NCBI RefSeq assembly: GCF_036669915.1
Contig: NC_089316.1
Location: forward strand, 28,026,169 to 28,090,168
From: Pocillopora verrucosa
Lineage: Eukaryota; Cnidaria; Anthozoa; Scleractinia; Pocilloporidae
DNA: 64,000 bases
Direction of reading: 5' to 3'
How positions within the stretch are numbered: position 1 is the first letter of the stretch; each line of letters begins with the position of its first letter. Both the position numbers and the translations under genes were made by a program. Below, piece by piece: positions 1-64,000 of the stretch. The notes beneath the pieces were generated by a model. That model was given only the letters and a program-made list of their open reading frames with translations, did not search any database and was not told the DNA's origin.

Positions 1-1
1 A

Positions 2-998
2 CATCTTAAAATAGCTAAAGAGGTAGGAGACAAGCATGGGGAGGGTCTTACTTATGGCAATCTTGGCAATGCTTATCACCGTCTGGGTGATTTCAAAAAA
101 GCCATAGAGTATCACAACCTAGATCTTAAAATAGCTAAAGAAGTAGGAGACAAGCATGGGGAGGGTCGTGCTTATGGCAATCTTGGCAATGATTATCAAC
201 GTCTGGGTGATTTCAAAAAAGCCATAGAGTACCACAACCTACATCTTAAAATAGCTAAAGAAGTAGGAGACAAGCATGGGGAGGGTCGTGCTTATGGCAA
301 TCTTGGCAATGCTTATCAACGTCTGGGTGATTTCAAAAAAGCCATAGAGTACCACAACCTACATCTTAAAATAGCTAAAGAAGTAGGAGACAAGCATGGG
401 GAGGGTCAAGCTTATGGCAATCTTGGCAATGCTTATCGCCGTCTGGGTGATTTCAAAAAAGGCATAGAGTACCACAACCTACATCTTAAAATAGCTAAAG
501 AGGTAGGAGACAAGCATGGGGAGGGTCTTGCTTATGGCAATCTTGGCAATGCTTATTCTGGTCTGGGTGATTTCAAAAAAGCCATAGAGTACCACAACCT
601 AGATCTTAAAATAGGTAAAGAAGTAGGAGACAAGCATGGGGAGGGTCGTGCTTATGGCAATCTTGGCAATGATTATCACCGTCTGGGTGATTTCAAAAAA
701 GCCATAGAGTACCACAACCTACATCTTAAAATAGCTAAAGAAGTAGGAGACAGGCATGGGGAGGGTCAAGCTTATGGCAATCTTGGCAATGCTTATTCTA
801 GTCTGGGTGATTTCAAAAAAGCCATAGAGTACCACAACCTAGATCTTAAAATAGCTAAAGAAGTAGGAGACAAGCATGGGGAGGGTTGTGCTTATGGCAA
901 TCTTGGCAATGATTATCACCGTCTGGGTGATTTCAAAAAAGCCATAGAGTACCACAACCTAGATCTTAAAATAGCTAAAGAAGTAGGAGACAAATCCT
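2..998 (+). repeat. 120-bp tandem array encoding TPRs (gene A)
   Basis: Just over eight direct 120-bp units differ at only a few positions, mainly the codons after GEG and the two codons after NAY/NDY. Each unit encodes one 40-residue TPR of the LGN/kinesin-light-chain-like type (LGN.Y..LGDF.KAIEY pattern). The array is coding and runs off the left edge. Confidence 0.95.
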
Positions 999-2533
999 TG
1001 GAGGCAATGGCCTACTGTTCATTAGGATGCGTTTCTGAGTTGCAAGGTGGACTGCCAAAAGCCGTTGAACATTACCAAGCTAGCATAAGCTTATTCAATT
1101 CCTTGAGAGTACTTCTAAAATCTAAAGATGAGTGGAAAGTTAATTTTCGAAATCAGCATCAAATGGCGTATACGGGTTTGTGGAGAGTTCTCGTAGAACA
1201 AGGTAATGTAGATGAAGCCTTATTTGTTGCTGAGAAAGGACGAGCTCAAGCTCTAACCGACCTCATGGAATCCAGTTTTCGTGGTGGAACAAGTCACCAT
1301 AAGGGAGAAGATGAAGATTGCGCAGTTTTAAAAAACGTTCCATCAAACACTGTCTTTCAGGCAGTGGACGAAGCTAACGTCAATCTTTGGGTTGTGTCCG
1401 AAGGAAAACAAGTTCAGTTAAGACAAAGTAAACTCAAAGGTTTTGTTTCAGAGAATAGTGGATCTAGCCAGTCCTTTGAGTCGTTCATACTCGGTGTCTA
1501 TACACAACTTGGTGTTCGTTCTAATGTGAGATGCGAGGATCGATCTTTAGATGCTTTGAGGGAGGGCCGTTCAAAAGTGGATGAGAAAACCAAAGAAGCC
1601 AACCCTCAACCTCACTTCCAACAAGACGGATGCTTGAGCAGTTTGTATGATATCGTTATGAAGCCGGTGGCTGACTTGATTCAAGGGGATGAGCTTCTCA
1701 TTATTCCTGATGGACCCCTGTGGATCGCTCCTTACGCTGCATTGAAGGATGGTAATTCTAAATACCTGTGTGAATCGTTCACAATCCGAGTCGCTCCATC
1801 GTTAGCAAGTCTTAGACTCATTGCCGATTGCCCAGATGATGATCACAAAAGCAGTGATGCGTTACTTGTAGGAGATCCGTGGGTATCCGAGGTTACTAAC
1901 AGCGAGGGAGAGAAAGTCCTCGAGCAGCTTCCGTGTGCTAAAGAAGAAGTAGAAATGATCGGAGAAATTCTGAATATCACGCCAATCACTGGCAGAAAAG
2001 CCACGAAACGTGAGGTGTTGAAAAGACTCAGTTCCGTTTCCTTAGTTCACTTTGCGGCACACGGATGTATGGAAACTGGCGAAATTGCTCTTACACCTGA
2101 CCCAGACCGAATATCTTCTGTGCCTACCAAGAAAGAGGATTACATTTTAACGATTCGAGATGTGTTGAATGTTCAACTTCGCGCTAAACTTGTTGTGCTC
2201 AGTTGCTGCCACAGTGGTCGGGGCGAGATCAAGGCTGAAGGTGTGGTTGGCATTGCGCGCGCTTTTATGGGGGCTGGTGCTCGGTCTGTTGTGGTGTCCC
2301 TGTGGGCGATTGATGACGAGGCTACTCTCGAGTTCATGAAATGCTTTTATCAACACCTTGCAGAACGTAAATCTACAAGCAAGTCACTGAACCTGGCCAT
2401 GAAAAGCCTCAGAGAATCAGATGAGTTCCACGACATCAAATACTGGGCGCCCTTTTTGCTGATTGGAGATGACCTCACGTTTGACCTGATGGCATATGAA
2501 AGAGAAAATTTGAATAGAAAATCAAATAAATGA
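2..2533 (+). CDS. TPR-CHAT protein gene A, 3' part of the last exon (partial)
   Basis: The reading frame is open from base 2 to the TGA-terminated end at 2533, so the gene continues off the left edge; the first ATG at 998 is internal and not the true start. It encodes eight 40-residue TPRs (120-bp units with the DKHGEG signature; one copy reads DRHGEG) and a closing DKSLEA repeat. A helical linker and a C-terminal CHAT (caspase-like) domain follow. The predicted catalytic His is in AAHG (codon 2060-2062) and the Cys in LSCC (codon about 2207). From the last repeat onward it is almost identical to gene B at 33281-34825, with scattered substitutions such as LPCAKE versus LPSAKE. An AATAAA lies at 2684-2689. 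CHAT peptidases are established in bacteria, and separase is a relative. The substrate here is unknown. Upstream exons should resemble those at 22850-29718. Confidence 0.9.
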
Positions 2534-2683
2534 GAAAATTTTATTTTTCATCTCAAAAGAATGAAGTAGGAACTTGGAAGGTTTAAATGTTTCTCTATTT
2601 TAAACAATTTTTGGCTATTTTTCTTTACTTTTTACTTTTTTGTTAAATGGAACTTGAGATGTGCAACTTTACTATGGTGAAGA

Positions 2684-2689
2684 AATAAA
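2684..2689 (+). terminator. AATAAA polyadenylation signal of gene A
   Basis: This canonical hexamer lies about 150 bases after the stop codon. It is conserved in position in the paralogue (34976-34981). Confidence 0.6.
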
Positions 2690-3251
2690 CCAGTCTATTT
2701 CATTATATTTTGATCAGTGGAATTGTCATTTTTTCTTACTTTAACAAATTTAAATGCTTGCGAAGAGAACGAAATGCAACAAGGCCTCTGTTATGAACGA
2801 GGTTTCCATTTCCACCAACATGTCACTCAGCTCTGTTCCTGTATTACAATCACTTGTATGGAAAATAATTTAAAGGTTATTTCTTTTACCCAACCAGGGC
2901 TTTTCCACCGGATTTTAATTACCTATGCTCTAAGCTTTTGATAAGCAAAGAAACAATTCGTCATTTGCAAAAGTTGGCGAATTTTTATTTCCAAAACTTT
3001 GATTAAATATGTATGTGAATTGAATATGTGAATTGATCTTAGACCGTTTTCTACATCATAAATTACTTTGTTACAATTTACCTTCATCTTTACAAAAAAA
3101 TTGATTACCATTTTCAACTCAATCCATTTTAATGCGATCTAGTTCTGTCAGTGCCAAGATTGCCATTCTAAGCTTAATTTGAAGAAGTAAACATCAGAGA
3201 TGATGTTATTAAATTTACTAACCATATGTTAGAGACATTAGACCTACTTTT

Positions 3252-3414
3252 AGGGGTGTAGCCAGCCTCTAGTCCCGTAGGCCCGGCCTACAATTGTTTT
3301 CTGCCCGCTTGACTTTTACTAAAAGATAATATGACTCTTGCAAATGTTGAAACAAAAACTGAAATTTGTGAGGGAAGAGGCTTACATTTAGTCAAAAAGC
3401 TGGCTACAACCCTG
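3252..3414. mobile_element. Short TIR (MITE-like) element
   Basis: A block of about 160 bp starts with AGGGGTGTAGCCAGC and ends with the near-complementary GCTGGCTACAACCCT, so the ends form terminal inverted repeats. It has no coding capacity. The same element sits at the same relative place in the second spacer (35516-35676), so it predates the duplication. Confidence 0.5.
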
Positions 3415-5838
3415 TTTTCAATCAAACGAGTCTGGCCAATTTTTGTCCGTTTTACCAAACACTTCTCCGTTCGTTTTAAAGAACGACGACGGAGAGGCTA
3501 AAAATTGTCCATGTAATCTAAACTAGGAAAGAGGGACGCAGAGTTCACTATAACTAAAGTTTCCATAGGTGTGACTTTTATTGTATGTGACATGGAATTT
3601 GTTGTTTCTAGTATGACAATATTTACGCTCATAAATGAGAGAAGCAGTTAACGTAAGCCATGTAGTCCTCAATGGGAATTATTTTGGTGAAAAGGCTCAT
3701 TAATTACTGCAAACCTAGTGCGTAGTTGAAAACGTTCAGGGCTTCAGGATAAAACTTCTAATTGTTGAAAATCACCTCTTGAAATTTTTTCATCGCTTTA
3801 AATTTACCTCAGCATGATTTGAGGATGTCTGATAATATGCGTGGTTGAATATAATGTAACTAGGATTTTAAAGACATGCTAGGACAGTTTCAACTAAACA
3901 TGGTTTGCATAATGTCAGTGTATTTCGTGTGAAGTGTTTTGATGCCATTTTTTTTTTAAGTTGAAGATAATTGTTCATTTATCTTAGTTTACATTAATTA
4001 ACTCATGAACTCCCAAGTTCTGAAGAAAAATTCTCCCAACTGATAAGAATGTGTTTCTCTTTGCTGCCGCTTGTTCCGAGAATTCGATGTAACATTATGT
4101 TTCTAGTAAAAGATTATCCTCCAGTTTGGATTTTCTCTAATTGTTATTGACTCCATGTTTGTCGGTTTATTAATACCGTGAGGAGAATTTAAATTATGAT
4201 CAGTCTTGGGAGTAAATGGGTTCATTTTAGCGTCTCCGTTTAGCGCATATTTTACTTAATGCCTTGAACAATTTAATGCAGTTTCTATTGTGCTTATTTT
4301 TTTACTTCTTTGTGTAAGAGAAATATACAGTGTATAAAATACAAAAACTGCGTTGATTTACATTGTCTGTCTTCATATTCTTAGGATGCACGTAAGATGT
4401 AGAGAAAGCAGATCCTATGGGGACTTCAATACTTGTTTTGATCCGTGCACCAAGTTGATAATGTGTACAGCTAACAGTGTACTAACATTCCATGTTTCAA
4501 GCCCCCGCCCACTTAACAAAAGCGCGTCATCTCTTCGATTGTGTCTCTTCCACTGTCTATCGTTCTCCGTATTGCCACACGGTTTTGAACGCCGACGGAC
4601 GTGTTCATACTGTTACATATCTGCGCCTTTTTTTATCTTTTTCTTCACACAAGTTTTTACACCTTTTCACATTTGCGCATCCTTCCTTTTTTTTTTTTTT
4701 TTTTCATCGCAATTTTCCTTTATTCCCATCTTTTTCATGTCTGTTTCAGTTTTCACTCGTCTCAATCTTTGCGCAACGTCAGGCTTCTTACAACTCATAT
4801 ACCTCGTTACTCCCCCATAGTAGTTGTTATCGTGCGTATTATGTCCACTTTGGGACGGTGTCCTCTTAAAGTCATCTCTGGTAAAATCTCAGTTTTCCAT
4901 TCGATTGATTCCTAGTCCACAGGGTGCCAGTGCTTGCTCTCCTCAGTCCCCTCATCATAATAGCAGTTATAAAGCGAAACAGCTCCCTCCAAGACTCGGC
5001 GACATAATCAGTGCATTTAGTCGGAAACGAGTCCCTCAATGTCCAAATTAAGGCTTCTTCTATCATGTGATTGGGAATGGGTCAAACTCTCGCCCAGGGT
5101 CCACCTACAATGCGAATCCAAGATGGCGGCAGGCAGACTCAACTGAGTCGGTAGCCGCCATCTCGGATGCAGACGGATGAGGAAGAGTTTTGACAAAACA
5201 ATAATTGAGAAAGGATAAGTTACAATAATGCTTAGAGAGATAGCCGATGACAACTTGAGAGATTCATCATGAACAAACACGTTCTGTCGATTATTAAACT
5301 CCATGTCTGTTCGAATACGCACTCCTATATGCCCCTTTTCCCCGTCCCTATACATCCCTCTACTGCAAGTTTTATCATCATACAGCACAATACAACATTA
5401 TACCCCTGAGTAGCACTGTAAATCCGTAAAATGCAGTAACTAGACAACGCTTCACAACAATATGTACCCCTAGATAGCACTATGCTTCCCTCTACTGAAT
5501 TTTAAATCACCATACAGCGCTATATAAACAATTGCTCCAATTTGGCGCCAAAATAAGTGCGAATATTTGCCGCAGTCATTTTCTCGAATTTTCTGCTCCA
5601 AGATGCGGAAACTGTGAGCTTCGAGGAACAGATAATATCCAAGGACAAATATCCGTACATATTTTCGCGCAAAATAGACGCTATTGTGTTTTTTATCCTT
5701 CAAATATTTTGCGACGCTCATGAAAAATGTTAATGAACAGCTTACTGAATTGAATTAAGAAAAGGTTAAGTTTCTAAAAAAACTGTGATGCTGCGTCGGT
5801 GGGAGAGTATAACATGGTAATTTAGTATTATCAAGTGA

Positions 5839-5990
5839 GTTGATAACGTAAATTGGCCACTGCAAAGAGTTTAAAAACTGACGTTTCGAGCGTTATCCCT
5901 TCGTCAGAGCGGTTGCAAAGGGCAAACGCTCGAAACATGAGCTTTTAAACTCTTTGCGGTGGGCAATTTACGTTATCGATTCAGTTGATA
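5839..5990. repeat. Palindromic repeat with hammerhead-like core
   Basis: Two arms of about 34 bp (5841-5874 and 5943-5976) are inverted copies with few mismatches. On the minus strand the centre reads CTGACGA, a short stem, then GAAACGTC (around 5880-5912), matching the order of the hammerhead ribozyme core (CUGANGA ... GAAA ... cleavage triplet). A second CGCTCGAAAC lies at about 5927-5936. Such motifs are known in Penelope-like elements. The copy here has no ORF. Confidence 0.5.
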
Positions 5991-6990
5991 ATGCCTAATT
6001 ACAATGAATTGGATTAATTTTGAGACGAAGACTTATCGTGGTGGACGTAAGGTCTGCAAATTGGGGAATATCGTTTAGGTGATAATCTCGGATATCACTT
6101 AGTTTTAGCCAGGGGATATTCAGTCACTTACTGCGTTCAGACCAATCGCGCACGAGCAAAATTATTTGATGGATCATAAGCAATAATATGTACCCCTAGA
6201 TAGCACCACACTTCCCGCTACTGTAATTTACATCACAATACAGCGCTATATGTACCCCTAAGTAGCCTTGATCGGCATAATAGAATACATATATCGAAAT
6301 GCTCCAGCCTCACGAGCCATGGTTTATGTCTTTCTCCCAAGTTCATTAAATATTCGATGAAAACCTCTGCGTCGTTCAAAGAAAATACAGCATTTTCCAG
6401 CGCAGTCATGACTCGTCTGACGTGAACATACAGAGATCGAGAGTTGATTACGGCTTCAAGTTTCAAACTCTTAAAGGCGGGAAATATGTCTTGAACTCTT
6501 GGGTTGGACTTAAAAAGTCTGAAACAAAATCATTCATGATCATCGTTATCAATTCTGAATAATTGAAATTCGATTCACGTTTACTTTGGAAAATAAATTT
6601 TACTCCTATTTTGCCAGTTATACAAAGAAATCAAGACAGTGACAAGACACAGCAACAGCGTTGTGAATCTCCATCCTCATCTTCAACAGAACTGTGTTAT
6701 CACGAAGATGGTGCGCGTGTGTTTGCATTTTAAAGTCACTTTTGCACAAAATAATGACACGATTGGCAAGAATACGGGCTAAACACGCAACAGCGCTGGT
6801 GCTTTTGCGTTTGCGTTCTGGCGTTTGCTCTCTAAAAGGCCCGAGAAAACGTTTTCATTGTCTATTAAATTATTGATTGTTTTCATTCCTCGGGTTCTTC
6901 TTTTAAACCAGAACTCGGTTCTTAGCGACTTGTTCAAATACTGCACTAGTTAAGACGTAACTTAACTCTTTATACAATAGGAAATAGACA

Positions 6991-8370
6991 AACAACAGGT
7001 GGCACCTTTAAAGGACATTAAACACGTTATGATAAGTCTGCAAATTCTTTAGACAACAATAGTCATCAACAATTCATAAACATCGGTCGCAGTTGCGAAG
7101 TTTACGCGTCATATTTCAGTGTTTTGCATTAGGAAAACTCATTTTTTATTTTTACGATGACTAGCCCTCTTTCTTACAAATATGAAAATTATTCTGAACC
7201 TGGTTAGCTCAGAGGTGATTTACACAGTAAAAATAATGTCAGTAAATATAAACAGCCACTGATCCTATTTTGTAAACTTATAAATAATTGTTCTCAGTTC
7301 CTCAGGATCGGATGTGCTATTTTTTTCTTCTCATTTTTCAAATGATATATATGAATGTTTGAATGTTATATCTGGGGACGAATTTTTCCTGCAAAAAAGT
7401 TTGGGCTCCAGAGATACAATGGTGACCTATTGACATGAAAAAGAAAAAGAAAAAAACACACTTGAAATATAGATCCATTTTAGGTGAACGTCGTTGAACG
7501 TTATAGAAAACAAACAAATTGAGTTTGAAAGGTGCACGCATTTCGGCTGGGGAACATAGTTGCATTTACTGCTCTAGTTTAGTGGAACAATTTATACAAC
7601 AATAGGTTTTTCAATGCTTACTCAATGGGATGTGTATCTTTAACGCTGTGTTTTATCGATACCATGGCCATCACCGACGCAGTAAATACTAAAAAATATA
7701 AAAAAAGTAATAAGGTAAATACTTTTATTTCGAATTTCTCAGTCAATATTTTCTCCCTCAAATGCTCTTAATGTGTCCTAATTTCTCTGATTTCCGACAA
7801 TGAAAGACGTCCCTGCGGTTTACTAACGAGGATCGCTAACTTTTACTTTTTCTTGGGTGTATAAATTGTATTGCCGCTTCGTGTTACTTAAGAGCTAATT
7901 AAGCTGAGCTTGTTTGAACAAGTTACAGCAGTCGACTTCGCAAAAATTCGCAGGCAATACCCGGCATTTACCTTGGATAAAATAAGTAATTCGGGAGAAT
8001 TAAAAGGAATATTTAAGTCATGGATTTGATTTTGTGCAGGCGTTGATGATCGGAACACTTTCAGTTTCGTCTGCGTGTCATGCACACAATCATGAACGTG
8101 TTTTGCACAAGCTTTCGTGTCAGGCTAACATAGGTATTAATTTAATGTGCTCCCGTATTTACGATGCATTTGATCAAAAACCTAGAAACATTTCCAGCTT
8201 ATTTCAAGTGTTTATGTTTATTATTTTATATAGTTTAAAAGTAATTTTTTCCTTTTTTGATAGACTGCTTAGATTCTCCCTTTTAACTGTACTGTTACAC
8301 TGATTTCCATGTTAAATATTGAGAAACGATGTCTTTTCTTCAAATGTGACCTAGTGATTTATTGGAAGAA
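6991..8370. other. Spacer A-specific non-coding DNA
   Basis: Nothing equivalent is seen in spacer B, where 39300-40320 occupies this place. It is AT-rich with no conserved ORF, RNA gene or clear repeat structure that I can recognise. Confidence 0.5.
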
Positions 8371-8740
8371 AAATGTTGTATGTGATGGAGATTGAAAAAC
8401 CTAACTCAATATGCAACTAGGCAATCTGTCACGTTTTATTGCCATTATCCTAGTACGAGAGTTATGTGGTCGATAGCAATTGGTTTTCTTGTATCGTAAC
8501 TGTGTACTTGTCTATTTCTTCTCAATAAGAGCGTTTACGACAACTCCACGAACAGGGGTTAGAACACTCAGCTTTAGGATGACAATTGGAGTGAGGTAAG
8601 GGTGTGTGGTGTCAGCACTCTTCTTCAAGATTGCAATTGTTTGGGTGCTGCAGCGAACAACTGAAGATCAGACCAGAGGCATCCGATAGACATTATTCTC
8701 TGCATACGAGGACCTCGACTTTGCTGATGACCAGGCCATT
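8371..8740 (+). mobile_element. LINE fragment ending in the RT FADD motif
   Basis: This matches 51135-51495. Near 8640-8732 a frame reads TTEDQTRGIR, a stop, then TLFSAYEDLDFADD. This is the region just before and including the (F/Y)ADD catalytic box of a non-LTR retrotransposon reverse transcriptase. It then breaks off and joins the GPCR upstream block. In the 51 kb copy the LINE continues for about 400 bp, so this copy is internally deleted. It is non-functional. Confidence 0.6.
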
Positions 8741-8957
8741 TGATCATCATATTCACACGGTTGTCATTGAAAAAATAACCTAAAATGTTTTTCTTTTATC
8801 AAAACTAAAAGTCAAGATGGTGTCAATTCTTTGTTTCAGGTAGTGATTTCAATGATATTGAAGAGTTTGCCGAGATATAAAATTGGTTTCCAACATTTTC
8901 AACCAGATCCAAAGTTAGGATCTAGGCTGTTATTTCCTGCAAATGCGCCCTCATCTT
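8741..8957 (+). repeat. Repeated block downstream of LINE fragment
   Basis: This stretch, beginning TGATCATCATATTCAC, recurs at about 48294-48440 and 51938-52100, each time directly after a LINE fragment and upstream of GPCR-type upstream sequence. It is non-coding. Confidence 0.6.
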
Positions 8958-10172
8958 TAGCTTTAGCTGGTATAGGGCAGATTTTTCACGAAGACGCTTA
9001 AAAGATTTTTTCCAGAACTTTATGACTGCAAGCTGGTATTAGCTATTTACACAAAAACAGCTGTATTCCACAGTTTTTTATGTGTATCATCAGCGAGAGA
9101 ACATCTCTGTCCTCTCCAAGGTCAAACAGTTTTTTTTTTTAATGCAATTTTTTAAAGTGGTTGTGACTGAGTTAAATTAGTTGAAGTCAAACGATATCAA
9201 TACGGTTAAGCAAGGTGCTAAAGCGACGATTTTTATATCTTCGGCCAACCCTGTTAAAACTTGTTGGTTTCCACCGCAACACGAGAAGGAATTATGTCAA
9301 CTAAAGGTTAATTTAGGACGTAAAATGACATTTTGGCTTAAATATTTAGAAAGAAGATGTTCAGACAACATCCCCACGGTTTTTAATTAACCTTCTAAAG
9401 GTTTCGAGCAGAAACGTGGGGTAGTTCTAATTACAACTTTAATTTTTACTGACACTCTACTTCCGCGATCTTGTATGCCCGTCAAAAGAAAATACTTCCC
9501 CTCTACTATGCCAAAAAACGAATTTTAACCAAAAGTTGCATTGTGGATTACAAAGTTTCCTTTTGATATTCGTAATTCGTCTTCTTTTTTTCAGTAATTT
9601 TGTTTAAGGAAATGAAAGTTGTTGAAGCTCTCTATTATATTTCTCACTTTTGTGGACGACGGAATCATCGGATAGCGTTTGTTTACTAACTAGGAACCTG
9701 TAAATGCTGATGTTTAGAAACAAGAAATGGCTAAATAGAATGAACAGCCTTTCTTTCACTCAGAAAGGATAAACCAAACATCAAAAGCGACTCTCTAGCA
9801 CTTATGTAAAGTTAAACAAGTGGGAACAATTAAAACAAACCTCTTTGAACATTAACGACAAACAATACGCGGATGTTCTCGCAGTAACATAAAATCGATA
9901 TGTTTTTCGCCTTACAACCTCCCACGGTAAATGACAACTACGTTGACATAATTACATAGTTCAATGTTAAATATTGCTCAATATTTATTTATTGCAATGG
10001 GTATAAAGATGAGATTTATGAGAGAATGGCATCTGTTTTCATCCCAGCAGACAAAATCACTCGCGCACCTTAGAAGGTTTTAGCGATTAATGATTCAAAA
10101 AGTTGTCAACGAAGACTTCACAACAGTATAGTTTTTTTTTTATCCTTTCGCTAAGCTTATTGACCAAAAGCA
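8958..10172 (+). promoter_or_regulatory. Type-1 GPCR upstream block
   Basis: About 1.2 kb directly upstream of the receptor ORF, conserved at 15002-16206 and 43603-44787 ahead of two other intact receptors. Conservation ahead of three receptor genes suggests it holds the promoter and 5' UTR, but no individual site can be called. A 69-codon open frame inside (9181-9390) lacks ATG and is broken in the third copy. Confidence 0.4.
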
Positions 10173-10175
10173 GTG

Positions 10176-11135
10176 ATGACAAGTAAACTTTCCCTTGAGC
10201 TTACCACAAGAGAGGAGGCGTTAGTTTGGACTGAAACAGTTTTGTTTGCTGTTACCAATGTTGTGGCCATCCTTAGAAATCTCCTCATTCTTTGCGCCGT
10301 GTACCATAACCACAGACTACGCACGATTCCCAACATATTCGTAATAGCACTGGCTGTGAGCGATATTCTGATGTCTACTATATGTATGCCTTTTACAGTT
10401 GCAAGTCTTTTCCACGGCAGGTGGATCTTTGATGAAACGGTCTGCCGCTTTCAAGCATTTGATATCTTTGCGTTTGGGAAGTGTAGTCTTGGAACTATGG
10501 CAGCAATTGCAGTCAGCCGATATTTCTGTGTTGTTAATCGGGAAAAGTATCCCTCGCTGTTTAAGAAGCAAAGAGCCTTGATGTATATTTTCATCGTTTG
10601 GTGTTTAGCTCTGGTTGGATCTGTGCCCATATTAGTCTTCAAAAATGACAGCATTGAATTCCACCCTGGAAAAGCAATGTGTCTGTTCAAATTTGAAAGT
10701 AACATTGTTTACTCTGCCTCAATCCTTTGCTGTTTTATCACAACACCCTTGATTATCATCACGATCTGCTATGTCAAAGTGTTCCGCGCCGTGTCGAGAT
10801 CAAATCGTGTTTTCTCATTGGAAAATAACCCGGAACTTCTTCGGGTGAATGTGGAAGAAGCCCAAGTGACGAAGCGTTTGGTAGCAGTTGTGGTCGGCTT
10901 TGCATGCTGTTGGCTTCCTGTTTTTGTCGTTGATAACATCGACATGGCACGTGGAGAACCCACGCTACCACGACAAGTGTACTTAACTAACAGCCTCATA
11001 ATTTATCTGAGTAGCACCATAAACCCATTCATATATTGCGCCGCAGATAAGAGGTTCAGACGAGAGTACAAGGTTGTTTTGAGGAAGATTTTTACCTTTA
11101 AATGCCGAGACAACAGCGAGAACGGTAACGCTTAA
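10176..11135 (+). CDS. Class A (rhodopsin-like) GPCR, copy 1
   Basis: A single-exon, 319-aa receptor starting at the ATG at 10176; the GTG just before it is not needed. Seven hydrophobic segments are visible. Landmarks are Asn35 in TM1, Asp63 in TM2, Cys90 and Cys169 (expected TM3-ECL2 disulfide), SRY at 114-116 in place of DRY, Pro191 in TM5, CWLP at 245-248 in TM6 and NPFIY at 283-287 in TM7. The residue six before the NP asparagine is Tyr, so it is not a retinal-binding opsin. Arg34 replaces the usual Gly before TM1 Asn35, which is odd and could affect folding. It acts at the plasma membrane and would couple to G proteins. The ligand is unknown; resemblance to melatonin-type orphan receptors is only general. 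Its paralogue at 41028 is broken. Confidence 0.85.
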   Translation: MTSKLSLELTTREEALVWTETVLFAVTNVVAILRNLLILCAVYHNHRLRTIPNIFVIALAVSDILMSTICMPFTVASLFHGRWIFDETVCRFQAFDIFAFGKCSLGTMAAIAVSRYFCVVNREKYPSLFKKQRALMYIFIVWCLALVGSVPILVFKNDSIEFHPGKAMCLFKFESNIVYSASILCCFITTPLIIITICYVKVFRAVSRSNRVFSLENNPELLRVNVEEAQVTKRLVAVVVGFACCWLPVFVVDNIDMARGEPTLPRQVYLTNSLIIYLSSTINPFIYCAADKRFRREYKVVLRKIFTFKCRDNSENGNA

Positions 11136-11304
11136 CTGAAATAGCCAGAGAAGTTGTGGTAGGAAATGGATTTTTCTAAGATTTTGTCTGAGGTTGTTGC
11201 TGGTAAAATCAGAAACAAAGGACTAACGACATTATTTGACACTCATCATCCGTCAAATGCGTTTATCTACCGAGACGTTTCGAAGTAGTAACTAATACCC
11301 TTTT

Positions 11305-11634
11305 GGTGTTTTCTCATTAGTAAATAATCCAGAACTCCTTCGGATGAAAGTGGAGGAAACCAAAGTGACGAAGCGTTTGGTTGCAGTTGTAGTCGGCTTT
11401 GCATGCTGTTGGCTTCCTATTTTCATCATCGACAACACCGACATGGCGCACAGAGAGCCCACACTACCACGACCAGCTTACTTAACATATAGCTTTTTGC
11501 TTTACTTGAGTAGCCCCATAAACCCCTTTATATATTGTGCCACAGATAAGAGGTTCAGAAGAGAGTATAAGGCTGTTTTCTGGAAGATTTTTAGCTTCAA
11601 ATGCCAAGCCAACAACGAAAACAACGACGCCTAA
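11305..11634 (+). pseudogene. GPCR 3' fragment (TM6-TM7)
   Basis: Homology to the receptor family starts mid-ICL3 (VFSL.NNPELLR) and runs through CWLP and PINPFIYC to the C-terminus ending NNENNDA. TM1-TM5 are absent, and no plausible exon supplies them in the 170 bp to the previous receptor. It is therefore a truncated relic, although the remaining frame is open. Its counterpart is 42087-42403. Confidence 0.8.
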
Positions 11635-11639
11635 CTGAA

Positions 11640-11810
11640 ATGGTGCAAGATCTGGTGTAGTAGTAGTTTTTTTCTGAGACTTTAACTGAGGTTTTCACTT
11701 GTAAAATTGGAAACATTTTGAAGGTAGACTGGCTTGAATTACCTGAGCACCTTTCATAGTTTCGACTCCCCATTCCGGATTCAATTGCTAGTTACAATTC
11801 CTCCGCATTT
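11640..11810. repeat. GPCR 3' repeat block, left part interrupted by PLE
   Basis: The sequence around 11740-11810 belongs to a block present four times: here continuing at 13984-14350, at 18550-19070, at 42415-42950 and at 46880-47255. It always lies between GPCR remnants. It is non-coding. The Penelope-like element split this copy. Confidence 0.7.
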
Positions 11811-13974
11811 AAAATATATTAAAGTTCACACGGCAACCAGGTGGACAATCAGACATAGTTTGAAGCTACACTGGTTTGCAGATTTAATGAATGTAACCGA
11901 AGAAGTTACAATTCATAGACCCAACGTTTCGACACTCCTGTCTAGTGCCTTCATCAGGGGTGATCTAAACGCTGCAACAAGAGGTCCTTTTATATGATCA
12001 CTAATTAGCGGCCTTTTTTCTGACGAGGTGTAAATAGGCGTCAGGAAGCAGACCGCCATCGTCACGATTTAAAGGAGCGTGGGCGGAGTTAATGTGCCAA
12101 GCCTCCAAACAAAGGCGCTGGTGGTAACGCCGATTAGTAGTGATAATTTTAGAATTATCCCACCCAATTGTATGGTTGGTTAGGCAAGTATGCTCCGATA
12201 AAGCTGAATTTTCCTTTTTGCAAAGAAAAACCGCTTTTTGGTGCTCTTTTAACCGTGTACCAAACTGGCGTTTGGTCTGTCCGATGTATTCGTTATCACA
12301 GTCATTGCAAGGAATAGAATAAATGGCGTCGGTTCGTTGTTCTTTCGTGACAGGATCCTTAGGTTTGGCGAAAATATGCCCCAAAGTCTGAAAAGGTTTT
12401 TGAGCAACTTTAACGTTGTGGCTATTCAAAATTCTCTTGATGGGTTCAGTAACACCCTGTATGTAAGGAATAACAGCAAAACCAGTCGCTGGTTCCCTTT
12501 CATCAAGAGCGTTACTATTTGTAACTGGTTTTTGGCAGTTACGGAGAAAAGTTTTTGTATAGCCATTTGCCTTTAGGACATTGGAAACGTATTTCCTCTC
12601 CTCAGCCTTCGAATCGAGTGATGATGGTAGACAATCAGCCCTCCTAAGTAAAGTTTTGGCTACAGACTTTTTATGGCAAATAGGATGGTGAGAATCGAAA
12701 GCGAGGTATTTGTCGGTGTGGGTGGGTTTACGATAGACACTTGTCTCTAAATTACCCTGAACCCCTCTAGACACATTTAAATCAAGAAAGGGCAAATGTC
12801 TATCCTTTTCACGTTCAAGGGTGAATTGGATCGACGGCTCTACTGAATTCAAATGCGACAAGAGGCGCTCCGCTTCATTTCCGGATACCGCAGAAATAAC
12901 ATCATCGACATATCGTTTCCAGAAAAAGGGTTTAACCGGTGAAGTGGCTAAGGCCCTTTGTTCCACGTCTTCCATTACCATGTTAGCAATGACAGCAGAA
13001 ACAGGCGAACCCATAGCTGTACCAAAAACTTGTTGATAGTATGTGCCGTTATATGTAAATTGCGTGGTTTTGAGGCAAAAAGACAGCAGATGAATAATAT
13101 CCTCCACAGGCAAAGAAGTTCTTTGTCCTAGGGAAGCATCTTCTCTGAGTCTTTCCTCCGCAACCTTAACGGCAAGATCAACTGGGATTTTAGTGAAGAG
13201 CGAAACAACGTCGAAAGATACTAATTCTTCACAAGCGTCAAGAGTTTTATCTCTTATGAAATCCGTAAATTCGCAGGAATTTTTGACAGTGTAATCAGTA
13301 TTCCCAACAACAGGCGACAAAATTCTCGCAAGATAACCAGAAATTGCATAAGTCGGAGAATTAACAAAAGAGACAATGGGTCTCAAAGGAATTCCCGGTT
13401 TATGAATTTTAGGTAAGCCATAAAAACGTGGACATAAGCCGTCACTACTGTATAACATTTTGTACGTAGAGTCACTAATTCTGCCAACTTTTTTCAAATC
13501 AAGCAACATTTTGTTTAACTTTCTTTGAGTTTTACTGGTTGGATCAGAGTTTAAGACAGCATACGTACTCTTGTCATTGAGCAGAGACAAAGCTTTGTCG
13601 TGATATTGCTGTTTGTCCATAACCACAACACAATTACCCTTGTCAGCAGATAATACGAGCCTGTCCGGATCCTTTTTGAGAGTTATAAGCGCATTGAAAA
13701 CATCCTTTTGAATGTTTTTGGGGGGAGGTTTAGCACGCCTGAGTACGCTACTTACTTCTGCTCTTACCAAATGCCTACGATCGTCGTCGAGTTGAGAGAT
13801 ACTCTCCTCAACAGCGGCGACAATTTCGGCGGTCGGTATTTTGCGAGGAGCAATAGCAAACTTTAGACCCTTCTCTAAACCACTCCGTTCCAGCGCGGAT
13901 AATTCCTTGGAGGAAAGGTTCATGACCCATTTATCTTTCAGAGATGAGCCTGAATTAACAGGATTAACAGTTTT
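11811..13974 (-). mobile_element. 5'-truncated Penelope-like retroelement
   Basis: An insertion of about 2.16 kb, flanked by the direct repeat TCCGCATTT (11802-11810 and 13975-13983), interrupts a block that is uninterrupted at 42572-42582, so the empty site is seen. It contains an RT plus GIY-YIG ORF (12001-14001, minus). Beyond the ORF, a 3' region carries a hammerhead-like motif. The N-terminal end is missing, consistent with 5' truncation on integration. Because the copy in spacer B lacks it, the insertion is younger than the spacer duplication. Confidence 0.85.
11915..11975 (-). ncRNA. Hammerhead-ribozyme-like motif in PLE 3' region
   Basis: On the minus strand the order is CTGATGA, a stem GGCACT / AGTGTC closing a 7-nt loop, then GAAAC, a short loop and GGTC (a GUC cleavage triplet). 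This is the conserved hammerhead core with a minimal stem III, as described for Penelope-like elements. I could not find a convincing closed stem I, so activity is uncertain. Confidence 0.55.
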
Positions 13975-14001
13975 TCCGCATTTGTTGCATTCTTCTTTCA
14001 T
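12001..14001 (-). CDS. Penelope-like element polyprotein: reverse transcriptase + GIY-YIG endonuclease (truncated)
   Basis: The frame is open to TAG at 12003-12001. The first ATG (14001-13999) lies in host flanking DNA, so the first nine or so residues are not element-derived. Recognisable parts, in order, are an N-terminal region with LSADKGNCVVVMDK, the RT fingers (YGLPKIHKPG.PLRPIVS), the palm aspartate region (SFDVVSLFT.IP), GTAMGSPVSA, and the catalytic box YVDD (codons at 12912-12901). LPFLDL and the C-terminal GIY-YIG-type nuclease follow, with AIYSIPC..C and EYIGQT (about 12220-12330). This domain order is diagnostic of endonuclease-bearing Penelope-like elements. The frame has no internal stop, but loss of the 5' part makes autonomous movement unlikely. 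Confidence 0.9.
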   Translation of the reverse strand: MKEECNKCGKTVNPVNSGSSLKDKWVMNLSSKELSALERSGLEKGLKFAIAPRKIPTAEIVAAVEESISQLDDDRRHLVRAEVSSVLRRAKPPPKNIQKDVFNALITLKKDPDRLVLSADKGNCVVVMDKQQYHDKALSLLNDKSTYAVLNSDPTSKTQRKLNKMLLDLKKVGRISDSTYKMLYSSDGLCPRFYGLPKIHKPGIPLRPIVSFVNSPTYAISGYLARILSPVVGNTDYTVKNSCEFTDFIRDKTLDACEELVSFDVVSLFTKIPVDLAVKVAEERLREDASLGQRTSLPVEDIIHLLSFCLKTTQFTYNGTYYQQVFGTAMGSPVSAVIANMVMEDVEQRALATSPVKPFFWKRYVDDVISAVSGNEAERLLSHLNSVEPSIQFTLEREKDRHLPFLDLNVSRGVQGNLETSVYRKPTHTDKYLAFDSHHPICHKKSVAKTLLRRADCLPSSLDSKAEERKYVSNVLKANGYTKTFLRNCQKPVTNSNALDEREPATGFAVIPYIQGVTEPIKRILNSHNVKVAQKPFQTLGHIFAKPKDPVTKEQRTDAIYSIPCNDCDNEYIGQTKRQFGTRLKEHQKAVFLCKKENSALSEHTCLTNHTIGWDNSKIITTNRRYHQRLCLEAWHINSAHAPLNRDDGGLLPDAYLHLVRKKAAN

Positions 14002-14660
14002 GCTGTAAGGGCCAGCTGCGCTTGGCAAAATAAATGCGACACAAAAACTTCTATGTGTCCTGATTCCTTGTATTCTTGTACAGGATAATCACAGCGAATG
14101 ACCAATAAGGATCCATCCAGCGACGATTCGAAGCTATTGCTTCTTACATAGCCTAAAATCCTTCGCTGAAACTAACTCGGCAAAAACGGCAAAAAAAAAA
14201 GCTGCAAGTAATGCTGAAGCAACGCTCACGGCATGGGGAACTGCGCCACAAGTATATTATCAGCGGCGCTTTAAACTGTATCAGGTAAATGCAACGAATC
14301 ATACACATGCTACTTTCTTGTTCAACTTTCTTTTCGTTCTGCTTTGAACGATACAATCAGGTTTCACGATGACATAATAGAGTGAACTTATCTTTGTAAG
14401 ACGATTTACACCCGAGACAAAATTATCATAAAAAGTCCAGGAACTCTAAGATTTATTTCAAGTTACTACAAGTCTCCTGTTACCTCATTTAGAAGCTGTC
14501 GCCAGTTCTTTTTCGCCAGTTATTTTGCAAAGTCAATGGTGGTGAATCTCCTGTAGGCTTGGGCTCCACCCTTTATATTCTGTTGTCAACGACTGATCCC
14601 CCTGTCTTTTCCCTTAGAACTACGTAACTCCCCAAACATCAAACAATTCCTTCCCCCTCT
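13984..14660. repeat. GPCR 3' repeat block, right part, and following shared spacer
   Basis: This continues the block split by the Penelope-like element and stays colinear with 42583-43270. It is non-coding; the small ORFs on the minus strand are chance frames. Confidence 0.6.
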
Positions 14661-14689
14661 CTCCCTCCGACACATGTCATTGACATGAA

Positions 14690-14847
14690 TGAAGCCTCCC
14701 GCGTGGAACTCACGTTGCCGCGAGAAGTGTCCCTTACATATGGGTTCTTCGCTTACCGAAGCAGCAACATCAACCCTCTTCATTTCTAGTGCATTGAGTG
14801 AGCAACTGAGGAGAGAGTTCAAGGGCATTTTGAAGTGTTTTCGTTAA
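14690..14847 (+). pseudogene. GPCR TM7/C-tail relic of a more diverged paralogue
   Basis: A frame reads VELTLPREVSLTYGFFAY, then SSNINPLHF and a stop. After a one-base shift it continues SALSEQLRREFKGIL to a stop near 14847. It matches the TM7 region of the receptors but differs clearly from the nearby copies. The counterpart is at 43290-43445. Confidence 0.65.
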
Positions 14848-15001
14848 TTAAAGGCCCAAGTAGGTAGCTATGGTAACGAAATGTGACGACAAACGTAGCT
14901 TGAAATCATGTTTTTTCCACATTAAATTAATTTTTGCGTTGGTATTGAGAGACGAAATGTCAAACGCGTCCAATTTTGCCGTTATTTGATAATATTCAAG
15001 C

Positions 15002-16206
15002 GCTTTAGCTGGTATAGGGCAGATTTTTACGAAGACGCTTAAAAGTTTTTTCTAGAACTTTATTACTGCAAGCTGGTATTAGCTCTTTAAACAAAAACAG
15101 CTGTATTCCACAGTTTTTTTTAATGTGTATCATCAGCGAGAGACCATCTCTGTCCTCTCCAAGGTAAAACAGTTTCTTTTTATGCATTTTTTAAAATTGT
15201 TGCGACATGAGTTGATTTAGTTGAATTCAAACGATATAAAAACTGTTAAGAAATGTGCTAAAGCGACGATTTTTATATCTTTTTTTATATCCTACCCTGT
15301 TAAAACTTGTTGGTTTCCACCGCAACACGAGAAAGAATTATGTCAACTTAAGGTTAATTTAGGACGTAAAATGACTTTTTGCCTTCAATATTTAGAAAGA
15401 AGATGTTCAGACAACATCCCCACGGTTTTTAATTAACGTTCCAAATGTTTCAAGCAGGAACGTGAGGTGGTTCAAACAACTTCAAATTTTACTGACACTC
15501 TACTTCCGCGATCTTATATGCTTATCAAAAGAAAATACTTCCCCTCTACTATGCCGAAAAACAAATTTTTACCAAAAGTTGCAGTCTGGATCACAAAGTT
15601 TCCTTTGATTGTCGTAATTCTTCCTTTTTTCAGTAATTTTGTTTGAGGAAATAAAATTGTTGAAGCTTTCTAAAGTATTTTCTCATTTTTGTGAACGACG
15701 AAATCGTCGGATAACGTTTGTTTACTAACAGGAACCTGTAAATGCTGATGTGTACGAACAAGAAATGGCTAAACAGAATGAATAGCTTTTCTTTCACTCA
15801 AAAGGGATAAACCAAATATTAAAAGCAACTCACCAGCACTTATATGAAAGTTAAACAAGTGAGAAGAATTAAAACAAACCTCTTTTAACATCAACGATAA
15901 AAAATACGTGGATGTTCCCGAAGTAATAAAAAATCGATCTTTTTTTGCCTTACAACTTCCAACGGTAAATGAAAACGACGTTGACATAATTCATAGTTCA
16001 ATATTAAATATTGCTCAATATTTATTTACTGCAATGGGTATAGAGATAAGATTTATGAGAGAATGACATCTGTTTTCATCCCAGCAGACAAAATCGCTCG
16101 CGCACCGAAGGTTTTAGCGATTAATGATTCAAAAAGTCGTCAACGAAGACTTCGCAACGATATAGTTTTTTTTTTATCTTTTCGCTGAGCTTATCGACTA
16201 AAGGAG
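15002..16206 (+). promoter_or_regulatory. Type-1 GPCR upstream block, copy 2
   Basis: This is strongly similar to 8958-10172 and nearly identical to 43603-44787, directly before a receptor ATG in each case. It presumably holds the 5' UTR and promoter. No discrete element was identified. Confidence 0.4.
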
Positions 16207-17169
16207 ATGAGGAGAAACACACTTTCCCTTGAGCTCGCCACGGGGACGGAGGTGTTAGTTTCTACTGAAACAGTTTTGTTTGCTGTTACCAATGTTGTGG
16301 CCATCCTCGGAAATCTTCTCACTTTTTATGCTGTGTACAGAAACCACAGGCTGCGCACGATTCCCAACAAGTTCCTGATAGCTCTGGCTCTAAGTGATAT
16401 TCTGATGTCTACTATCTGTATACCTTTTACAGTTGCAAGTCTTTTCCACAGTAGGTGGATCTTTGGTGACACATTCTGTCGCTGGCAAGCATTTGATATA
16501 TTTACATTTGGGACGAGTAGTGTTGGAACTATGGCAGCAATTGCAGTCAGCCGATATTTCTGTGTTGTTAATCGGGAAAAGTATCCCTCGCTGTTTAAGA
16601 AGCAAAGATCCGTGATGTACATTTTCTTTGTTTGGTGCTTGGCTCTGGTTGGATCTGTGCCCATATTAGTCTTCAAAAATAACAGCGTTGAATTCCAGCC
16701 AGGAAAAGCAATGTGTCTGTACAAATTTGAAAGTAACATTGCTTACTCTGTCTTTATGCACTTCTGTTTTATCACAACACCCTTGATTATCATCAAGATC
16801 TCCTATTTCAAAGTGTTCCGCGCCGTGTCGAGATCAAATCGTGTTTTCTTACTGGAAAATAACCTGAAACTTCTTCGGGTGAATGTGGAAGAAGCCAAAG
16901 TGACGAAACGTTTGGAAGCAGTTGTGGTCGGCTTTGCATGCTGTTGGCTTCCCGTTTTCGTCGTTGATAACATCGACATGGCACGTGGAGAACCCACGCT
17001 ACCACGACAAGTGTACTTGACTAACAGCCTCTTAATTTACCTGAGTAGCACCATAAACCCATTCATATATTGTGCCACAGATAAGAGGTTCAGACGAAAG
17101 TATAAGGTTGTTTTGAGGAAGATTTTTACCTTTAAATGCCGAGACAACAGGGAGAACGGTGACGCCTAA
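16207..17169 (+). CDS. Class A GPCR, copy 2
   Basis: A 320-aa single-exon receptor; the ATG follows AAGGAG and begins MRRNT, unlike the MTSK start of copies 1 and 4. It has the normal TM1 GN pair, Asp in TM2 (LSDIL), Cys before TM3 (DTFCRW), SRY at 115-117, ECL2 Cys (AMCLY), CWLP at 246-249 and NPFIY at 284-288. Compared with its duplicate at 44788 it carries some unusual changes, such as Lys for Met in IPNKF and Glu for Val in KRLEAV at the start of TM6. These may weaken it. The C-tail ends CRDNRENGDA. A TM6-TM7 relic follows only about 30 bases after the stop. Confidence 0.85.
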   Translation: MRRNTLSLELATGTEVLVSTETVLFAVTNVVAILGNLLTFYAVYRNHRLRTIPNKFLIALALSDILMSTICIPFTVASLFHSRWIFGDTFCRWQAFDIFTFGTSSVGTMAAIAVSRYFCVVNREKYPSLFKKQRSVMYIFFVWCLALVGSVPILVFKNNSVEFQPGKAMCLYKFESNIAYSVFMHFCFITTPLIIIKISYFKVFRAVSRSNRVFLLENNLKLLRVNVEEAKVTKRLEAVVVGFACCWLPVFVVDNIDMARGEPTLPRQVYLTNSLLIYLSSTINPFIYCATDKRFRRKYKVVLRKIFTFKCRDNRENGDA

Positions 17170-17195
17170 CTGAAATAGCCAGAGAAATGTGGTAG

Positions 17196-17490
17196 GAATG
17201 TGAATGTGGAGGAAACCAAAATGACGAAGCGTTTGGTTGCAGTTGTAGTCGGCTTTGCATGCTGCTGGCTTCCTATTTTCATCATCGACAATATCGACAT
17301 GGCGCATGAAGAGCCCACACTACCACAACCAGCTTACTAAGCATATGGCTTTTTGCTTTACTTGAGTAGCACCATAAACCCCTTCATATATTGTGCCACA
17401 GATAAGAGGTTCAGACGGGAGTATAAGGCTGTTTTCTAGAAGATTTTTAGCTTCAAATGCCGAGCCAACAACGAAAACAACGACGGTTAA
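17196..17490 (+). pseudogene. GPCR TM6-TM7 fragment with stops
   Basis: Homology starts at VNVEETKMTKRL and includes CWLP and TINPFIYC, ending at TAA 17488-17490. In-frame stops occur at the TM7 start (AYstopAYG) and in the C-tail (VFstopKIF). It lacks TM1-TM5 and sits in tandem behind receptor copy 2. Confidence 0.85.
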
Positions 17491-17589
17491 CTGAAATGGC
17501 GCAAGACCTGATGTAAAGGTAGTTTTTTTTCTGAGATTTTAACTGAGGTTGTTACTGGTAAAATTGGAAACATTTGAAGGTAATCACAA

Positions 17590-17960
17590 GAACCCATGTT
17601 GATTTGTAGACTGGCTTGAGTTACCGAAAAGAGTGACAAAATAAATACTTTGCACAAACCTAGAAGTCATTTGGAGGATCCCTAAGACAGGCACCCTTAG
17701 TGATTGCAGCATCTGGCGGGGAATTACCCTCTTATCAGTACCAAGAAAAATCTTGGCTAAGATCATCATCAAGTGAATGTAAACACAGTGGACCAAGAGC
17801 TCGGGAAGGAACAAGTAAGGTTCAGGGAAGGAAAGGAATGTAGCGAACAGATCTTTTCTTTCAAAATATCATCAGGTAACGAGTGGAAAAGACAGCTGTG
17901 CATTAACTTTAACAAAGCAGTTGACAGCATCCATAGAGATAGTCTCTTTTTAATTTAGAA
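17590..17960 (+). mobile_element. LINE reverse-transcriptase fragment (RT fingers/palm)
   Basis: Broken frames show WRGI.LL, KILAKIIIK, VDQELG.EQVRFREGKECSEQIF, then WKRQLCINF and AVDSIHRDSL. This is the typical RT 1-3 region of a non-LTR retrotransposon, with the palm motif (F.KAFDS) decayed. It is probably the upstream part of the same LINE type seen at 8371 and 51297. A similar piece lies at 45870-46210. Confidence 0.65.
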
Positions 17961-18549
17961 GAGGAATTTTATTCTCGAGCAAAAATGTTATTTACGTAAA
18001 AGTGAATTTTTGTTTGTATATGGATATCAGTTTAAAACATTTCTCTTTTCATTTACACTTTTCTTATTGAAGTTAATTTCCTGTGCCCTCCAATGACTTC
18101 TCTTAAGCTCGGAGCCAAAGTAGAGATAATCGAAAGGAACATCTTAAAACAGATGTCCGCAAATTTGAGTAAATTTCTTCAATCATAACTCAGCCGGGAC
18201 ATGACTGTTTGAGTTTCGATGTCGTCTTCATCATTATTATCCACTGTAAGAGAGAAATTGTTGCTTTGAACTATGTAAAATTGGAAGTGAACTTTTTCGC
18301 AGAAATATCCTTAATCAAACGTACTTAATTGTCATTCAAATGTTCAACACACTCAACATACAGTAACCTGCTCCCGTCAAACCCTATAATTAATTAAATA
18401 AGCTGATACTTGTTCAAATAATTACGCCTAAATTTTGCTCAGTTTAACTAAGAATTCGTACAAAGTGAACGTTTTTTTTCCAAGGAATATCTGTTATTTT
18501 AACAGCAAACATATTGTAAGGGGTCTTGTTATTTGATTTCAGTGCACAC
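17961..18549. other. Non-coding spacer, shared with 46220-46880
   Basis: No gene is seen. It is colinear with spacer B except that B carries a SINE at 46416-46582. It includes a conserved GTCGTC(T/G)TC tract and AT-rich DNA. Confidence 0.5.
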
Positions 18550-19070
18550 AGCTCATAATTGCATTCCTTGGAGTTGGGCTTGTTAATCGGGCACCTGACA
18601 AATTTTAAAATTTGTTCCGTTAATGTTGTCGTCATGCGGAAAGTTCTTTTGACCACCTTTCATAGTTTTGACTTCCCATTCCGGATTCAATTGCTAGTTA
18701 CAATTCCTCCGCATTTGTTTCATTCTTCTTTCATGCTGTAGGGGGCCAGCTGCGCTTGGCAAAATAAATATGACACAACAAATTCTATGCGTCCAGATTC
18801 CTTGTATTCTAGTACAGGATAATCACAACGAATGACCAATGAGGATCTATCCGGCGACGATTCGAAGTTATTGCTTCTTACACAGCCTAAAATCCCTCGC
18901 TGAAACTAACTCGGCAAAAACGGCAGAAAAAAAAAACCCGCAAGTAACGTTGAAGCAACGCACATGGCATGGGGAACTGCGCCCTAGGTACATTGTCAGC
19001 GGCGCTATAAAACGCATGTAAATGCAACGAATCATACACATGCTACTTTCTTATTCAACTTTCTTTTCAT
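18550..19070. repeat. GPCR 3' repeat block, copy 2
   Basis: This matches 42415-42950 and 46880-47255 and the PLE-split copy at 11740/13984. It keeps the intact TTACAATTCCTCCGCATT target sequence in which the PLE inserted elsewhere. It is non-coding. Confidence 0.75.
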
Positions 19071-19072
19071 TA

Positions 19073-19221
19073 TGGATCTGCTCCAACATTACTCTTCAAA
19101 AATAGCAGCGTTGAGTTTCAGCCTGGAAAAGGAATGTGTTTGTTCAAAGTTGAAAGTAACATTGCTTACTCTGTCTTTGTGCACTGCAATTTTACCACAA
19201 CATCCTTGAGTATCATCACGG
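19073..19221 (+). pseudogene. GPCR TM4-TM5 fragment truncated at a deletion junction
   Basis: A frame reads GSAPTLLF.NSSVEFQPGKGMCLFKVESNIAY and on into TM5 (TTSLSIIT). It then stops abruptly at CACGGCTGCTTGTGG, where sequence matching 55147 onward begins. In spacer B the same relic continues for another 370 bases (47257-47779). Confidence 0.8.
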
Positions 19222-19400
19222 CTGCTTGTGGTGTGAGTTCAGATAAATTAAGTTTTTTTCTTTCTCTCAAGGTGAAGTAACGCGATATTTTCGTCCGTTT
19301 GAAAGTCATGCTCTTTTTCTGTTACAAAAATGAAAACATTAGGTACACAAAGTGTCCCATCTCGACCCACGCATGCTACGCATACCTATGTTCTTATAAA
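19222..19400. repeat. Dispersed repeat (TGTGAGTTCAGATAAATTA...)
   Basis: A block of about 170 bp is found here, at 55150-55325 and, more diverged, at 58650-58830. It has no coding content and no recognised family. Confidence 0.6.
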
Positions 19401-22400
19401 TGATTTCATGGATCAGGGGGCTGTGCACAAAGAATAACATCAACCAGAAATCTTGGGCTCAGATGATAAGTGTGGTGGTTTGTGGCCTTCGCGAGAGCCT
19501 CGTTGATTAAGATCGAGATTTATCGGGACATGAAAGGTTCGCATTTCATTTTTTGTATTATTTTTAAGTCAAACGTGTTTTTACGGCCTCTTGACGCACA
19601 AAGAACACGGCTAACAACTCACGTTCCATCACGTACCATAAAAACAACGTGCAAAGTCCATTAGAACATACCCAATCATTGCACTACGTGAACATTTGGC
19701 AATTTTTCGCGTGCTTGAATTGTATTCCATCAACCAAATTCGCATCTACGCGCGCCCATGAATTATTCACTATTTATGACTCATTTTCTCGGGAAAGTTC
19801 ACAATGTGTAATTAACTTTTGGTTTTCCAGGGAATGTCACGCTATGGTAAAAACATCATTATGGTCGTGAAACAAAAAGTGAGTCATTTGCATCCTGTCA
19901 CGGTCGAGGTGAACACCTTTGGTGGCAGCGAGAAATTTTTAACGCTCGCCATCCCCAGCTCGAAGCGTTGCTTCTAAGTTATCGCGAGCTAAATTTAAGA
20001 GGAAAAAAATCAAATACTCCTACGTCGTGAGATCACTAAGAAAAGAGTACCCTCTCGACACCGTTCTTGTTATAATTCACCTTCTGAAGACCTCATCAAA
20101 ATATCTTCGGTCTTGCAAAATTTTACAAATTTAACAGGTTCTTAAGGACGAATTCAACGCTCCGTCGTTGACGAAACGTCGTTTTAAGGTAAGCTCTGAA
20201 ATAATTAATTAAACCAAGTGGTTTGTCTCACCCACTCGCAGTGTTCCATCAGTAACATTGCCAGTTTGTATTAACAAAGAAAAACTTTGTACATGGTAAA
20301 ATATAGACAATCCGGTATGAGGCGTGGGGTCTTGGTTTCATGTGGGTCTTTCAGCAAAGTGAACCGGCAACAACACACTAGGCCTTATGATCGCAGACAA
20401 GAGGAAGTTATGAAAATTTTATCGATGGAAAGTGCTGTGTCCCTGCTTACTCTATTTTTTTAGAAGAGTATTTAGTGAGAACTAAGAAAACTGAGTGTTA
20501 CGAGATAATCTGAAGCCTTTTTCCTTTTTATTTTGATTATAAACTACCGTCTACGTGTTACATCCTGTTCGCATTATAGAAATTGAAAGAGGAAGCAGTT
20601 GTCATAAACACATGTTTCGAGGGGAAGATGTAAAACGCTCCTTGCTTATTAAATGATACAAAACTTGGCAGGTATTTTCAGGCAGAGAAAAATTTAAGGC
20701 GACAAATCAAAATACGAATTCTTTAACACATTATTTGACTTCTTTTTGAAGAATTTAGGTTATATTAAGAACACAGCGTAACTGAATATTTATCAGCACA
20801 CCTGTGGAAAATGAAAATCCAGTTCGCACATACATTTTGGAATAAATGATCGTCTTCTTTGTTTTTTTTTTGTCCTACATAAATTAACGAGTGAATCACA
20901 TGCTCCTCGTTCTTGTTCGTCATAACTCGAGTCGAAAATTTTACGAAAATTTGAAATGAGATTGCCTAGTTGTATTTGTTTGTTCCACATAAAATCATGA
21001 GTGCACCACGTGCTACTCGTTCAAGTTTTTCATTGAAGGCATTTTGGGTTGCGGATATTTATCTATTAGTTTAGTTTGCAATGACAGAAGGAAATATTCC
21101 AATATGAAGGAAAGAAAACATTACTATTAATCCGAGTCATTTCGTTAGTGCCATACCTCCTGACTGTGGTGTACTCAAAGTTCTACGGAGCATGCCCAAA
21201 GGTGTTAGGTTGAAAAAACAACATGGCGCGATCGGTAAGAAGTAAAGATTGTGTAGATTATTATTGCTTCTGAAGACAACAGGAAATATAAACCCGGGTA
21301 AAATTGTCTCAAGTGGAAAGACTTGTCAGCAAGCGGAAATCGTCCAACAAAGTTTTGCATATTATCAGGATAATTGTGCAGAGTTGCAAACAATGGACAG
21401 CTGATTTTATGACGAGGGTATTTGCGTGTACACTCTAATAAATCACATTTGAATTACCTACCATAAAATACCTCTCCCCCACCAACCCTGTCAGCACCTA
21501 AAAACAAAAGATGTGATTTGCCAACTACGAGCTGTCAGTCTCACCTCGTAAAATTCACGTAAACTGGTTATTTACTTATAAAAACTTTAGGCGCTGATCT
21601 GTCAGATTTTTATGCGGAAAAAATCTGTCCTGCTTCGAGGTAGAACGGCTGTACTTTTGTTTTGTTTTGTGCGTCTTGACATAATTTGATAGGGATTAAA
21701 ATAACTGTACGTCTGCATTTGTTAAACAGACTATTCAAGTCCAGAACTCGATGTGTGCACTTCTAGTGCATTAAGTATTCTTTTGTAACATAGCCAAAGA
21801 TCTTGCGATGTCTACTGTTCAAGCCTTTTTCTCTTTTCAAAGAGGCATCAGAATTATTTTCATGTCAAATTTGCAGTAAACTGCTTTCGTGTCATCCTTT
21901 GATTTCAAGGTGTCCGACCAGGTATGACTGAAAATGGCACCTCGCTTTGATAGGAATCCTTTTGTTGTTGCTTCTTACTTCCTGAAATTATCACTTGAAA
22001 TTCGCTCGGTAATGTAAAAAAAACCAACAACAACAACGCGAGTAATACATATATATCCAAATTCTTTCATCACATGAAAAGTTGTAAGACCTGATAGCAT
22101 CTTAGGGACGGACCTATTGGGGTGTTGGGCAATAACCCCCGAAAAAATTGAGCACGGGCTTAATGGAAGAAAAAAAATCGTACAATTGGCAAAAGACCCC
22201 CCCTCCTCGCATCAAAAATCTAATAGTCCGTCAATAAGGTACCTTTATCGTTTTTCTAAAATGGGTTTCATTTCCGAATGAAATTAATTTCATGCCGCGT
22301 TTACATGCAAGATAATTTAGATTATAAAGACAAGTATTTAAAAAATAAATAAAATAAATATTTTTTTGCCAGCCTCAATAATGTCAAGGGATTAAGTTTA

Positions 22401-22792
22401 GATGATAAAACAAAGGATTATGCCGATAGAAATACCGGAGGTCAAGTAAATTCGTCACATGAGGTCACACAACTCGGGTAATATTCAGAGTGAAAATTTG
22501 CATATTTGAGCGGTCGAACGAAAAAAATCATTTCTCAAAAACTAAAATATATTTTCAAAAAAACTGCACCACAATTATTAGGACATATTGGGCTACAAAA
22601 TATGAAAGTAGGATAGAAAACGAATTTGGACGACTTGCCGCTGTTTGTCGGATGCATGTTGACATTAGCTCTTAATTGCTGATTTTGTGTCTATGTATCC
22701 CTCCCATTCTCAGAAGGGAAAAAATATTTATTTTGCGACTGGGTAATATGTTGAGCTGATGTTTAAACTATTTTCAATCACCTCTTTTTCAG
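19401..22792. repeat. 5' flank of TPR-CHAT gene B, duplicated at 55640-62316
   Basis: This flank is largely colinear and near-identical with the flank of gene C; B has an extra 3 kb (57700-60738) and an extra 233 bp (60988-61220). It contains no supported ORF and probably includes promoter and 5' UTR. A candidate untranslated exon ends at 20188 (donor AAG|GTAAGC), with an ATTTGCAT octamer at about 19888, both conserved in the duplicate. Confidence 0.6.
22105..22232. mobile_element. Decayed TIR element (left arm deleted)
   Basis: It starts GGGACGGACC and ends with ATCTAATAGTCCGTC. The duplicate at 61614-61765 keeps both arms, which are complementary. In this copy about 20 bp of the left arm are gone. 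Confidence 0.5.
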
Positions 22793-22849
22793 GCCAGGAT
22801 GACTTAAAAGAACAACTTTTTAAGAAGCATCAGTCTTCTTACAGTTGCT

Positions 22850-25800
22850 ATGGCTACAGGAAGAAGTTCAATTAAAGTTCCATGTGAAAATGAAGACTTA
22901 CCTGACAAAGAAAATGCACCAGATTTTGACGAGGACACTTTACGAGGTGAGCTAGGTTCAACTTCGGCTTCATTTATTGTTAGAACAATTTCTATTCGAT
23001 CAGTTTCAAGAATGCAAGCAGATGTGGAAAAGGACATTTACAGTGTATGACCACTTTAAAGGATATTTGGCCAGTCATGACTCTCTTCTATGATTACAAT
23101 ATGCTGTTCATTGAGAAGATCTATGACACAGAAACTTTTGCTATTTTCTTTTCTAACAGTTCAAAGCAATAACACAAAGTTATAATAAGTTAAGACTTTA
23201 TTTGATCATCATATAACATCCACTGTGTAAGTTTGCATCATAGTTACCATCATCATCATCACCATCATCATCACCATCATCTTTCTATTTTAATGAAACA
23301 TAATCACTTTGAAACCTTCAACATTCCCTCCCTTCTCCTCGAGCAACCCACAGGCATTTGATCTTCATCCAAGCCAAAGAGGGTGGGGGGGGGGAGGGGG
23401 TTTTAAGCCTGCCTGGCTGGCGTTAGGGAATTTGAATAAAAACTGTCACATCTAATTTCCAGTAGAGTACAAGTGTTAATTATCATTGAATATGGAGGTG
23501 TTTAAGGTAGATAGTGTACTTTCACTTACAAATGGCTCAGAAGAAATAAGGCTTCAAGGTCTAGGTTTTAAAGCTTGGTCAATTAGTTTTTAAGGCTTGA
23601 TCAATTAGTTGAAAGTGAAATTCTTAATTATTTCGCCTTTTACATACGATTGTGTGGGGCATTTGAACAATTTATTAATTTTGCCCAGGGAATAGGAATT
23701 TTAGGAATCTCCAGGGGTTTTGCCTCGAATTCAGTGACGCTTATAATTCTCATCATTATTCTTACCCATGTTGTCACCTACATTGTTAGCATCATCATAA
23801 CTATCGAAAATCTGCAGATTTGAAATCTCCAGATCTTGGCAGCTCTGACTATACACGAATAATTATTAACTACGACCACAGACTTTGACACCCATTTTTA
23901 AATTTTTTTCGAATTATTTTACTTTTTCTTTGCAGCCACAGCTGATGTTTATAGGAATGAGGGTAATGAGGCCTTCAGGAAAGGAGATTTCATCAATGCT
24001 ATTCATTTTTACACCAAAGGAATTAAAATGAACTGCAATGACAAAGAACTGAAGGCCAAACTGCACAACAACAGGGCAATTGCACATTCTAAACTTGGTA
24101 AGATGATGAGAGCTTTAATATGCATTTTTTTTCTATTTTGAAGCTATTGAGTTGTCTGTAGTAGTTTTCTGAAAAAAGGTGATGATTTTGAATGCATGCC
24201 CGGAAAAATTTACATCTTATCTTGGCCTCTCAAATATACAAAGAAGTAACCTCTTACCCCAGATATCAACGAGCATCACGAGTTTTTCCCAAAATTACAG
24301 TAATGGTAGTTGGTTTGCAACATGTATGGTTAATCAGAGATATTTATTTCAATAACAGGAAATCACCAGGATTCACTAAGGGATGCAGAAGCAGCCATTG
24401 AGTCAAATCCAACTTTCCTTAAGGCAATTGTGAGAGGTTAGATATGTTAGCTGTACTATAATAATAGTAATAAAAAAAGAACTCAACACTCTAAGGTTAA
24501 ATGAGGTCAAATGGAGTTCAATCTTGTCTCAATTGACTTTAATTAAGAGGTCAAGACCACCCTTATGTACATTTGAATCCAGCTCTTGACTGCTACGCCA
24601 TTACTTCCATTAATCATGATGAGAATATTATTTTGAACGGGATGAAGAACTCAATGCGGAATGCAAAGCAAAATTTCAGCATGAATATTTTAGTTCCTTA
24701 AGTTCAATGAGTCACAGGTGTCAGATATGTTAAGAGCGTATCCACGAGAGCACCGGACAGTCGTGCTACATGCCATCTCACAGATTTCAATGAAACTTTG
24801 CCAGTTTAAAGGGTCTACCCCAAAACTCAAAAGACAAACTGGTTTCTGTTTTGGTTTTTTTCGGGGGGGAGATAGACCACTTTCTCGGTTTTTTCTTAGT
24901 TTTCACCAAGAAAATCGCTTCAAATAGGTAAAATGTATGAAGCTCTCATTGCGATGGTATTTAACCAATTACTTTGAGGATTTGTACACATATTTTTACA
25001 TCCTTAGTTAATGTCTGCTGCGAGCATCAGTCAGTTTGATGACGGCTTGTCAATCAACAGAGGCAAATATACGACTGTGTTTTTAGACTTTTCGATTCAT
25101 CCAAATATTTGACAACTTTGAGGTCAAATATCTCCCGTTGCCAGAAAGCTACAACACTAATCTTAATTACCCTTTATAACCGTTGTTCATGCTGTCTGCT
25201 AGATAACAATTTCAGAATAATCTGCAGCTCTCTATGATTATTTTCCTACTTCGATTGTAAAATATCTGCATATTTTTTTTTCAAGTATTCTATTACTACA
25301 TATAAATCCACATCTCTCTAGATCGAGTGTTGCCGGGTTTAATTGCGTGACTTGTAAAATTTTAAAATAAGAATGAGCCAGCAGTAATTTGACGAGTAGG
25401 CTTCCTGCAAATCTCCCTTGATGAAATCCTAAGACATAGCCAGTTGTTTTCGTGAGCAAAGACAATAAATATGAAAGAAAAGTGAGATGCAAATGTCTTT
25501 CTTTTTAGCGTAATAGCAGCTGTACCCTCTCCTGCAGTCTCCGTCTAAATTTTGCAAGGTCCCTCCTTATCTTCTGCCTTCAGTTGTTCGGTCAGTTTCG
25601 AATTCTGAAGCTAGATCATTGGCATCGGCCTCTCCGTCCTCATTCATATTTACAGAGGGGGACCTCATCAATAAACCAATTATTGTTACGGCAGAAAACT
25701 GGCTGAAGTATCGAGCGAATTGCTGCTGTATCAACCGGTCAGTCTTAGACAACATTTCTGGCTGGTGTCGTCTCTTAAACTCTCTCGATATTTGGGAAAT

Positions 25801-28800
25801 CACATTAGAGGCGGTTGCCTTACTAGTTTCCTCCCTTGCCCAGCACACGTCTAGGAGATAATTCTCTGCTTTCTGAGAAAAGGTGGCTGTGTTTTGTGTT
25901 TTCCAAAGAGCCTATCCAAAGTCCACTTGGCTAGTTGAGGATTGTTCGTCAGAATTTTTACCTGAGGTCCGACCTTGAACATAGCCATCCCCTACAGAAT
26001 GGCAAGCCAGTCTTAGTCCATTTCCTCTTGATCTTATCCTAGGCGGAATTTTTTTGTCGGCTTCACTGTGTTTGTCTTTGTCAGGGTACATTTAGATGGT
26101 AGCAAATGACTGAAACGTCTTGATACATCCTTCTTTTTGCAAGAATATCTCGCTTTCTTGTTCCGTCTATGACGGATTGGGTATAGTTCTCGCGATGACC
26201 CGCGTTCAGAAATCTGTGCACGTTGCTGATAACCACCCGCTTCTACGATTAGTTTGCTGAAGGTTTCTAATGTGATGAGCCTAGTGAGACCCTGAGGTGC
26301 TTCAAACCGTGCCAGTTGGTCTGCGCTATAAACTTGTCACAGTTCTTAAGTCAGAGGGAGGATCGCCCACCCCTATCTATGTGAGCTCCTCTACAGTACC
26401 TGCGTATCCCTTGCAATCATATGATATAAAGTTCATCTCAGTCAAAAATCACCAGCTAGGAAAACTGATGTTCAGATAAGCGCTCTTCTTGCCCTTCTTC
26501 CTTATTCATTGCCGACTCTAAGATAGCAGCTACAGTACGCGTTCTATTTAGGTTTACAGTCACCTTGCCGCCATCAGGAAGACTCGCCACCAGCTTTGAT
26601 TTCTTCTGCCATCTGCAGATTCATCTCTCTCCCACTTTATGTCTCCAATTTTTATGAGGAGGATACTGGCATTTACGAACCCGAAGGTCTGAATCTCACA
26701 CTAAGTTGTGCACGATATTTGAGGTACATCGTTAAATAGCGACCTTCGTAATCTCCAAATAAGCCAATACACGCTAGAATAAGCTCCATCTCGGACGAAA
26801 CACATGTTTGGGATACACCGACGTCTCTCAAATGTTTTTGTTTAAGCTGTATACCCACGAATTTAGAGGTATGAGCTGTTGCCGTCCCTGTCCAGCGCGA
26901 GAAAAATAACATTTGGTCCTACAGTTAGTTGCAAATGAACAAGACAACTGCCCCATCTTGACTTTATCAATTCGAGTGTTAGATTGAATTGAGGGCTTTT
27001 TAGACATTCGATTTCTTATATGGCATCACTATGAAGACGTAATACAACTGATACACCTACACTACATAGGATTAACAATGTCTGTTGCGCTGTTGCGAGA
27101 AGGAGGAAAATATTACCGGAAGTGTAAACTCTTTTTAAAAAGAGTTTCAGAGACGTTTCAGAGATGTCTATCTTTGATCGGCTGTCACAAAAAAATGACC
27201 CCCACTTAAATTTACACGGAAAAATGAACTTACCAACTCCTTGTTGAAAAAATTGGAATTCATTTGACCGATACGCCGGCTTTTTCCTCGGGCTGCTATA
27301 AAACAGTTCATAAATTGACTAATGAATAAAATGTTTTGAAATACCGTTCGAAATTTGCCTTTTTTTTTGCGTGCAAATCAAGGGTAGACGAAGTTTTTAA
27401 AACATTTGACTAGAATGTCATGGAGTTCACCTCGATAATTTTCGTCGGCCAGAGTCAAGACGCGCCAAGGTAAGCGACATCGCCCTCCAGTAAAATAATT
27501 TTCCAAAGAATAAACGTGGCAAGCGTGAGGAAACGCACATTTTTTTATCATTGTGATCAAAGCCCAATGATGTACCTAAACTGGTACTTACGGTATCAAA
27601 CCATTGATTATGACAGGATGAGCTTAATTTTTCTGTCGAGGTTGACGTGATTTCACATTAAAAGCGTTTTTGACGGAACAAACTAGTGAGCATCGCTGCA
27701 CGAACTGAGAAAGTAAAAACTTGTTTTTATCTCCCACGCGTTTCGTCTGACAATAGTAGACTTCATCAAGGATTTTTCAAGTAGGGTAAATAAGCTTTCT
27801 CATATACAAATAGTAAATAAGTTGTCTCTTTGCTATTGAAGCCAGTGGATAGAATTCGCCAGGTGCGCCTAAGGTGTTATGCATGCGTGACATTTTCCGG
27901 ACGTTACATGTACGAGTACGTGATCCGTTTGAGGGTCACAGATTTAGGGTAAATATTTCACCCCTCAACATCACGCAATGTCTCTAGTTTATAGAGGTCT
28001 TAAAACGTTTCATTATATGGAGTTGCCTTCTGCGGGTAGAAGGCTACAAGCGAATTTCTCAGGCGTAATTGCCTTTGATTTCTCAATTGATGTTGTCGCA
28101 AACACAGTTTTTGGGAGTCAAGAGACAAAAAAACTTATCAGGACCTAGTTTCATGTTCTAATGGAAATAGATAGCAAATAGAAACACATTTTCTTGAGAA
28201 ATAAAGTCACAAATGACGGGGGTTCTCTGAAACAAATAGTGATAGAAAACGATTTCAGTTCTGGTCAATATTGACTTTTCATGGCCTACTTCCAAATCTG
28301 AGAGAACGCACGCGTAGTTAATAATATATGGGGCTATTGATATTTCCTATCAAAGAAGGGGGGGCAGAGTTTCCCGTCATTCGCGGTATGGAAAAGCCGA
28401 AGTTGTTACCCTCGGGAACTTGTACGTCAACAAGCAGGCGACATGTGACTCTAAAATCTCCTCTACTGTTACAGTTTCCTTATTGTAAACTGTGCGATAA
28501 TGATAATAGACGATCAAAGTATAGGCTAATGAATGTTTTGTTCTGTACAAGAGCCCAATGTCCTGATTTTAGCAAATCTTCATAGTAATAAACGACTGAA
28601 GAAAGAAACGCAACGATTTTCCCATTGATTTTTCGTCTACATGCATCTCTCTAAACGTGAAATTTTCCATTCCTACAAAAAATCTCGAAAGTTTTTCACA
28701 TTTTTCACCTTTCTTGATCAATCATCTTGTATAAAGAGCTAAAAAATGTAGGTTTATTTTGTCAAGTGACCGCCTAGAGCAAGAAGTGCGTGACAGGTGT

Positions 28801-31800
28801 AGTTGAGAGAAACTTGTCACAGTCGCAGATTTTAAAAGGCATCCAAGACAAAAATATGGTAGTGCCCAAAGATTTTTTTGATGATTTTTAGAGATGAAAT
28901 GATGGGTTATAAAGGGTAATTAAGATAAGTGTTGCAGCTTTCTGGCAACTGGAGATATTTGACCTCAAAGTTGTAAAATATTTAGATGAATCGAAAAGTC
29001 TAAAAACACAGTCGTATATTTGCCTCTGTTGATTGACAAGCCGTCAATCGAACTGACTGATACTCGCGGCGGCCATTAACTAAGGATGTAAAAATATGTG
29101 TGCAAATCCTCAAAGTAACTGGTTAAATACCATCGCAATGAGAGCTTCATGCATTTTACCTATTTGAAGCGATTTCATTGGTGAAAACCAAGAAAAACCG
29201 GGGGGTGGTCTATCTCCCCACAGAAAAAAACCAAAACAGAAACCAGTCTGTTTTTTTGAGTTTTGGGGTAGAGCCTTTAAACTGACAAAGTTTCATTGAA
29301 ATCGGTGGGATGGCATGTAGCACGACTGTCCGGTGCTCTCGTGGACACGCTCTTAAGTCACTATCTAGCTGTTTTAGAAAGAAGGATCAGGACTTACCTA
29401 ACTCTTAGTGTTTTTTTGGGAGTTTTTGATCCCAAATTAAGTGTTCTTAGAAGTTTCAGTTGTCTGTAAAGCTAAATAAATCTAACTGAAACTTAATAGG
29501 GCCTGTTTATTCTTTTCCGTTTAGTTTTTTTTGTTTTGTTTGTTTTGTCTTTTTTTTTTCTTCTGGTCTGTAATGATTTCAATGGTTTCAGGTTCTTTTC
29601 TCAGAATTGAGCTACAGTAATTGTATGCTTCTTTGTGTTGTTGCCTACAGGAGCCACTGCTTGTGTTGAATTGAAGAGATTTGAAGAAGCAATCACTTGG
29701 TGTAATAAGGGACTAGCTGTATCCTTTGAAGGAATCTTTCATTTTTAACCGTGGGTATTAAAAAAAGTTTCCATAATTTGATGTTTTAAGGGAGAAAATA
29801 CAAAGAAGGGTATTAATTATGATGGGAACTTATCAGTTCATATACTTTAAGTGTGTGTGATTAAAAACATAGGAGAAGTTATTACCTCATGACTTATTAA
29901 TGAAATTACTCCTTTTAGCCAATTTGACTTAGTTCTACTATCCATGCCAATAACTGGTACATTAGTTTAAATAACCCTTTAATTTCCCAGACCAAATTTG
30001 TAATTATCCTTACTGTCAACCATACAATTCTTGTAATGTTAGTACAGAGAATTCAGTATTGCATCAACTAACTATTTTCAAATTGATATATATTTTTTTA
30101 CTCTCAACACTTATCTGATTGATATTGTATTGCTATTGTAAGGAGAAATTCTCTTTTGGTCACTCACGGGAGTTAAAGGGTTAGAAGACTAATATTCATC
30201 CAGTTTATACATAGTACTTGGGTAGATGATCTCTCTAAAACAAGCCAGAACAAAAAGCTCGGTAATGTTTACATATTTTATGCAGATTTTCTCGCCTTCG
30301 ACCTTTTTCCACTATTTAGAGACTCGGAAACTTTCGTCCTGCTTTCCTATGGACAAATAAAAATTTTAAAGACATGTGTTTGTGTTGTAGACTCATTTCT
30401 TCCACTGCTGTAAAACATTTGTCTGATGTTAAAGCTATATTAATTTAAAAATTGAGCAAGTGCTGCTCAGTTTTTGGAAACTAAGGATTAAATCTAGATA
30501 TTTCGCGTTAAATTTTGAGGCTGTAGACAGAAAAAACATTTTTTGAAGTGTAGATTTACTTCATAACTGACTTTAAGACTGAATGTTGATAAATCATTTA
30601 CCTTTCATGCAAAGCCCTCCTAATGGGCCATTTCATAGTCGTGTACTTAGTTGCCAAGCCTTTGATTTGGAGTGAGGCTGAAGGTGACCTTGTTGTGATA
30701 GAGACCGGTATCTAGAAACGATAACAACAAAGTAGTTTGCATTTAAAAAGCAGCAATGTTTTTATCATAACAAGGTCAGCCTTTATCATCCCTCTTGTTC
30801 AGAAGCTTGGGAACCAAGCACGCAAATGTTAAAATGGACTATTACATATCAATATGATCAGAAACATAATCTTTTTTGTTTTTCCACATTTAACCCTTAA
30901 CATAAAAAAAAAGATTGACCAAAACAATAGGATCTTGTTGTCATTAAGACTTCAGTCTGTCAGAGAAGTGGGAGATAAGTCCAAGAAGGAAAAAGATCCT
31001 ATTAGTCATGACCACGTTAGCGCAAGTTCAGGTGATATCAAGAAAGTCATAGACTTCTATAATTGGGGAGAAGCCATAGAGTACCTAAACCTACATCTTA
31101 AAATAGCAAAAGAAGTAGGAGACAAGCATGGGGAGGGTGGTGCTTATGGCAATCTTGGCAATGCTTTTCACCGTCTGGGTGATTTCAAAAAAGCCATAGA
31201 GTACCACAACCTACATCTTAAAATAGCTAAAGAAGTAGGAGACAAGCATGGGGAGGGTCGTGCTTATGGTAATCTTGGCAATGCTTTTCACCGTCTGGGT
31301 GATTTAAAAAACGCCATAGAGTACCGCAACCTACATCTTAAAATAGCTAAAGAAGTAGGAGACAAGCATGGGGAGGGTAGTGCTTATGGCAATCTTGGCA
31401 GTGCTTATTCTAGTCTGGGTGATTTCAAAAAAGGCATAGAGTACCACAACCTACATCTTAAAATAGCTAAAGAAGTAGGAGACAAGCATGGGGAGGGTAG
31501 TGCTTATGGCAATCTTGGCAATGATTATTCTAGTCTGGGTGATTCCAAAAAAGCCAAAGAGTACCACAACCTACATCTTAAAATAGCTAAAGAAGTAGGA
31601 GACAAGCATGGGGAGGGTAGTGCTTATGGCAATCTTGGCAATGCTTATTCTAGTCTGGGTGATTTCAAAAAAGCCATAGAGTACCACAACCTACATCTTA
31701 AAATAGCTAAAGAAGTAGGAGACAAGCATGGGGAGGGTCGTGCTTATGGCAATCTTGGCAATGCTTATTTTAGTCTGGGTGATTTAAAAAAAGCCATAGA

Positions 31801-34800
31801 GTACCACAACCTAGATCTTAAAATAGCTAAAGAAGTAGGAGACAAGCATGGGGAGGGTCGTGCTTATGGCAATCTTGGCAATGCTTATTCTAGTCTGGGT
31901 GATTTAAAAAAAGCCATAGAGTACCACAACCTAGATCTTAAAATAGCTAAAGAAGTAGGAGACAAGCATGGGGAGGGTAGTGCTTATGGCAATCTTGGCA
32001 TTGCTTATTCTAGTCTGGGTGATTTCAAAAAAGCCATAGAGTACAACAACCTACATCTTAAAATAGCTAAAGAAGTAGGAGACAAGCATGGGGAGGGTAG
32101 TGCTTATGGCAATCTTGGCAGTGCTTATTCTAGTCTGGGTGATTTCAAAAAAGGCATAGAGTACCACAACCTACATCTTAAAATAGCTAAAGAAGTAGGA
32201 GACAAGCATGGGGAGGGTAGTGCTTATGGCAATCTTGGCAATAATTATTCTAGTCTGGGTGATTCCAAAAAAGCCAAAGAGTACCACAACCTACATCTTA
32301 AAATAGCTAAAGAAGTAGGAGACAAGCATGGGGAGGGTAGTGCTTATGGCAATCTTGGCAATGCTTATTCTAGTCTGGGTGATTTCAAAAAAGCCATAGA
32401 GTACCACAACCTACATCTTAAAATAGCTAAAGAAGTAGGAGACAAGCATGGGGAGGGTCGTGCTTATGCCCATCTTGGCAATGCTTTTCACCCTCTGGGT
32501 GATTTCAAAAAAGCCATAGAGTACCACAACCTAGATCTTAAAATAGCTAAAGAAGTAGGAGACAAGCATGGGGAGGGTGGTGCTTATGGCAATCTTGGCA
32601 ATGCTTATTCTAGTCTGGGTGATTTCAAAAAAGCCATAGAGTACCACAACCTACATCTTAAAATAGCTAAAGAAGTAGGAGACAAGCATGGGGAGGGTCG
32701 TGTTTATGCCAATCTTGGCAATGCTTATCGCCGTCTGGGTGATTTCAAAAAAGCCATAGAGTACCACAACCTACATCTTAAAATAGCTAAAGAAGTAGGA
32801 GACAAGCATGGGGAGGGTCGTGCTTATGCCCATCTTGGCAATGCTTTTCACCCTCTGGGTGATTTCAAAAAAGCCATAGAGTACCACAACCTAGATCTTA
32901 AAATAGCTAAAGAAGTAGGAGACAAGCATGGGGAGGGTGGTGCTTATGGCAATCTTGGCAATGCTTATTCTAGTCTGGGTGATTTCAAAAAAGCCATAGA
33001 GTACCACAACCTACATCTTAAAATAGCTAAAGAAGTAGGAGACAAGCATGGGGAGGGTGGTGCTTATGGCAATCTTGGCAATGCTTATCGCCGTCTGGGT
33101 GATTTCAAAAAAGGCATAGAGTACCACAACCTACATCTTAAAATAGCTAAAGAAGTAGGAGACAAGCATGGGGAGGGTCGTGTTTATGCCAATCTTGGCA
33201 ATGCTTTTCACCGTCTGGGTGATTTCAAAAAAGCCATAGAGTACCACAACCTACATCTTAAAATAGCTAAAGAAGTAGGAGACAAATCCTTGGAGGCAAT
33301 GGCCTACTGCTCATTAGGATGCCTTTCTGAGTTGCAAGGTGGACTGCCAAAAGCCGTTGAACATTACCAAGCTAGCATAAACTTATTTAATTCCTTGAGA
33401 GTACTTCTTAAATCTAGAGATGAGTGGAAAGTTAATTTTCGAAATCAGCATCAAATGGCGTATACGGGTTTGTGGAGAGTTCTCGTAGAACAAGGTAATG
33501 TAGATGAAGCCTTATTTGTTGCTGAGAAAGGACGAGCTCAAGCTCTAACCGACCTCATGGAATCCATTTTTCGTGGTGGAACAAGTCACCACAAGGGAGA
33601 AGATGAAGATTGCGCAGTTTTAAAAAACGTTCCATCAAACACTGTCTTTCAGGCAGTGGACGAAGCTAACGTCAATCTTTGGGTTGTGTCCGAAGGAAAA
33701 CAAGTTCAGTTAAGACAAAGTAAACTCAAAGGTTTTGTTTCAGAGAATAGTGGATCTAGCCAGTCCTTTGAGTCGTTCATGCTCGGTGTCTATACACAAC
33801 TTGGTGTTCGTTCTAATGTGAGATGCGAGAATCGATCTTTAGATGCTTTGAGGGAGGGCCGTTCAAAAGTGGATGAGAAAACCAAAGAAGCCAACCCTCA
33901 ACCTCACTTCCAACAAGACGGATGCTTGAGCACTTTGTATGATATCGTTATGAAGCCGGTGGCTGACTTGATTCAAGGGGATGAGCTACTCATTATTCCT
34001 GATGGACCCCTGTGGATCGCTCCTTACGCTGCATTGAAGGATGGTAATTCTAAATACCTGTGTGAATCGTTCACAATCCGAGTCGCTCCATCGTTAGCAA
34101 GTCTTAGACTCATTGCCGATTGCCCAGATGATTATCACAAAAGCAGTGATGCGTTACTTGTAGGAGATCCTTGGGTATCCGAGGTTACTAACAGCGAGGG
34201 AGAGAAAGTCCTCGAGCAGCTTCCGTCTGCTAAAGAAGAAGTAGAAATGATCGGAGAAATTCTGAATATCACGCCAATCACTGGCAGAAAAGCCACGAAA
34301 CGTGAGGTGTTGAAAAGACTCAGTTCCGTTTCCTTAGCTCACTTTGCGGCACACGGATGTATGGAAACTGGCGAAATTGCTCTTACACCTGACCCAGACC
34401 GAATATCTTCTGTGCCTACCAAGAAAGAGGATTACATTTTAACGATTCGAGATGTGTTGAATGTTCAACTTCGCGCTAAACTTGTTGTGCTCAGTTGCTG
34501 CCACAGTGGTCGGGGCGAGATCAAGGCTGAAGGTGTGGTTGGCATTGCGCGCGCTTTTATGGGGGCTGGTGCTCGGTCTGTTGTGGTGTCCCTGTGGGCG
34601 ATTGATGACGAGGCTACTCTCGAGTTCATGAAATGCTTTTATCAACACCTTGCAGAAGGTAAATCTACAAGCAAGTCACTGAACCTGGCCATGAAAAGCC
34701 TCAGAGAATCAGATGAGTTCCACGACATCAAGTACTGGGCGCCCTTTTTGCTGATTGGAGATGACCTCACGTTTGACCTGATGGCAAAGGAAAGAGAAAA

Positions 34801-34825
34801 TTTGAATAGAAAATCAAATAAATGA
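22850..34825 (+). CDS. TPR-CHAT protein gene B (complete, five coding exons)
   Basis: Coding exons are 22850-22946, 23936-24097, 24359-24436, 29651-29718 and 30914-34825. All introns have GT...AG ends and phases match, giving 1438 aa. Exons 1-4 (residues 1-135) start MATGRSS and encode an acidic leader, then classical TPRs ([35 protein letters not shown]). Exon 5 encodes 19 TPRs of 40 residues (about 190-950), a helical linker and a CHAT domain (about 1140-1421), with His1282 in AAHG and Cys1331 in LSCC. The start follows a likely spliced 5' UTR (acceptor at 22791-22792). The intron 4 donor (GTATCC) is weak and its acceptor lies in an A-run, so that junction is the least certain. It is probably cytosolic; no signal peptide or TM is seen. 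Peptidase activity is inferred from the intact dyad. Confidence 0.85.
22947..23935 (+). other. Intron 1 of gene B
   Basis: The donor is GTGAGC and the acceptor TTTGCAG. It contains an ATC/ACC trinucleotide microsatellite (about 23248-23282) and a G-rich run near 23383-23401. Intron 1 of gene C is near-identical but has a longer microsatellite. Confidence 0.85.
24730..25181. repeat. Left terminal inverted repeat
   Basis: It starts TTAAGAGCGTATCCACGAG and ends TACCCTTTATAACC. It pairs with 28905-29356 along its full length with scattered substitutions and small indels. Confidence 0.85.
25500..26912 (-). pseudogene. Degenerate minus-strand ORF relics inside the TIR element
   Basis: Broken frames suggest one decayed coding region read from 26912 towards 25567. 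They include a piece with [18 protein letters not shown], a piece with [19 protein letters not shown], a piece with [19 protein letters not shown], and a 93-residue open piece with [17 protein letters not shown]. They are separated by stops and frameshifts. I do not recognise a transposase catalytic signature, so the family is unassigned. The position inside long TIRs makes a transposase or accessory gene likely. Confidence 0.35.
27738..27770 (-). ncRNA. Degenerate hammerhead-like motif
   Basis: On the minus strand it reads TTGATGA, a stem TCT...AGA, then GAAACGCGT. This resembles dispersed hammerhead motifs, but the essential first C of CTGATGA is T here, so it is probably inactive. Confidence 0.3.
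28905..29356. repeat. Right terminal inverted repeat
   Basis: Inverted copy of 24730-25181, starting GGTTATAAAGGGTAAT and ending CGTGGACACGCTCTTAA. Confidence 0.85.
29719..30913 (+). other. Intron 4 of gene B
   Basis: The 1.2 kb is non-coding. The donor GTATCC is weak. The acceptor AAAAAG follows the pyrimidine-rich stretch TTTTTGTTTTTCC at 30875-30887. The frame upstream of 30914 stays open back to an ATG at 30854, which could serve as an alternative start for an intron-retained or alternative-promoter transcript. Confidence 0.6.
31083..33300 (+). repeat. 19-unit 120-bp coding tandem array (TPRs)
   Basis: Eighteen units carry DKHGEG at exact 120-bp spacing from 31121 to 33161, and a closing unit carries DKSLEA at 33281. 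Higher-order duplications are visible. The three-repeat block 31379-31738 recurs at 32099-32458 (720-bp shift) with one amino-acid change (NDY/NNY), and 32459-32699 recurs at 32819-33059 (360-bp shift). This indicates recent unequal exchange or conversion. Confidence 0.95.
33926..34780 (+). other. CHAT peptidase domain of gene B
   Basis: Order of motifs: [48 protein letters not shown] (His codon 34352-34354), [11 protein letters not shown] (Cys codon 34499-34501), [20 protein letters not shown], and [11 protein letters not shown]. This is the usual CHAT layout, with the His and Cys separated by about 49 residues. Confidence 0.85.
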
Positions 34826-34975
34826 GAAAATTTTATTTTTAATTTCAAAAGAATGAAGTAGGAACTTGGAAGGTTTAAATGTTTCTCTATTTTAAACAAT
34901 TTTTGGTTATTTTTCTTTTCTTTTTACTTTTTTGTTAAATGGAAGTTGAGATGTGCAACTTTACTATGGTGAAGA

Positions 34976-34981
34976 AATAAA
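34976..34981 (+). terminator. AATAAA polyadenylation signal of gene B
   Basis: A canonical hexamer about 150 bases after the TGA, conserved with gene A. Confidence 0.6.
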
Positions 34982-35515
34982 CCAGTCTATTTCATTATAC
35001 TTTGATCAGTGGAATTGTCATTTTTTGTTACTTTAACAAATTTAAATGCCTGCGAAGAGAACGAAATGCAACAAGGCCTCTGTTATGAACGAGGTTTCCA
35101 TTTCCACCAACATGTCACTCAGCTCTGTTCCTGTCTTACAATCAGTTGTATGGAAAATAATTTAAAGGTTATTTCTTTTACCCAACCAGAAGCTTTTCCA
35201 CCGGATTTTAATTACCTATGCTCTAAGCTTTTGATAAGCAAAGAAACAATTCAATTTTCCAAAACTTTGATTGAATATGTATGTGAATTGAATATGTGAA
35301 TTGATCTTAGACTGTTTTCTACATCATTACTTTGTTACAATTTACCTTCATCTTTACAAAAAAATTGATTACCATTTTCGACTCAATCCATTTTAATGCA
35401 ATCTAGTTCTGTCAGTGCCAAGATTGCCATTCTAAGCTTAATTCGAAGAAGTAAACATAAGAGATGATGTTATTAAATTTACTAACCATATGTTAGAGAC
35501 ATTACACCTACTTTT

Positions 35516-35676
35516 AGGGGTGTAGCTAGCCTCTAGTCCCGTAGGCCCGGCCTACAATTGTTTTCTGCCCGCTTGACTTTTACTAAAAGATAATATGACT
35601 CTTGCAAATGTTTAAACAAAAACTGAAATTTGTGAGGGAAGAGGCTTACATTTAGTCAAAAAGCTGGCTACAACCC
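35516..35676. mobile_element. Short TIR element, duplicate of 3252-3414
   Basis: AGGGGTGTAGCTAGC at the left and GCTGGCTACAACCCT at the right form inverted ends. It was present before the segmental duplication. Confidence 0.5.
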
Positions 35677-38138
35677 TGTTTTCAATCAAACGAGTCTGGC
35701 CAATTTTTGTCCGTTTTACCAAACACTTCTCCGTTCGTTTTAAAGAACGACGACGGAGAGGCTAAAAATTGTCTATGTAATCTAAACTAGGAAAGAGGGA
35801 CTCAGAGTTCACTATAATTAAAGTTTTCATAGGTGTGACTTTTATTGTATGTGACATGGAATTTGTTGTTTCCAGTATGACAATATTTACGCTCATAAAC
35901 GAGAGAAGCAGTTAACGTAAGCCATGTAGTCCTCAATGGGAATTATTTTGGTGAAAAGGCTCATTAATTAATGCAAACCTAATGCGTAGTTGAAAACGTT
36001 CAGGGCTTCAGGATAAAACTTCTAATTGTTGAAAATCACCTCTTGAAATTTTTTCATCGATTTAAATTTATCTCAGCATGATTTGAGGATGTCTGATAAT
36101 ATGCGTGGTTGAATATAATGTAACTAGGATTTTAAAGACATTCTAGGACAGTTTCAACTAAACATGGTTTGTATAATGTCAGTGTATTTTGTGTGAAGTG
36201 TTTTGATGCTATTTTTTTTTAAGTTGAAGATAACTGTTCATTTATCTTAGTTTACATTAATTAACTCATGAACTCCCAAGTTCTGAAGAAAAATTCTCCC
36301 AACTGATAAGAATGTGTTTCTCTTTGCTGCCGCTTGTTCCGAGAATTCGATGTAACATTATGTTTCTAGTAAAAGATTATCCTCCAGTTTGGATTTTCTC
36401 TAATTGTTATTGACTCCATGTTTTTCGGTGTATTAATACCGTGAGGAGAATTTAAATTATGATCAGTCTTGGGAGTAAATGGGTTCATTTTAGCGTCTCC
36501 GTTTAGCGCATATTTTACTTAATGCCTTGAACAGTTTAATGCAGTTTCTATTGTGCTTATTTTTTTACTTCTTTGTGTAAGAGAAATATACAGTGTCTAA
36601 AATACAAAAACTGCGTTGATTTACATTGTCTGTCTTTATATTCTTAGGATGCGTGTAAGATGAAGAGAAAGCAGATCCTACGGGGACTTCAATACTTGTT
36701 TTGACCCGCGCACCAAGTTGATAATGTGTGCAGCTAACAGTGTACTAACATTCCATGTTTCAAGCCCCGGCCCACTTAACAAAAGCGTGTCATCTCTTCG
36801 ATTGTGTCTTTTTCACTGTCTATCGTTCTCCGTATTGCCACACGGTTTTGAACGCCGACGGACGTGTTCATACTGTTACATATCTGCGCCTTTTTTTATG
36901 TTTTTCCTCACACAAGTTTTTACACCTTTTCATATTTCTGCATCCCTTTTTTTTTCTCCTTCCTCCGGTTCCTTCCTTTTTTTTTATTTTTCATCGCAAT
37001 TTTCCTTTATTCCCATCTTTTTCATGTCTGTTTCAGTTTTCACTCGTCTCAATCTTTGGGCAACGTCAGGCTTCTTACAACTCATATACCTCGTTACTCT
37101 CCCATAGTAGTTGTTATCACACGTATTATGTCCACTTTGGGACGATGTCCTCTTAAAGTCATCTCAAGTAAAATCTCAGTTTTCCATTCGATTGATTCCT
37201 AGTCCACAGGGTGCCAGTGCTCGCTCTCCTCAGTCCTCTCATCATAATAGCAGTTATAAAGCGAAACAGCTTCCTCCAAGTGTCGGCGACATAATCGGTG
37301 CATTTAGTCGGAAACGAGTCCCTCAATGTCCAAATTAAGGCTTCTTCTATCATGTGAATGGGAATGGGTCAAACTCACGCCCAGGGTCCACCTACAATGC
37401 GAATCCAAGATGGCGGCAGGCCAATCCACAGCCGGACTCTACTGAGTCGGTAGCCGCCATCTCGGATGTAGACGCAGAGAAGACCCTGGGGAAGAGTTTT
37501 GACAAAACAATAATTGAGAAAGGATAAGTTACAATAATGCTTAGAGAGATAGCCGATGACAACTTGAGAGATTCATCATGAGCAAACACGTTCCGTCGAT
37601 TATTAAACTCCATGTCTGTTCGAATACGCACTCCTATATGCCCCTCTTCCCCGTCCCTATACATCCCTGTACTGCAAGTATTATCATCATACAGCACAAT
37701 ACAACATTATACCCCTGAGTAGCACTGTAAATCCGTAAAATGCAGTAACTAGACAACGCTTCACAACAACACGTACCCCTAGATAGCACTATGCTTCCCT
37801 CACCTGAATTTTAAATCACCATACAGCGCTATATAAACAATTGCTCCAATTTGGCGCCAAAATAAGTGCGAATATTTGCCGCAGTCATTTTCTCGAATTT
37901 TCTGTTCCAAGATGCGGAAACTGTGAGCTTCGAGGAACAGATAATATCCAAGGACAAATATCCGTACATATTTTCGCGCAAAATAGACGCTATTGTGTTT
38001 TTTATCCTTCAAATATTTTGCGACGCTCATGAAAAATGTTAATGAACAGCTTACTGAATTGAATTAAGAAAAGGTTAAGTTTCTAAAAAAAACTGTGATG
38101 CTGCGTCGGTGGAAGAGTATAACATGGTAATTTAGCGA

Positions 38139-38290
38139 GTTGATAACGTAAATTGGCCACTGCAAAGAGTTTAAAAACTGACGTTTCGAGCGTTATCCTT
38201 TCGTCAGAGCGATTGCAAAGGGCAAACGCTCGAAACATGAGCTTTTAAACTCTTTGCGGTGGGCAATTTACGTTATCGATTCAGTTGATA
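38139..38290. repeat. Palindromic repeat with hammerhead-like core, copy 2
   Basis: Same structure as 5839-5990: inverted arms around a minus-strand CTGACGA...GAAACGTC core. It differs by a few substitutions. Confidence 0.5.
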
Positions 38291-39305
38291 ATGCCTAATT
38301 ACAATGAATTGGATTAATTTTGAGACAAGACTTATCGTGGTGGACGTAAGGTCTGAAAATTGGGGAATATCGTTTAGGTGATATTCTCGGATATCACTTA
38401 GTTTTAGCAAGGGAATATTCAGTCACTTATTGCGTTTAGACCAATCGCACGCGAGCAAAATTATTTGATGGATCATAAGCAATAATATATACCCCTACAT
38501 AGCACTACACTTCCCGCTACTGTAATTTACATCACAATACAGCGCTATACAACAATATGTACCCCTAAGTAGCCTTGATCGGCATAATAGAATACATATA
38601 TCGAAATGCTCCAGCCTCACGAGCCATGGTTTATGTCTTTCTCCCAAGTTCATTAAATATTCGATGAAAACCTCTGCGTCGTTCAAAGAAAATACAGCAT
38701 TTTCCAGTGCAGTCATGACTCGTCTGACGTGAAGATACAGAGATCGAGATTTGATTACGGCTTCAAGTTTCAAACTCTTAAAGGCGGGAAATATGTCTTG
38801 AACTCTTGGGTTGGACTCAAAAAGTCTGAAACAAAATCATTCATGATCATCGTTATCAATTCTGAATAATTGAAATTCGATTCACGTTTACTTTGGAAAA
38901 TAAATTTTACTCCTATTTTGCCATTTATACAGAGAAATCAAGACACTGACAAGACACAGCAACAGCGTTGTGAATCTCCATCCTCATCTTCAACAGAACT
39001 GTGCTATCACGAAGATGGTGCGCGTGCGTTTGCATTTTAAAGTCACTTTTGCACAAAATAATGACCCGATTGGCAAGAATACGGGCTAAACACGCAACAG
39101 CGCTGGTGCTTTTGCGTTTGCGTTTGCGTTCTGGCGTTTGCTCTCTAAAAGGCCCGAGAAAACGTTTTCATTGTCTATTAAATTATTGATTGTTTTCATT
39201 CCTCGGGTTCTTCTTTTAAACCGGAACTCGGTTCTTAGCGACTTGTTCAAATACTGCACTAGTTAAGACGTAACTTAACTCTTTATACAACAGGAAATAG
39301 ACAAA

Positions 39306-40320
39306 CACTTTCTTCCTTGTGACGCTCTTAATGCGCCAATGAGCTGCCAAAAAGAAAGAAAGAATTCTATTTCTTTAGTTATTCCGACATACCTCAACGC
39401 ACGAATTCAGGCGAATTGATTTATTCATTCTCTAAGTTGTGGAGTCGGAAATTAAAAGCGTCCCATCTACTAGAAAATATTGATCCGAGGGACATTTGCG
39501 CTAAAATGTTCGAAAATAAATACAAGAAAAGGAATTTTTCATAATATCTTTGCTTCGAAAAGTCAAATGACGATATGAGCCCGTCCAGACAAGTAAAAGT
39601 AATTCTTCATTCTTAACTAAGTGATTTGTGACAGTCAAATTACTGGGTGTCATTTTTAAGTGATTCTTAAGTGACATACTCCAATACATGACGAGATATA
39701 ACCTCTCTCAGTTAGATTAACTTTGTATTCTTTCTTGATGTGACATTATTTTAAATGACGTCACAAACTTAGGCTCCAGGCTTCTGCAGTGATCATGATG
39801 CTGACGAATAATGCAATGAAAGTATGTCTGTGACGAGAAAATTTTGCAGGGATTTTATTTTAACCATCAGCGTTAGTTCATGTCATGTGTGAGCAAATTA
39901 TTTTGGTTTGCGTCGATGAAATTTTCTGCTGAGAACTATTAGTGATTTCTTGTTCAATCCGACAGAAAACTAACAAAAGGAAGAAAACGATGGAGAACAA
40001 TTCTCAAACTAGATTTTCACGCCGATGTCTTAAAATATAAAAGGGAAGAGGATCTCAAAAGAAACTCAGGAAAGAAAGCAGTCCAGGGGCACGCCCCAGA
40101 GATACAAAAGAGGTGAGGATCTGAGCGTTAATTATAAACGACAACATAAAACATTTAACTCAAACTACCATAACTTACAACTTAGTTTTTTTTAAAAATT
40201 TATTTAGCACAACGCTTAGAAGGAGAATTAAGAGGTATATATTTTTGCACCATAAAGAGAGTGGCTTTCTATTCTCGAAACCCCCACGGACTACTGCTGC
40301 TGGAGTCAGTACAAGTCACT
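39306..40320. other. Spacer B-specific non-coding DNA
   Basis: No counterpart is seen in spacer A. It is AT-rich with no ORF, RNA gene or repeat that I can support. Confidence 0.5.
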
Positions 40321-40329
40321 TCAACTAAC

Positions 40330-41027
40330 CTTACTGGTTTGACATGGTTTTATGGCGATCAAAAAAAAATTAGTTCCCCTATACAATGCCGAAAATTATT
40401 TATAACAGAATGGATTTCAATTTTTTCTTGAGAGAGAGTTTTTGTTTTTTTCCAGCTATTTTATGTCGCAGAAAAAGAGAGTTGTTCAAACTCTTCAAGA
40501 TATCTTATCCCTTTCGTGCGCGACGGAATAATATGTTTGTTTACTAACCAGCTGTGTGAAGAGATTGTATAGATAAGATACGGAAAAGTAGAAGCAACAT
40601 CTTTTCTTTCACTCGAAAGAGATATGTCGATTATTAAAAGCGATTCAACAACACTTATCCGGAGGTAAATAACTGAGTACAATTAAAACAAACCTCTTTC
40701 AGCAACAACGACGTACTGCACGAGCTCGCGCCGAACAGAAACATAAAATGGAGTTGTTATTTGGCCCTACAACTTCCAACTTGACGAGAATGATAACAAC
40801 GACGACATACAGACATCTTTTAATATTTATTAATTGCAATGTGTTTAAAGATAGGATGCGATGGAAAATAACGTTTGATTTTCGGTTTTGGTACGTAGTG
40901 TTTGGTAATCGCGCACACCAGAGGGTTTCGCCTATCAGTGCTTCAAAAAGTCGACAACAAAGACTGTGCAGAAGTGTAAGTTACTTAAGCTTATCTAAGC
41001 CTATAAGCTTATCGACCAAAAGCAGTG
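40330..41027 (+). promoter_or_regulatory. Type-2 GPCR upstream block
   Basis: Similar to 48880-49564 and 52400-53040, for example ATGCCGAAAATT...AACAGAATGGATTTC. It differs from the type-1 block before receptors 1-3. It likely contains the 5' region of the receptor gene that follows. No individual site is called. Confidence 0.35.
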
Positions 41028-41931
41028 ATGACAAGTAAACTCTCCCTTAAGCTTGCCACAAGAGAAGAGGAGTTAGTTTGGACTGAAACAGTTTTGTTTG
41101 CTGTTACCAATGTTGTGGCCATCCTTGGAAATCTCCTCACTCTTTGCGCCGTGTACCATAACCACAGACTACGCACGATTCCCAACAGATTCGTAATAGC
41201 ACTGGCTGTGAGCGATATTCTGATGTCTACTATATGTATGCCTTTTACAGTTGCAAGTCTTTTCCACGGCAGGTGGATCTTTGATGAAACGGTCTGTCGC
41301 TTTCAAGATATCTTTGCGTTTGGGAAGTGTAGTCATAAAACTATGGCAGCAATTGCAGTCAGCCGATATTTCTGTGTTGTTAATCGGGAAAATTATCCCT
41401 CGCTGTTTAAGAAGCAAAGAGCCTTGATCTATATTTGGTGAAGTGGATCTGTGCCCATATTAGTCTTCAAAAATGACAGCATTGAATTCCACCCTGGAAA
41501 AGCAATGTGTCTGTACAAATTTGAAAGTAACATTGCCTACTCTGCCTCAATCCTTTGCTGTTTTATCACAACACGCGTTCCACGCCGTGTCGAGATCAAA
41601 TCGTGTTTTCTCATTGGAAAATAACCCGGAACTTCTTCGGGTGAATATGGAAGAAGCCAAAGTAACGAAGCATTTGGTAGCAGTTGTGGTCGGCTTTGCA
41701 TGCTGTTGGCTTCCCGTTTTTGTCGTTGATAACATCGACATGGCACGTGGAGAACCCACGCTACCACGACAAGTGTACTTAACTAGCAGCCTCATAATTT
41801 ATCTGAGTAGCACCATAAACCCATTTATATATTGCGCCGCAGATAAGAGGTTCAGACGAGAGTACAAGGTTGTTTTGAGGAAGATTTTTACCTTTAAATG
41901 CCGAGAAAACAGCGAGAACGGTAACGCCTAG
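41028..41931 (+). pseudogene. GPCR pseudogene (duplicate of copy 1)
   Basis: It begins MTSKLSLKLATREEEL and stays in frame to TM4, where a deletion gives YIW-stop at about 41441. A 6-bp deletion (RFQDIF for RFQAFDIF) removes two residues before TM3. Another deletion of about 35 bp in TM5 joins ITTR to the ICL3. The rest, through CWLP and NPFIY, matches copy 1 to the stop at 41931. It cannot make a seven-helix receptor. Confidence 0.9.
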
Positions 41932-42086
41932 CTGAAATAGCCAGAGAAGTGTGATAGGAAATGGATTTTTCTGAGATTTTGTTCGAGGTTGTTGCTGGTA
42001 AAATCAGAAACAAAGGACTAACGACATTATTTGACACTCACCATCCGTCAAATGCGTTTATCTACCTCAGTTATCTACCTCAGTTT

Positions 42087-42403
42087 ATCTCATCACTAAA
42101 TAGCCCAGAACTCCTTCGGATGAATGTGTAGGAAACCAAAGTGACGAAGCGTTTGGTTGCAGTTGTAGTCGGCTTTGCATGCTGTTGGCTTCCTATTTTA
42201 ATCATCGACAATATCGACATGGCGCAGGGAGAGCCCACACTACCACGACCAGCTTACTTAACATATAGCTTTTTTCTTTACTTGAGTAGCACCATAAACC
42301 CCTTTATATATTGTGCCACAGATAAGAGGTTAAGACGAGAATATAAGGCTGTTTTCTGGAAGATTTTTAGCTTCAAATGCCGAGCCAACAACGAAAACAA
42401 CGA
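42087..42403 (+). pseudogene. GPCR TM6-TM7 fragment, duplicate of 11305-11634
   Basis: It contains RMNV-stop-ETKVTKRL, CWLP and TINPFIYC, ending in the C-tail near NNENND, where it runs directly into the GPCR 3' repeat block. TM1-TM5 are absent. Confidence 0.85.
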
Positions 42404-42414
42404 TTTATTTGATT

Positions 42415-42950
42415 TCAGTGCACACAGTTCATGATTACATTCCCTGGAATAAGGTTTGTTAATCGGGCACCTGACAAATGTTCCATCAATGTTGTCGTCA
42501 TACGGAAAGTTCTTCTGAGCACCTTTCATAGTTTCGACTCCCCATTCCGGATTCAATTGCTAGTTACAATTCCTCCGCATTTGTTTCATTCTTCTTTCAT
42601 GCTGTTAGAGCCAGCTGCGCTTGGCAAAAGAAATGCCACACAAAAACTTTTATGTGTCCTGATTCCTTGTATTCTTGTACAGGATAATCACAACGAATGA
42701 CAAATGAGGATCCATCTGGCGACGATTCGAAGCTATTGCTTCTTACATAGCCTAGAATCCTTCGCTGACACTAACTCGGAAAAAACGGCAAAAAAAAAAA
42801 TGCAAGTAATGCTGAAGCAACGCTCATGGTATGGGGAACTGCGCCGCAGGTATATTATCAGCGGCGCTATAAACTGTATCAGGTAAATGCAACGAATCAT
42901 ACACATGCTACTTTCTTGTTCAACTTTCTTTTCGTTATGCTTTGAACGAT
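42415..42950. repeat. GPCR 3' repeat block, copy 3 (empty PLE site)
   Basis: Colinear with 11740-11810 plus 13984-14350. It shows the uninterrupted TCCGCATTT target at 42572-42582. Non-coding. Confidence 0.8.
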
Positions 42951-43289
42951 ACAATCAGGTTTCACGATGACATAATAGAGTGAACTTATCTCTGTAAGAC
43001 GATTTACACCCGAGACAAAATTATCACAAAAAGTCCAGGAACTCTGAGATTTATTTCAAGTTACTACAAGTCTGCCGTTACCTCATTTAGAAGCCGTCAC
43101 CAGTTCTTTTTCGCCAGTTATTTTCGCAAAGTCAGTGGTGGTGAATCTCCTGTAGGCTTGGGTTCCACCCTTTATATTGTGTTAGCGACGACTGATCCCC
43201 CCTCTCATTCCCCTGAAAACTACGTAACTCCCCAAAAATTAACCAATTCCTAACCCCCCCCCCCCCCGACACATGTGATGACATGACTG
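42951..43289. other. Shared non-coding spacer
   Basis: Matches 14350-14680. It contains a C-run (43254-43267) and no gene. Confidence 0.5.
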
Positions 43290-43445
43290 AAGCCGCGCGC
43301 GTGGAACTCACTTTACAGCGAGAAGTGTTCCTTACTTATGGGTTCTTCGCTTACCTAAGCAGCACCATCAACCCTCTTAATTTATAGTGCATTGAGTGAG
43401 CAACTGAGGAGAGACTTCAAGGGCATTTTGAAATGTTTTAGTTAA
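43290..43445 (+). pseudogene. GPCR TM7/C-tail relic, duplicate of 14690-14847
   Basis: It reads VELTLQREVFLTYGFFAYLSSTINPL, then a stop and shift, then SALSEQLRRDFKGILKCF. The TM7 motif is slightly better preserved than in the spacer A copy. Confidence 0.65.
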
Positions 43446-43602
43446 TTAAAGGCACAAGTAGGTAGCTATGGTAACGAAATGTGACGACGAACGTAGCTTG
43501 AAATCATGTCTATTTACATTAGATTAATTTTTGCGTTGGTATTGAGAGACGAAATGTCAAACGCGTCCAATTTTGCCGTTATTTGATAATATTCAAGCGC
43601 TT

Positions 43603-44787
43603 TAGGGCAGATTTTTCCGAAGACGTTCAAATTTTTTTTCCCAGAACTTTATTACTGCAAGCTGGTATTAATTCTTTAAACAAAACAGCTGTATTCCACA
43701 GTTTTTTTTAATGTGTATCATCAGCGAGAGAACATCTCTGTCCTCTCCAAGGTGAAACAGTTTCTTTTTATGCATTTTTAAAAATTGTTGCGACATGAGT
43801 TAATTTAGTTGAATTCCAACGATATAAATACTGTTAAGCAATGTGCTAAAGCGACGATTTTCATATCTTCGGCCAACCTTGTTAAAACTTGTTGGTTTCC
43901 ACCGCAACACGAGAAAGAATTATGTCAACTTAAGGTTAATTTAGGACGTAAAATGACTTTTTGGCTTCAATAATTAGAAAGAAGATGTTCAGACAACATC
44001 CCCACGGTTTTTAATTAACGTTCCAAATGTTTCAAGCAGAAACGTGAGGTGGTTCAAACAACTTCAAATTTTACTGACACTCTACTTCCGCGATCTTATA
44101 TGCTTATCAAAAGAAAATACTTCCCCTCTACTATGCCGAAAAACAAATTTTTATCAAAAGTTGCAGTATGGATCACAAAGTTTCCTTTGATTTTCGTAAT
44201 TCTTCCTTTTTTCAGTAATTTTGTTTGAGGAAATAAAATTGTTGAAGCTTTCTAAAGTATTTTCTCATTTTTGTGAACGACGAAATCGTCGGATAACGTT
44301 TGTTTACTAACAGGAACCTGTAAATGCTGATGTGTACGAACAAGAAATGGCTAAACAGAATGAATAGCTTTTCTTTCACTCAAAAGGGATAAACCAAATA
44401 TTAAAAGCAACTCACCAGCACTTATATAAAAGTTAAACAAGTGAGAAGAATTAAAACAAACTTCTTTTAACATCAACGATAAAAAATACGTGGATGTTCC
44501 CGAAGTAATAAAAAATCGATCTTTTTTTGCCTTACAACTTCCAACGGTAAATGAAAACGACGTTGACATAATTCATAGTTCAATATTAAATATTGCTCAA
44601 TATTTATTTACTGCAATGGGTATAGAGATAAGATTTATGAGAGAATGACATCTGTTTTCATCCCAGCAGACAAAATCTCTCGCGCACCGAAGGTTTTAGC
44701 GATTAATGATTCAAAAAGTCGTCAACGAAGACTTCGCAACGGTATAGTTTTTTTTTATCTTTTCGCTGAGCTTATCGACCAAAGGAG
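43603..44787 (+). promoter_or_regulatory. Type-1 GPCR upstream block, copy 3
   Basis: Nearly identical to 15002-16206. It precedes receptor copy 3 and is the likely 5' UTR and promoter region. Confidence 0.4.
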
Positions 44788-45750
44788 ATGAGGAGAAACA
44801 CACTTTCCCTTGAGCTCGCCACGAGGACAGAGGCGTTAGTTTGTACTGAAACAGTTTTGTTTGCTGTTACCAATGTTGTGGCCATCCTCGGAAATCTTCT
44901 CACTTTTTATGCTGTGTACAGAAACCACAGGCTGCGCACGATTCCTAACATGTTCCTGATAGCTCTGGCTCTAAGTGATATTCTGATGTCTACTATCTGT
45001 ATACCTTTTACAGTTGCAAGTCTTCTCCACGGTAGGTGGATCTTTGGTGACACAGTCTGTCGCTGGCAAGCATTTGATATGTTTACATTTGGGACGAGTA
45101 GTGTTGGAACTATGGCAGCAATCGCAGTCAGCCGATATTTCTGTGTTGTTAATCGGGAAAAGTATCCCTCGCTGTTTAAGAAGCAAAGATCCGTGATGTA
45201 CATTTTCTTTGTTTGGTGCTTGGCTCTGGTTGGATCTGTGCCCATATTAGTCTTCAAAAATGACAGCATTGAATTTCAGCCAGGAAAAGCAATGTGTCTG
45301 TACAAATTTGAAAGTAACATTGCTTACTCTGTCTTTATGCACTGCTGTTTTATCACAACACCCTTGATTATCATCAAGATCTCCTATTTCAAAGTGTTCC
45401 GCGCCGTGTCGAGATCAAATCGTGTTTTCTCACTGGAAAATAACCTGGAACTTCTTCGGGTGAATGTGGAAGAAGCCAAAGTGACGAAGCGTTTGGTAGC
45501 AGTTGTGGTCGGCTTTGCATGCTGTTGGCTTCCCGTTTTTGTCGTTGATAACATCGACATGGCACGTGGAGAACCCACGCTACCACGACAAGTGTACTTG
45601 ACTAACAGCCTCTTAATTTACCTGAGTAGCACCATAAACCCATTCATATATTGTGCCACAGATAAGAGGTTCAGACGAGAGTATAAGGCTGTTTTCTGGA
45701 AGAGTTGTGGCTTCAAATGCCGAGCTAACAACGAAAACAACAACGCTTAA
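44788..45750 (+). CDS. Class A GPCR, copy 3 (chimeric C-tail)
   Basis: A 320-aa single-exon receptor, the duplicate of 16207-17169. It has the TM1 GN pair, LSDIL in TM2, DTVCRW, SRY at 115-117, ECL2 Cys (AMCLY), CWLP at 246-249 and NPFIY at 284-288. All hallmarks are intact, and the Lys and Glu oddities of copy 2 are absent, so this is a good candidate for a working receptor. From about 45680 the C-tail (YKAVFWKSCGFKCRANNENNNA) and the 3' flank no longer match copy 2 (YKVVLRKIFTFKCRDN). They match the relic at 47700-47779 almost exactly, which points to gene conversion or unequal crossover. Confidence 0.88.
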   Translation: MRRNTLSLELATRTEALVCTETVLFAVTNVVAILGNLLTFYAVYRNHRLRTIPNMFLIALALSDILMSTICIPFTVASLLHGRWIFGDTVCRWQAFDMFTFGTSSVGTMAAIAVSRYFCVVNREKYPSLFKKQRSVMYIFFVWCLALVGSVPILVFKNDSIEFQPGKAMCLYKFESNIAYSVFMHCCFITTPLIIIKISYFKVFRAVSRSNRVFSLENNLELLRVNVEEAKVTKRLVAVVVGFACCWLPVFVVDNIDMARGEPTLPRQVYLTNSLLIYLSSTINPFIYCATDKRFRREYKAVFWKSCGFKCRANNENNNA

Positions 45751-45869
45751 CTGAAATGGCAAAAGACCTGGTGTAGCATGGTAGTTTTTTTCTGAGATTT
45801 TGTCCGAGGTTGTTACTGGTAAAATCGGAACATCTGAGTGTCTTTACACGAACCCATGTTGGTTTGTAG

Positions 45870-46210
45870 ACTGGCTTGAATTACCGAAAAGAGTGACAAA
45901 ATAAATACTTTGCAGAAACCTGGAAGTCATTAGGAGCATCCCAAAGACAGGCACTCATAGTGATTGCAGCATCTGGTGGGGAATTACCCTCTTATCAGTT
46001 CCAAGAAAAATCTTGTCCATGATCATCATCAAGTGAATATCAAACACAGTGGACCAAGAGCTCGGGAAGGAACAGGTAAGGTTCAGGGAAGGAAAGGAAC
46101 GTAGCGAACAGATCTTTACTTTCAAAATATCATCAGGTAATGCACAGAGTGGAAAAGATAGCTGTGCATTAACTTTTACAAAGCAGTTGACAGTACCCAT
46201 TTGATTTGAA
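45870..46210 (+). mobile_element. LINE RT fragment, duplicate of 17590-17960
   Basis: Same decayed RT sequence (GGELPSYQ / KILSMIIIK-like frames, then the ELG.EQVRFREG region), with the end shortened after about 46200. Non-functional. Confidence 0.55.
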
Positions 46211-46415
46211 AGAGGAATTTTGTTCTCGAGCAAAACTGTTATTTATGTAATCATGAATTTTTGTTTGTACATGGATATCATTTTAGAACTTTTCTCTGTT
46301 CATTTACACTTTTCTTATTGAGGTTAATTTCCTGTGCCCTTCAGTGACTTCTCTGAGGCTTGGGGCCAAACGAAAGATTATCGAAAGGGACATCTTAAAA
46401 CACATGTCGGCAAAT

Positions 46416-46582
46416 CAGAGTATCGCAGAGGTCACGGGTTCAAATTCCGTACGGGCCTGAATTTTTTTCAGGTCCTATTTTCAACCACTCGTTTCAGTAG
46501 TGTTCTTAGCTGCGAGGATCTCCTAATTTCGTTTCTTCACCGCAGTGCAAATATATGAATTTCATATATCTAAAATCATCAT
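46416..46582 (+). mobile_element. SINE fragment (tRNA-like B box)
   Basis: An insertion of about 167 bp absent from spacer A (empty site near 18160). It contains a B-box-like GGTTCAAATTCC, then a CTGAATTTTTTTCAGG hairpin and a tail of ATATATGAATTTCATATATC. This is the style of tRNA-derived SINEs. The A-box half is missing. Confidence 0.55.
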
Positions 46583-46879
46583 TTAGAGTAAATTTCTTCA
46601 ATCATAACTTAGCCGGAACCTGAACGTTTGAGTTTCGACGTCGTCGTCGTCATTATTATCCACTGTAAGTGAGGAATTGTGATTTTTGAAATATGTAAAA
46701 TTGGACGTAAACTTTTTTCTCGGAAATGTCCTTAATTAAACCTGCTTAACTGTCGTTCAAATGTTCAACGCATTCAACTTACAGTAACTTACTCCCGTCA
46801 AACCCTATAATTAATTAAATAGATTGATACTTGTTCAAATGATTGAGGCAAAAATTTGCTCAGTCTAAACTAAGATTTT

Positions 46880-47255
46880 TCCGTATTTGTTTCATTCTTC
46901 TTTCATGCTGTAGGGGCCAGCTACGCTTGGCAAAATAAATGCGACACAACAATTTCTATGCGTCCTGATTCCTTGTGTTCTTGTACAGGATAATCACAAC
47001 GAATGACAAATGAGGATCCATCCGACGACGATTCGAAGTTATTGCTTCTTACACAGCCTTAAATCCTTCGCTGAAACTAACTTGGCAAAAAGGGCAAAAA
47101 AAACAGGCAAACCAAAAAAAACTGCAAGTAACGCTGAAGCAACACTCATGGCATGGGGAACTGCGCTCTAGGTATATTGTCAGCGGCGCTATAAACTGTA
47201 TCAGGTAAATGCAACGAATCATACACATGCTTTCTTATTCAATTTTCTTTTCGTT
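46880..47255. repeat. GPCR 3' repeat block, copy 4
   Basis: Shorter on the left than the other copies; matches 18720-19070. Non-coding. Confidence 0.7.
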
Positions 47256-47256
47256 A

Positions 47257-47779
47257 TGGATCTGCTCCCACATTACTCTTCACAAATGGCAGTGTTGAGT
47301 TCCAGCCTGGAAAAGCAATGTGTTCGTTCAAAGTTGAAAGTAACATTGCTTACTCAGTCACTATGCACTGCTGTTTTATCACAACATCCTTGAGTATCAT
47401 CACGGTCTGCTATGTCAAAGTGTTCCGCACCGTGTCAAGATCAAATCGTGTTTTCTCATTAAAAAATAATCCAGAACTCCTTCGGGTGAATGTGCAGGAA
47501 GCCAAAGTGACGAAGCGTTTGGTTGCAGTTATGGTAGGCTTTGCATGCTATTGGCTTCCTATTGCCATCATTGACAACATCGACATCGCGCACGGAGAGC
47601 CAACGCTACCACGATTAGCTTACTTAACATACGGCTTTTTGCTTTACTTGAGTAACACCATAAACCCTTCATATATTGTGCCACAGATAAGAGGTTCAGA
47701 CGAGAGTATAAGACTGTTTTCTGGAAGAGTTTTGGCTTCAAATGCCGAGCTAACAACGAAAACAACGACGCTTAACTGA
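47257..47779 (+). pseudogene. GPCR pseudogene (TM4-TM7)
   Basis: It starts GSAPTLLFTNGSVEFQPG and passes through TM5, ICL3 and a TM6 with YWLP instead of CWLP. It reaches NTINP, where a one-base loss shifts the frame (NPSYIVP instead of NPFIYCA). TM1-TM3 are missing. The end of the sequence matches the tail of receptor copy 3. Confidence 0.85.
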
Positions 47780-47879
47780 AATGGCAAAAGACCTGGTGTA
47801 GCATGGTAGTTTTTTTCTGAGATTTTGTCCGAGGTTGTTACTGGTAAAATCGGAACATCGGAACATCTGAGTGTCTTTA

Positions 47880-48200
47880 CACGAACCCAAAACAAGACGG
47901 AAAAACCGCTGATCAGGGCGAACCGAGAGGATCTTCCAACGACGGTGGAATTCACGTACCTGTGGAACACAATCAGACATGGTGAAGGAACAAACGAGGA
48001 CATCAAGAACCGCTTAGAGAAGGCCATAAATGTAGTCAGAATGCTCAACCATGTAGAGAGGTCCCAGCAGTAGAGCATTAAGACCAGGCTAAAACTATAT
48101 TATAGCTGTGTCGTATTCACCCTAATATGTGGCTCTGAATGCTGGAGAATGACAGAAGGCGATCATTGCAGATTGTCAGTCTTTCACAGTCTTCTTAAAT
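47880..48200 (+). mobile_element. LINE 3' fragment (RT C-terminal part)
   Basis: Frames read LIRANREDLPTTVEFTYL, NRLEKAINVVRMLNHVERSQQ, a stop, then LYYSCVVFTLICGSECWRMTEGD. This is the thumb/connection region typical of a non-LTR retrotransposon, also found at 51600-51900. It is decayed. Confidence 0.65.
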
Positions 48201-48289
48201 TTTGTGTTAAACACAGTTCCCTTTGGTTTGCGCGCTGGACTCAACAATGTCTGGTCGTTAAAAAATGCGAAAAGCTATAAATTTGGCTC

Positions 48290-48879
48290 ACATTTGATCA
48301 TCGTATTCACGCGGTTGTCATTGAAAAAAAAACTTATAATTTTTTTCTTTTGTCCAAACTAAAAGTGAAGATGGCGTCAATTCTTTGTTTCAGGAAGCGA
48401 TTTCAGTGATATTGAAGAGTTTGCCGACTCGTAAAATTGGTTTCCAAACCTTTAGCAGGGAGATAATTTTCAAGTGCCGAACCGCTAGAACAGTTTTTTC
48501 GATGAGTGTTGCCTACAAGATAATGTTTCTGTTTACTTGTAGCTTTACAATCTTCGTTTTAAGACATTCGACAAAGAATTATGATTGAATTTCACGAGTT
48601 TAAGTTAAACGACTAAATTACTGTTTAGTACGTTGTTATATTACAGTATAAGTCTAAGCCGACGATTTTTCTAACTTCTTCTTTTGTTCTGGATACGCGA
48701 ATAAATGTAAGAAGGCTGTAAACTTATGGTTAATTTAGAGCTTAGATTGACTTTTCCGCTTCGTTTTTTGATAACAAGATGTTCTTATTAATAGTATGCT
48801 CTCGGTCTTAGAACAAAGGTTTTTAATGTAAGCAGAAATTTGGAGTGGCTTAAATTATAATTTCAAATTTGACTGTCAC
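48290..48879 (+). repeat. Repeated block between LINE fragment and type-2 upstream block
   Basis: Similar to 51938-52400 and in part to 8741-8890. No gene is supported. Confidence 0.5.
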
Positions 48880-49564
48880 TTAACCTCCGCGATCTTATAT
48901 GCTCATCCAAAAAAAATTAGCTCCCCCATACGATGCCGAAAATTGTTAATAACAGAATGGATTTCAATTTTTTTCTGAGAGAGGGTTTTAGTTTTTCTCC
49001 AGATATTTTTTATTGCAGAAATGAGAGTTGTTAAAACTCCTCAAGATATCTTATCCCTTTCGTGAGCGGCGGAATAATATGATAGCTTATTGACAAGCAG
49101 CGTGAAGAGATTGTACAGATAAGATGCGGAAAAATAGAAGTAACATCTTTTCTTTACTCGAAAGAGATATGTCGATTATTAAAAGCAATTCAACAACACT
49201 TATCCGGAAGTAAATCACATAGTTCAAATATAATAAAACTTTTTAAGCAACAACGACATACTGCACGAGCTCTCGCCGAACAGAAACAGTTGTCATTTGG
49301 CCTTACAACTACCAACTTGATGAGAATGATAACAACGATGACATACAGACATTTTTTAATATTCATTAATTGCAATGCGTTTAAAGATAAGATGTGATGA
49401 AAAACAACATTTGTTTTTCGGTGTTGGTAGACAGTGTTGGTAATCGCGCACACCAGCGGGTTTCGCCGATCACTGCTTCAAAAAGTCGACAACAAAGACT
49501 GTGCAGAAGTTTAACTGAGTTCCTTTTTTTCCGCCGAGCTCGAGCTTATTGACCAAAAGCGGTG
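48880..49564 (+). promoter_or_regulatory. Type-2 GPCR upstream block, copy 2
   Basis: Similar to 40330-41027 and precedes receptor copy 4. It is the likely 5' UTR and promoter region, without identifiable single sites. Confidence 0.35.
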
Positions 49565-50545
49565 ATGACAAGTAAACTCTCCCTTGAGCTTGCCACAAGA
49601 GAGGAGGCGTTAGTTTGGACTGAAACAGTTTTGTTTGCTTTTACCAATGTTGTGGCTGTCTTCGGAAATCTTCTCACTTTTTACGCCGTGTACAGAAAGC
49701 CCAGGCTGCGAACAATTCCCAACATGTTCGTGATAGCACTAGCTGTGAGCGATATTCTGATGTGTACCTGCTGTATGCCTTTTACAGTTGTTACTCTGTT
49801 CCATGGCCGGTGGATATTTGGCGAATCTTTCTGTCTCTTTCAAGGTTTTGCCGCACTGACTTTCGGAATTGTCGCTATGGATACCATGGGTATCATTGCG
49901 GTCAACCGATTCTTCTGCGTTGTAAAACCAGAAAGGTATCTCTTGTTGTTTAAGAAGAAAAGAGCGTTGATATACATTGTCATTGTGTGGTGCCTGGCTT
50001 TCGCTGGATCTGTGCCCCCGTTTTCCTTTGAGGGCAAAAATAGCTTTAAATTCCAGCCAGGAAAAGCAATGTGTTTGTACACGTTTGAAAGCAACATGGC
50101 TTACACTATTACAATCGAATGTGTTTACATCGCAGCACCCTTAACAATCATAGCGGTCTGCTATGTCAAAGTGTTCCGCTCAGTTTCAAGATCAAATCGT
50201 GTTTTCTGTCTAGGTGTTAACCTCAGTCAACTCCGCGCGAATGTGGAAGAAGCAAAAGTAACGAAAACTTTAGTAGCAGTTCTGCTTGGCTTCGCGTGTT
50301 GCTGGCTCCCTATCTCCGTCGTGGATAACGTGGACGCCGCGCGCGGTGAACCCAAGATACCACGACAGGTTTACTTGACGTACGCGTTCTTGGCCTATCT
50401 GAGTAGCACGATCAACCCATTCATTTACGGTATCATGAACAGACAGTTCAGGCGAGAGTACAAGGCCCTCTTGCGCAAGATTACTTTCTTTCGGCGCCAA
50501 AAAGGCAATAACAACAGCAGCCACAACGTTGAAAGTCATCCATAA
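49565..50545 (+). CDS. Class A GPCR, copy 4 (divergent)
   Basis: A 326-aa single-exon receptor; the ATG at 49565 follows an in-frame GTG that is not needed. It is clearly more diverged from the other copies and more conventional. It has GN in TM1, Asp63 in TM2, Cys90, NRF at 114-116 (the DRY position), ECL2 Cys170, CWLP at 246-249 and NPFIY at 284-288. The basic C-tail reads QFRREYKALLRKITFF, followed by an Asn/Ser-rich end. G+C is higher in its 3' half than in its neighbours. It is the only receptor without a counterpart in spacer A, where a junction at 19220 suggests it was deleted. It may represent the older family member. The ligand is unknown. Confidence 0.9.
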   Translation: MTSKLSLELATREEALVWTETVLFAFTNVVAVFGNLLTFYAVYRKPRLRTIPNMFVIALAVSDILMCTCCMPFTVVTLFHGRWIFGESFCLFQGFAALTFGIVAMDTMGIIAVNRFFCVVKPERYLLLFKKKRALIYIVIVWCLAFAGSVPPFSFEGKNSFKFQPGKAMCLYTFESNMAYTITIECVYIAAPLTIIAVCYVKVFRSVSRSNRVFCLGVNLSQLRANVEEAKVTKTLVAVLLGFACCWLPISVVDNVDAARGEPKIPRQVYLTYAFLAYLSSTINPFIYGIMNRQFRREYKALLRKITFFRRQKGNNNSSHNVESHP

Positions 50546-50739
50546 ATTGTTCTCATCATCCTCATACTTGACCTTTTAATCTTTTATTTTAATTTTTTTC
50601 TTTCAAAAATCGATGTAGCTAAAGAGAAAAATATGACATTTAACTATTTTTGCGACATTGTCTTTCCTAGTAGCAAATCCTTTCAGAAACAAAAAAAATC
50701 AGATCAAAAAAGACGCTTTGACGGCAACTTTTTGTGTGT

Positions 50740-50745
50740 AATAAA
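50740..50745 (+). terminator. Candidate AATAAA for GPCR copy 4
   Basis: A hexamer about 195 bases after the stop codon in AT-rich DNA. It is not confirmed by conservation. Confidence 0.3.
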
Positions 50746-51134
50746 GTTAGACAGAGAGATTATTGCTTTTCTTTTTGAGAGTGGATTCTCTCTTAGAGTA
50801 TTTACAACAATAAAACTAAACCATAAATTTAATTATTTGTTGCTTCATTTCAAAATTTTTATTCTTTTTCTGTTATTTTCTTTTTTTCTCTTTTTGATTC
50901 CCCCTCTTCTCATTCATAATTATTCAAAAATTCATATCATTACAATATTATTGAGTAGAAGAGAGTGGTTATCAAAGTCAATAATAAACAAATATGAAAA
51001 CAGCGGGGCAGCGGTGTGTTATGGGAATTTACTGATTGTGTACGAACATCAAATATTGAGCGCACAATGTGACTGAATAAATTAAGGGAACGTTTCTATT
51101 GGTCAGTTAGTTAAGCCTGCGTGGATTAGTATTA
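50746..51134. other. AT-rich 3' flank of GPCR copy 4
   Basis: A 147-codon open frame covers 50633-51076, but it is low-complexity (F/I/L/K) with no homologue in the other copies. I treat it as chance. Confidence 0.5.
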
Positions 51135-51905
51135 AATGTTGTATGTGATGTAAATTGAAAAACCTAACTTAATATGCAACTAGGCAATCTGTTACGTTTT
51201 ATTGCCATTACCCTAGTGCGAGAGTTATGTGGTCGATAGCAATTGGTTTTCTTGTATTGTAACTGTGTACTTGGCTATTTCTTGTCAATAAGAGCGTTTA
51301 CGACAATTTAACGAGCAAAGGTAAGAACACTCAGCTTTAGAGTAACAATTGGAGTGAGGTAAGGGTGTGTGATGTCAGCACTCCTCTTCAACCTTGCGAC
51401 TGCTTGGGTGCTGCAGCGAACAACTGAAGACCGGACCAGAGGCATCCGATAGACATTATTCTCTGCATACGAGGACCTCGACTTTTCTGAAGATTAGGCG
51501 CTGCTATATCTCACACCCATCACCATAAGCAAGAGAAAACATCCTGTCTCTGTGGACTTACTCAACAGACTTGCCTGTAAATCAGCTAAAACAAAGCAGA
51601 AGTTATGATTCTGAATGTCCCAAACCCCCAGCTGATCAGAGCGAACAGAGAGGATCTTCCAACGACGGAGGAATTCACGTACCAGGACAACACAGTCAGA
51701 CATGATGGAAGAGCAAACAAGGACATCAAGAAGCGCTTACTGAACGCCATAAATGTAGTCAGAATGCTCAACTATGTATGGAGGTCCCAGCAGCAGAGCA
51801 CCAAGATCAGGCTAAAACTATATCATAGCTGTGTCCTATCCACACAGATATATGGCTCTGAATGCTGGAGAATGACAGAAGGCGATCTTCCACATTGACA
51901 GTCTT
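51135..51905 (+). mobile_element. LINE fragment with RT catalytic region to C-terminus
   Basis: The fullest copy in the window. Frames give TTEDRTRGIR, a stop, TLFSAYEDLDF (start of the ADD box, damaged), LLSHTHHHKQEKTS, LIRANREDLPTTEEFTYQ, LKLYHSCVLSTQIYGSECWRMTEGD. This is characteristic of the downstream RT part of a non-LTR retrotransposon. Stops and shifts make it inactive. The clade cannot be fixed by eye. Confidence 0.7.
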
Positions 51906-51937
51906 TCACAGTCTTCTTAAATTTTGTGTGAGACATT

Positions 51938-53040
51938 TGATCATCATATTCACGTAGTTGCCATAGAAAAAAAAAACTTAAAATGTTTTTCTCTTATCAA
52001 AACTAAAAATCAAGATGGTGTCAATTCTTTGTTTCAGGAAATGATTTCAATGGTATAGAAGAGTTTGCCGAGTCATATAATTGGTTTCCAACCTTTATCA
52101 GGGCTTTTTTTTTCAAATAAAACTTTAATTTTCTTTGAAGAATCACCAAAGCAGTTTTTCTGATGAGTGTTGTCTACAAGATAACATCTCTGTTTACACA
52201 GCTTAATTACTGTCTAGAGCGTTGTAATATTACAGTTAAGGAAGTTTCTAGGCCGACAATTTTTCTAACTTCCTCTTTCATTCTGGATACACAAATAAAT
52301 GTAAAAGGGCTGTAAACCAATGTTTAATTTAGAACTTAGATTGACTTTTCCAATTCTTTATTCGACAACAATTTGTTCTTCCAATATCTTCTCGGTTTTA
52401 GAATTAAGGTTTTTAATTCAAGCATAAATTTAAGGTGGTTTAAATTAAAATTTCAAATTTGAGTGTCACTTAACTTCTGCGATCTTTTATGGGCATCAAA
52501 AAAAAAAATTAGGTCTCCTAGACAATGCCGAAAATTATTAATAACAAACTGGATCTCAATTTTTTTCTGAGAGATAGTTTTAATTTTTTTTTTCAACTAT
52601 TTCTTATCGCAGAAATGAGAGTTGTTCAAACTCTTCAAGATATCTTATCCCTTTCTTGAGCGGCCGATAATATGTTTATTAACCAGATGAGTGAGGAGAT
52701 TGTTTAGACAAGATACGGAAAAATAGAAGCAACATCTTTTCTTTCACTCGAAAGAGATGTGTCGATTATTAAAAGCGACCCAAAAACACTTATCCGCAAG
52801 TAAATAACTGAGTACAATTAAAACAAACCTCTTTCAGCAACAACGCACGTGCTCTCGCCTAACAGAAACATAAAATGGTGTTGTTATTTGGCCCTACAAC
52901 TTCCAACTTGATGAGAATGATAGCAACTATGACATACAGACATCTCTTAATATTCATTAATTGCAATGTGTTTAAAGATAGGATGTGATGGAAAATAACA
53001 TTTGTTTTTTGGTGTTGGTAGACAGTGTTGGTAATCTCTC
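51938..53040 (+). repeat. Orphan GPCR upstream block (type 2) without a receptor
   Basis: Same order as 48290-49564, but it stops at about 53040 just where the last 500 bp before the receptor would begin, and a SINE follows. No receptor ORF is present, so this is a remnant of a further GPCR duplication. Confidence 0.6.
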
Positions 53041-53104
53041 GGGCGGTTAGTGTTTTCTCACGTGACTTCGTCAGTGCGCATGATGACGAGGCAGAATCAC
53101 GTGA

Positions 53105-53220
53105 TTTTACCCCTATGAGGGAGACGCGATGGCGTAATGGTTAGTGCGCTGGACTCCGGGTCAAGAGGTCTGGGTTCGAAACCTGGCCAGGTCATTGTGT
53201 AGTGTTCTTGGTTTGTCGGT
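53105..53220 (+). mobile_element. tRNA-derived SINE head
   Basis: An A-box-like TGGCGTAATGGTTAG and a B-box GGTTCGAAACC lie about 35 bp apart, but the acceptor stem does not pair well. After the tRNA-like part come GTCATTGTG and AGTGTTCTTGG, as in the SINE at 59588. It is therefore a SINE and not a tRNA gene, and it is truncated at the 3' end. Confidence 0.65.
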
Positions 53221-55149
53221 CGGGATTAAGAAATAATAGTAAAATAATAAAGTAAGATGAGATCGTAGCTCTTCTGAGTCACTATGACTTGAGGTGGCGA
53301 AAGTCATCTGTTTGTGCTTATGTCATTACTTTATGGAAGATATTCTTCTATTGTTGCCAGGTTGAAAGTATTTTTTTGAAAAGTAAATCAATAATTTTCT
53401 GAATTCAAAATCATTCCCATACATCTTAATTTTTAGTTCAGTATGTCCTGCATTTGTAAGGATACTTCAAGGAATGGCAACAAAATCCACAGTGGTCCCT
53501 CTCCTGCTTCCTGGCCCTGCTCCTCCCCCTTTGTGGCCTGCAGGCGGAAGTAACTGGTATGGTTGAGACGAATGTCCTTGATAATCAACTGCAAACAGGA
53601 CAAGTGGAGATGCCCACTCTTGTAGGTGCGGTAAAAGACAGTGGTGTCGTTGATGTTAAATTCGAGGAAGATGAACAGCAACAAGAAACCATTTCCAGGG
53701 AAGGTGAACAAATTGGTAAACACGAGATCGCTAAGGTGTTTTGCGATCGTGGTAGCCAGACAAGACTGCATTCCCAATCTATCTCTAAGGACGCAGAAAG
53801 TTTGAATTCACATTTCTAATTCAAAGTGAGTAGAAAACGAGCGCAAATGTTTTAAACTAATTTTACAAAGCTATTGTTCATGGAGCTGAGCTACGCTGAC
53901 AGTCTCCTTCATAGGGGAAAGCAGTTTAAAACTTTAGCATGGAGGCTACGCATACTCTTTTCTGGGAACTAGGAAGTAACGCCGAGGGAGACTTTTTTGT
54001 GATTGATGTACGTCTTCGCTAAACATTTTTTGGGGCTCATGTCATATTAATTAATGTTCGCCTCTCCTTTTCAGATTTTCGTTATCAACGCATATATGCC
54101 ACCGTCAAAGGCTTCTTTGCAAAACGATTTAATTAATTAATGTGGTAGAGTATCTCTATCTAATCCGAAGAGCTAATGATAATTCTATCACTCCAAAAGA
54201 CGTAAACCCCTTAACTCCCAAGATCTGATTGTTAATTCTCCTCTCTCGCTGCTACACATTTCGTTTTAACGAGCTGTTCAATCATTTGATTTATGCATAG
54301 GGTATTTCATTTTCGTCAAACGCTTAAACGTTAATTCATATGATCAAATTTCTTTCAAACAAGGAACGCAAATCAAGAATAAAACGGCTTTGTATGGAAC
54401 ATGAACTCGATAGACTGGAAAAACGTAAAATAATACAAAAAAAATGTAGAAATAATAAAAATAAAGTATAGCTAATCAGATCGTATGAAAGTGAGAGAAT
54501 AATGTTATGTGAAGCGCTCGAGAAGTATTTTAGTATTGTTAGGGTATGTTTATACGAAGTATGCTGAGTTTTTGGGAGATTTCTACTCCAAGCGCAGTTT
54601 ATTTAGTATATTTTGGTTGCTTTTTGCCTCGCACCAGCTGCAGGCATTGTAATCAACAACGCATGAATAAATGGGTTTAGTTTCTAAGGAAATTGTGCTG
54701 CTGCGTCAGTGAGGGGTACAACAAGACAATTTGGTTCTATAATCCAACTGCACAAGGTAGAGTTCAAATAACGCGAAAATATGTATATACCACATATGTA
54801 CAGTTGGTTATTGTGTACTGTAAAAAAATCTGTTTAACCGGTCGGCTACGCACGCTGCGTTTCTCTATCAACTTTGCTTTTCCCGCCTTATGAGAAATGA
54901 GCAGAAAGACTTAGCGGGAAAAAAAAGCAGTTGGATCATAAATAACCTAGTAGACTATTCATTGGTGTGTAGTATTGCCAAGTACTTTCACTCCTTGTTT
55001 GAATTTGACGAGCCTGTGGGGAAGTCAAAATACGGCGCAACTCATAAAAATACTCAGGTTTGTCACCGCCAGATAAAGAAAATCCGAAAAAATCCGAAAA
55101 AATCACCATGAATCTTATTTCGCGAGATGATCATCTCGCAGCTGGAGCT
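53221..55149. other. Spacer B-specific DNA, mostly without recognisable features
   Basis: No counterpart is seen in spacer A. It holds two overlapping open frames around 53433-53819 (see separate entry), AT-rich stretches, and an 18-bp perfect palindrome at 55122-55139. No other gene is supported. Confidence 0.5.
53433..53777 (-). CDS. Possible small ORF of unknown function
   Basis: A 114-codon frame on the minus strand with hydrophobic LLLFIFLEF and a C-terminal EGEEQGQEAGEG-like acidic stretch. On the plus strand, an 86-codon frame (53559-53819) with a VVDVKFEEDEQQQET stretch overlaps it. At most one can be real. I recognise neither, and there is no duplicate in the window to test conservation. 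The higher complexity and GC content relative to the flanks are the only support. Confidence 0.2.
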   Translation of the reverse strand: MGMQSCLATTIAKHLSDLVFTNLFTFPGNGFLLLFIFLEFNINDTTVFYRTYKSGHLHLSCLQLIIKDIRLNHTSYFRLQATKGEEQGQEAGEGPLWILLPFLEVSLQMQDILN

Positions 55150-55326
55150 TGGGCTGCTTGTGGTGTGAGTTCAGATAAATTAAGTTTTTTTCTTTCTCTC
55201 AAGGTGAAGTAACGCGATATTTTCGTCCTTTTGAAAGTCATGCTCTTAATGAAAACAATAGGTACACAAAGTGTCCCATCTCGACCCACCCATGCTACGC
55301 ATACCTATGTTCTTATAAATGATGTC
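55150..55326. repeat. Dispersed repeat, copy 2 (as 19222-19400)
   Basis: Begins GCTGCTTGTGGTGTGAG and matches the spacer A copy closely. A short deletion removes CTTTTTCTGTTAC. Confidence 0.65.
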
Positions 55327-55330
55327 ATGG

Positions 55331-55332
<2 letters not shown>

Positions 55333-55362
<30 letters not shown>

Positions 55363-55634
55363 TTATTTACTTATATAGCGCCGTTTAACATTTATGGAAT
55401 GATCAAAGGCGCTTTACAATCCAAGAAAACTAATATTACAATAGATAATTACAATAAAAATGCTATTTACAATAGATAATTACAATAACAATACTAAAAT
55501 AAAATAATGACAGTAAATGAATACATAATGAAAGAATGAATGAATAAAAAGTAAATAAATAAGCTACAAAATACCGATACGATTGTAATGCGAATCTAAA
55601 ACGCTTGCTAAAGATATTGTATCATTATTGCGTA
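55333..55634 (-). mobile_element. Retroposon insertion with (AAT)n end
   Basis: About 302 bp, absent from spacer A, flanked by ATGGAT on both sides (55327-55332 and 55635-55640). On the minus strand it ends GCGCTATATAAGTAAATAAATT(ATT)n, the typical 3' tail of invertebrate non-LTR retrotransposons or their SINEs. Orientation is minus. Confidence 0.6.
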
Positions 55635-55639
55635 ATGGA

Positions 55640-57700
55640 TCAGGGGGCTGTGCACAAAGAATAACATTAACCAGAAATCTTGGGTTCATTTGATAACTGT
55701 GGGGGTATGTGGCCTTCGCGAGAGCCTCGTTGATTAAGGTCGAGATTTATCGGGACATGAACGGTTCGCATATCATTTTTTGTATTATTTTTAAGTCAAA
55801 CGTGTTTTTACGGCTCCTTGACGCACAAAGAACACGCCTAACAACTCACGTTCCATCACGTATCATAAAATCAACGTGCAAAGTCCATGAGAACGTACCC
55901 AATCATTGCACTACGTGAACATTTGGAAATTTTTTACGTGCTTGAATTGTATTCCATCAACCAAATTCGCATCTACGCGCGCCCGTGAATTATTCTCTAT
56001 TTATGACTCATTTTCTCGGGAAAGTTCACAATGTGTCATTAACTTTTGGTTTTCCAGAGAATGTCACGCTATGGTAAAAACATCATTATGGTCGTGAAAC
56101 AAAAAGTGAGTCATTTGCATCCTGTCACGGTCGAGTGAACATCTTTGGTGGCAGCGAGAAATTTTTAACGCTCGCCATCCCCAGCTCGAAGCGTTGCTTC
56201 TAAGTTATCGCGAGCTAAATTTAAGAGGAAAAAAATCAAATACTCCTACGTCGTGAGATCACTAAGAAAAGAGTACCCTCTCGACACCGTTCTTGTTATA
56301 AGTCACCTTCTGAAGACCTCATCAAAATATCTTCGGTCTTGCAAAATTTTACAAATTTAACAGGTTCTTAAGGACGAATTCCACGCTCCGTCGTTGACGA
56401 AACGTCGTTTTAAGGTAAGCTCTGAAATAATTAATTAAACCAAGTGGTTTGTCTCACCTTCTCGCAGTGTTCCATCAGTAACATTGCCAGTTTGTATTAA
56501 CAAAGAAAAACTTTTTACATTGTAAAATATGGACAATCCGGTATGAGGCGTGGGGTCTTGGTTTCATGTGGGTCTTTCAGCAAAGTGAACCGGCAACAAC
56601 ACACTAGGCCACATGATCGCAAACAAGAGGAAGTTATGAAAATATTATCGATCGAAAGCGCTGTGTCCCTGCTTACTCTATTTTTTTAGAAGTGTATTTA
56701 CTGAGAACTAAGAAAACTGAGTGCTACGAGATAATGTGTTTATTTTTATTTTGATTATAAACTACCGTCTACGTGTTCGCATTATAGAAATTGAAAGAGG
56801 AAGCAGTTGTCATAAACACATGTTTCGAGGGGAAGATGTCAAACGCTCCTTGCTTATTAAATGATACAAAACTTGGCAGGTATTTTCAGGCAGAGAAAAA
56901 TTTAAGGCGACAAATCAAAATACGAATTCTTTAACACATTATTTGACTTCTTTTGAAAAAATGTAGGTTATATTAAGAACACAGCGTAACTGAATATTTA
57001 TCAGCATACCTGTGGAAAATGAAAATAAGCTGAAATCCAGTTCGCACATACATTTTGGAATAAATGATCGTCTTCTTTGTTTTTTTTGTCCTACATAAAT
57101 TAACGAGTGAATCACATGCTCCTCGTTCTTGTTCGTCATAACTCGAGTCGAAAATTTTACGAAAATTTTACGAAAATTTGAAATGAGATTGCCTAATTGT
57201 ATTTGTTTGTTCCGCATAAAATCATGAGTGCACCACGTGCTACTCGTTCGAGTTTTTCATTGAAGGCATTTTGGGTGGCGGATATTTATCTATTAGTTTA
57301 GTTTGCAATGACAAAAGGAAATAGTCCAATATGAAAGAAAGAAAACATTACAATTAATCCGAGTCATTTCGTTAGTGCCATACCTCCTGACTGTGGTGTA
57401 CTCAAAGTTCTACGGAGCATGCCCGAAGGTGTTAGGTTGAAAAACAACATGGCGCGATCGGTAAGAAGTAAAGATCGTGTAGATTATTATTGCTTCTAAA
57501 GACAACAGGAAATAGAAACCCGGGGTAAAATTGTATCAAGTGGAAAGACTTGTCAGCAAGCGGAAATCGTTGAACAAAGTTTCGCATATTATCAGGATAA
57601 TTGTGCAGAGTTGCAAACAATGGACAGCTGATTTTATGGCGAGCGTATTTGCGTGTACACTATAATAAATCACATTTGAATTACCTACAATGAAATGCCT
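55640..57700. repeat. 5' flank of gene C, part 1 (duplicate of 19408-21460)
   Basis: Colinear, near-identical non-coding DNA. It contains the conserved donor-like AAG|GTAAGC at 56414/56415 and an ATTTGCAT octamer near 56114. Confidence 0.75.
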
Positions 57701-57799
57701 TGCTAAATTTCCAAAGTGGCTACCAAAACAACAAAAAAGAAGTGCGGATGCGGCGAGCGTTTTCTATATTTTTCGCCTTCTCATGACATCCCTGGTGAA

Positions 57800-57965
57800 A
57801 ATCTTTGAAGGATCTTTAACGTTCCTACAAGATCTTTATGAGAACCTTTAAAGATCTTCAAATTCTTCTTAAGATCTTCAAGGATCTTTCATTTTCTTGC
57901 TAAGATCTTCAAGGATCTTTCATTTTCTTGCCAGGATCTTCAAGGATCTTCAAAGTTCTTGCCAA
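57800..57965 (+). repeat. Minisatellite (about 30-bp period)
   Basis: Tandem variants of AAGATCTTCAAGGATCTTTC followed by ATTTTCTTGC. Two adjacent units are almost perfect (about 57870-57930) and the flanking ones are diverged. Confidence 0.75.
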
Positions 57966-58649
57966 TTTTGCCAAATTAGACTTCGCTCCATCACGTGTCA
58001 TTTCCTTGTAAACAATTTTCATTTAATCACGTATTCTAACCGCAATATCCAACCCCACTGGAAAAAATTTACACTAAATGTTACTGATAGTGAACTTTTC
58101 ACGCAATTTTAACTTTTTTCTACGAATAAACTCGGCTTTTAACTACCTTGGACTTAGTCCAATCGTGTGTTTATTCCTTGTAAACAACCTGCATTTTATA
58201 AGGTATTTCACACACAGTGGGCAAAGGCCAGATAGGCAACAACCAATCAAGGAGCCCTCTCTCAAATATTATCCTTTTCTCTTGAGAAATGTATCTTCGT
58301 TTGGTCGAGATCGCAATATACCTTTGGTTAGAGTCTATTGGAGATACAACAGAGTTTCAGTTTGCTTTTCGTGGTAAAATTACATGGAATTATATTTTTC
58401 AGGCATCTAACTGTTGACGAATAATTTTACTTTTCTCTCTGGCAGAGGAACGGCAGTAAGCGCGGTCTCTTTCGCAACTATTATTTGGTCTCATCACGCT
58501 ACGCGCTCTCTCTCCGTCGGGGAATAAATGGCGTTGTGTGACGAGACCAAACAACTGCTGCGAAGGAGAAAACAGTAAGCGTGGCACCAATCCATTTTAT
58601 TTTTGCTCAGAAGTATTTCGACGGTAGAGAAAATAGACCACAAGATACC

Positions 58650-58830
58650 TGTGTGAGTTCAGATAAATTACGTTTTCCTCTCTTTCTCTTAAGGTGAAGT
58701 AATGCAATATTTTCTTTTTTTAGAAAGTTATGCTCTTTTTCTGTTACAAAAATGAAAACATTAGGTACACAAAGTGTCCCATCTCATCCCACCCGGTCAA
58801 AAAAAATAACTCTTGCATGCTACGCATGCC
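58650..58830. repeat. Dispersed repeat, copy 3 (diverged)
   Basis: Shares TGTGAGTTCAGATAAATTA and AGGTACACAAAGTGTCCCAT with 19222-19400 and 55150-55326. Confidence 0.55.
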
Positions 58831-59587
58831 TATGTTTTTATTTGGAAGCCAGAAAATTCACAATACACTAGCTTAGTGCAAGTGACATTAGTGCATGACC
58901 ATTACCTTGCTTTCTTGAGCTGTACTGGGAAATATTGGCTCTATGGCATTTCTATACTGCCGCAACCATGGGCCAATATTCCCTCGGAGAGACTCGTGCT
59001 CGAGTGGTCAGTAAGAAGTTAGTAATGGCTTTGGAAAAAATGATCTACACTGTACATGCATCTCATGCTATTTTTAATTCCAGAACAATTGATTTCCTTG
59101 TTCCTCTACATTTCTTGAATTTTTTTCTACGTGAAGACAGCTAGCAAGGATTTCATGATATTTGAAAAACAACCAGTCTAGATTATCAGGATAATTAAAG
59201 TTAGCATCAAAGACAAATCAATTCTGTGCACAAAACAATGTAAACATGAAATAATTGCAAAAACAATTAGTTTAATATACATATACTGGTAAACCACAAA
59301 CATCAGCACCTGTACCAAATTGAAATCCATATCAAAATACATTAGCAAGCATTGGTGTATATATTTCATTGTTTTTCTTGTCATAAGTGTCCAGTTGAAC
59401 TAACTGTCAGCTGCACAAATATGGATGTCGGTTCAACTGGAGGAAATTGAATAAAAAACTTACATATTTTGTAAGTTTTGACTAGTAATCCCTATTTAAA
59501 TATCAGATAAGAAAATCTTACTTTGGTTTTGTAAAAGTTGTTTCTTATTAGAAGGGATTCACCACAAACTCTCTCCTCTTGTGGAGA

Positions 59588-59850
59588 CATGGTGACCTTA
59601 TGATTAGTGAGGTGGAGTCAGGGTCGAGAGGTCTGCATTTGTAACCTGGCCTGTGCTGGACTCAGGGTCAAGAGGTCTGGGTTCCAGTCAATGTGTTGTG
59701 TTCTTGTGCAGAACACTTTACTCTTACAGTACCCTTCTCCACCCAGGAGTATAAATGGGTACCAGAAATTAGTCAGGGGAACCTGATGAAATGACAGGAG
59801 GGAAGAGGGAGGGGGGAGGGGGGGGGGTAACCATGGAGTGGACTGTCATC
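59588..59850 (+). mobile_element. tRNA-derived SINE, decayed
   Basis: A tRNA-like head (ATGGTGACC..ATGATTAGTG, GGGTCGAGAGGTCTG) is followed by a second partial copy (CTGGACTCAGGGTCAAG). The body follows: GTGTTCTTGTGCAGAACAC, TCTCCACCCAGGAGTATAA and ATGGGTACC. The heads match 53105-53220. Confidence 0.65.
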
Positions 59851-60399
59851 ATGTCTAGGGAGGAGTAATAATATCTAGTCGCTTCATGTGAGGAATCCAA
59901 GATTATAAGCTCAGGGCCTGGATGGGCCACTCTTAAATACAGACTTTACCTAACTACCTACAGCCTCTGGTTTAAATAACTTCAATTGCTGCTGTTACAA
60001 ATTATATGAACTTGCAACATAAAGATGATGATTTTTGCCCAATTTACCTCAGTCAATTAGGACTGTCTTTTGTAAATCTTGAAATTTTCAAAAATCCAGA
60101 CAGAGGTTGAGTTTCAAAAAAAATTTCAAAAATCCAGACAGAGGCGGAGTTTTCTATACTAATGTCTGAGCACTTTGTAGGCTTCCTGCCATCTGGCGGG
60201 ACGCGTAATTAAGCACACAGTGGTAAAGGGCCCTTCCGTAGTAGCTACAAGACGCTGACAAAACTTTTTCTCTCCACCGAAAATCACATCAAAATTTATC
60301 CTTGCTAAATTTCAAGTGTGCTGCACGTATCAGCACCCCCCGGGGAACCCCTATATATAAGAGGGCGAGGATGCGCGCTAGGAATTTCGAAAACGACCC

Positions 60400-60720
60400 T
60401 TATAAAATTATAAAAGGTACCTGGATCCGTGTGGGAGTGGCAACAACTGATATCTACCCCTATAAAGTACCAATTTAAACACAAAAAAATTGAAAAATCT
60501 CAAAAATAAGAACTTCTTTATCGATGTGCTCTAGAGGCTCAAGTCAGATCATTAAAATCGTCCTAGTGCTTATTAAATGCTTATTTCAGGTATTTCATTG
60601 AGCGAAAAACACCCTAAAAGGTACCAGCTAAGTCTCTGGCAGTCCACTAAAGTTTGAGACACCGTAAAAGGTACCAGATCACTGATTTTGACCCCTGAAA
60701 GGTACGACAAGCATCCTCAC
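60400..60720. repeat. Irregular AAAGGTACC-rich repeat
   Basis: The motif (T/A)AAAAGGTACC or close variants recurs five to six times, often with nearby CCCCT. It is spacer B-specific, with no coding potential. Confidence 0.5.
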
Positions 60721-60987
60721 CCATTTCTGATCGCCTCCTCCCCCACCTCCCCCACCAACCCTGTCAGCACCTAGAAGCAAAAGATGTGATTTGCCAACTA
60801 CGAGCTGTCAGTCTCACCTCGTAAAATTCACGTAAACTGGTTATTTACTTATAAAAACTTTAGGCGCTGATCTGTCAGATTTTTATGCGGAAAATATCTG
60901 TCCTGCTTCGAGGCAGGACAGCTGTACTTTTTTTTGTTTTGTGCGTCTTGACATAATTTGGTAGGGATTAAAATAACTGTACATCTG

Positions 60988-61220
60988 TGTATTGCTTAAT
61001 ATGTTATCCACTGCGCTAGCTAATTAAGGCCACAATTTTCAATTAATTAATACTAATCGCATAACGTGATGACGTCATAAACGTAATTCACTGCATTACG
61101 ACTTGCTAGTCAGAAGAACTGTGAGACACCACTGGATTTTGAACGCGACTACTACAAGCATGATTCAATAAAGGAGCTGTTTAAAACCGTGGACTGAGTT
61201 AATCTTCGACTGGCAAAATA
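60988..61220. mobile_element. Solo LTR-like insertion
   Basis: 233 bp absent from the duplicate at about 21704, flanked by ATCTG on both sides (60983-60987 and 61221-61225). It starts TGTATTGC, contains AATAAA near its right end and has no ORF. The 5-bp duplication, TG start and polyA signal suggest a solo LTR, although the right end (AAAATA) lacks a CA terminus. Confidence 0.4.
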
Positions 61221-61613
61221 ATCTGCATTTGTTAAACAGACTATTCAAGTGCATCAAGAACTCGATGTGTGCACTTCTAGTAAGTATTCTTTTGTAACAT
61301 AGCTAAAGATCTTGCGATGTCTACTGTTCAAGCCTTTTTCTCTTTTCAAAGAGGCATCAGAATTATTTTCATGTCAAATTTGCAGTAAACTGCTTGCGTG
61401 TCATCCTTTGTTTTCAAGGTGTCCGACCAGGTATGACTGAAAATGGCACCTCGCTTTGATAGGAATCCTTTTGTTGTTGCTTCTTACTTCCTGAAATTGT
61501 CACTTGAAATTCGCTCGGTAATGTAAAAAAAACAACAACAACAACGCGAGTAATACAGATATATATCAAAATTCTTTTATCACATGAAAAGTTGTAGGAC
61601 CTGATAGCATCTT

Positions 61614-61765
61614 AGGGACGGACCATTAGATTTTTGATGCGGGGGGAGGGGTGTTGGGAAATAACCCCCGAAAAAATCGAGCACGGGCTTAATGGAAGAA
61701 AAAAAATCGTGCAATTGGCAAATGACCCCCCCCCCCCCCTCGCATCGAAAATCTAATAGTCCGTC
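61614..61765. mobile_element. TIR element with both arms
   Basis: GGGACGGACCATTAGATTTT at the left pairs with AAAATCTAATAGTCCGTC at the right. G-runs and C-runs lie inside. The spacer A copy (22105-22232) has lost part of the left arm. Confidence 0.6.
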
Positions 61766-62373
61766 AATAAGGTACCTTTTACGTTTTTCCAAAATGGGTT
61801 TCATTTCCGAATGAAATTAATTTCATGCCGCGTTTATATGCAAGATAATTTAGATTATAAAAACAAGTATTTAAAATATAAATAAAATAAATATTTTTTT
61901 GCCAGCCTCAATAATGTCAAGGGATTAAGTTTAGATGTAAAAACAAAGGATTATGCCGATAGAAATACCGGAGGTCAAGTAAATTCGTTACATGAGGTCA
62001 CACAACTCGGGTAATATTCAGAGTGAAAATTTGCATATTTGAGCGGTCGAACGAAAAAAATCATTTCTCAAAAACTAAAATATATTTTCAAAAAAACTGC
62101 ACCACAATTATTAGGACAAAATATGAAAGTAGGATAGAAAACGAATTTGGACGACTTGCCGCTGTTTGTCGGATGCATGTTGACATTAGCTCTTAATTGG
62201 CTTCTGATTTTGTGTCTATGTATCCCTCCCATTCTCAGAAGGGAAAAATATTTATTTTGCGACTGGGTAATATGTTGAGCTAATGTTTAAACCATTTTCA
62301 ATCACCTCTTTTTCAGGCCAGGATGACTTAAAAGAACAACTTTTTAAGAAGCATCAGTCTTCTTACAGTTGCT

Positions 62374-63979
62374 ATGGCTACAGGAAGAAGTTCAATTAAA
62401 GTTCCATGTGAAAATGAAGACTTACCTGACAAAGAAAATGCACCAGATTTTGACGAGGACACTTTACGAGGTGAGCTAGGTTCAACTTCGGCTTCATTTA
62501 TTGTTAGAAAAATTTCTATTGGATCAGTTTCAAGAATGCAAGCAGATGTGGAAAAGGACATTTACAGTGTATGACCACTTTAAAGGATATTTGGCCAGTC
62601 ATGACTCTCTTCTATGATTACAATATGCTGTTCATTGAGAAGATCTATGACACAGAAACTTTTGCTATTTTCTTTTCTAACAGTTCAAAGCAATAACACA
62701 AAGTTATAACAAGTTAAGACTTTATTTGATCATCATATAACATCCACTGTGTAAGTTTGCATCATAGGTACCATCATCATCATCACCATCATCATCACCA
62801 TCATCATCACCATCATCATCACCATCATCTTTCTATTTTAATGAAACATAATCACTTTGAAACCTTCAACATTCCCTCCCTTCTCCTCGAGCAACCCACA
62901 GGCATTTGATCTTCATCCAAGCCAAAGAGGGTGGGGGGAGGGGGTTTTAACCCTGCCTGGCTGGCGTTAGGGAATTTGAATAAAAACTGTCACATCTAAT
63001 TTCCAGTAGAGTACAAGTGTTAATTATCATTGAATATGGAGGTGTTTAAGGTAGATAGTGTACTTTCACTTACAAATGGCTCAGAAGAAATAAGGCTTCA
63101 AGGTCTAGGTTTTAAAGCTTGGTCAATTAGTTTTTAAAGCTTGATCAATTAGTTGAAAGTGAAATTCTTAATTATTTCGCCTTTTACATAAGATTGTGTG
63201 GGGCATTTGAACAATTTATTAATTTTGCCCAGGGAATAGAAATTTTAGGAATCTCCAGGGGTTTGCCTCGAATTGAGTGATGCTTATAATTCTCATCGTT
63301 ATTCTTACCAATGTTGTCACCTACATTGTTAGCATCATCATAACTATTGAAAATCTGCAGATTTTAAATCTCCAGATCTTGGCAGCTCTGACTATACACG
63401 AATAATTATTAACTACGACCACAGACTTTGACACCCATTTTTTAATTTTTTTCGAATTATTTTATTTTTTCTTTGCAGCCACAGCTGATGTTTATAGGAA
63501 TGAGGGTAATGAGGCCTTCAGGAAAGGAGATTTCATCAATGCTATTCATTTTTACACCAAAGGAATTAAAATGAACTGCAATGACAAAGAACTGAAGGCC
63601 AAACTGCACAACAACAGGGCAATTGCACATTCTAAACTTGGTAAGATGATGAGAGCTTTAATATGCATTTTTTTTCTATTTTGAAGCTATTGAGTTGTCT
63701 GTAGTAGTTTTCTGAAAAAAGGTGATGATTTTGAATGCATGCCCGGAAAAATTTACATCTTATCTTGGCCTCTCAAATATGCAAAGAAGTAACCTCTTAC
63801 CCCAGATATCAACGAGCATCACGAGGTTTTCCCAAAATTACAGTAATGGTAGTTGGTTTGCAACATGTATGGTTAATCAGAGATATTTATTTCAATAACA
63901 GGAAATCACCAGGATTCACTAAGGGATGCAGAAGCAGCCATTGAGTTAAATCCAACTTTCCTTAAGGCAATTGTGAGAG
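62374..63979 (+). CDS. TPR-CHAT protein gene C, exons 1-3 (partial)
   Basis: Exons at 62374-62470, 63479-63640 and 63902-63979 match gene B exons in length (97, 162 and 78 nt), phase and sequence. The only clear coding change is Ser to Leu in AAIELNP (exon 3). The gene begins [11 protein letters not shown] and encodes the N-terminal classical TPR module. Exon 4 and the large repeat/CHAT exon lie beyond the right edge. An upstream acceptor (TTTTTCAG) marks a likely 5' UTR splice as in gene B. Introns are also near-identical, so the duplication is recent. Confidence 0.88.
62770..62828 (+). repeat. Trinucleotide microsatellite (ATC/ACC) in intron 1 of gene C
   Basis: About 59 bp of CATCATCATCACCATC-type repeat, expanded relative to the equivalent site in gene B (23248-23282). 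Confidence 0.85.
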
Positions 63980-64000
63980 GTTAGATATGTTAGCTGTACT

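Follow-up and report, generated by a model that had tools for sequence, protein, structure and literature searches.

Exon structure, U12-type intron signals and focused repeat variation of a tandemly multiplied TPR-CHAT gene in the coral Pocillopora verrucosa

A large open reading frame that, taken alone, could pass for an intronless repeat protein starting at an ATG at position 30854 raises the question of where its gene actually begins and what kind of protein it encodes. The frame lies in a window (the whole stretch of DNA analysed) of 64,000 nt from Pocillopora verrucosa (GCF_036669915.1, NC_089316.1:28,026,169-28,090,168, forward strand); the positions below are those of the window, and the genes described are on its + strand. 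A sequence-only reading had assigned the frame to a spliced gene, here gene B, combining a TPR head with a body of TPRs and a CHAT domain.

Joining of 22850-22946, 23936-24097, 24359-24436, 29651-29718 and 30914-34825 yields a single open frame of 1438 aa with GT-AG borders at all four introns. Exon 1 (22850..22946), identical across the six tandem copies, contains the start ATG, is preceded by an in-frame stop at 22805 and encodes residues 1-33. Exon 2 (23936..24097; recognized from the spliced ORF, tandem copies and genomic matches) encodes the first part of a co-chaperone-like TPR head, continued by exon 3 (24359..24436) and closed by exon 4 (29651..29718), both recognized from the spliced ORF and tandem copies. 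Exon 5 (30914..34825; ORF and Pfam evidence) harbors a linker, the TPR array and the CHAT domain. The 405 coding nt (135 codons) preceding exon 5 agree with the earlier assignment of residues 1-135 to four small upstream exons. The “5.2 kb of intron” said to separate them from the body is correct as the size of intron 3 alone (5214 nt), but not as the whole distance, the four introns totaling 7659 nt.

Most of intron 3 is an inserted element (24730..29356, strand not assigned) with terminal inverted repeats of about 452 bp. A related element resides within intron 3 of copies C-G, and this intron is just 629 bp long in the paralogue L038.

All five exons are present in six copies (B-G) spread over 284 kb (5000 bases of which are N) and extending past the window, and the splice dinucleotides are kept in every copy; the five-exon, 1438-residue model proposed earlier was confirmed by this common plan. 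The window also includes the 3' part of copy A (1..2533; eight regular repeats and a CHAT domain, from ORF and Pfam evidence) and, by exon match, exons 1-3 of copy C (62374..63979: 62374-62470, 63479-63640 and 63902-63979), which runs past the window. The match to gene C invoked by the sequence-only reading holds as well: exons 1-3 differ at 1 of 337 coding nt vs. 18 of 1245 aligned nt in introns 1 and 2. Copy F displays a frame shift 3' of its array, and in copy C a premature stop cuts the frame short by about ten codons. Unrelated GPCR genes were duplicated in tandem along with the TPR-CHAT copies.

In the alternative view, the large ORF begins at ATG 30854 as a gene without introns, and the small exons are part of another gene; this view draws on the frame being open from this ATG in copy B. 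This frame is, however, broken or absent in five of the six tandem copies: in C, D, F and G the ATG opens a different frame from that of exon 5 and meets a stop after 20 aa, and copy E lacks an equivalent ATG. The intronless model was rejected for this reason. It is further contradicted by the U12-type donor and branch-point motif located precisely at the exon 4/5 junction in all six copies (with one donor base altered in F) and by the occurrence of the same donor behind 54 of 62 strong heads genome-wide. Hence the intronless gene has next to no credibility left, and the five-exon model, judged from sequence, is almost certainly correct.

Intron 4 (29719..30913), linking head to body, carries the signals of a U12-type (minor-class) intron according to its sequence in copies B-G. 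The U12-type 5' splice-site consensus is given as ATATCCTT (PMC2831892). The donor, sought as (A/G)TATCCTT, reads GTATCCTTT in five of the six copies including B, and GTATCCTAT in F; a G variant of the U12-type 5' splice site also exists. Near the acceptor, CCCTTAAC departs from the branch-point motif TCCTTAAC by one mismatch and is situated 10-12 nt before exon 5 in all six copies (12 nt in gene B); in the divergent paralogue L042, the motif is CCCTTGAC. The 24-base donor stretch has 62 matches in the genome vs. 3 for a reversed-pattern control, and 54 of the 62 sit downstream of 54 distinct head exons. As far as the literature searches reach, such an amplified minor-class intron is new. The U12-type signals were absent from the sequence-only account.

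How widespread is this gene plan? The exon-2 head has 62 strong genomic matches (>70 bits, gene B's own counted), 48 of which have a scored CHAT in the 25 kb downstream on their own strand, compared with none of the 62 when the opposite strand is considered. Over 12 kb, the strong heads have a CHAT downstream in 41 cases and upstream in 3; over 25 kb the counts are 48 and 22, the latter rising since tandem neighbours come within reach. From the opposite side, 61 of 135 scored CHATs have a detected head. The donor of intron 4 (54/62) and CHAT (48/62) behind most heads thus represent a common plan, and the idea of a special TPR-CHAT “fusion” in gene B had to be dropped; that the head is peculiar to this gene was likewise rejected, dozens of copies having the same one. 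Glycosyltransferase bodies behind weak heads were considered too and discarded, as the 102 scored GT1 matches lie, by eye, mostly elsewhere; at L042, the one locus examined among the 77 weak heads, a TPR array follows. TPR-CHAT gene expansion in corals has already been reported (PMC12314368), which places gene B in a known family.

The co-chaperone-like character of the head, suggested earlier, was borne out by matches to solved TPR proteins and by retention of the clamp pattern. The five residues of the carboxylate clamp are K, N, N, K and R. Their counterparts R39 (a conservative change), N43, N78, K108 and R112 are kept in 6/6 copies and align with STI1 residues 8, 12, 43, 73 and 77. The head matches the STI1 TPR domain 7kw7 at E=9.2e-29 and CNS1 (6hft) at E=1.5e-12, along with many unrelated TPR proteins among solved structures. 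A search for PF18972, made with TTC4 in mind as the nearest relative of the head, returned no match in the head and none in the controls either. The pN/pS of the head is 0.51 (6 copies). Alignments thus show the four small exons to encode a predicted head of three TPRs that carries the clamp pattern of co-chaperones, a pattern which by itself does not prove chaperone binding.

At the other end of the protein, the CHAT domain (PF12770, residues 1139-1418, 33923..34762) was detected with E=1.1e-59 and 202.7 bits against a cut-off of 24. His1282 (codon 34352..34354) and Cys1331 (34499..34501), predicted to be catalytic, are found where the sequence-only reading had placed an intact pair. Both are invariant in 5/5 sequences, three of them bacterial, and across eight aligned CHATs from this genome and window. 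In the motif SCCHSG, the first Cys is lost in L003 and the second is kept. Cys1331 aligns by residue count with Cys627 of the Craspase protease in weak matches (E 0.03-0.04); mutation of C627 is reported to abolish activity (PMC9729208). The bacterial CHAT relatives were encountered at three loci, and no viral relatives were found with two peptide patterns. The His-Cys dyad is thus shown by alignment to be retained in the predicted domain, and the pN/pS of the CHAT region is 0.27 (7 copies).

Conservation of the dyad bears on the possibility that gene B encodes a scaffold or pseudoprotease, in which CHAT is retained as a binding fold and the array serves just to display partners. A probable loss of the catalytic Cys in human TTC28 speaks for such a role; the invariance of His1282 and Cys1331 in the eight CHATs here and three bacterial relatives speaks against it and makes it distinctly improbable.

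Between head and protease, 18 regular 40-residue TPR units (residues 208-927, 31130..33289) are flanked, by eye, by a degenerate unit at either end, so that the earlier figure of “19” TPRs is fair. Pfam profiles PF13424 (498.7 bits) and PF13176 (319.9 bits) mark this long array N-terminal to CHAT. The body is homogenised, as had been claimed: at the DNA level, identity among the 86 repeats of seven copies is about 94%. Within arrays, mean identity is 0.939-0.954 for DNA and 0.865-0.915 for amino acids (lowest pair 0.75), the means exceeding the 85% mark that applies to fungal NLRs with highly conserved repeats. The regular units, cut by script, number 10-18 per copy in six copies. Homogenisation gene by gene was not supported, since repeats from different copies resemble one another about as closely as those of a single copy.

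The differences that persist are concentrated. Among the 86 units of the alignment, variability is highest at positions 14, 4, 15 and 29, neighbouring codons being nearly invariant, and the four residues form 42 distinct combinations. The third base is fixed in codons 15 and 29, where the first is highly diverse (0.53 and 0.49). For codons 4, 15 and 29, pN/pS equals 2.39, a value biased upward since they were picked for their variability, and computed on repeat units that are not mutually independent. Codon 14 alone gives pS 0.64 and pN 0.60, and codon 4 pS 0.25 and pN 0.46, values that reveal high synonymous variation at these codons as well; the array minus codons 4, 14, 15 and 29 is near neutral (pN/pS 0.79). 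Unit positions 4, 14 and 15 correspond to TPR positions 2, 12 and 13; the ligand-contact positions of TPRs are listed as 2, 5, 9, 12, 13, 33 and 34 (PMC1261162). Position 29 falls outside these seven, among which those at unit positions 7 and 11 show little variation and two others could not be mapped to the unit. In the independent array of L042, positions 14 and 4 are in the top four, and 15 and 29 are not. The predicted concave-face codons appear as a strong focus of variation, judged from diversity counts on non-independent units. As far as the literature searches reach, this repeat pattern with focused variation is new. The sequence-only account did not contain the variation at ligand-contact positions.

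Could the family consist of housekeeping proteins instead? A TTC28-like protein of cytokinesis or the cytoskeleton might have multiplied neutrally in tandem, the repeat variation being drift in a region homogenised by gene conversion. Assignment of human TTC28 to cell cycle or cytokinesis (PMC9145168, PMC12314368) favours this explanation, as do the unrelated GPCR genes carried along by the duplication, the lesions in two of six copies (C and F) and the pN/pS of 0.79 outside the four codons. Confinement of variation to a handful of codons amid nearly invariant neighbours, with the third base fixed in two of the variable ones, disagrees with it, as do the CHAT pN/pS of 0.27 and the dozens of copies; on balance, it seems rather unlikely.

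Overall, gene B is best explained as a coral TTC28-like TPR-CHAT gene, probably encoding an intracellular protein that combines recognition with a protease output; the recognition role itself is judged probable to the same degree. An immune role, a ligand and protease activity of the product are presumed, and the focused variation at contact positions makes the immune inference better founded. By binding the acidic C-terminal end of Hsp90 or Hsp70, the head would keep the receptor competent, and the concave face of the array may bind a diverse ligand, with specificity altered by shuffling, gain and loss of repeat cassettes. Ligand binding would then free the CHAT protease, as in Craspase, to cleave a target and elicit a defence or death response. 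A wider proposal, offered tentatively and with less than even expectation, is that the family forms an animal repertoire of intracellular receptors with CHAT proteases as output, whose recognition surface is changed by shuffling near-identical TPR cassettes with a three- or four-residue concave code, convergent with fungal NLRs, the expression of dozens of members depending on one amplified minor-class intron.

Coral genomes are described as containing up to hundreds of TPR-CHAT genes with a role not established. With the hypervariable contact positions, the notion that varied TPRs may serve varied partners becomes a testable claim about recognition receptors with protease output, and repeat codes together with repeat number provide a simple score for individual and species differences. 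Given the amplified U12-type intron, automated models may split or truncate TPR-CHAT genes, and a single splicing machinery could control dozens of such genes.

Among known systems, gene B would share with the human TTC28 gene the head-array-CHAT plan. With the coral TPR-CHAT/TTC28-like family (PMC12314368, PMC9145168, PMC6208414), it shares a PF13424/PF13176 array followed by one CHAT, large tandem expansions and an array length varying by copy; the spliced head, the U12-type intron and the concave-position variation are not mentioned in the available text of these accounts. The clamp-TPR co-chaperones of Hsp90/Hsp70 (STI1/Hop, SGTA, Cns1/TTC4) resemble the head in TPR match and clamp pattern, but the coral head is continued by an array of TPRs and CHAT, without co-chaperone domains. 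Craspase TPR-CHAT/Csx29 of type III-E CRISPR (PMC9729208) likewise has TPRs followed by CHAT, the catalytic Cys being aligned by residue count; yet the profile matches are weak (7y9x, E=0.0033; the 8d9f/7x8a group, 0.03-0.04, the Cys region alone being aligned there), and the coral array is long and homogenised. Fungal NLR TPRs display a similar variation signature (PMC4986451), and the NLRs of Podospora are reported to combine near-identical repeats in variable number with a few hypervariable codons of the concave or interaction face (PMC4986451, PMC12222747), as here. The coral protein differs in having no NACHT or NB-ARC among the Pfam matches of the exon-5 ORF at E 0.001 and CHAT as its output module; as the kingdoms differ, the likeness to fungal NLRs would represent convergence.

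Gene B (window positions 22850..34825, plus strand) had been read from the sequence alone as a five-exon gene, and this structure is borne out: joining 22850-22946, 23936-24097, 24359-24436, 29651-29718 and 30914-34825 yields a 1438-residue open frame whose introns are all GT-AG, and the proposed catalytic residues, His1282 and Cys1331, are found at the places named. In addition to a search of the 353-Mb assembly (52 contigs), in which the window is G000:C5:28026169-28090168 and whose large TPR-CHAT clusters suggest a coral-like genome, the 220 kb 3' of the window (L009-L030) were read, giving a joined stretch of 284 kb (including 5000 N); the results concern one genome and mostly one cluster, covered from A (whose 3' part lies at the window start) to G, between a further copy upstream of A and one downstream of G. 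Five further TPR-CHAT copies with all exons, C-G, were found in this way, C beginning inside the window. In all six copies B-G, the splice dinucleotides and exon 5 are kept and the sequence of exon 1 is the same. In copy C the frame closes about ten codons short of the usual end, and copy F carries a frame shift 3' of its array. Between B and C, the coding parts of exons 1-3 differ at one position of 337, introns 1 and 2 at 18 of 1245. The rival reading, a single-exon ORF from ATG 30854, is functional in copy B alone among the six: the counterpart of this ATG in C, D, F and G lies 58, not 60, bases 5' of exon 5 and its frame closes after 20 aa, and copy E is devoid of it. On these grounds, the predicted five-exon model can be regarded as settled, short of RNA.

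The head encoded by exons 1-4 is a three-TPR domain matching 91 distinct solved-structure sequences at E <=0.001, the best of them, engineered TPRs aside, being STI1, SPAG1, SGTA, RPAP3 and CNS1. At the clamp positions, all copies B-G have R39, N43, N78, K108 and R112, which align with the clamp residues 8, 12, 43, 73 and 77 of STI1. Genome-wide, 150 of 622 head candidates and 135 of 503 CHAT candidates were scored; 139 of the 150 served as head places, leaving out ten rows whose match is confined to the exon 3-4 region and a further row with a partly degenerate exon 2 (C13:15157672). Among these places, 62 were strong (>70 bits) and 77 weak. A scored CHAT follows 48 strong and 14 weak heads on the same strand at a distance of up to 25 kb, and any head is present for 61 of the 135 scored CHATs; since only part of the candidates of both kinds was scored, absent partners prove nothing. 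As a control, within 12 kb of the strong heads a same-strand CHAT is found downstream in 41 cases and upstream in three, vs. 48 and 22 within 25 kb, where tandem neighbours fall in range; none lies on the opposite strand at either distance.

Intron 4, joining the head to the body, has the donor GTATCCTTT and the motif CCCTTAAC 12 nt 5' of exon 5; the U12-type donor has a GT-starting variant. The signals agree with the U12-type ones, given as ATATCCTT and TCCTTAAC in PMC2831892, the branch-point motif with one mismatch. Singly, the two motifs are unsurprising (0.63 and 2.9 expected by chance in 64 kb), and what counts is their position and conservation, not mere occurrence. The branch-point motif is found in all six copies B-G, and the donor is GTATCCTTT in five. 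The sole exception is the frame-shifted copy F, with GTATCCTAT (G000:C5:28231736). A 24-base donor pattern with <=3 mismatches has 62 matches genome-wide vs. three for the reversed control; 54 of the 62 sit 0.9-15 kb downstream, on the same strand, of 54 distinct heads among the 62 strong ones. These 54 donors differ four times in total at positions 1-9 vs. 42 times at positions 10-24, a count that the mismatch limit already tilts towards conserved sites; branch points were read in a minority of these loci. The paralogue L042, whose head is ~50% identical, likewise carries GTATCCTTT and CCCTTGAC. Intron 4 thus looks old in the TPR-CHAT family and seems to have been amplified along with it. Among literature matches for a U12-type intron in the TTC4 or TTC28 gene, one concerned dog copy-number variation, and the ten listed of a further 192 do not mention TTC28.

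Most of the 5.2-kb intron 3 of gene B is an element (24730-29356) bounded by ~452-bp terminal inverted repeats, in which no ORF >100 aa is listed. Related elements reside in intron 3 of copies C-G; that of the paralogue L038 (629 bp) is too short for one. Rhodopsin-type GPCR genes alternate with the TPR-CHAT copies in the window, forming a plus-strand tandem array (10173-11135, 16207-17169, 44788-45750 and 49562-50545, the one scanned giving 7tm_1 at E=6.9e-48, and partial genes at 41473-41931 and 47318-47779); they seem to have been duplicated jointly with the copies. A 675-aa reverse transcriptase ORF on the minus strand (12001-14028; YIG motif near its end, Pfam RVT_1 just under the cut-off) looks like a Penelope-like element.

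The CHAT domain of gene B scores 202.7 bits with PF12770. Eight CHATs from the window and genome all keep both His of HxxxHG and, in SCCHSG, the second Cys; H1282 and C1331 are likewise unchanged across five sequences, three of them bacterial. Run against solved structures, the profile of these five matched 8rot (E=4.9e-5), with both the His and Cys regions aligned, and Csx29 7y9x (E=0.0033), mainly in the Cys region. A weaker match, to 8d9f (E=0.034), covers the stretch also matched in 7x8a (E=0.04) and places the Cys on residue 627 (7x8a numbering, our own count); according to PMC9729208, Craspase is inactive once Cys627 is replaced by Ala or Ser. Among the seven copies, pN/pS of the CHAT region is 0.27.

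From the arrays of copies A-G, 86 regular 40-aa units were cut by script (B 18, C 11, D 15, E 11, F 10, G 13, plus 8 from the portion of A inside the window), a procedure which may miss degenerate end units. Mean amino-acid identity of units within arrays is 0.865-0.915. Their mean DNA identity is alike within (0.94-0.95) and between copies (0.93-0.95), so exchange or recent origin of the repeats is common to the whole cluster, not private to single genes. In copy B, units 3-5 match 9-11 (100, 99.2 and 100% DNA identity) and units 12-13 are the same as 15-16, which points to unequal exchange in the recent past.

By entropy, the unit positions rank 14, 4, 15, 29, and the 86 units, which share ancestry, display 42 distinct four-residue combinations. 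Ungapped alignment to a consensus TPR makes positions 14 and 15 TPR positions 12 and 13; extending this register, position 4 becomes TPR position 2. TPR positions 2, 5, 9, 12, 13, 33 and 34 are described in PMC1261162 as the most variable and located on the concave ligand face. If all positions were equally likely, the top three of 40 would fall within a set of seven with a probability of 0.0035, a figure only rough because two of the seven contact positions cannot be mapped onto the 40-aa unit. Codons 15 and 29 have an invariant third base and first-base diversities of 0.53 and 0.49, third-base diversity is 0.25 at codon 4 and 0.58 at codon 14, and the means outside these four are 0.016, 0.033 and 0.039 at bases 1, 2 and 3. 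Among 77 distinct DNA units, pN/pS is 1.10 for the whole array, 0.79 outside codons 4, 14, 15 and 29, and 2.39 at codons 4, 15 and 29 or 1.50 at 4, 14 and 15, the latter two values being biased upward because those codons were chosen for variability; at codon 14 alone, pN (0.60) is not above pS (0.64). L042 (G000:C5:24229200-24234199) represents a second TPR subfamily that shares the exon split of gene B and has 23 repeats or more. Its array, independent of the choice of positions and taken in the same register, has 14, 7, 31 and 4 on top; position 7 is TPR position 5, so the concave-face focus of variation recurs, though not at each position.

The TPR-CHAT family of gene B is already known: PMC12314368 counts 276 and 304 such genes for two Acropora and 362 for Pocillopora effusa, and earlier mentions concern Montipora and Pocillopora. 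The product of gene B is best explained as a putative recognition receptor whose output would be a protease, the parallel being the activation of Craspase (PMC9729208); we infer that it would have a ligand and a substrate, dock a chaperone and play an immune role. The literature search, outside of which most subscription journals fell, found no paper uniting concave-position variation with animal TPR-CHAT proteins. The family resembles fungal NLRs in its near-identical repeats and in variation on the TPR concave side: for one fungal NLR, PMC4986451 and PMC12222747 describe such repeats with selection at three TPR positions of the concave face, from which the authors deduce concerted evolution and diversifying selection.
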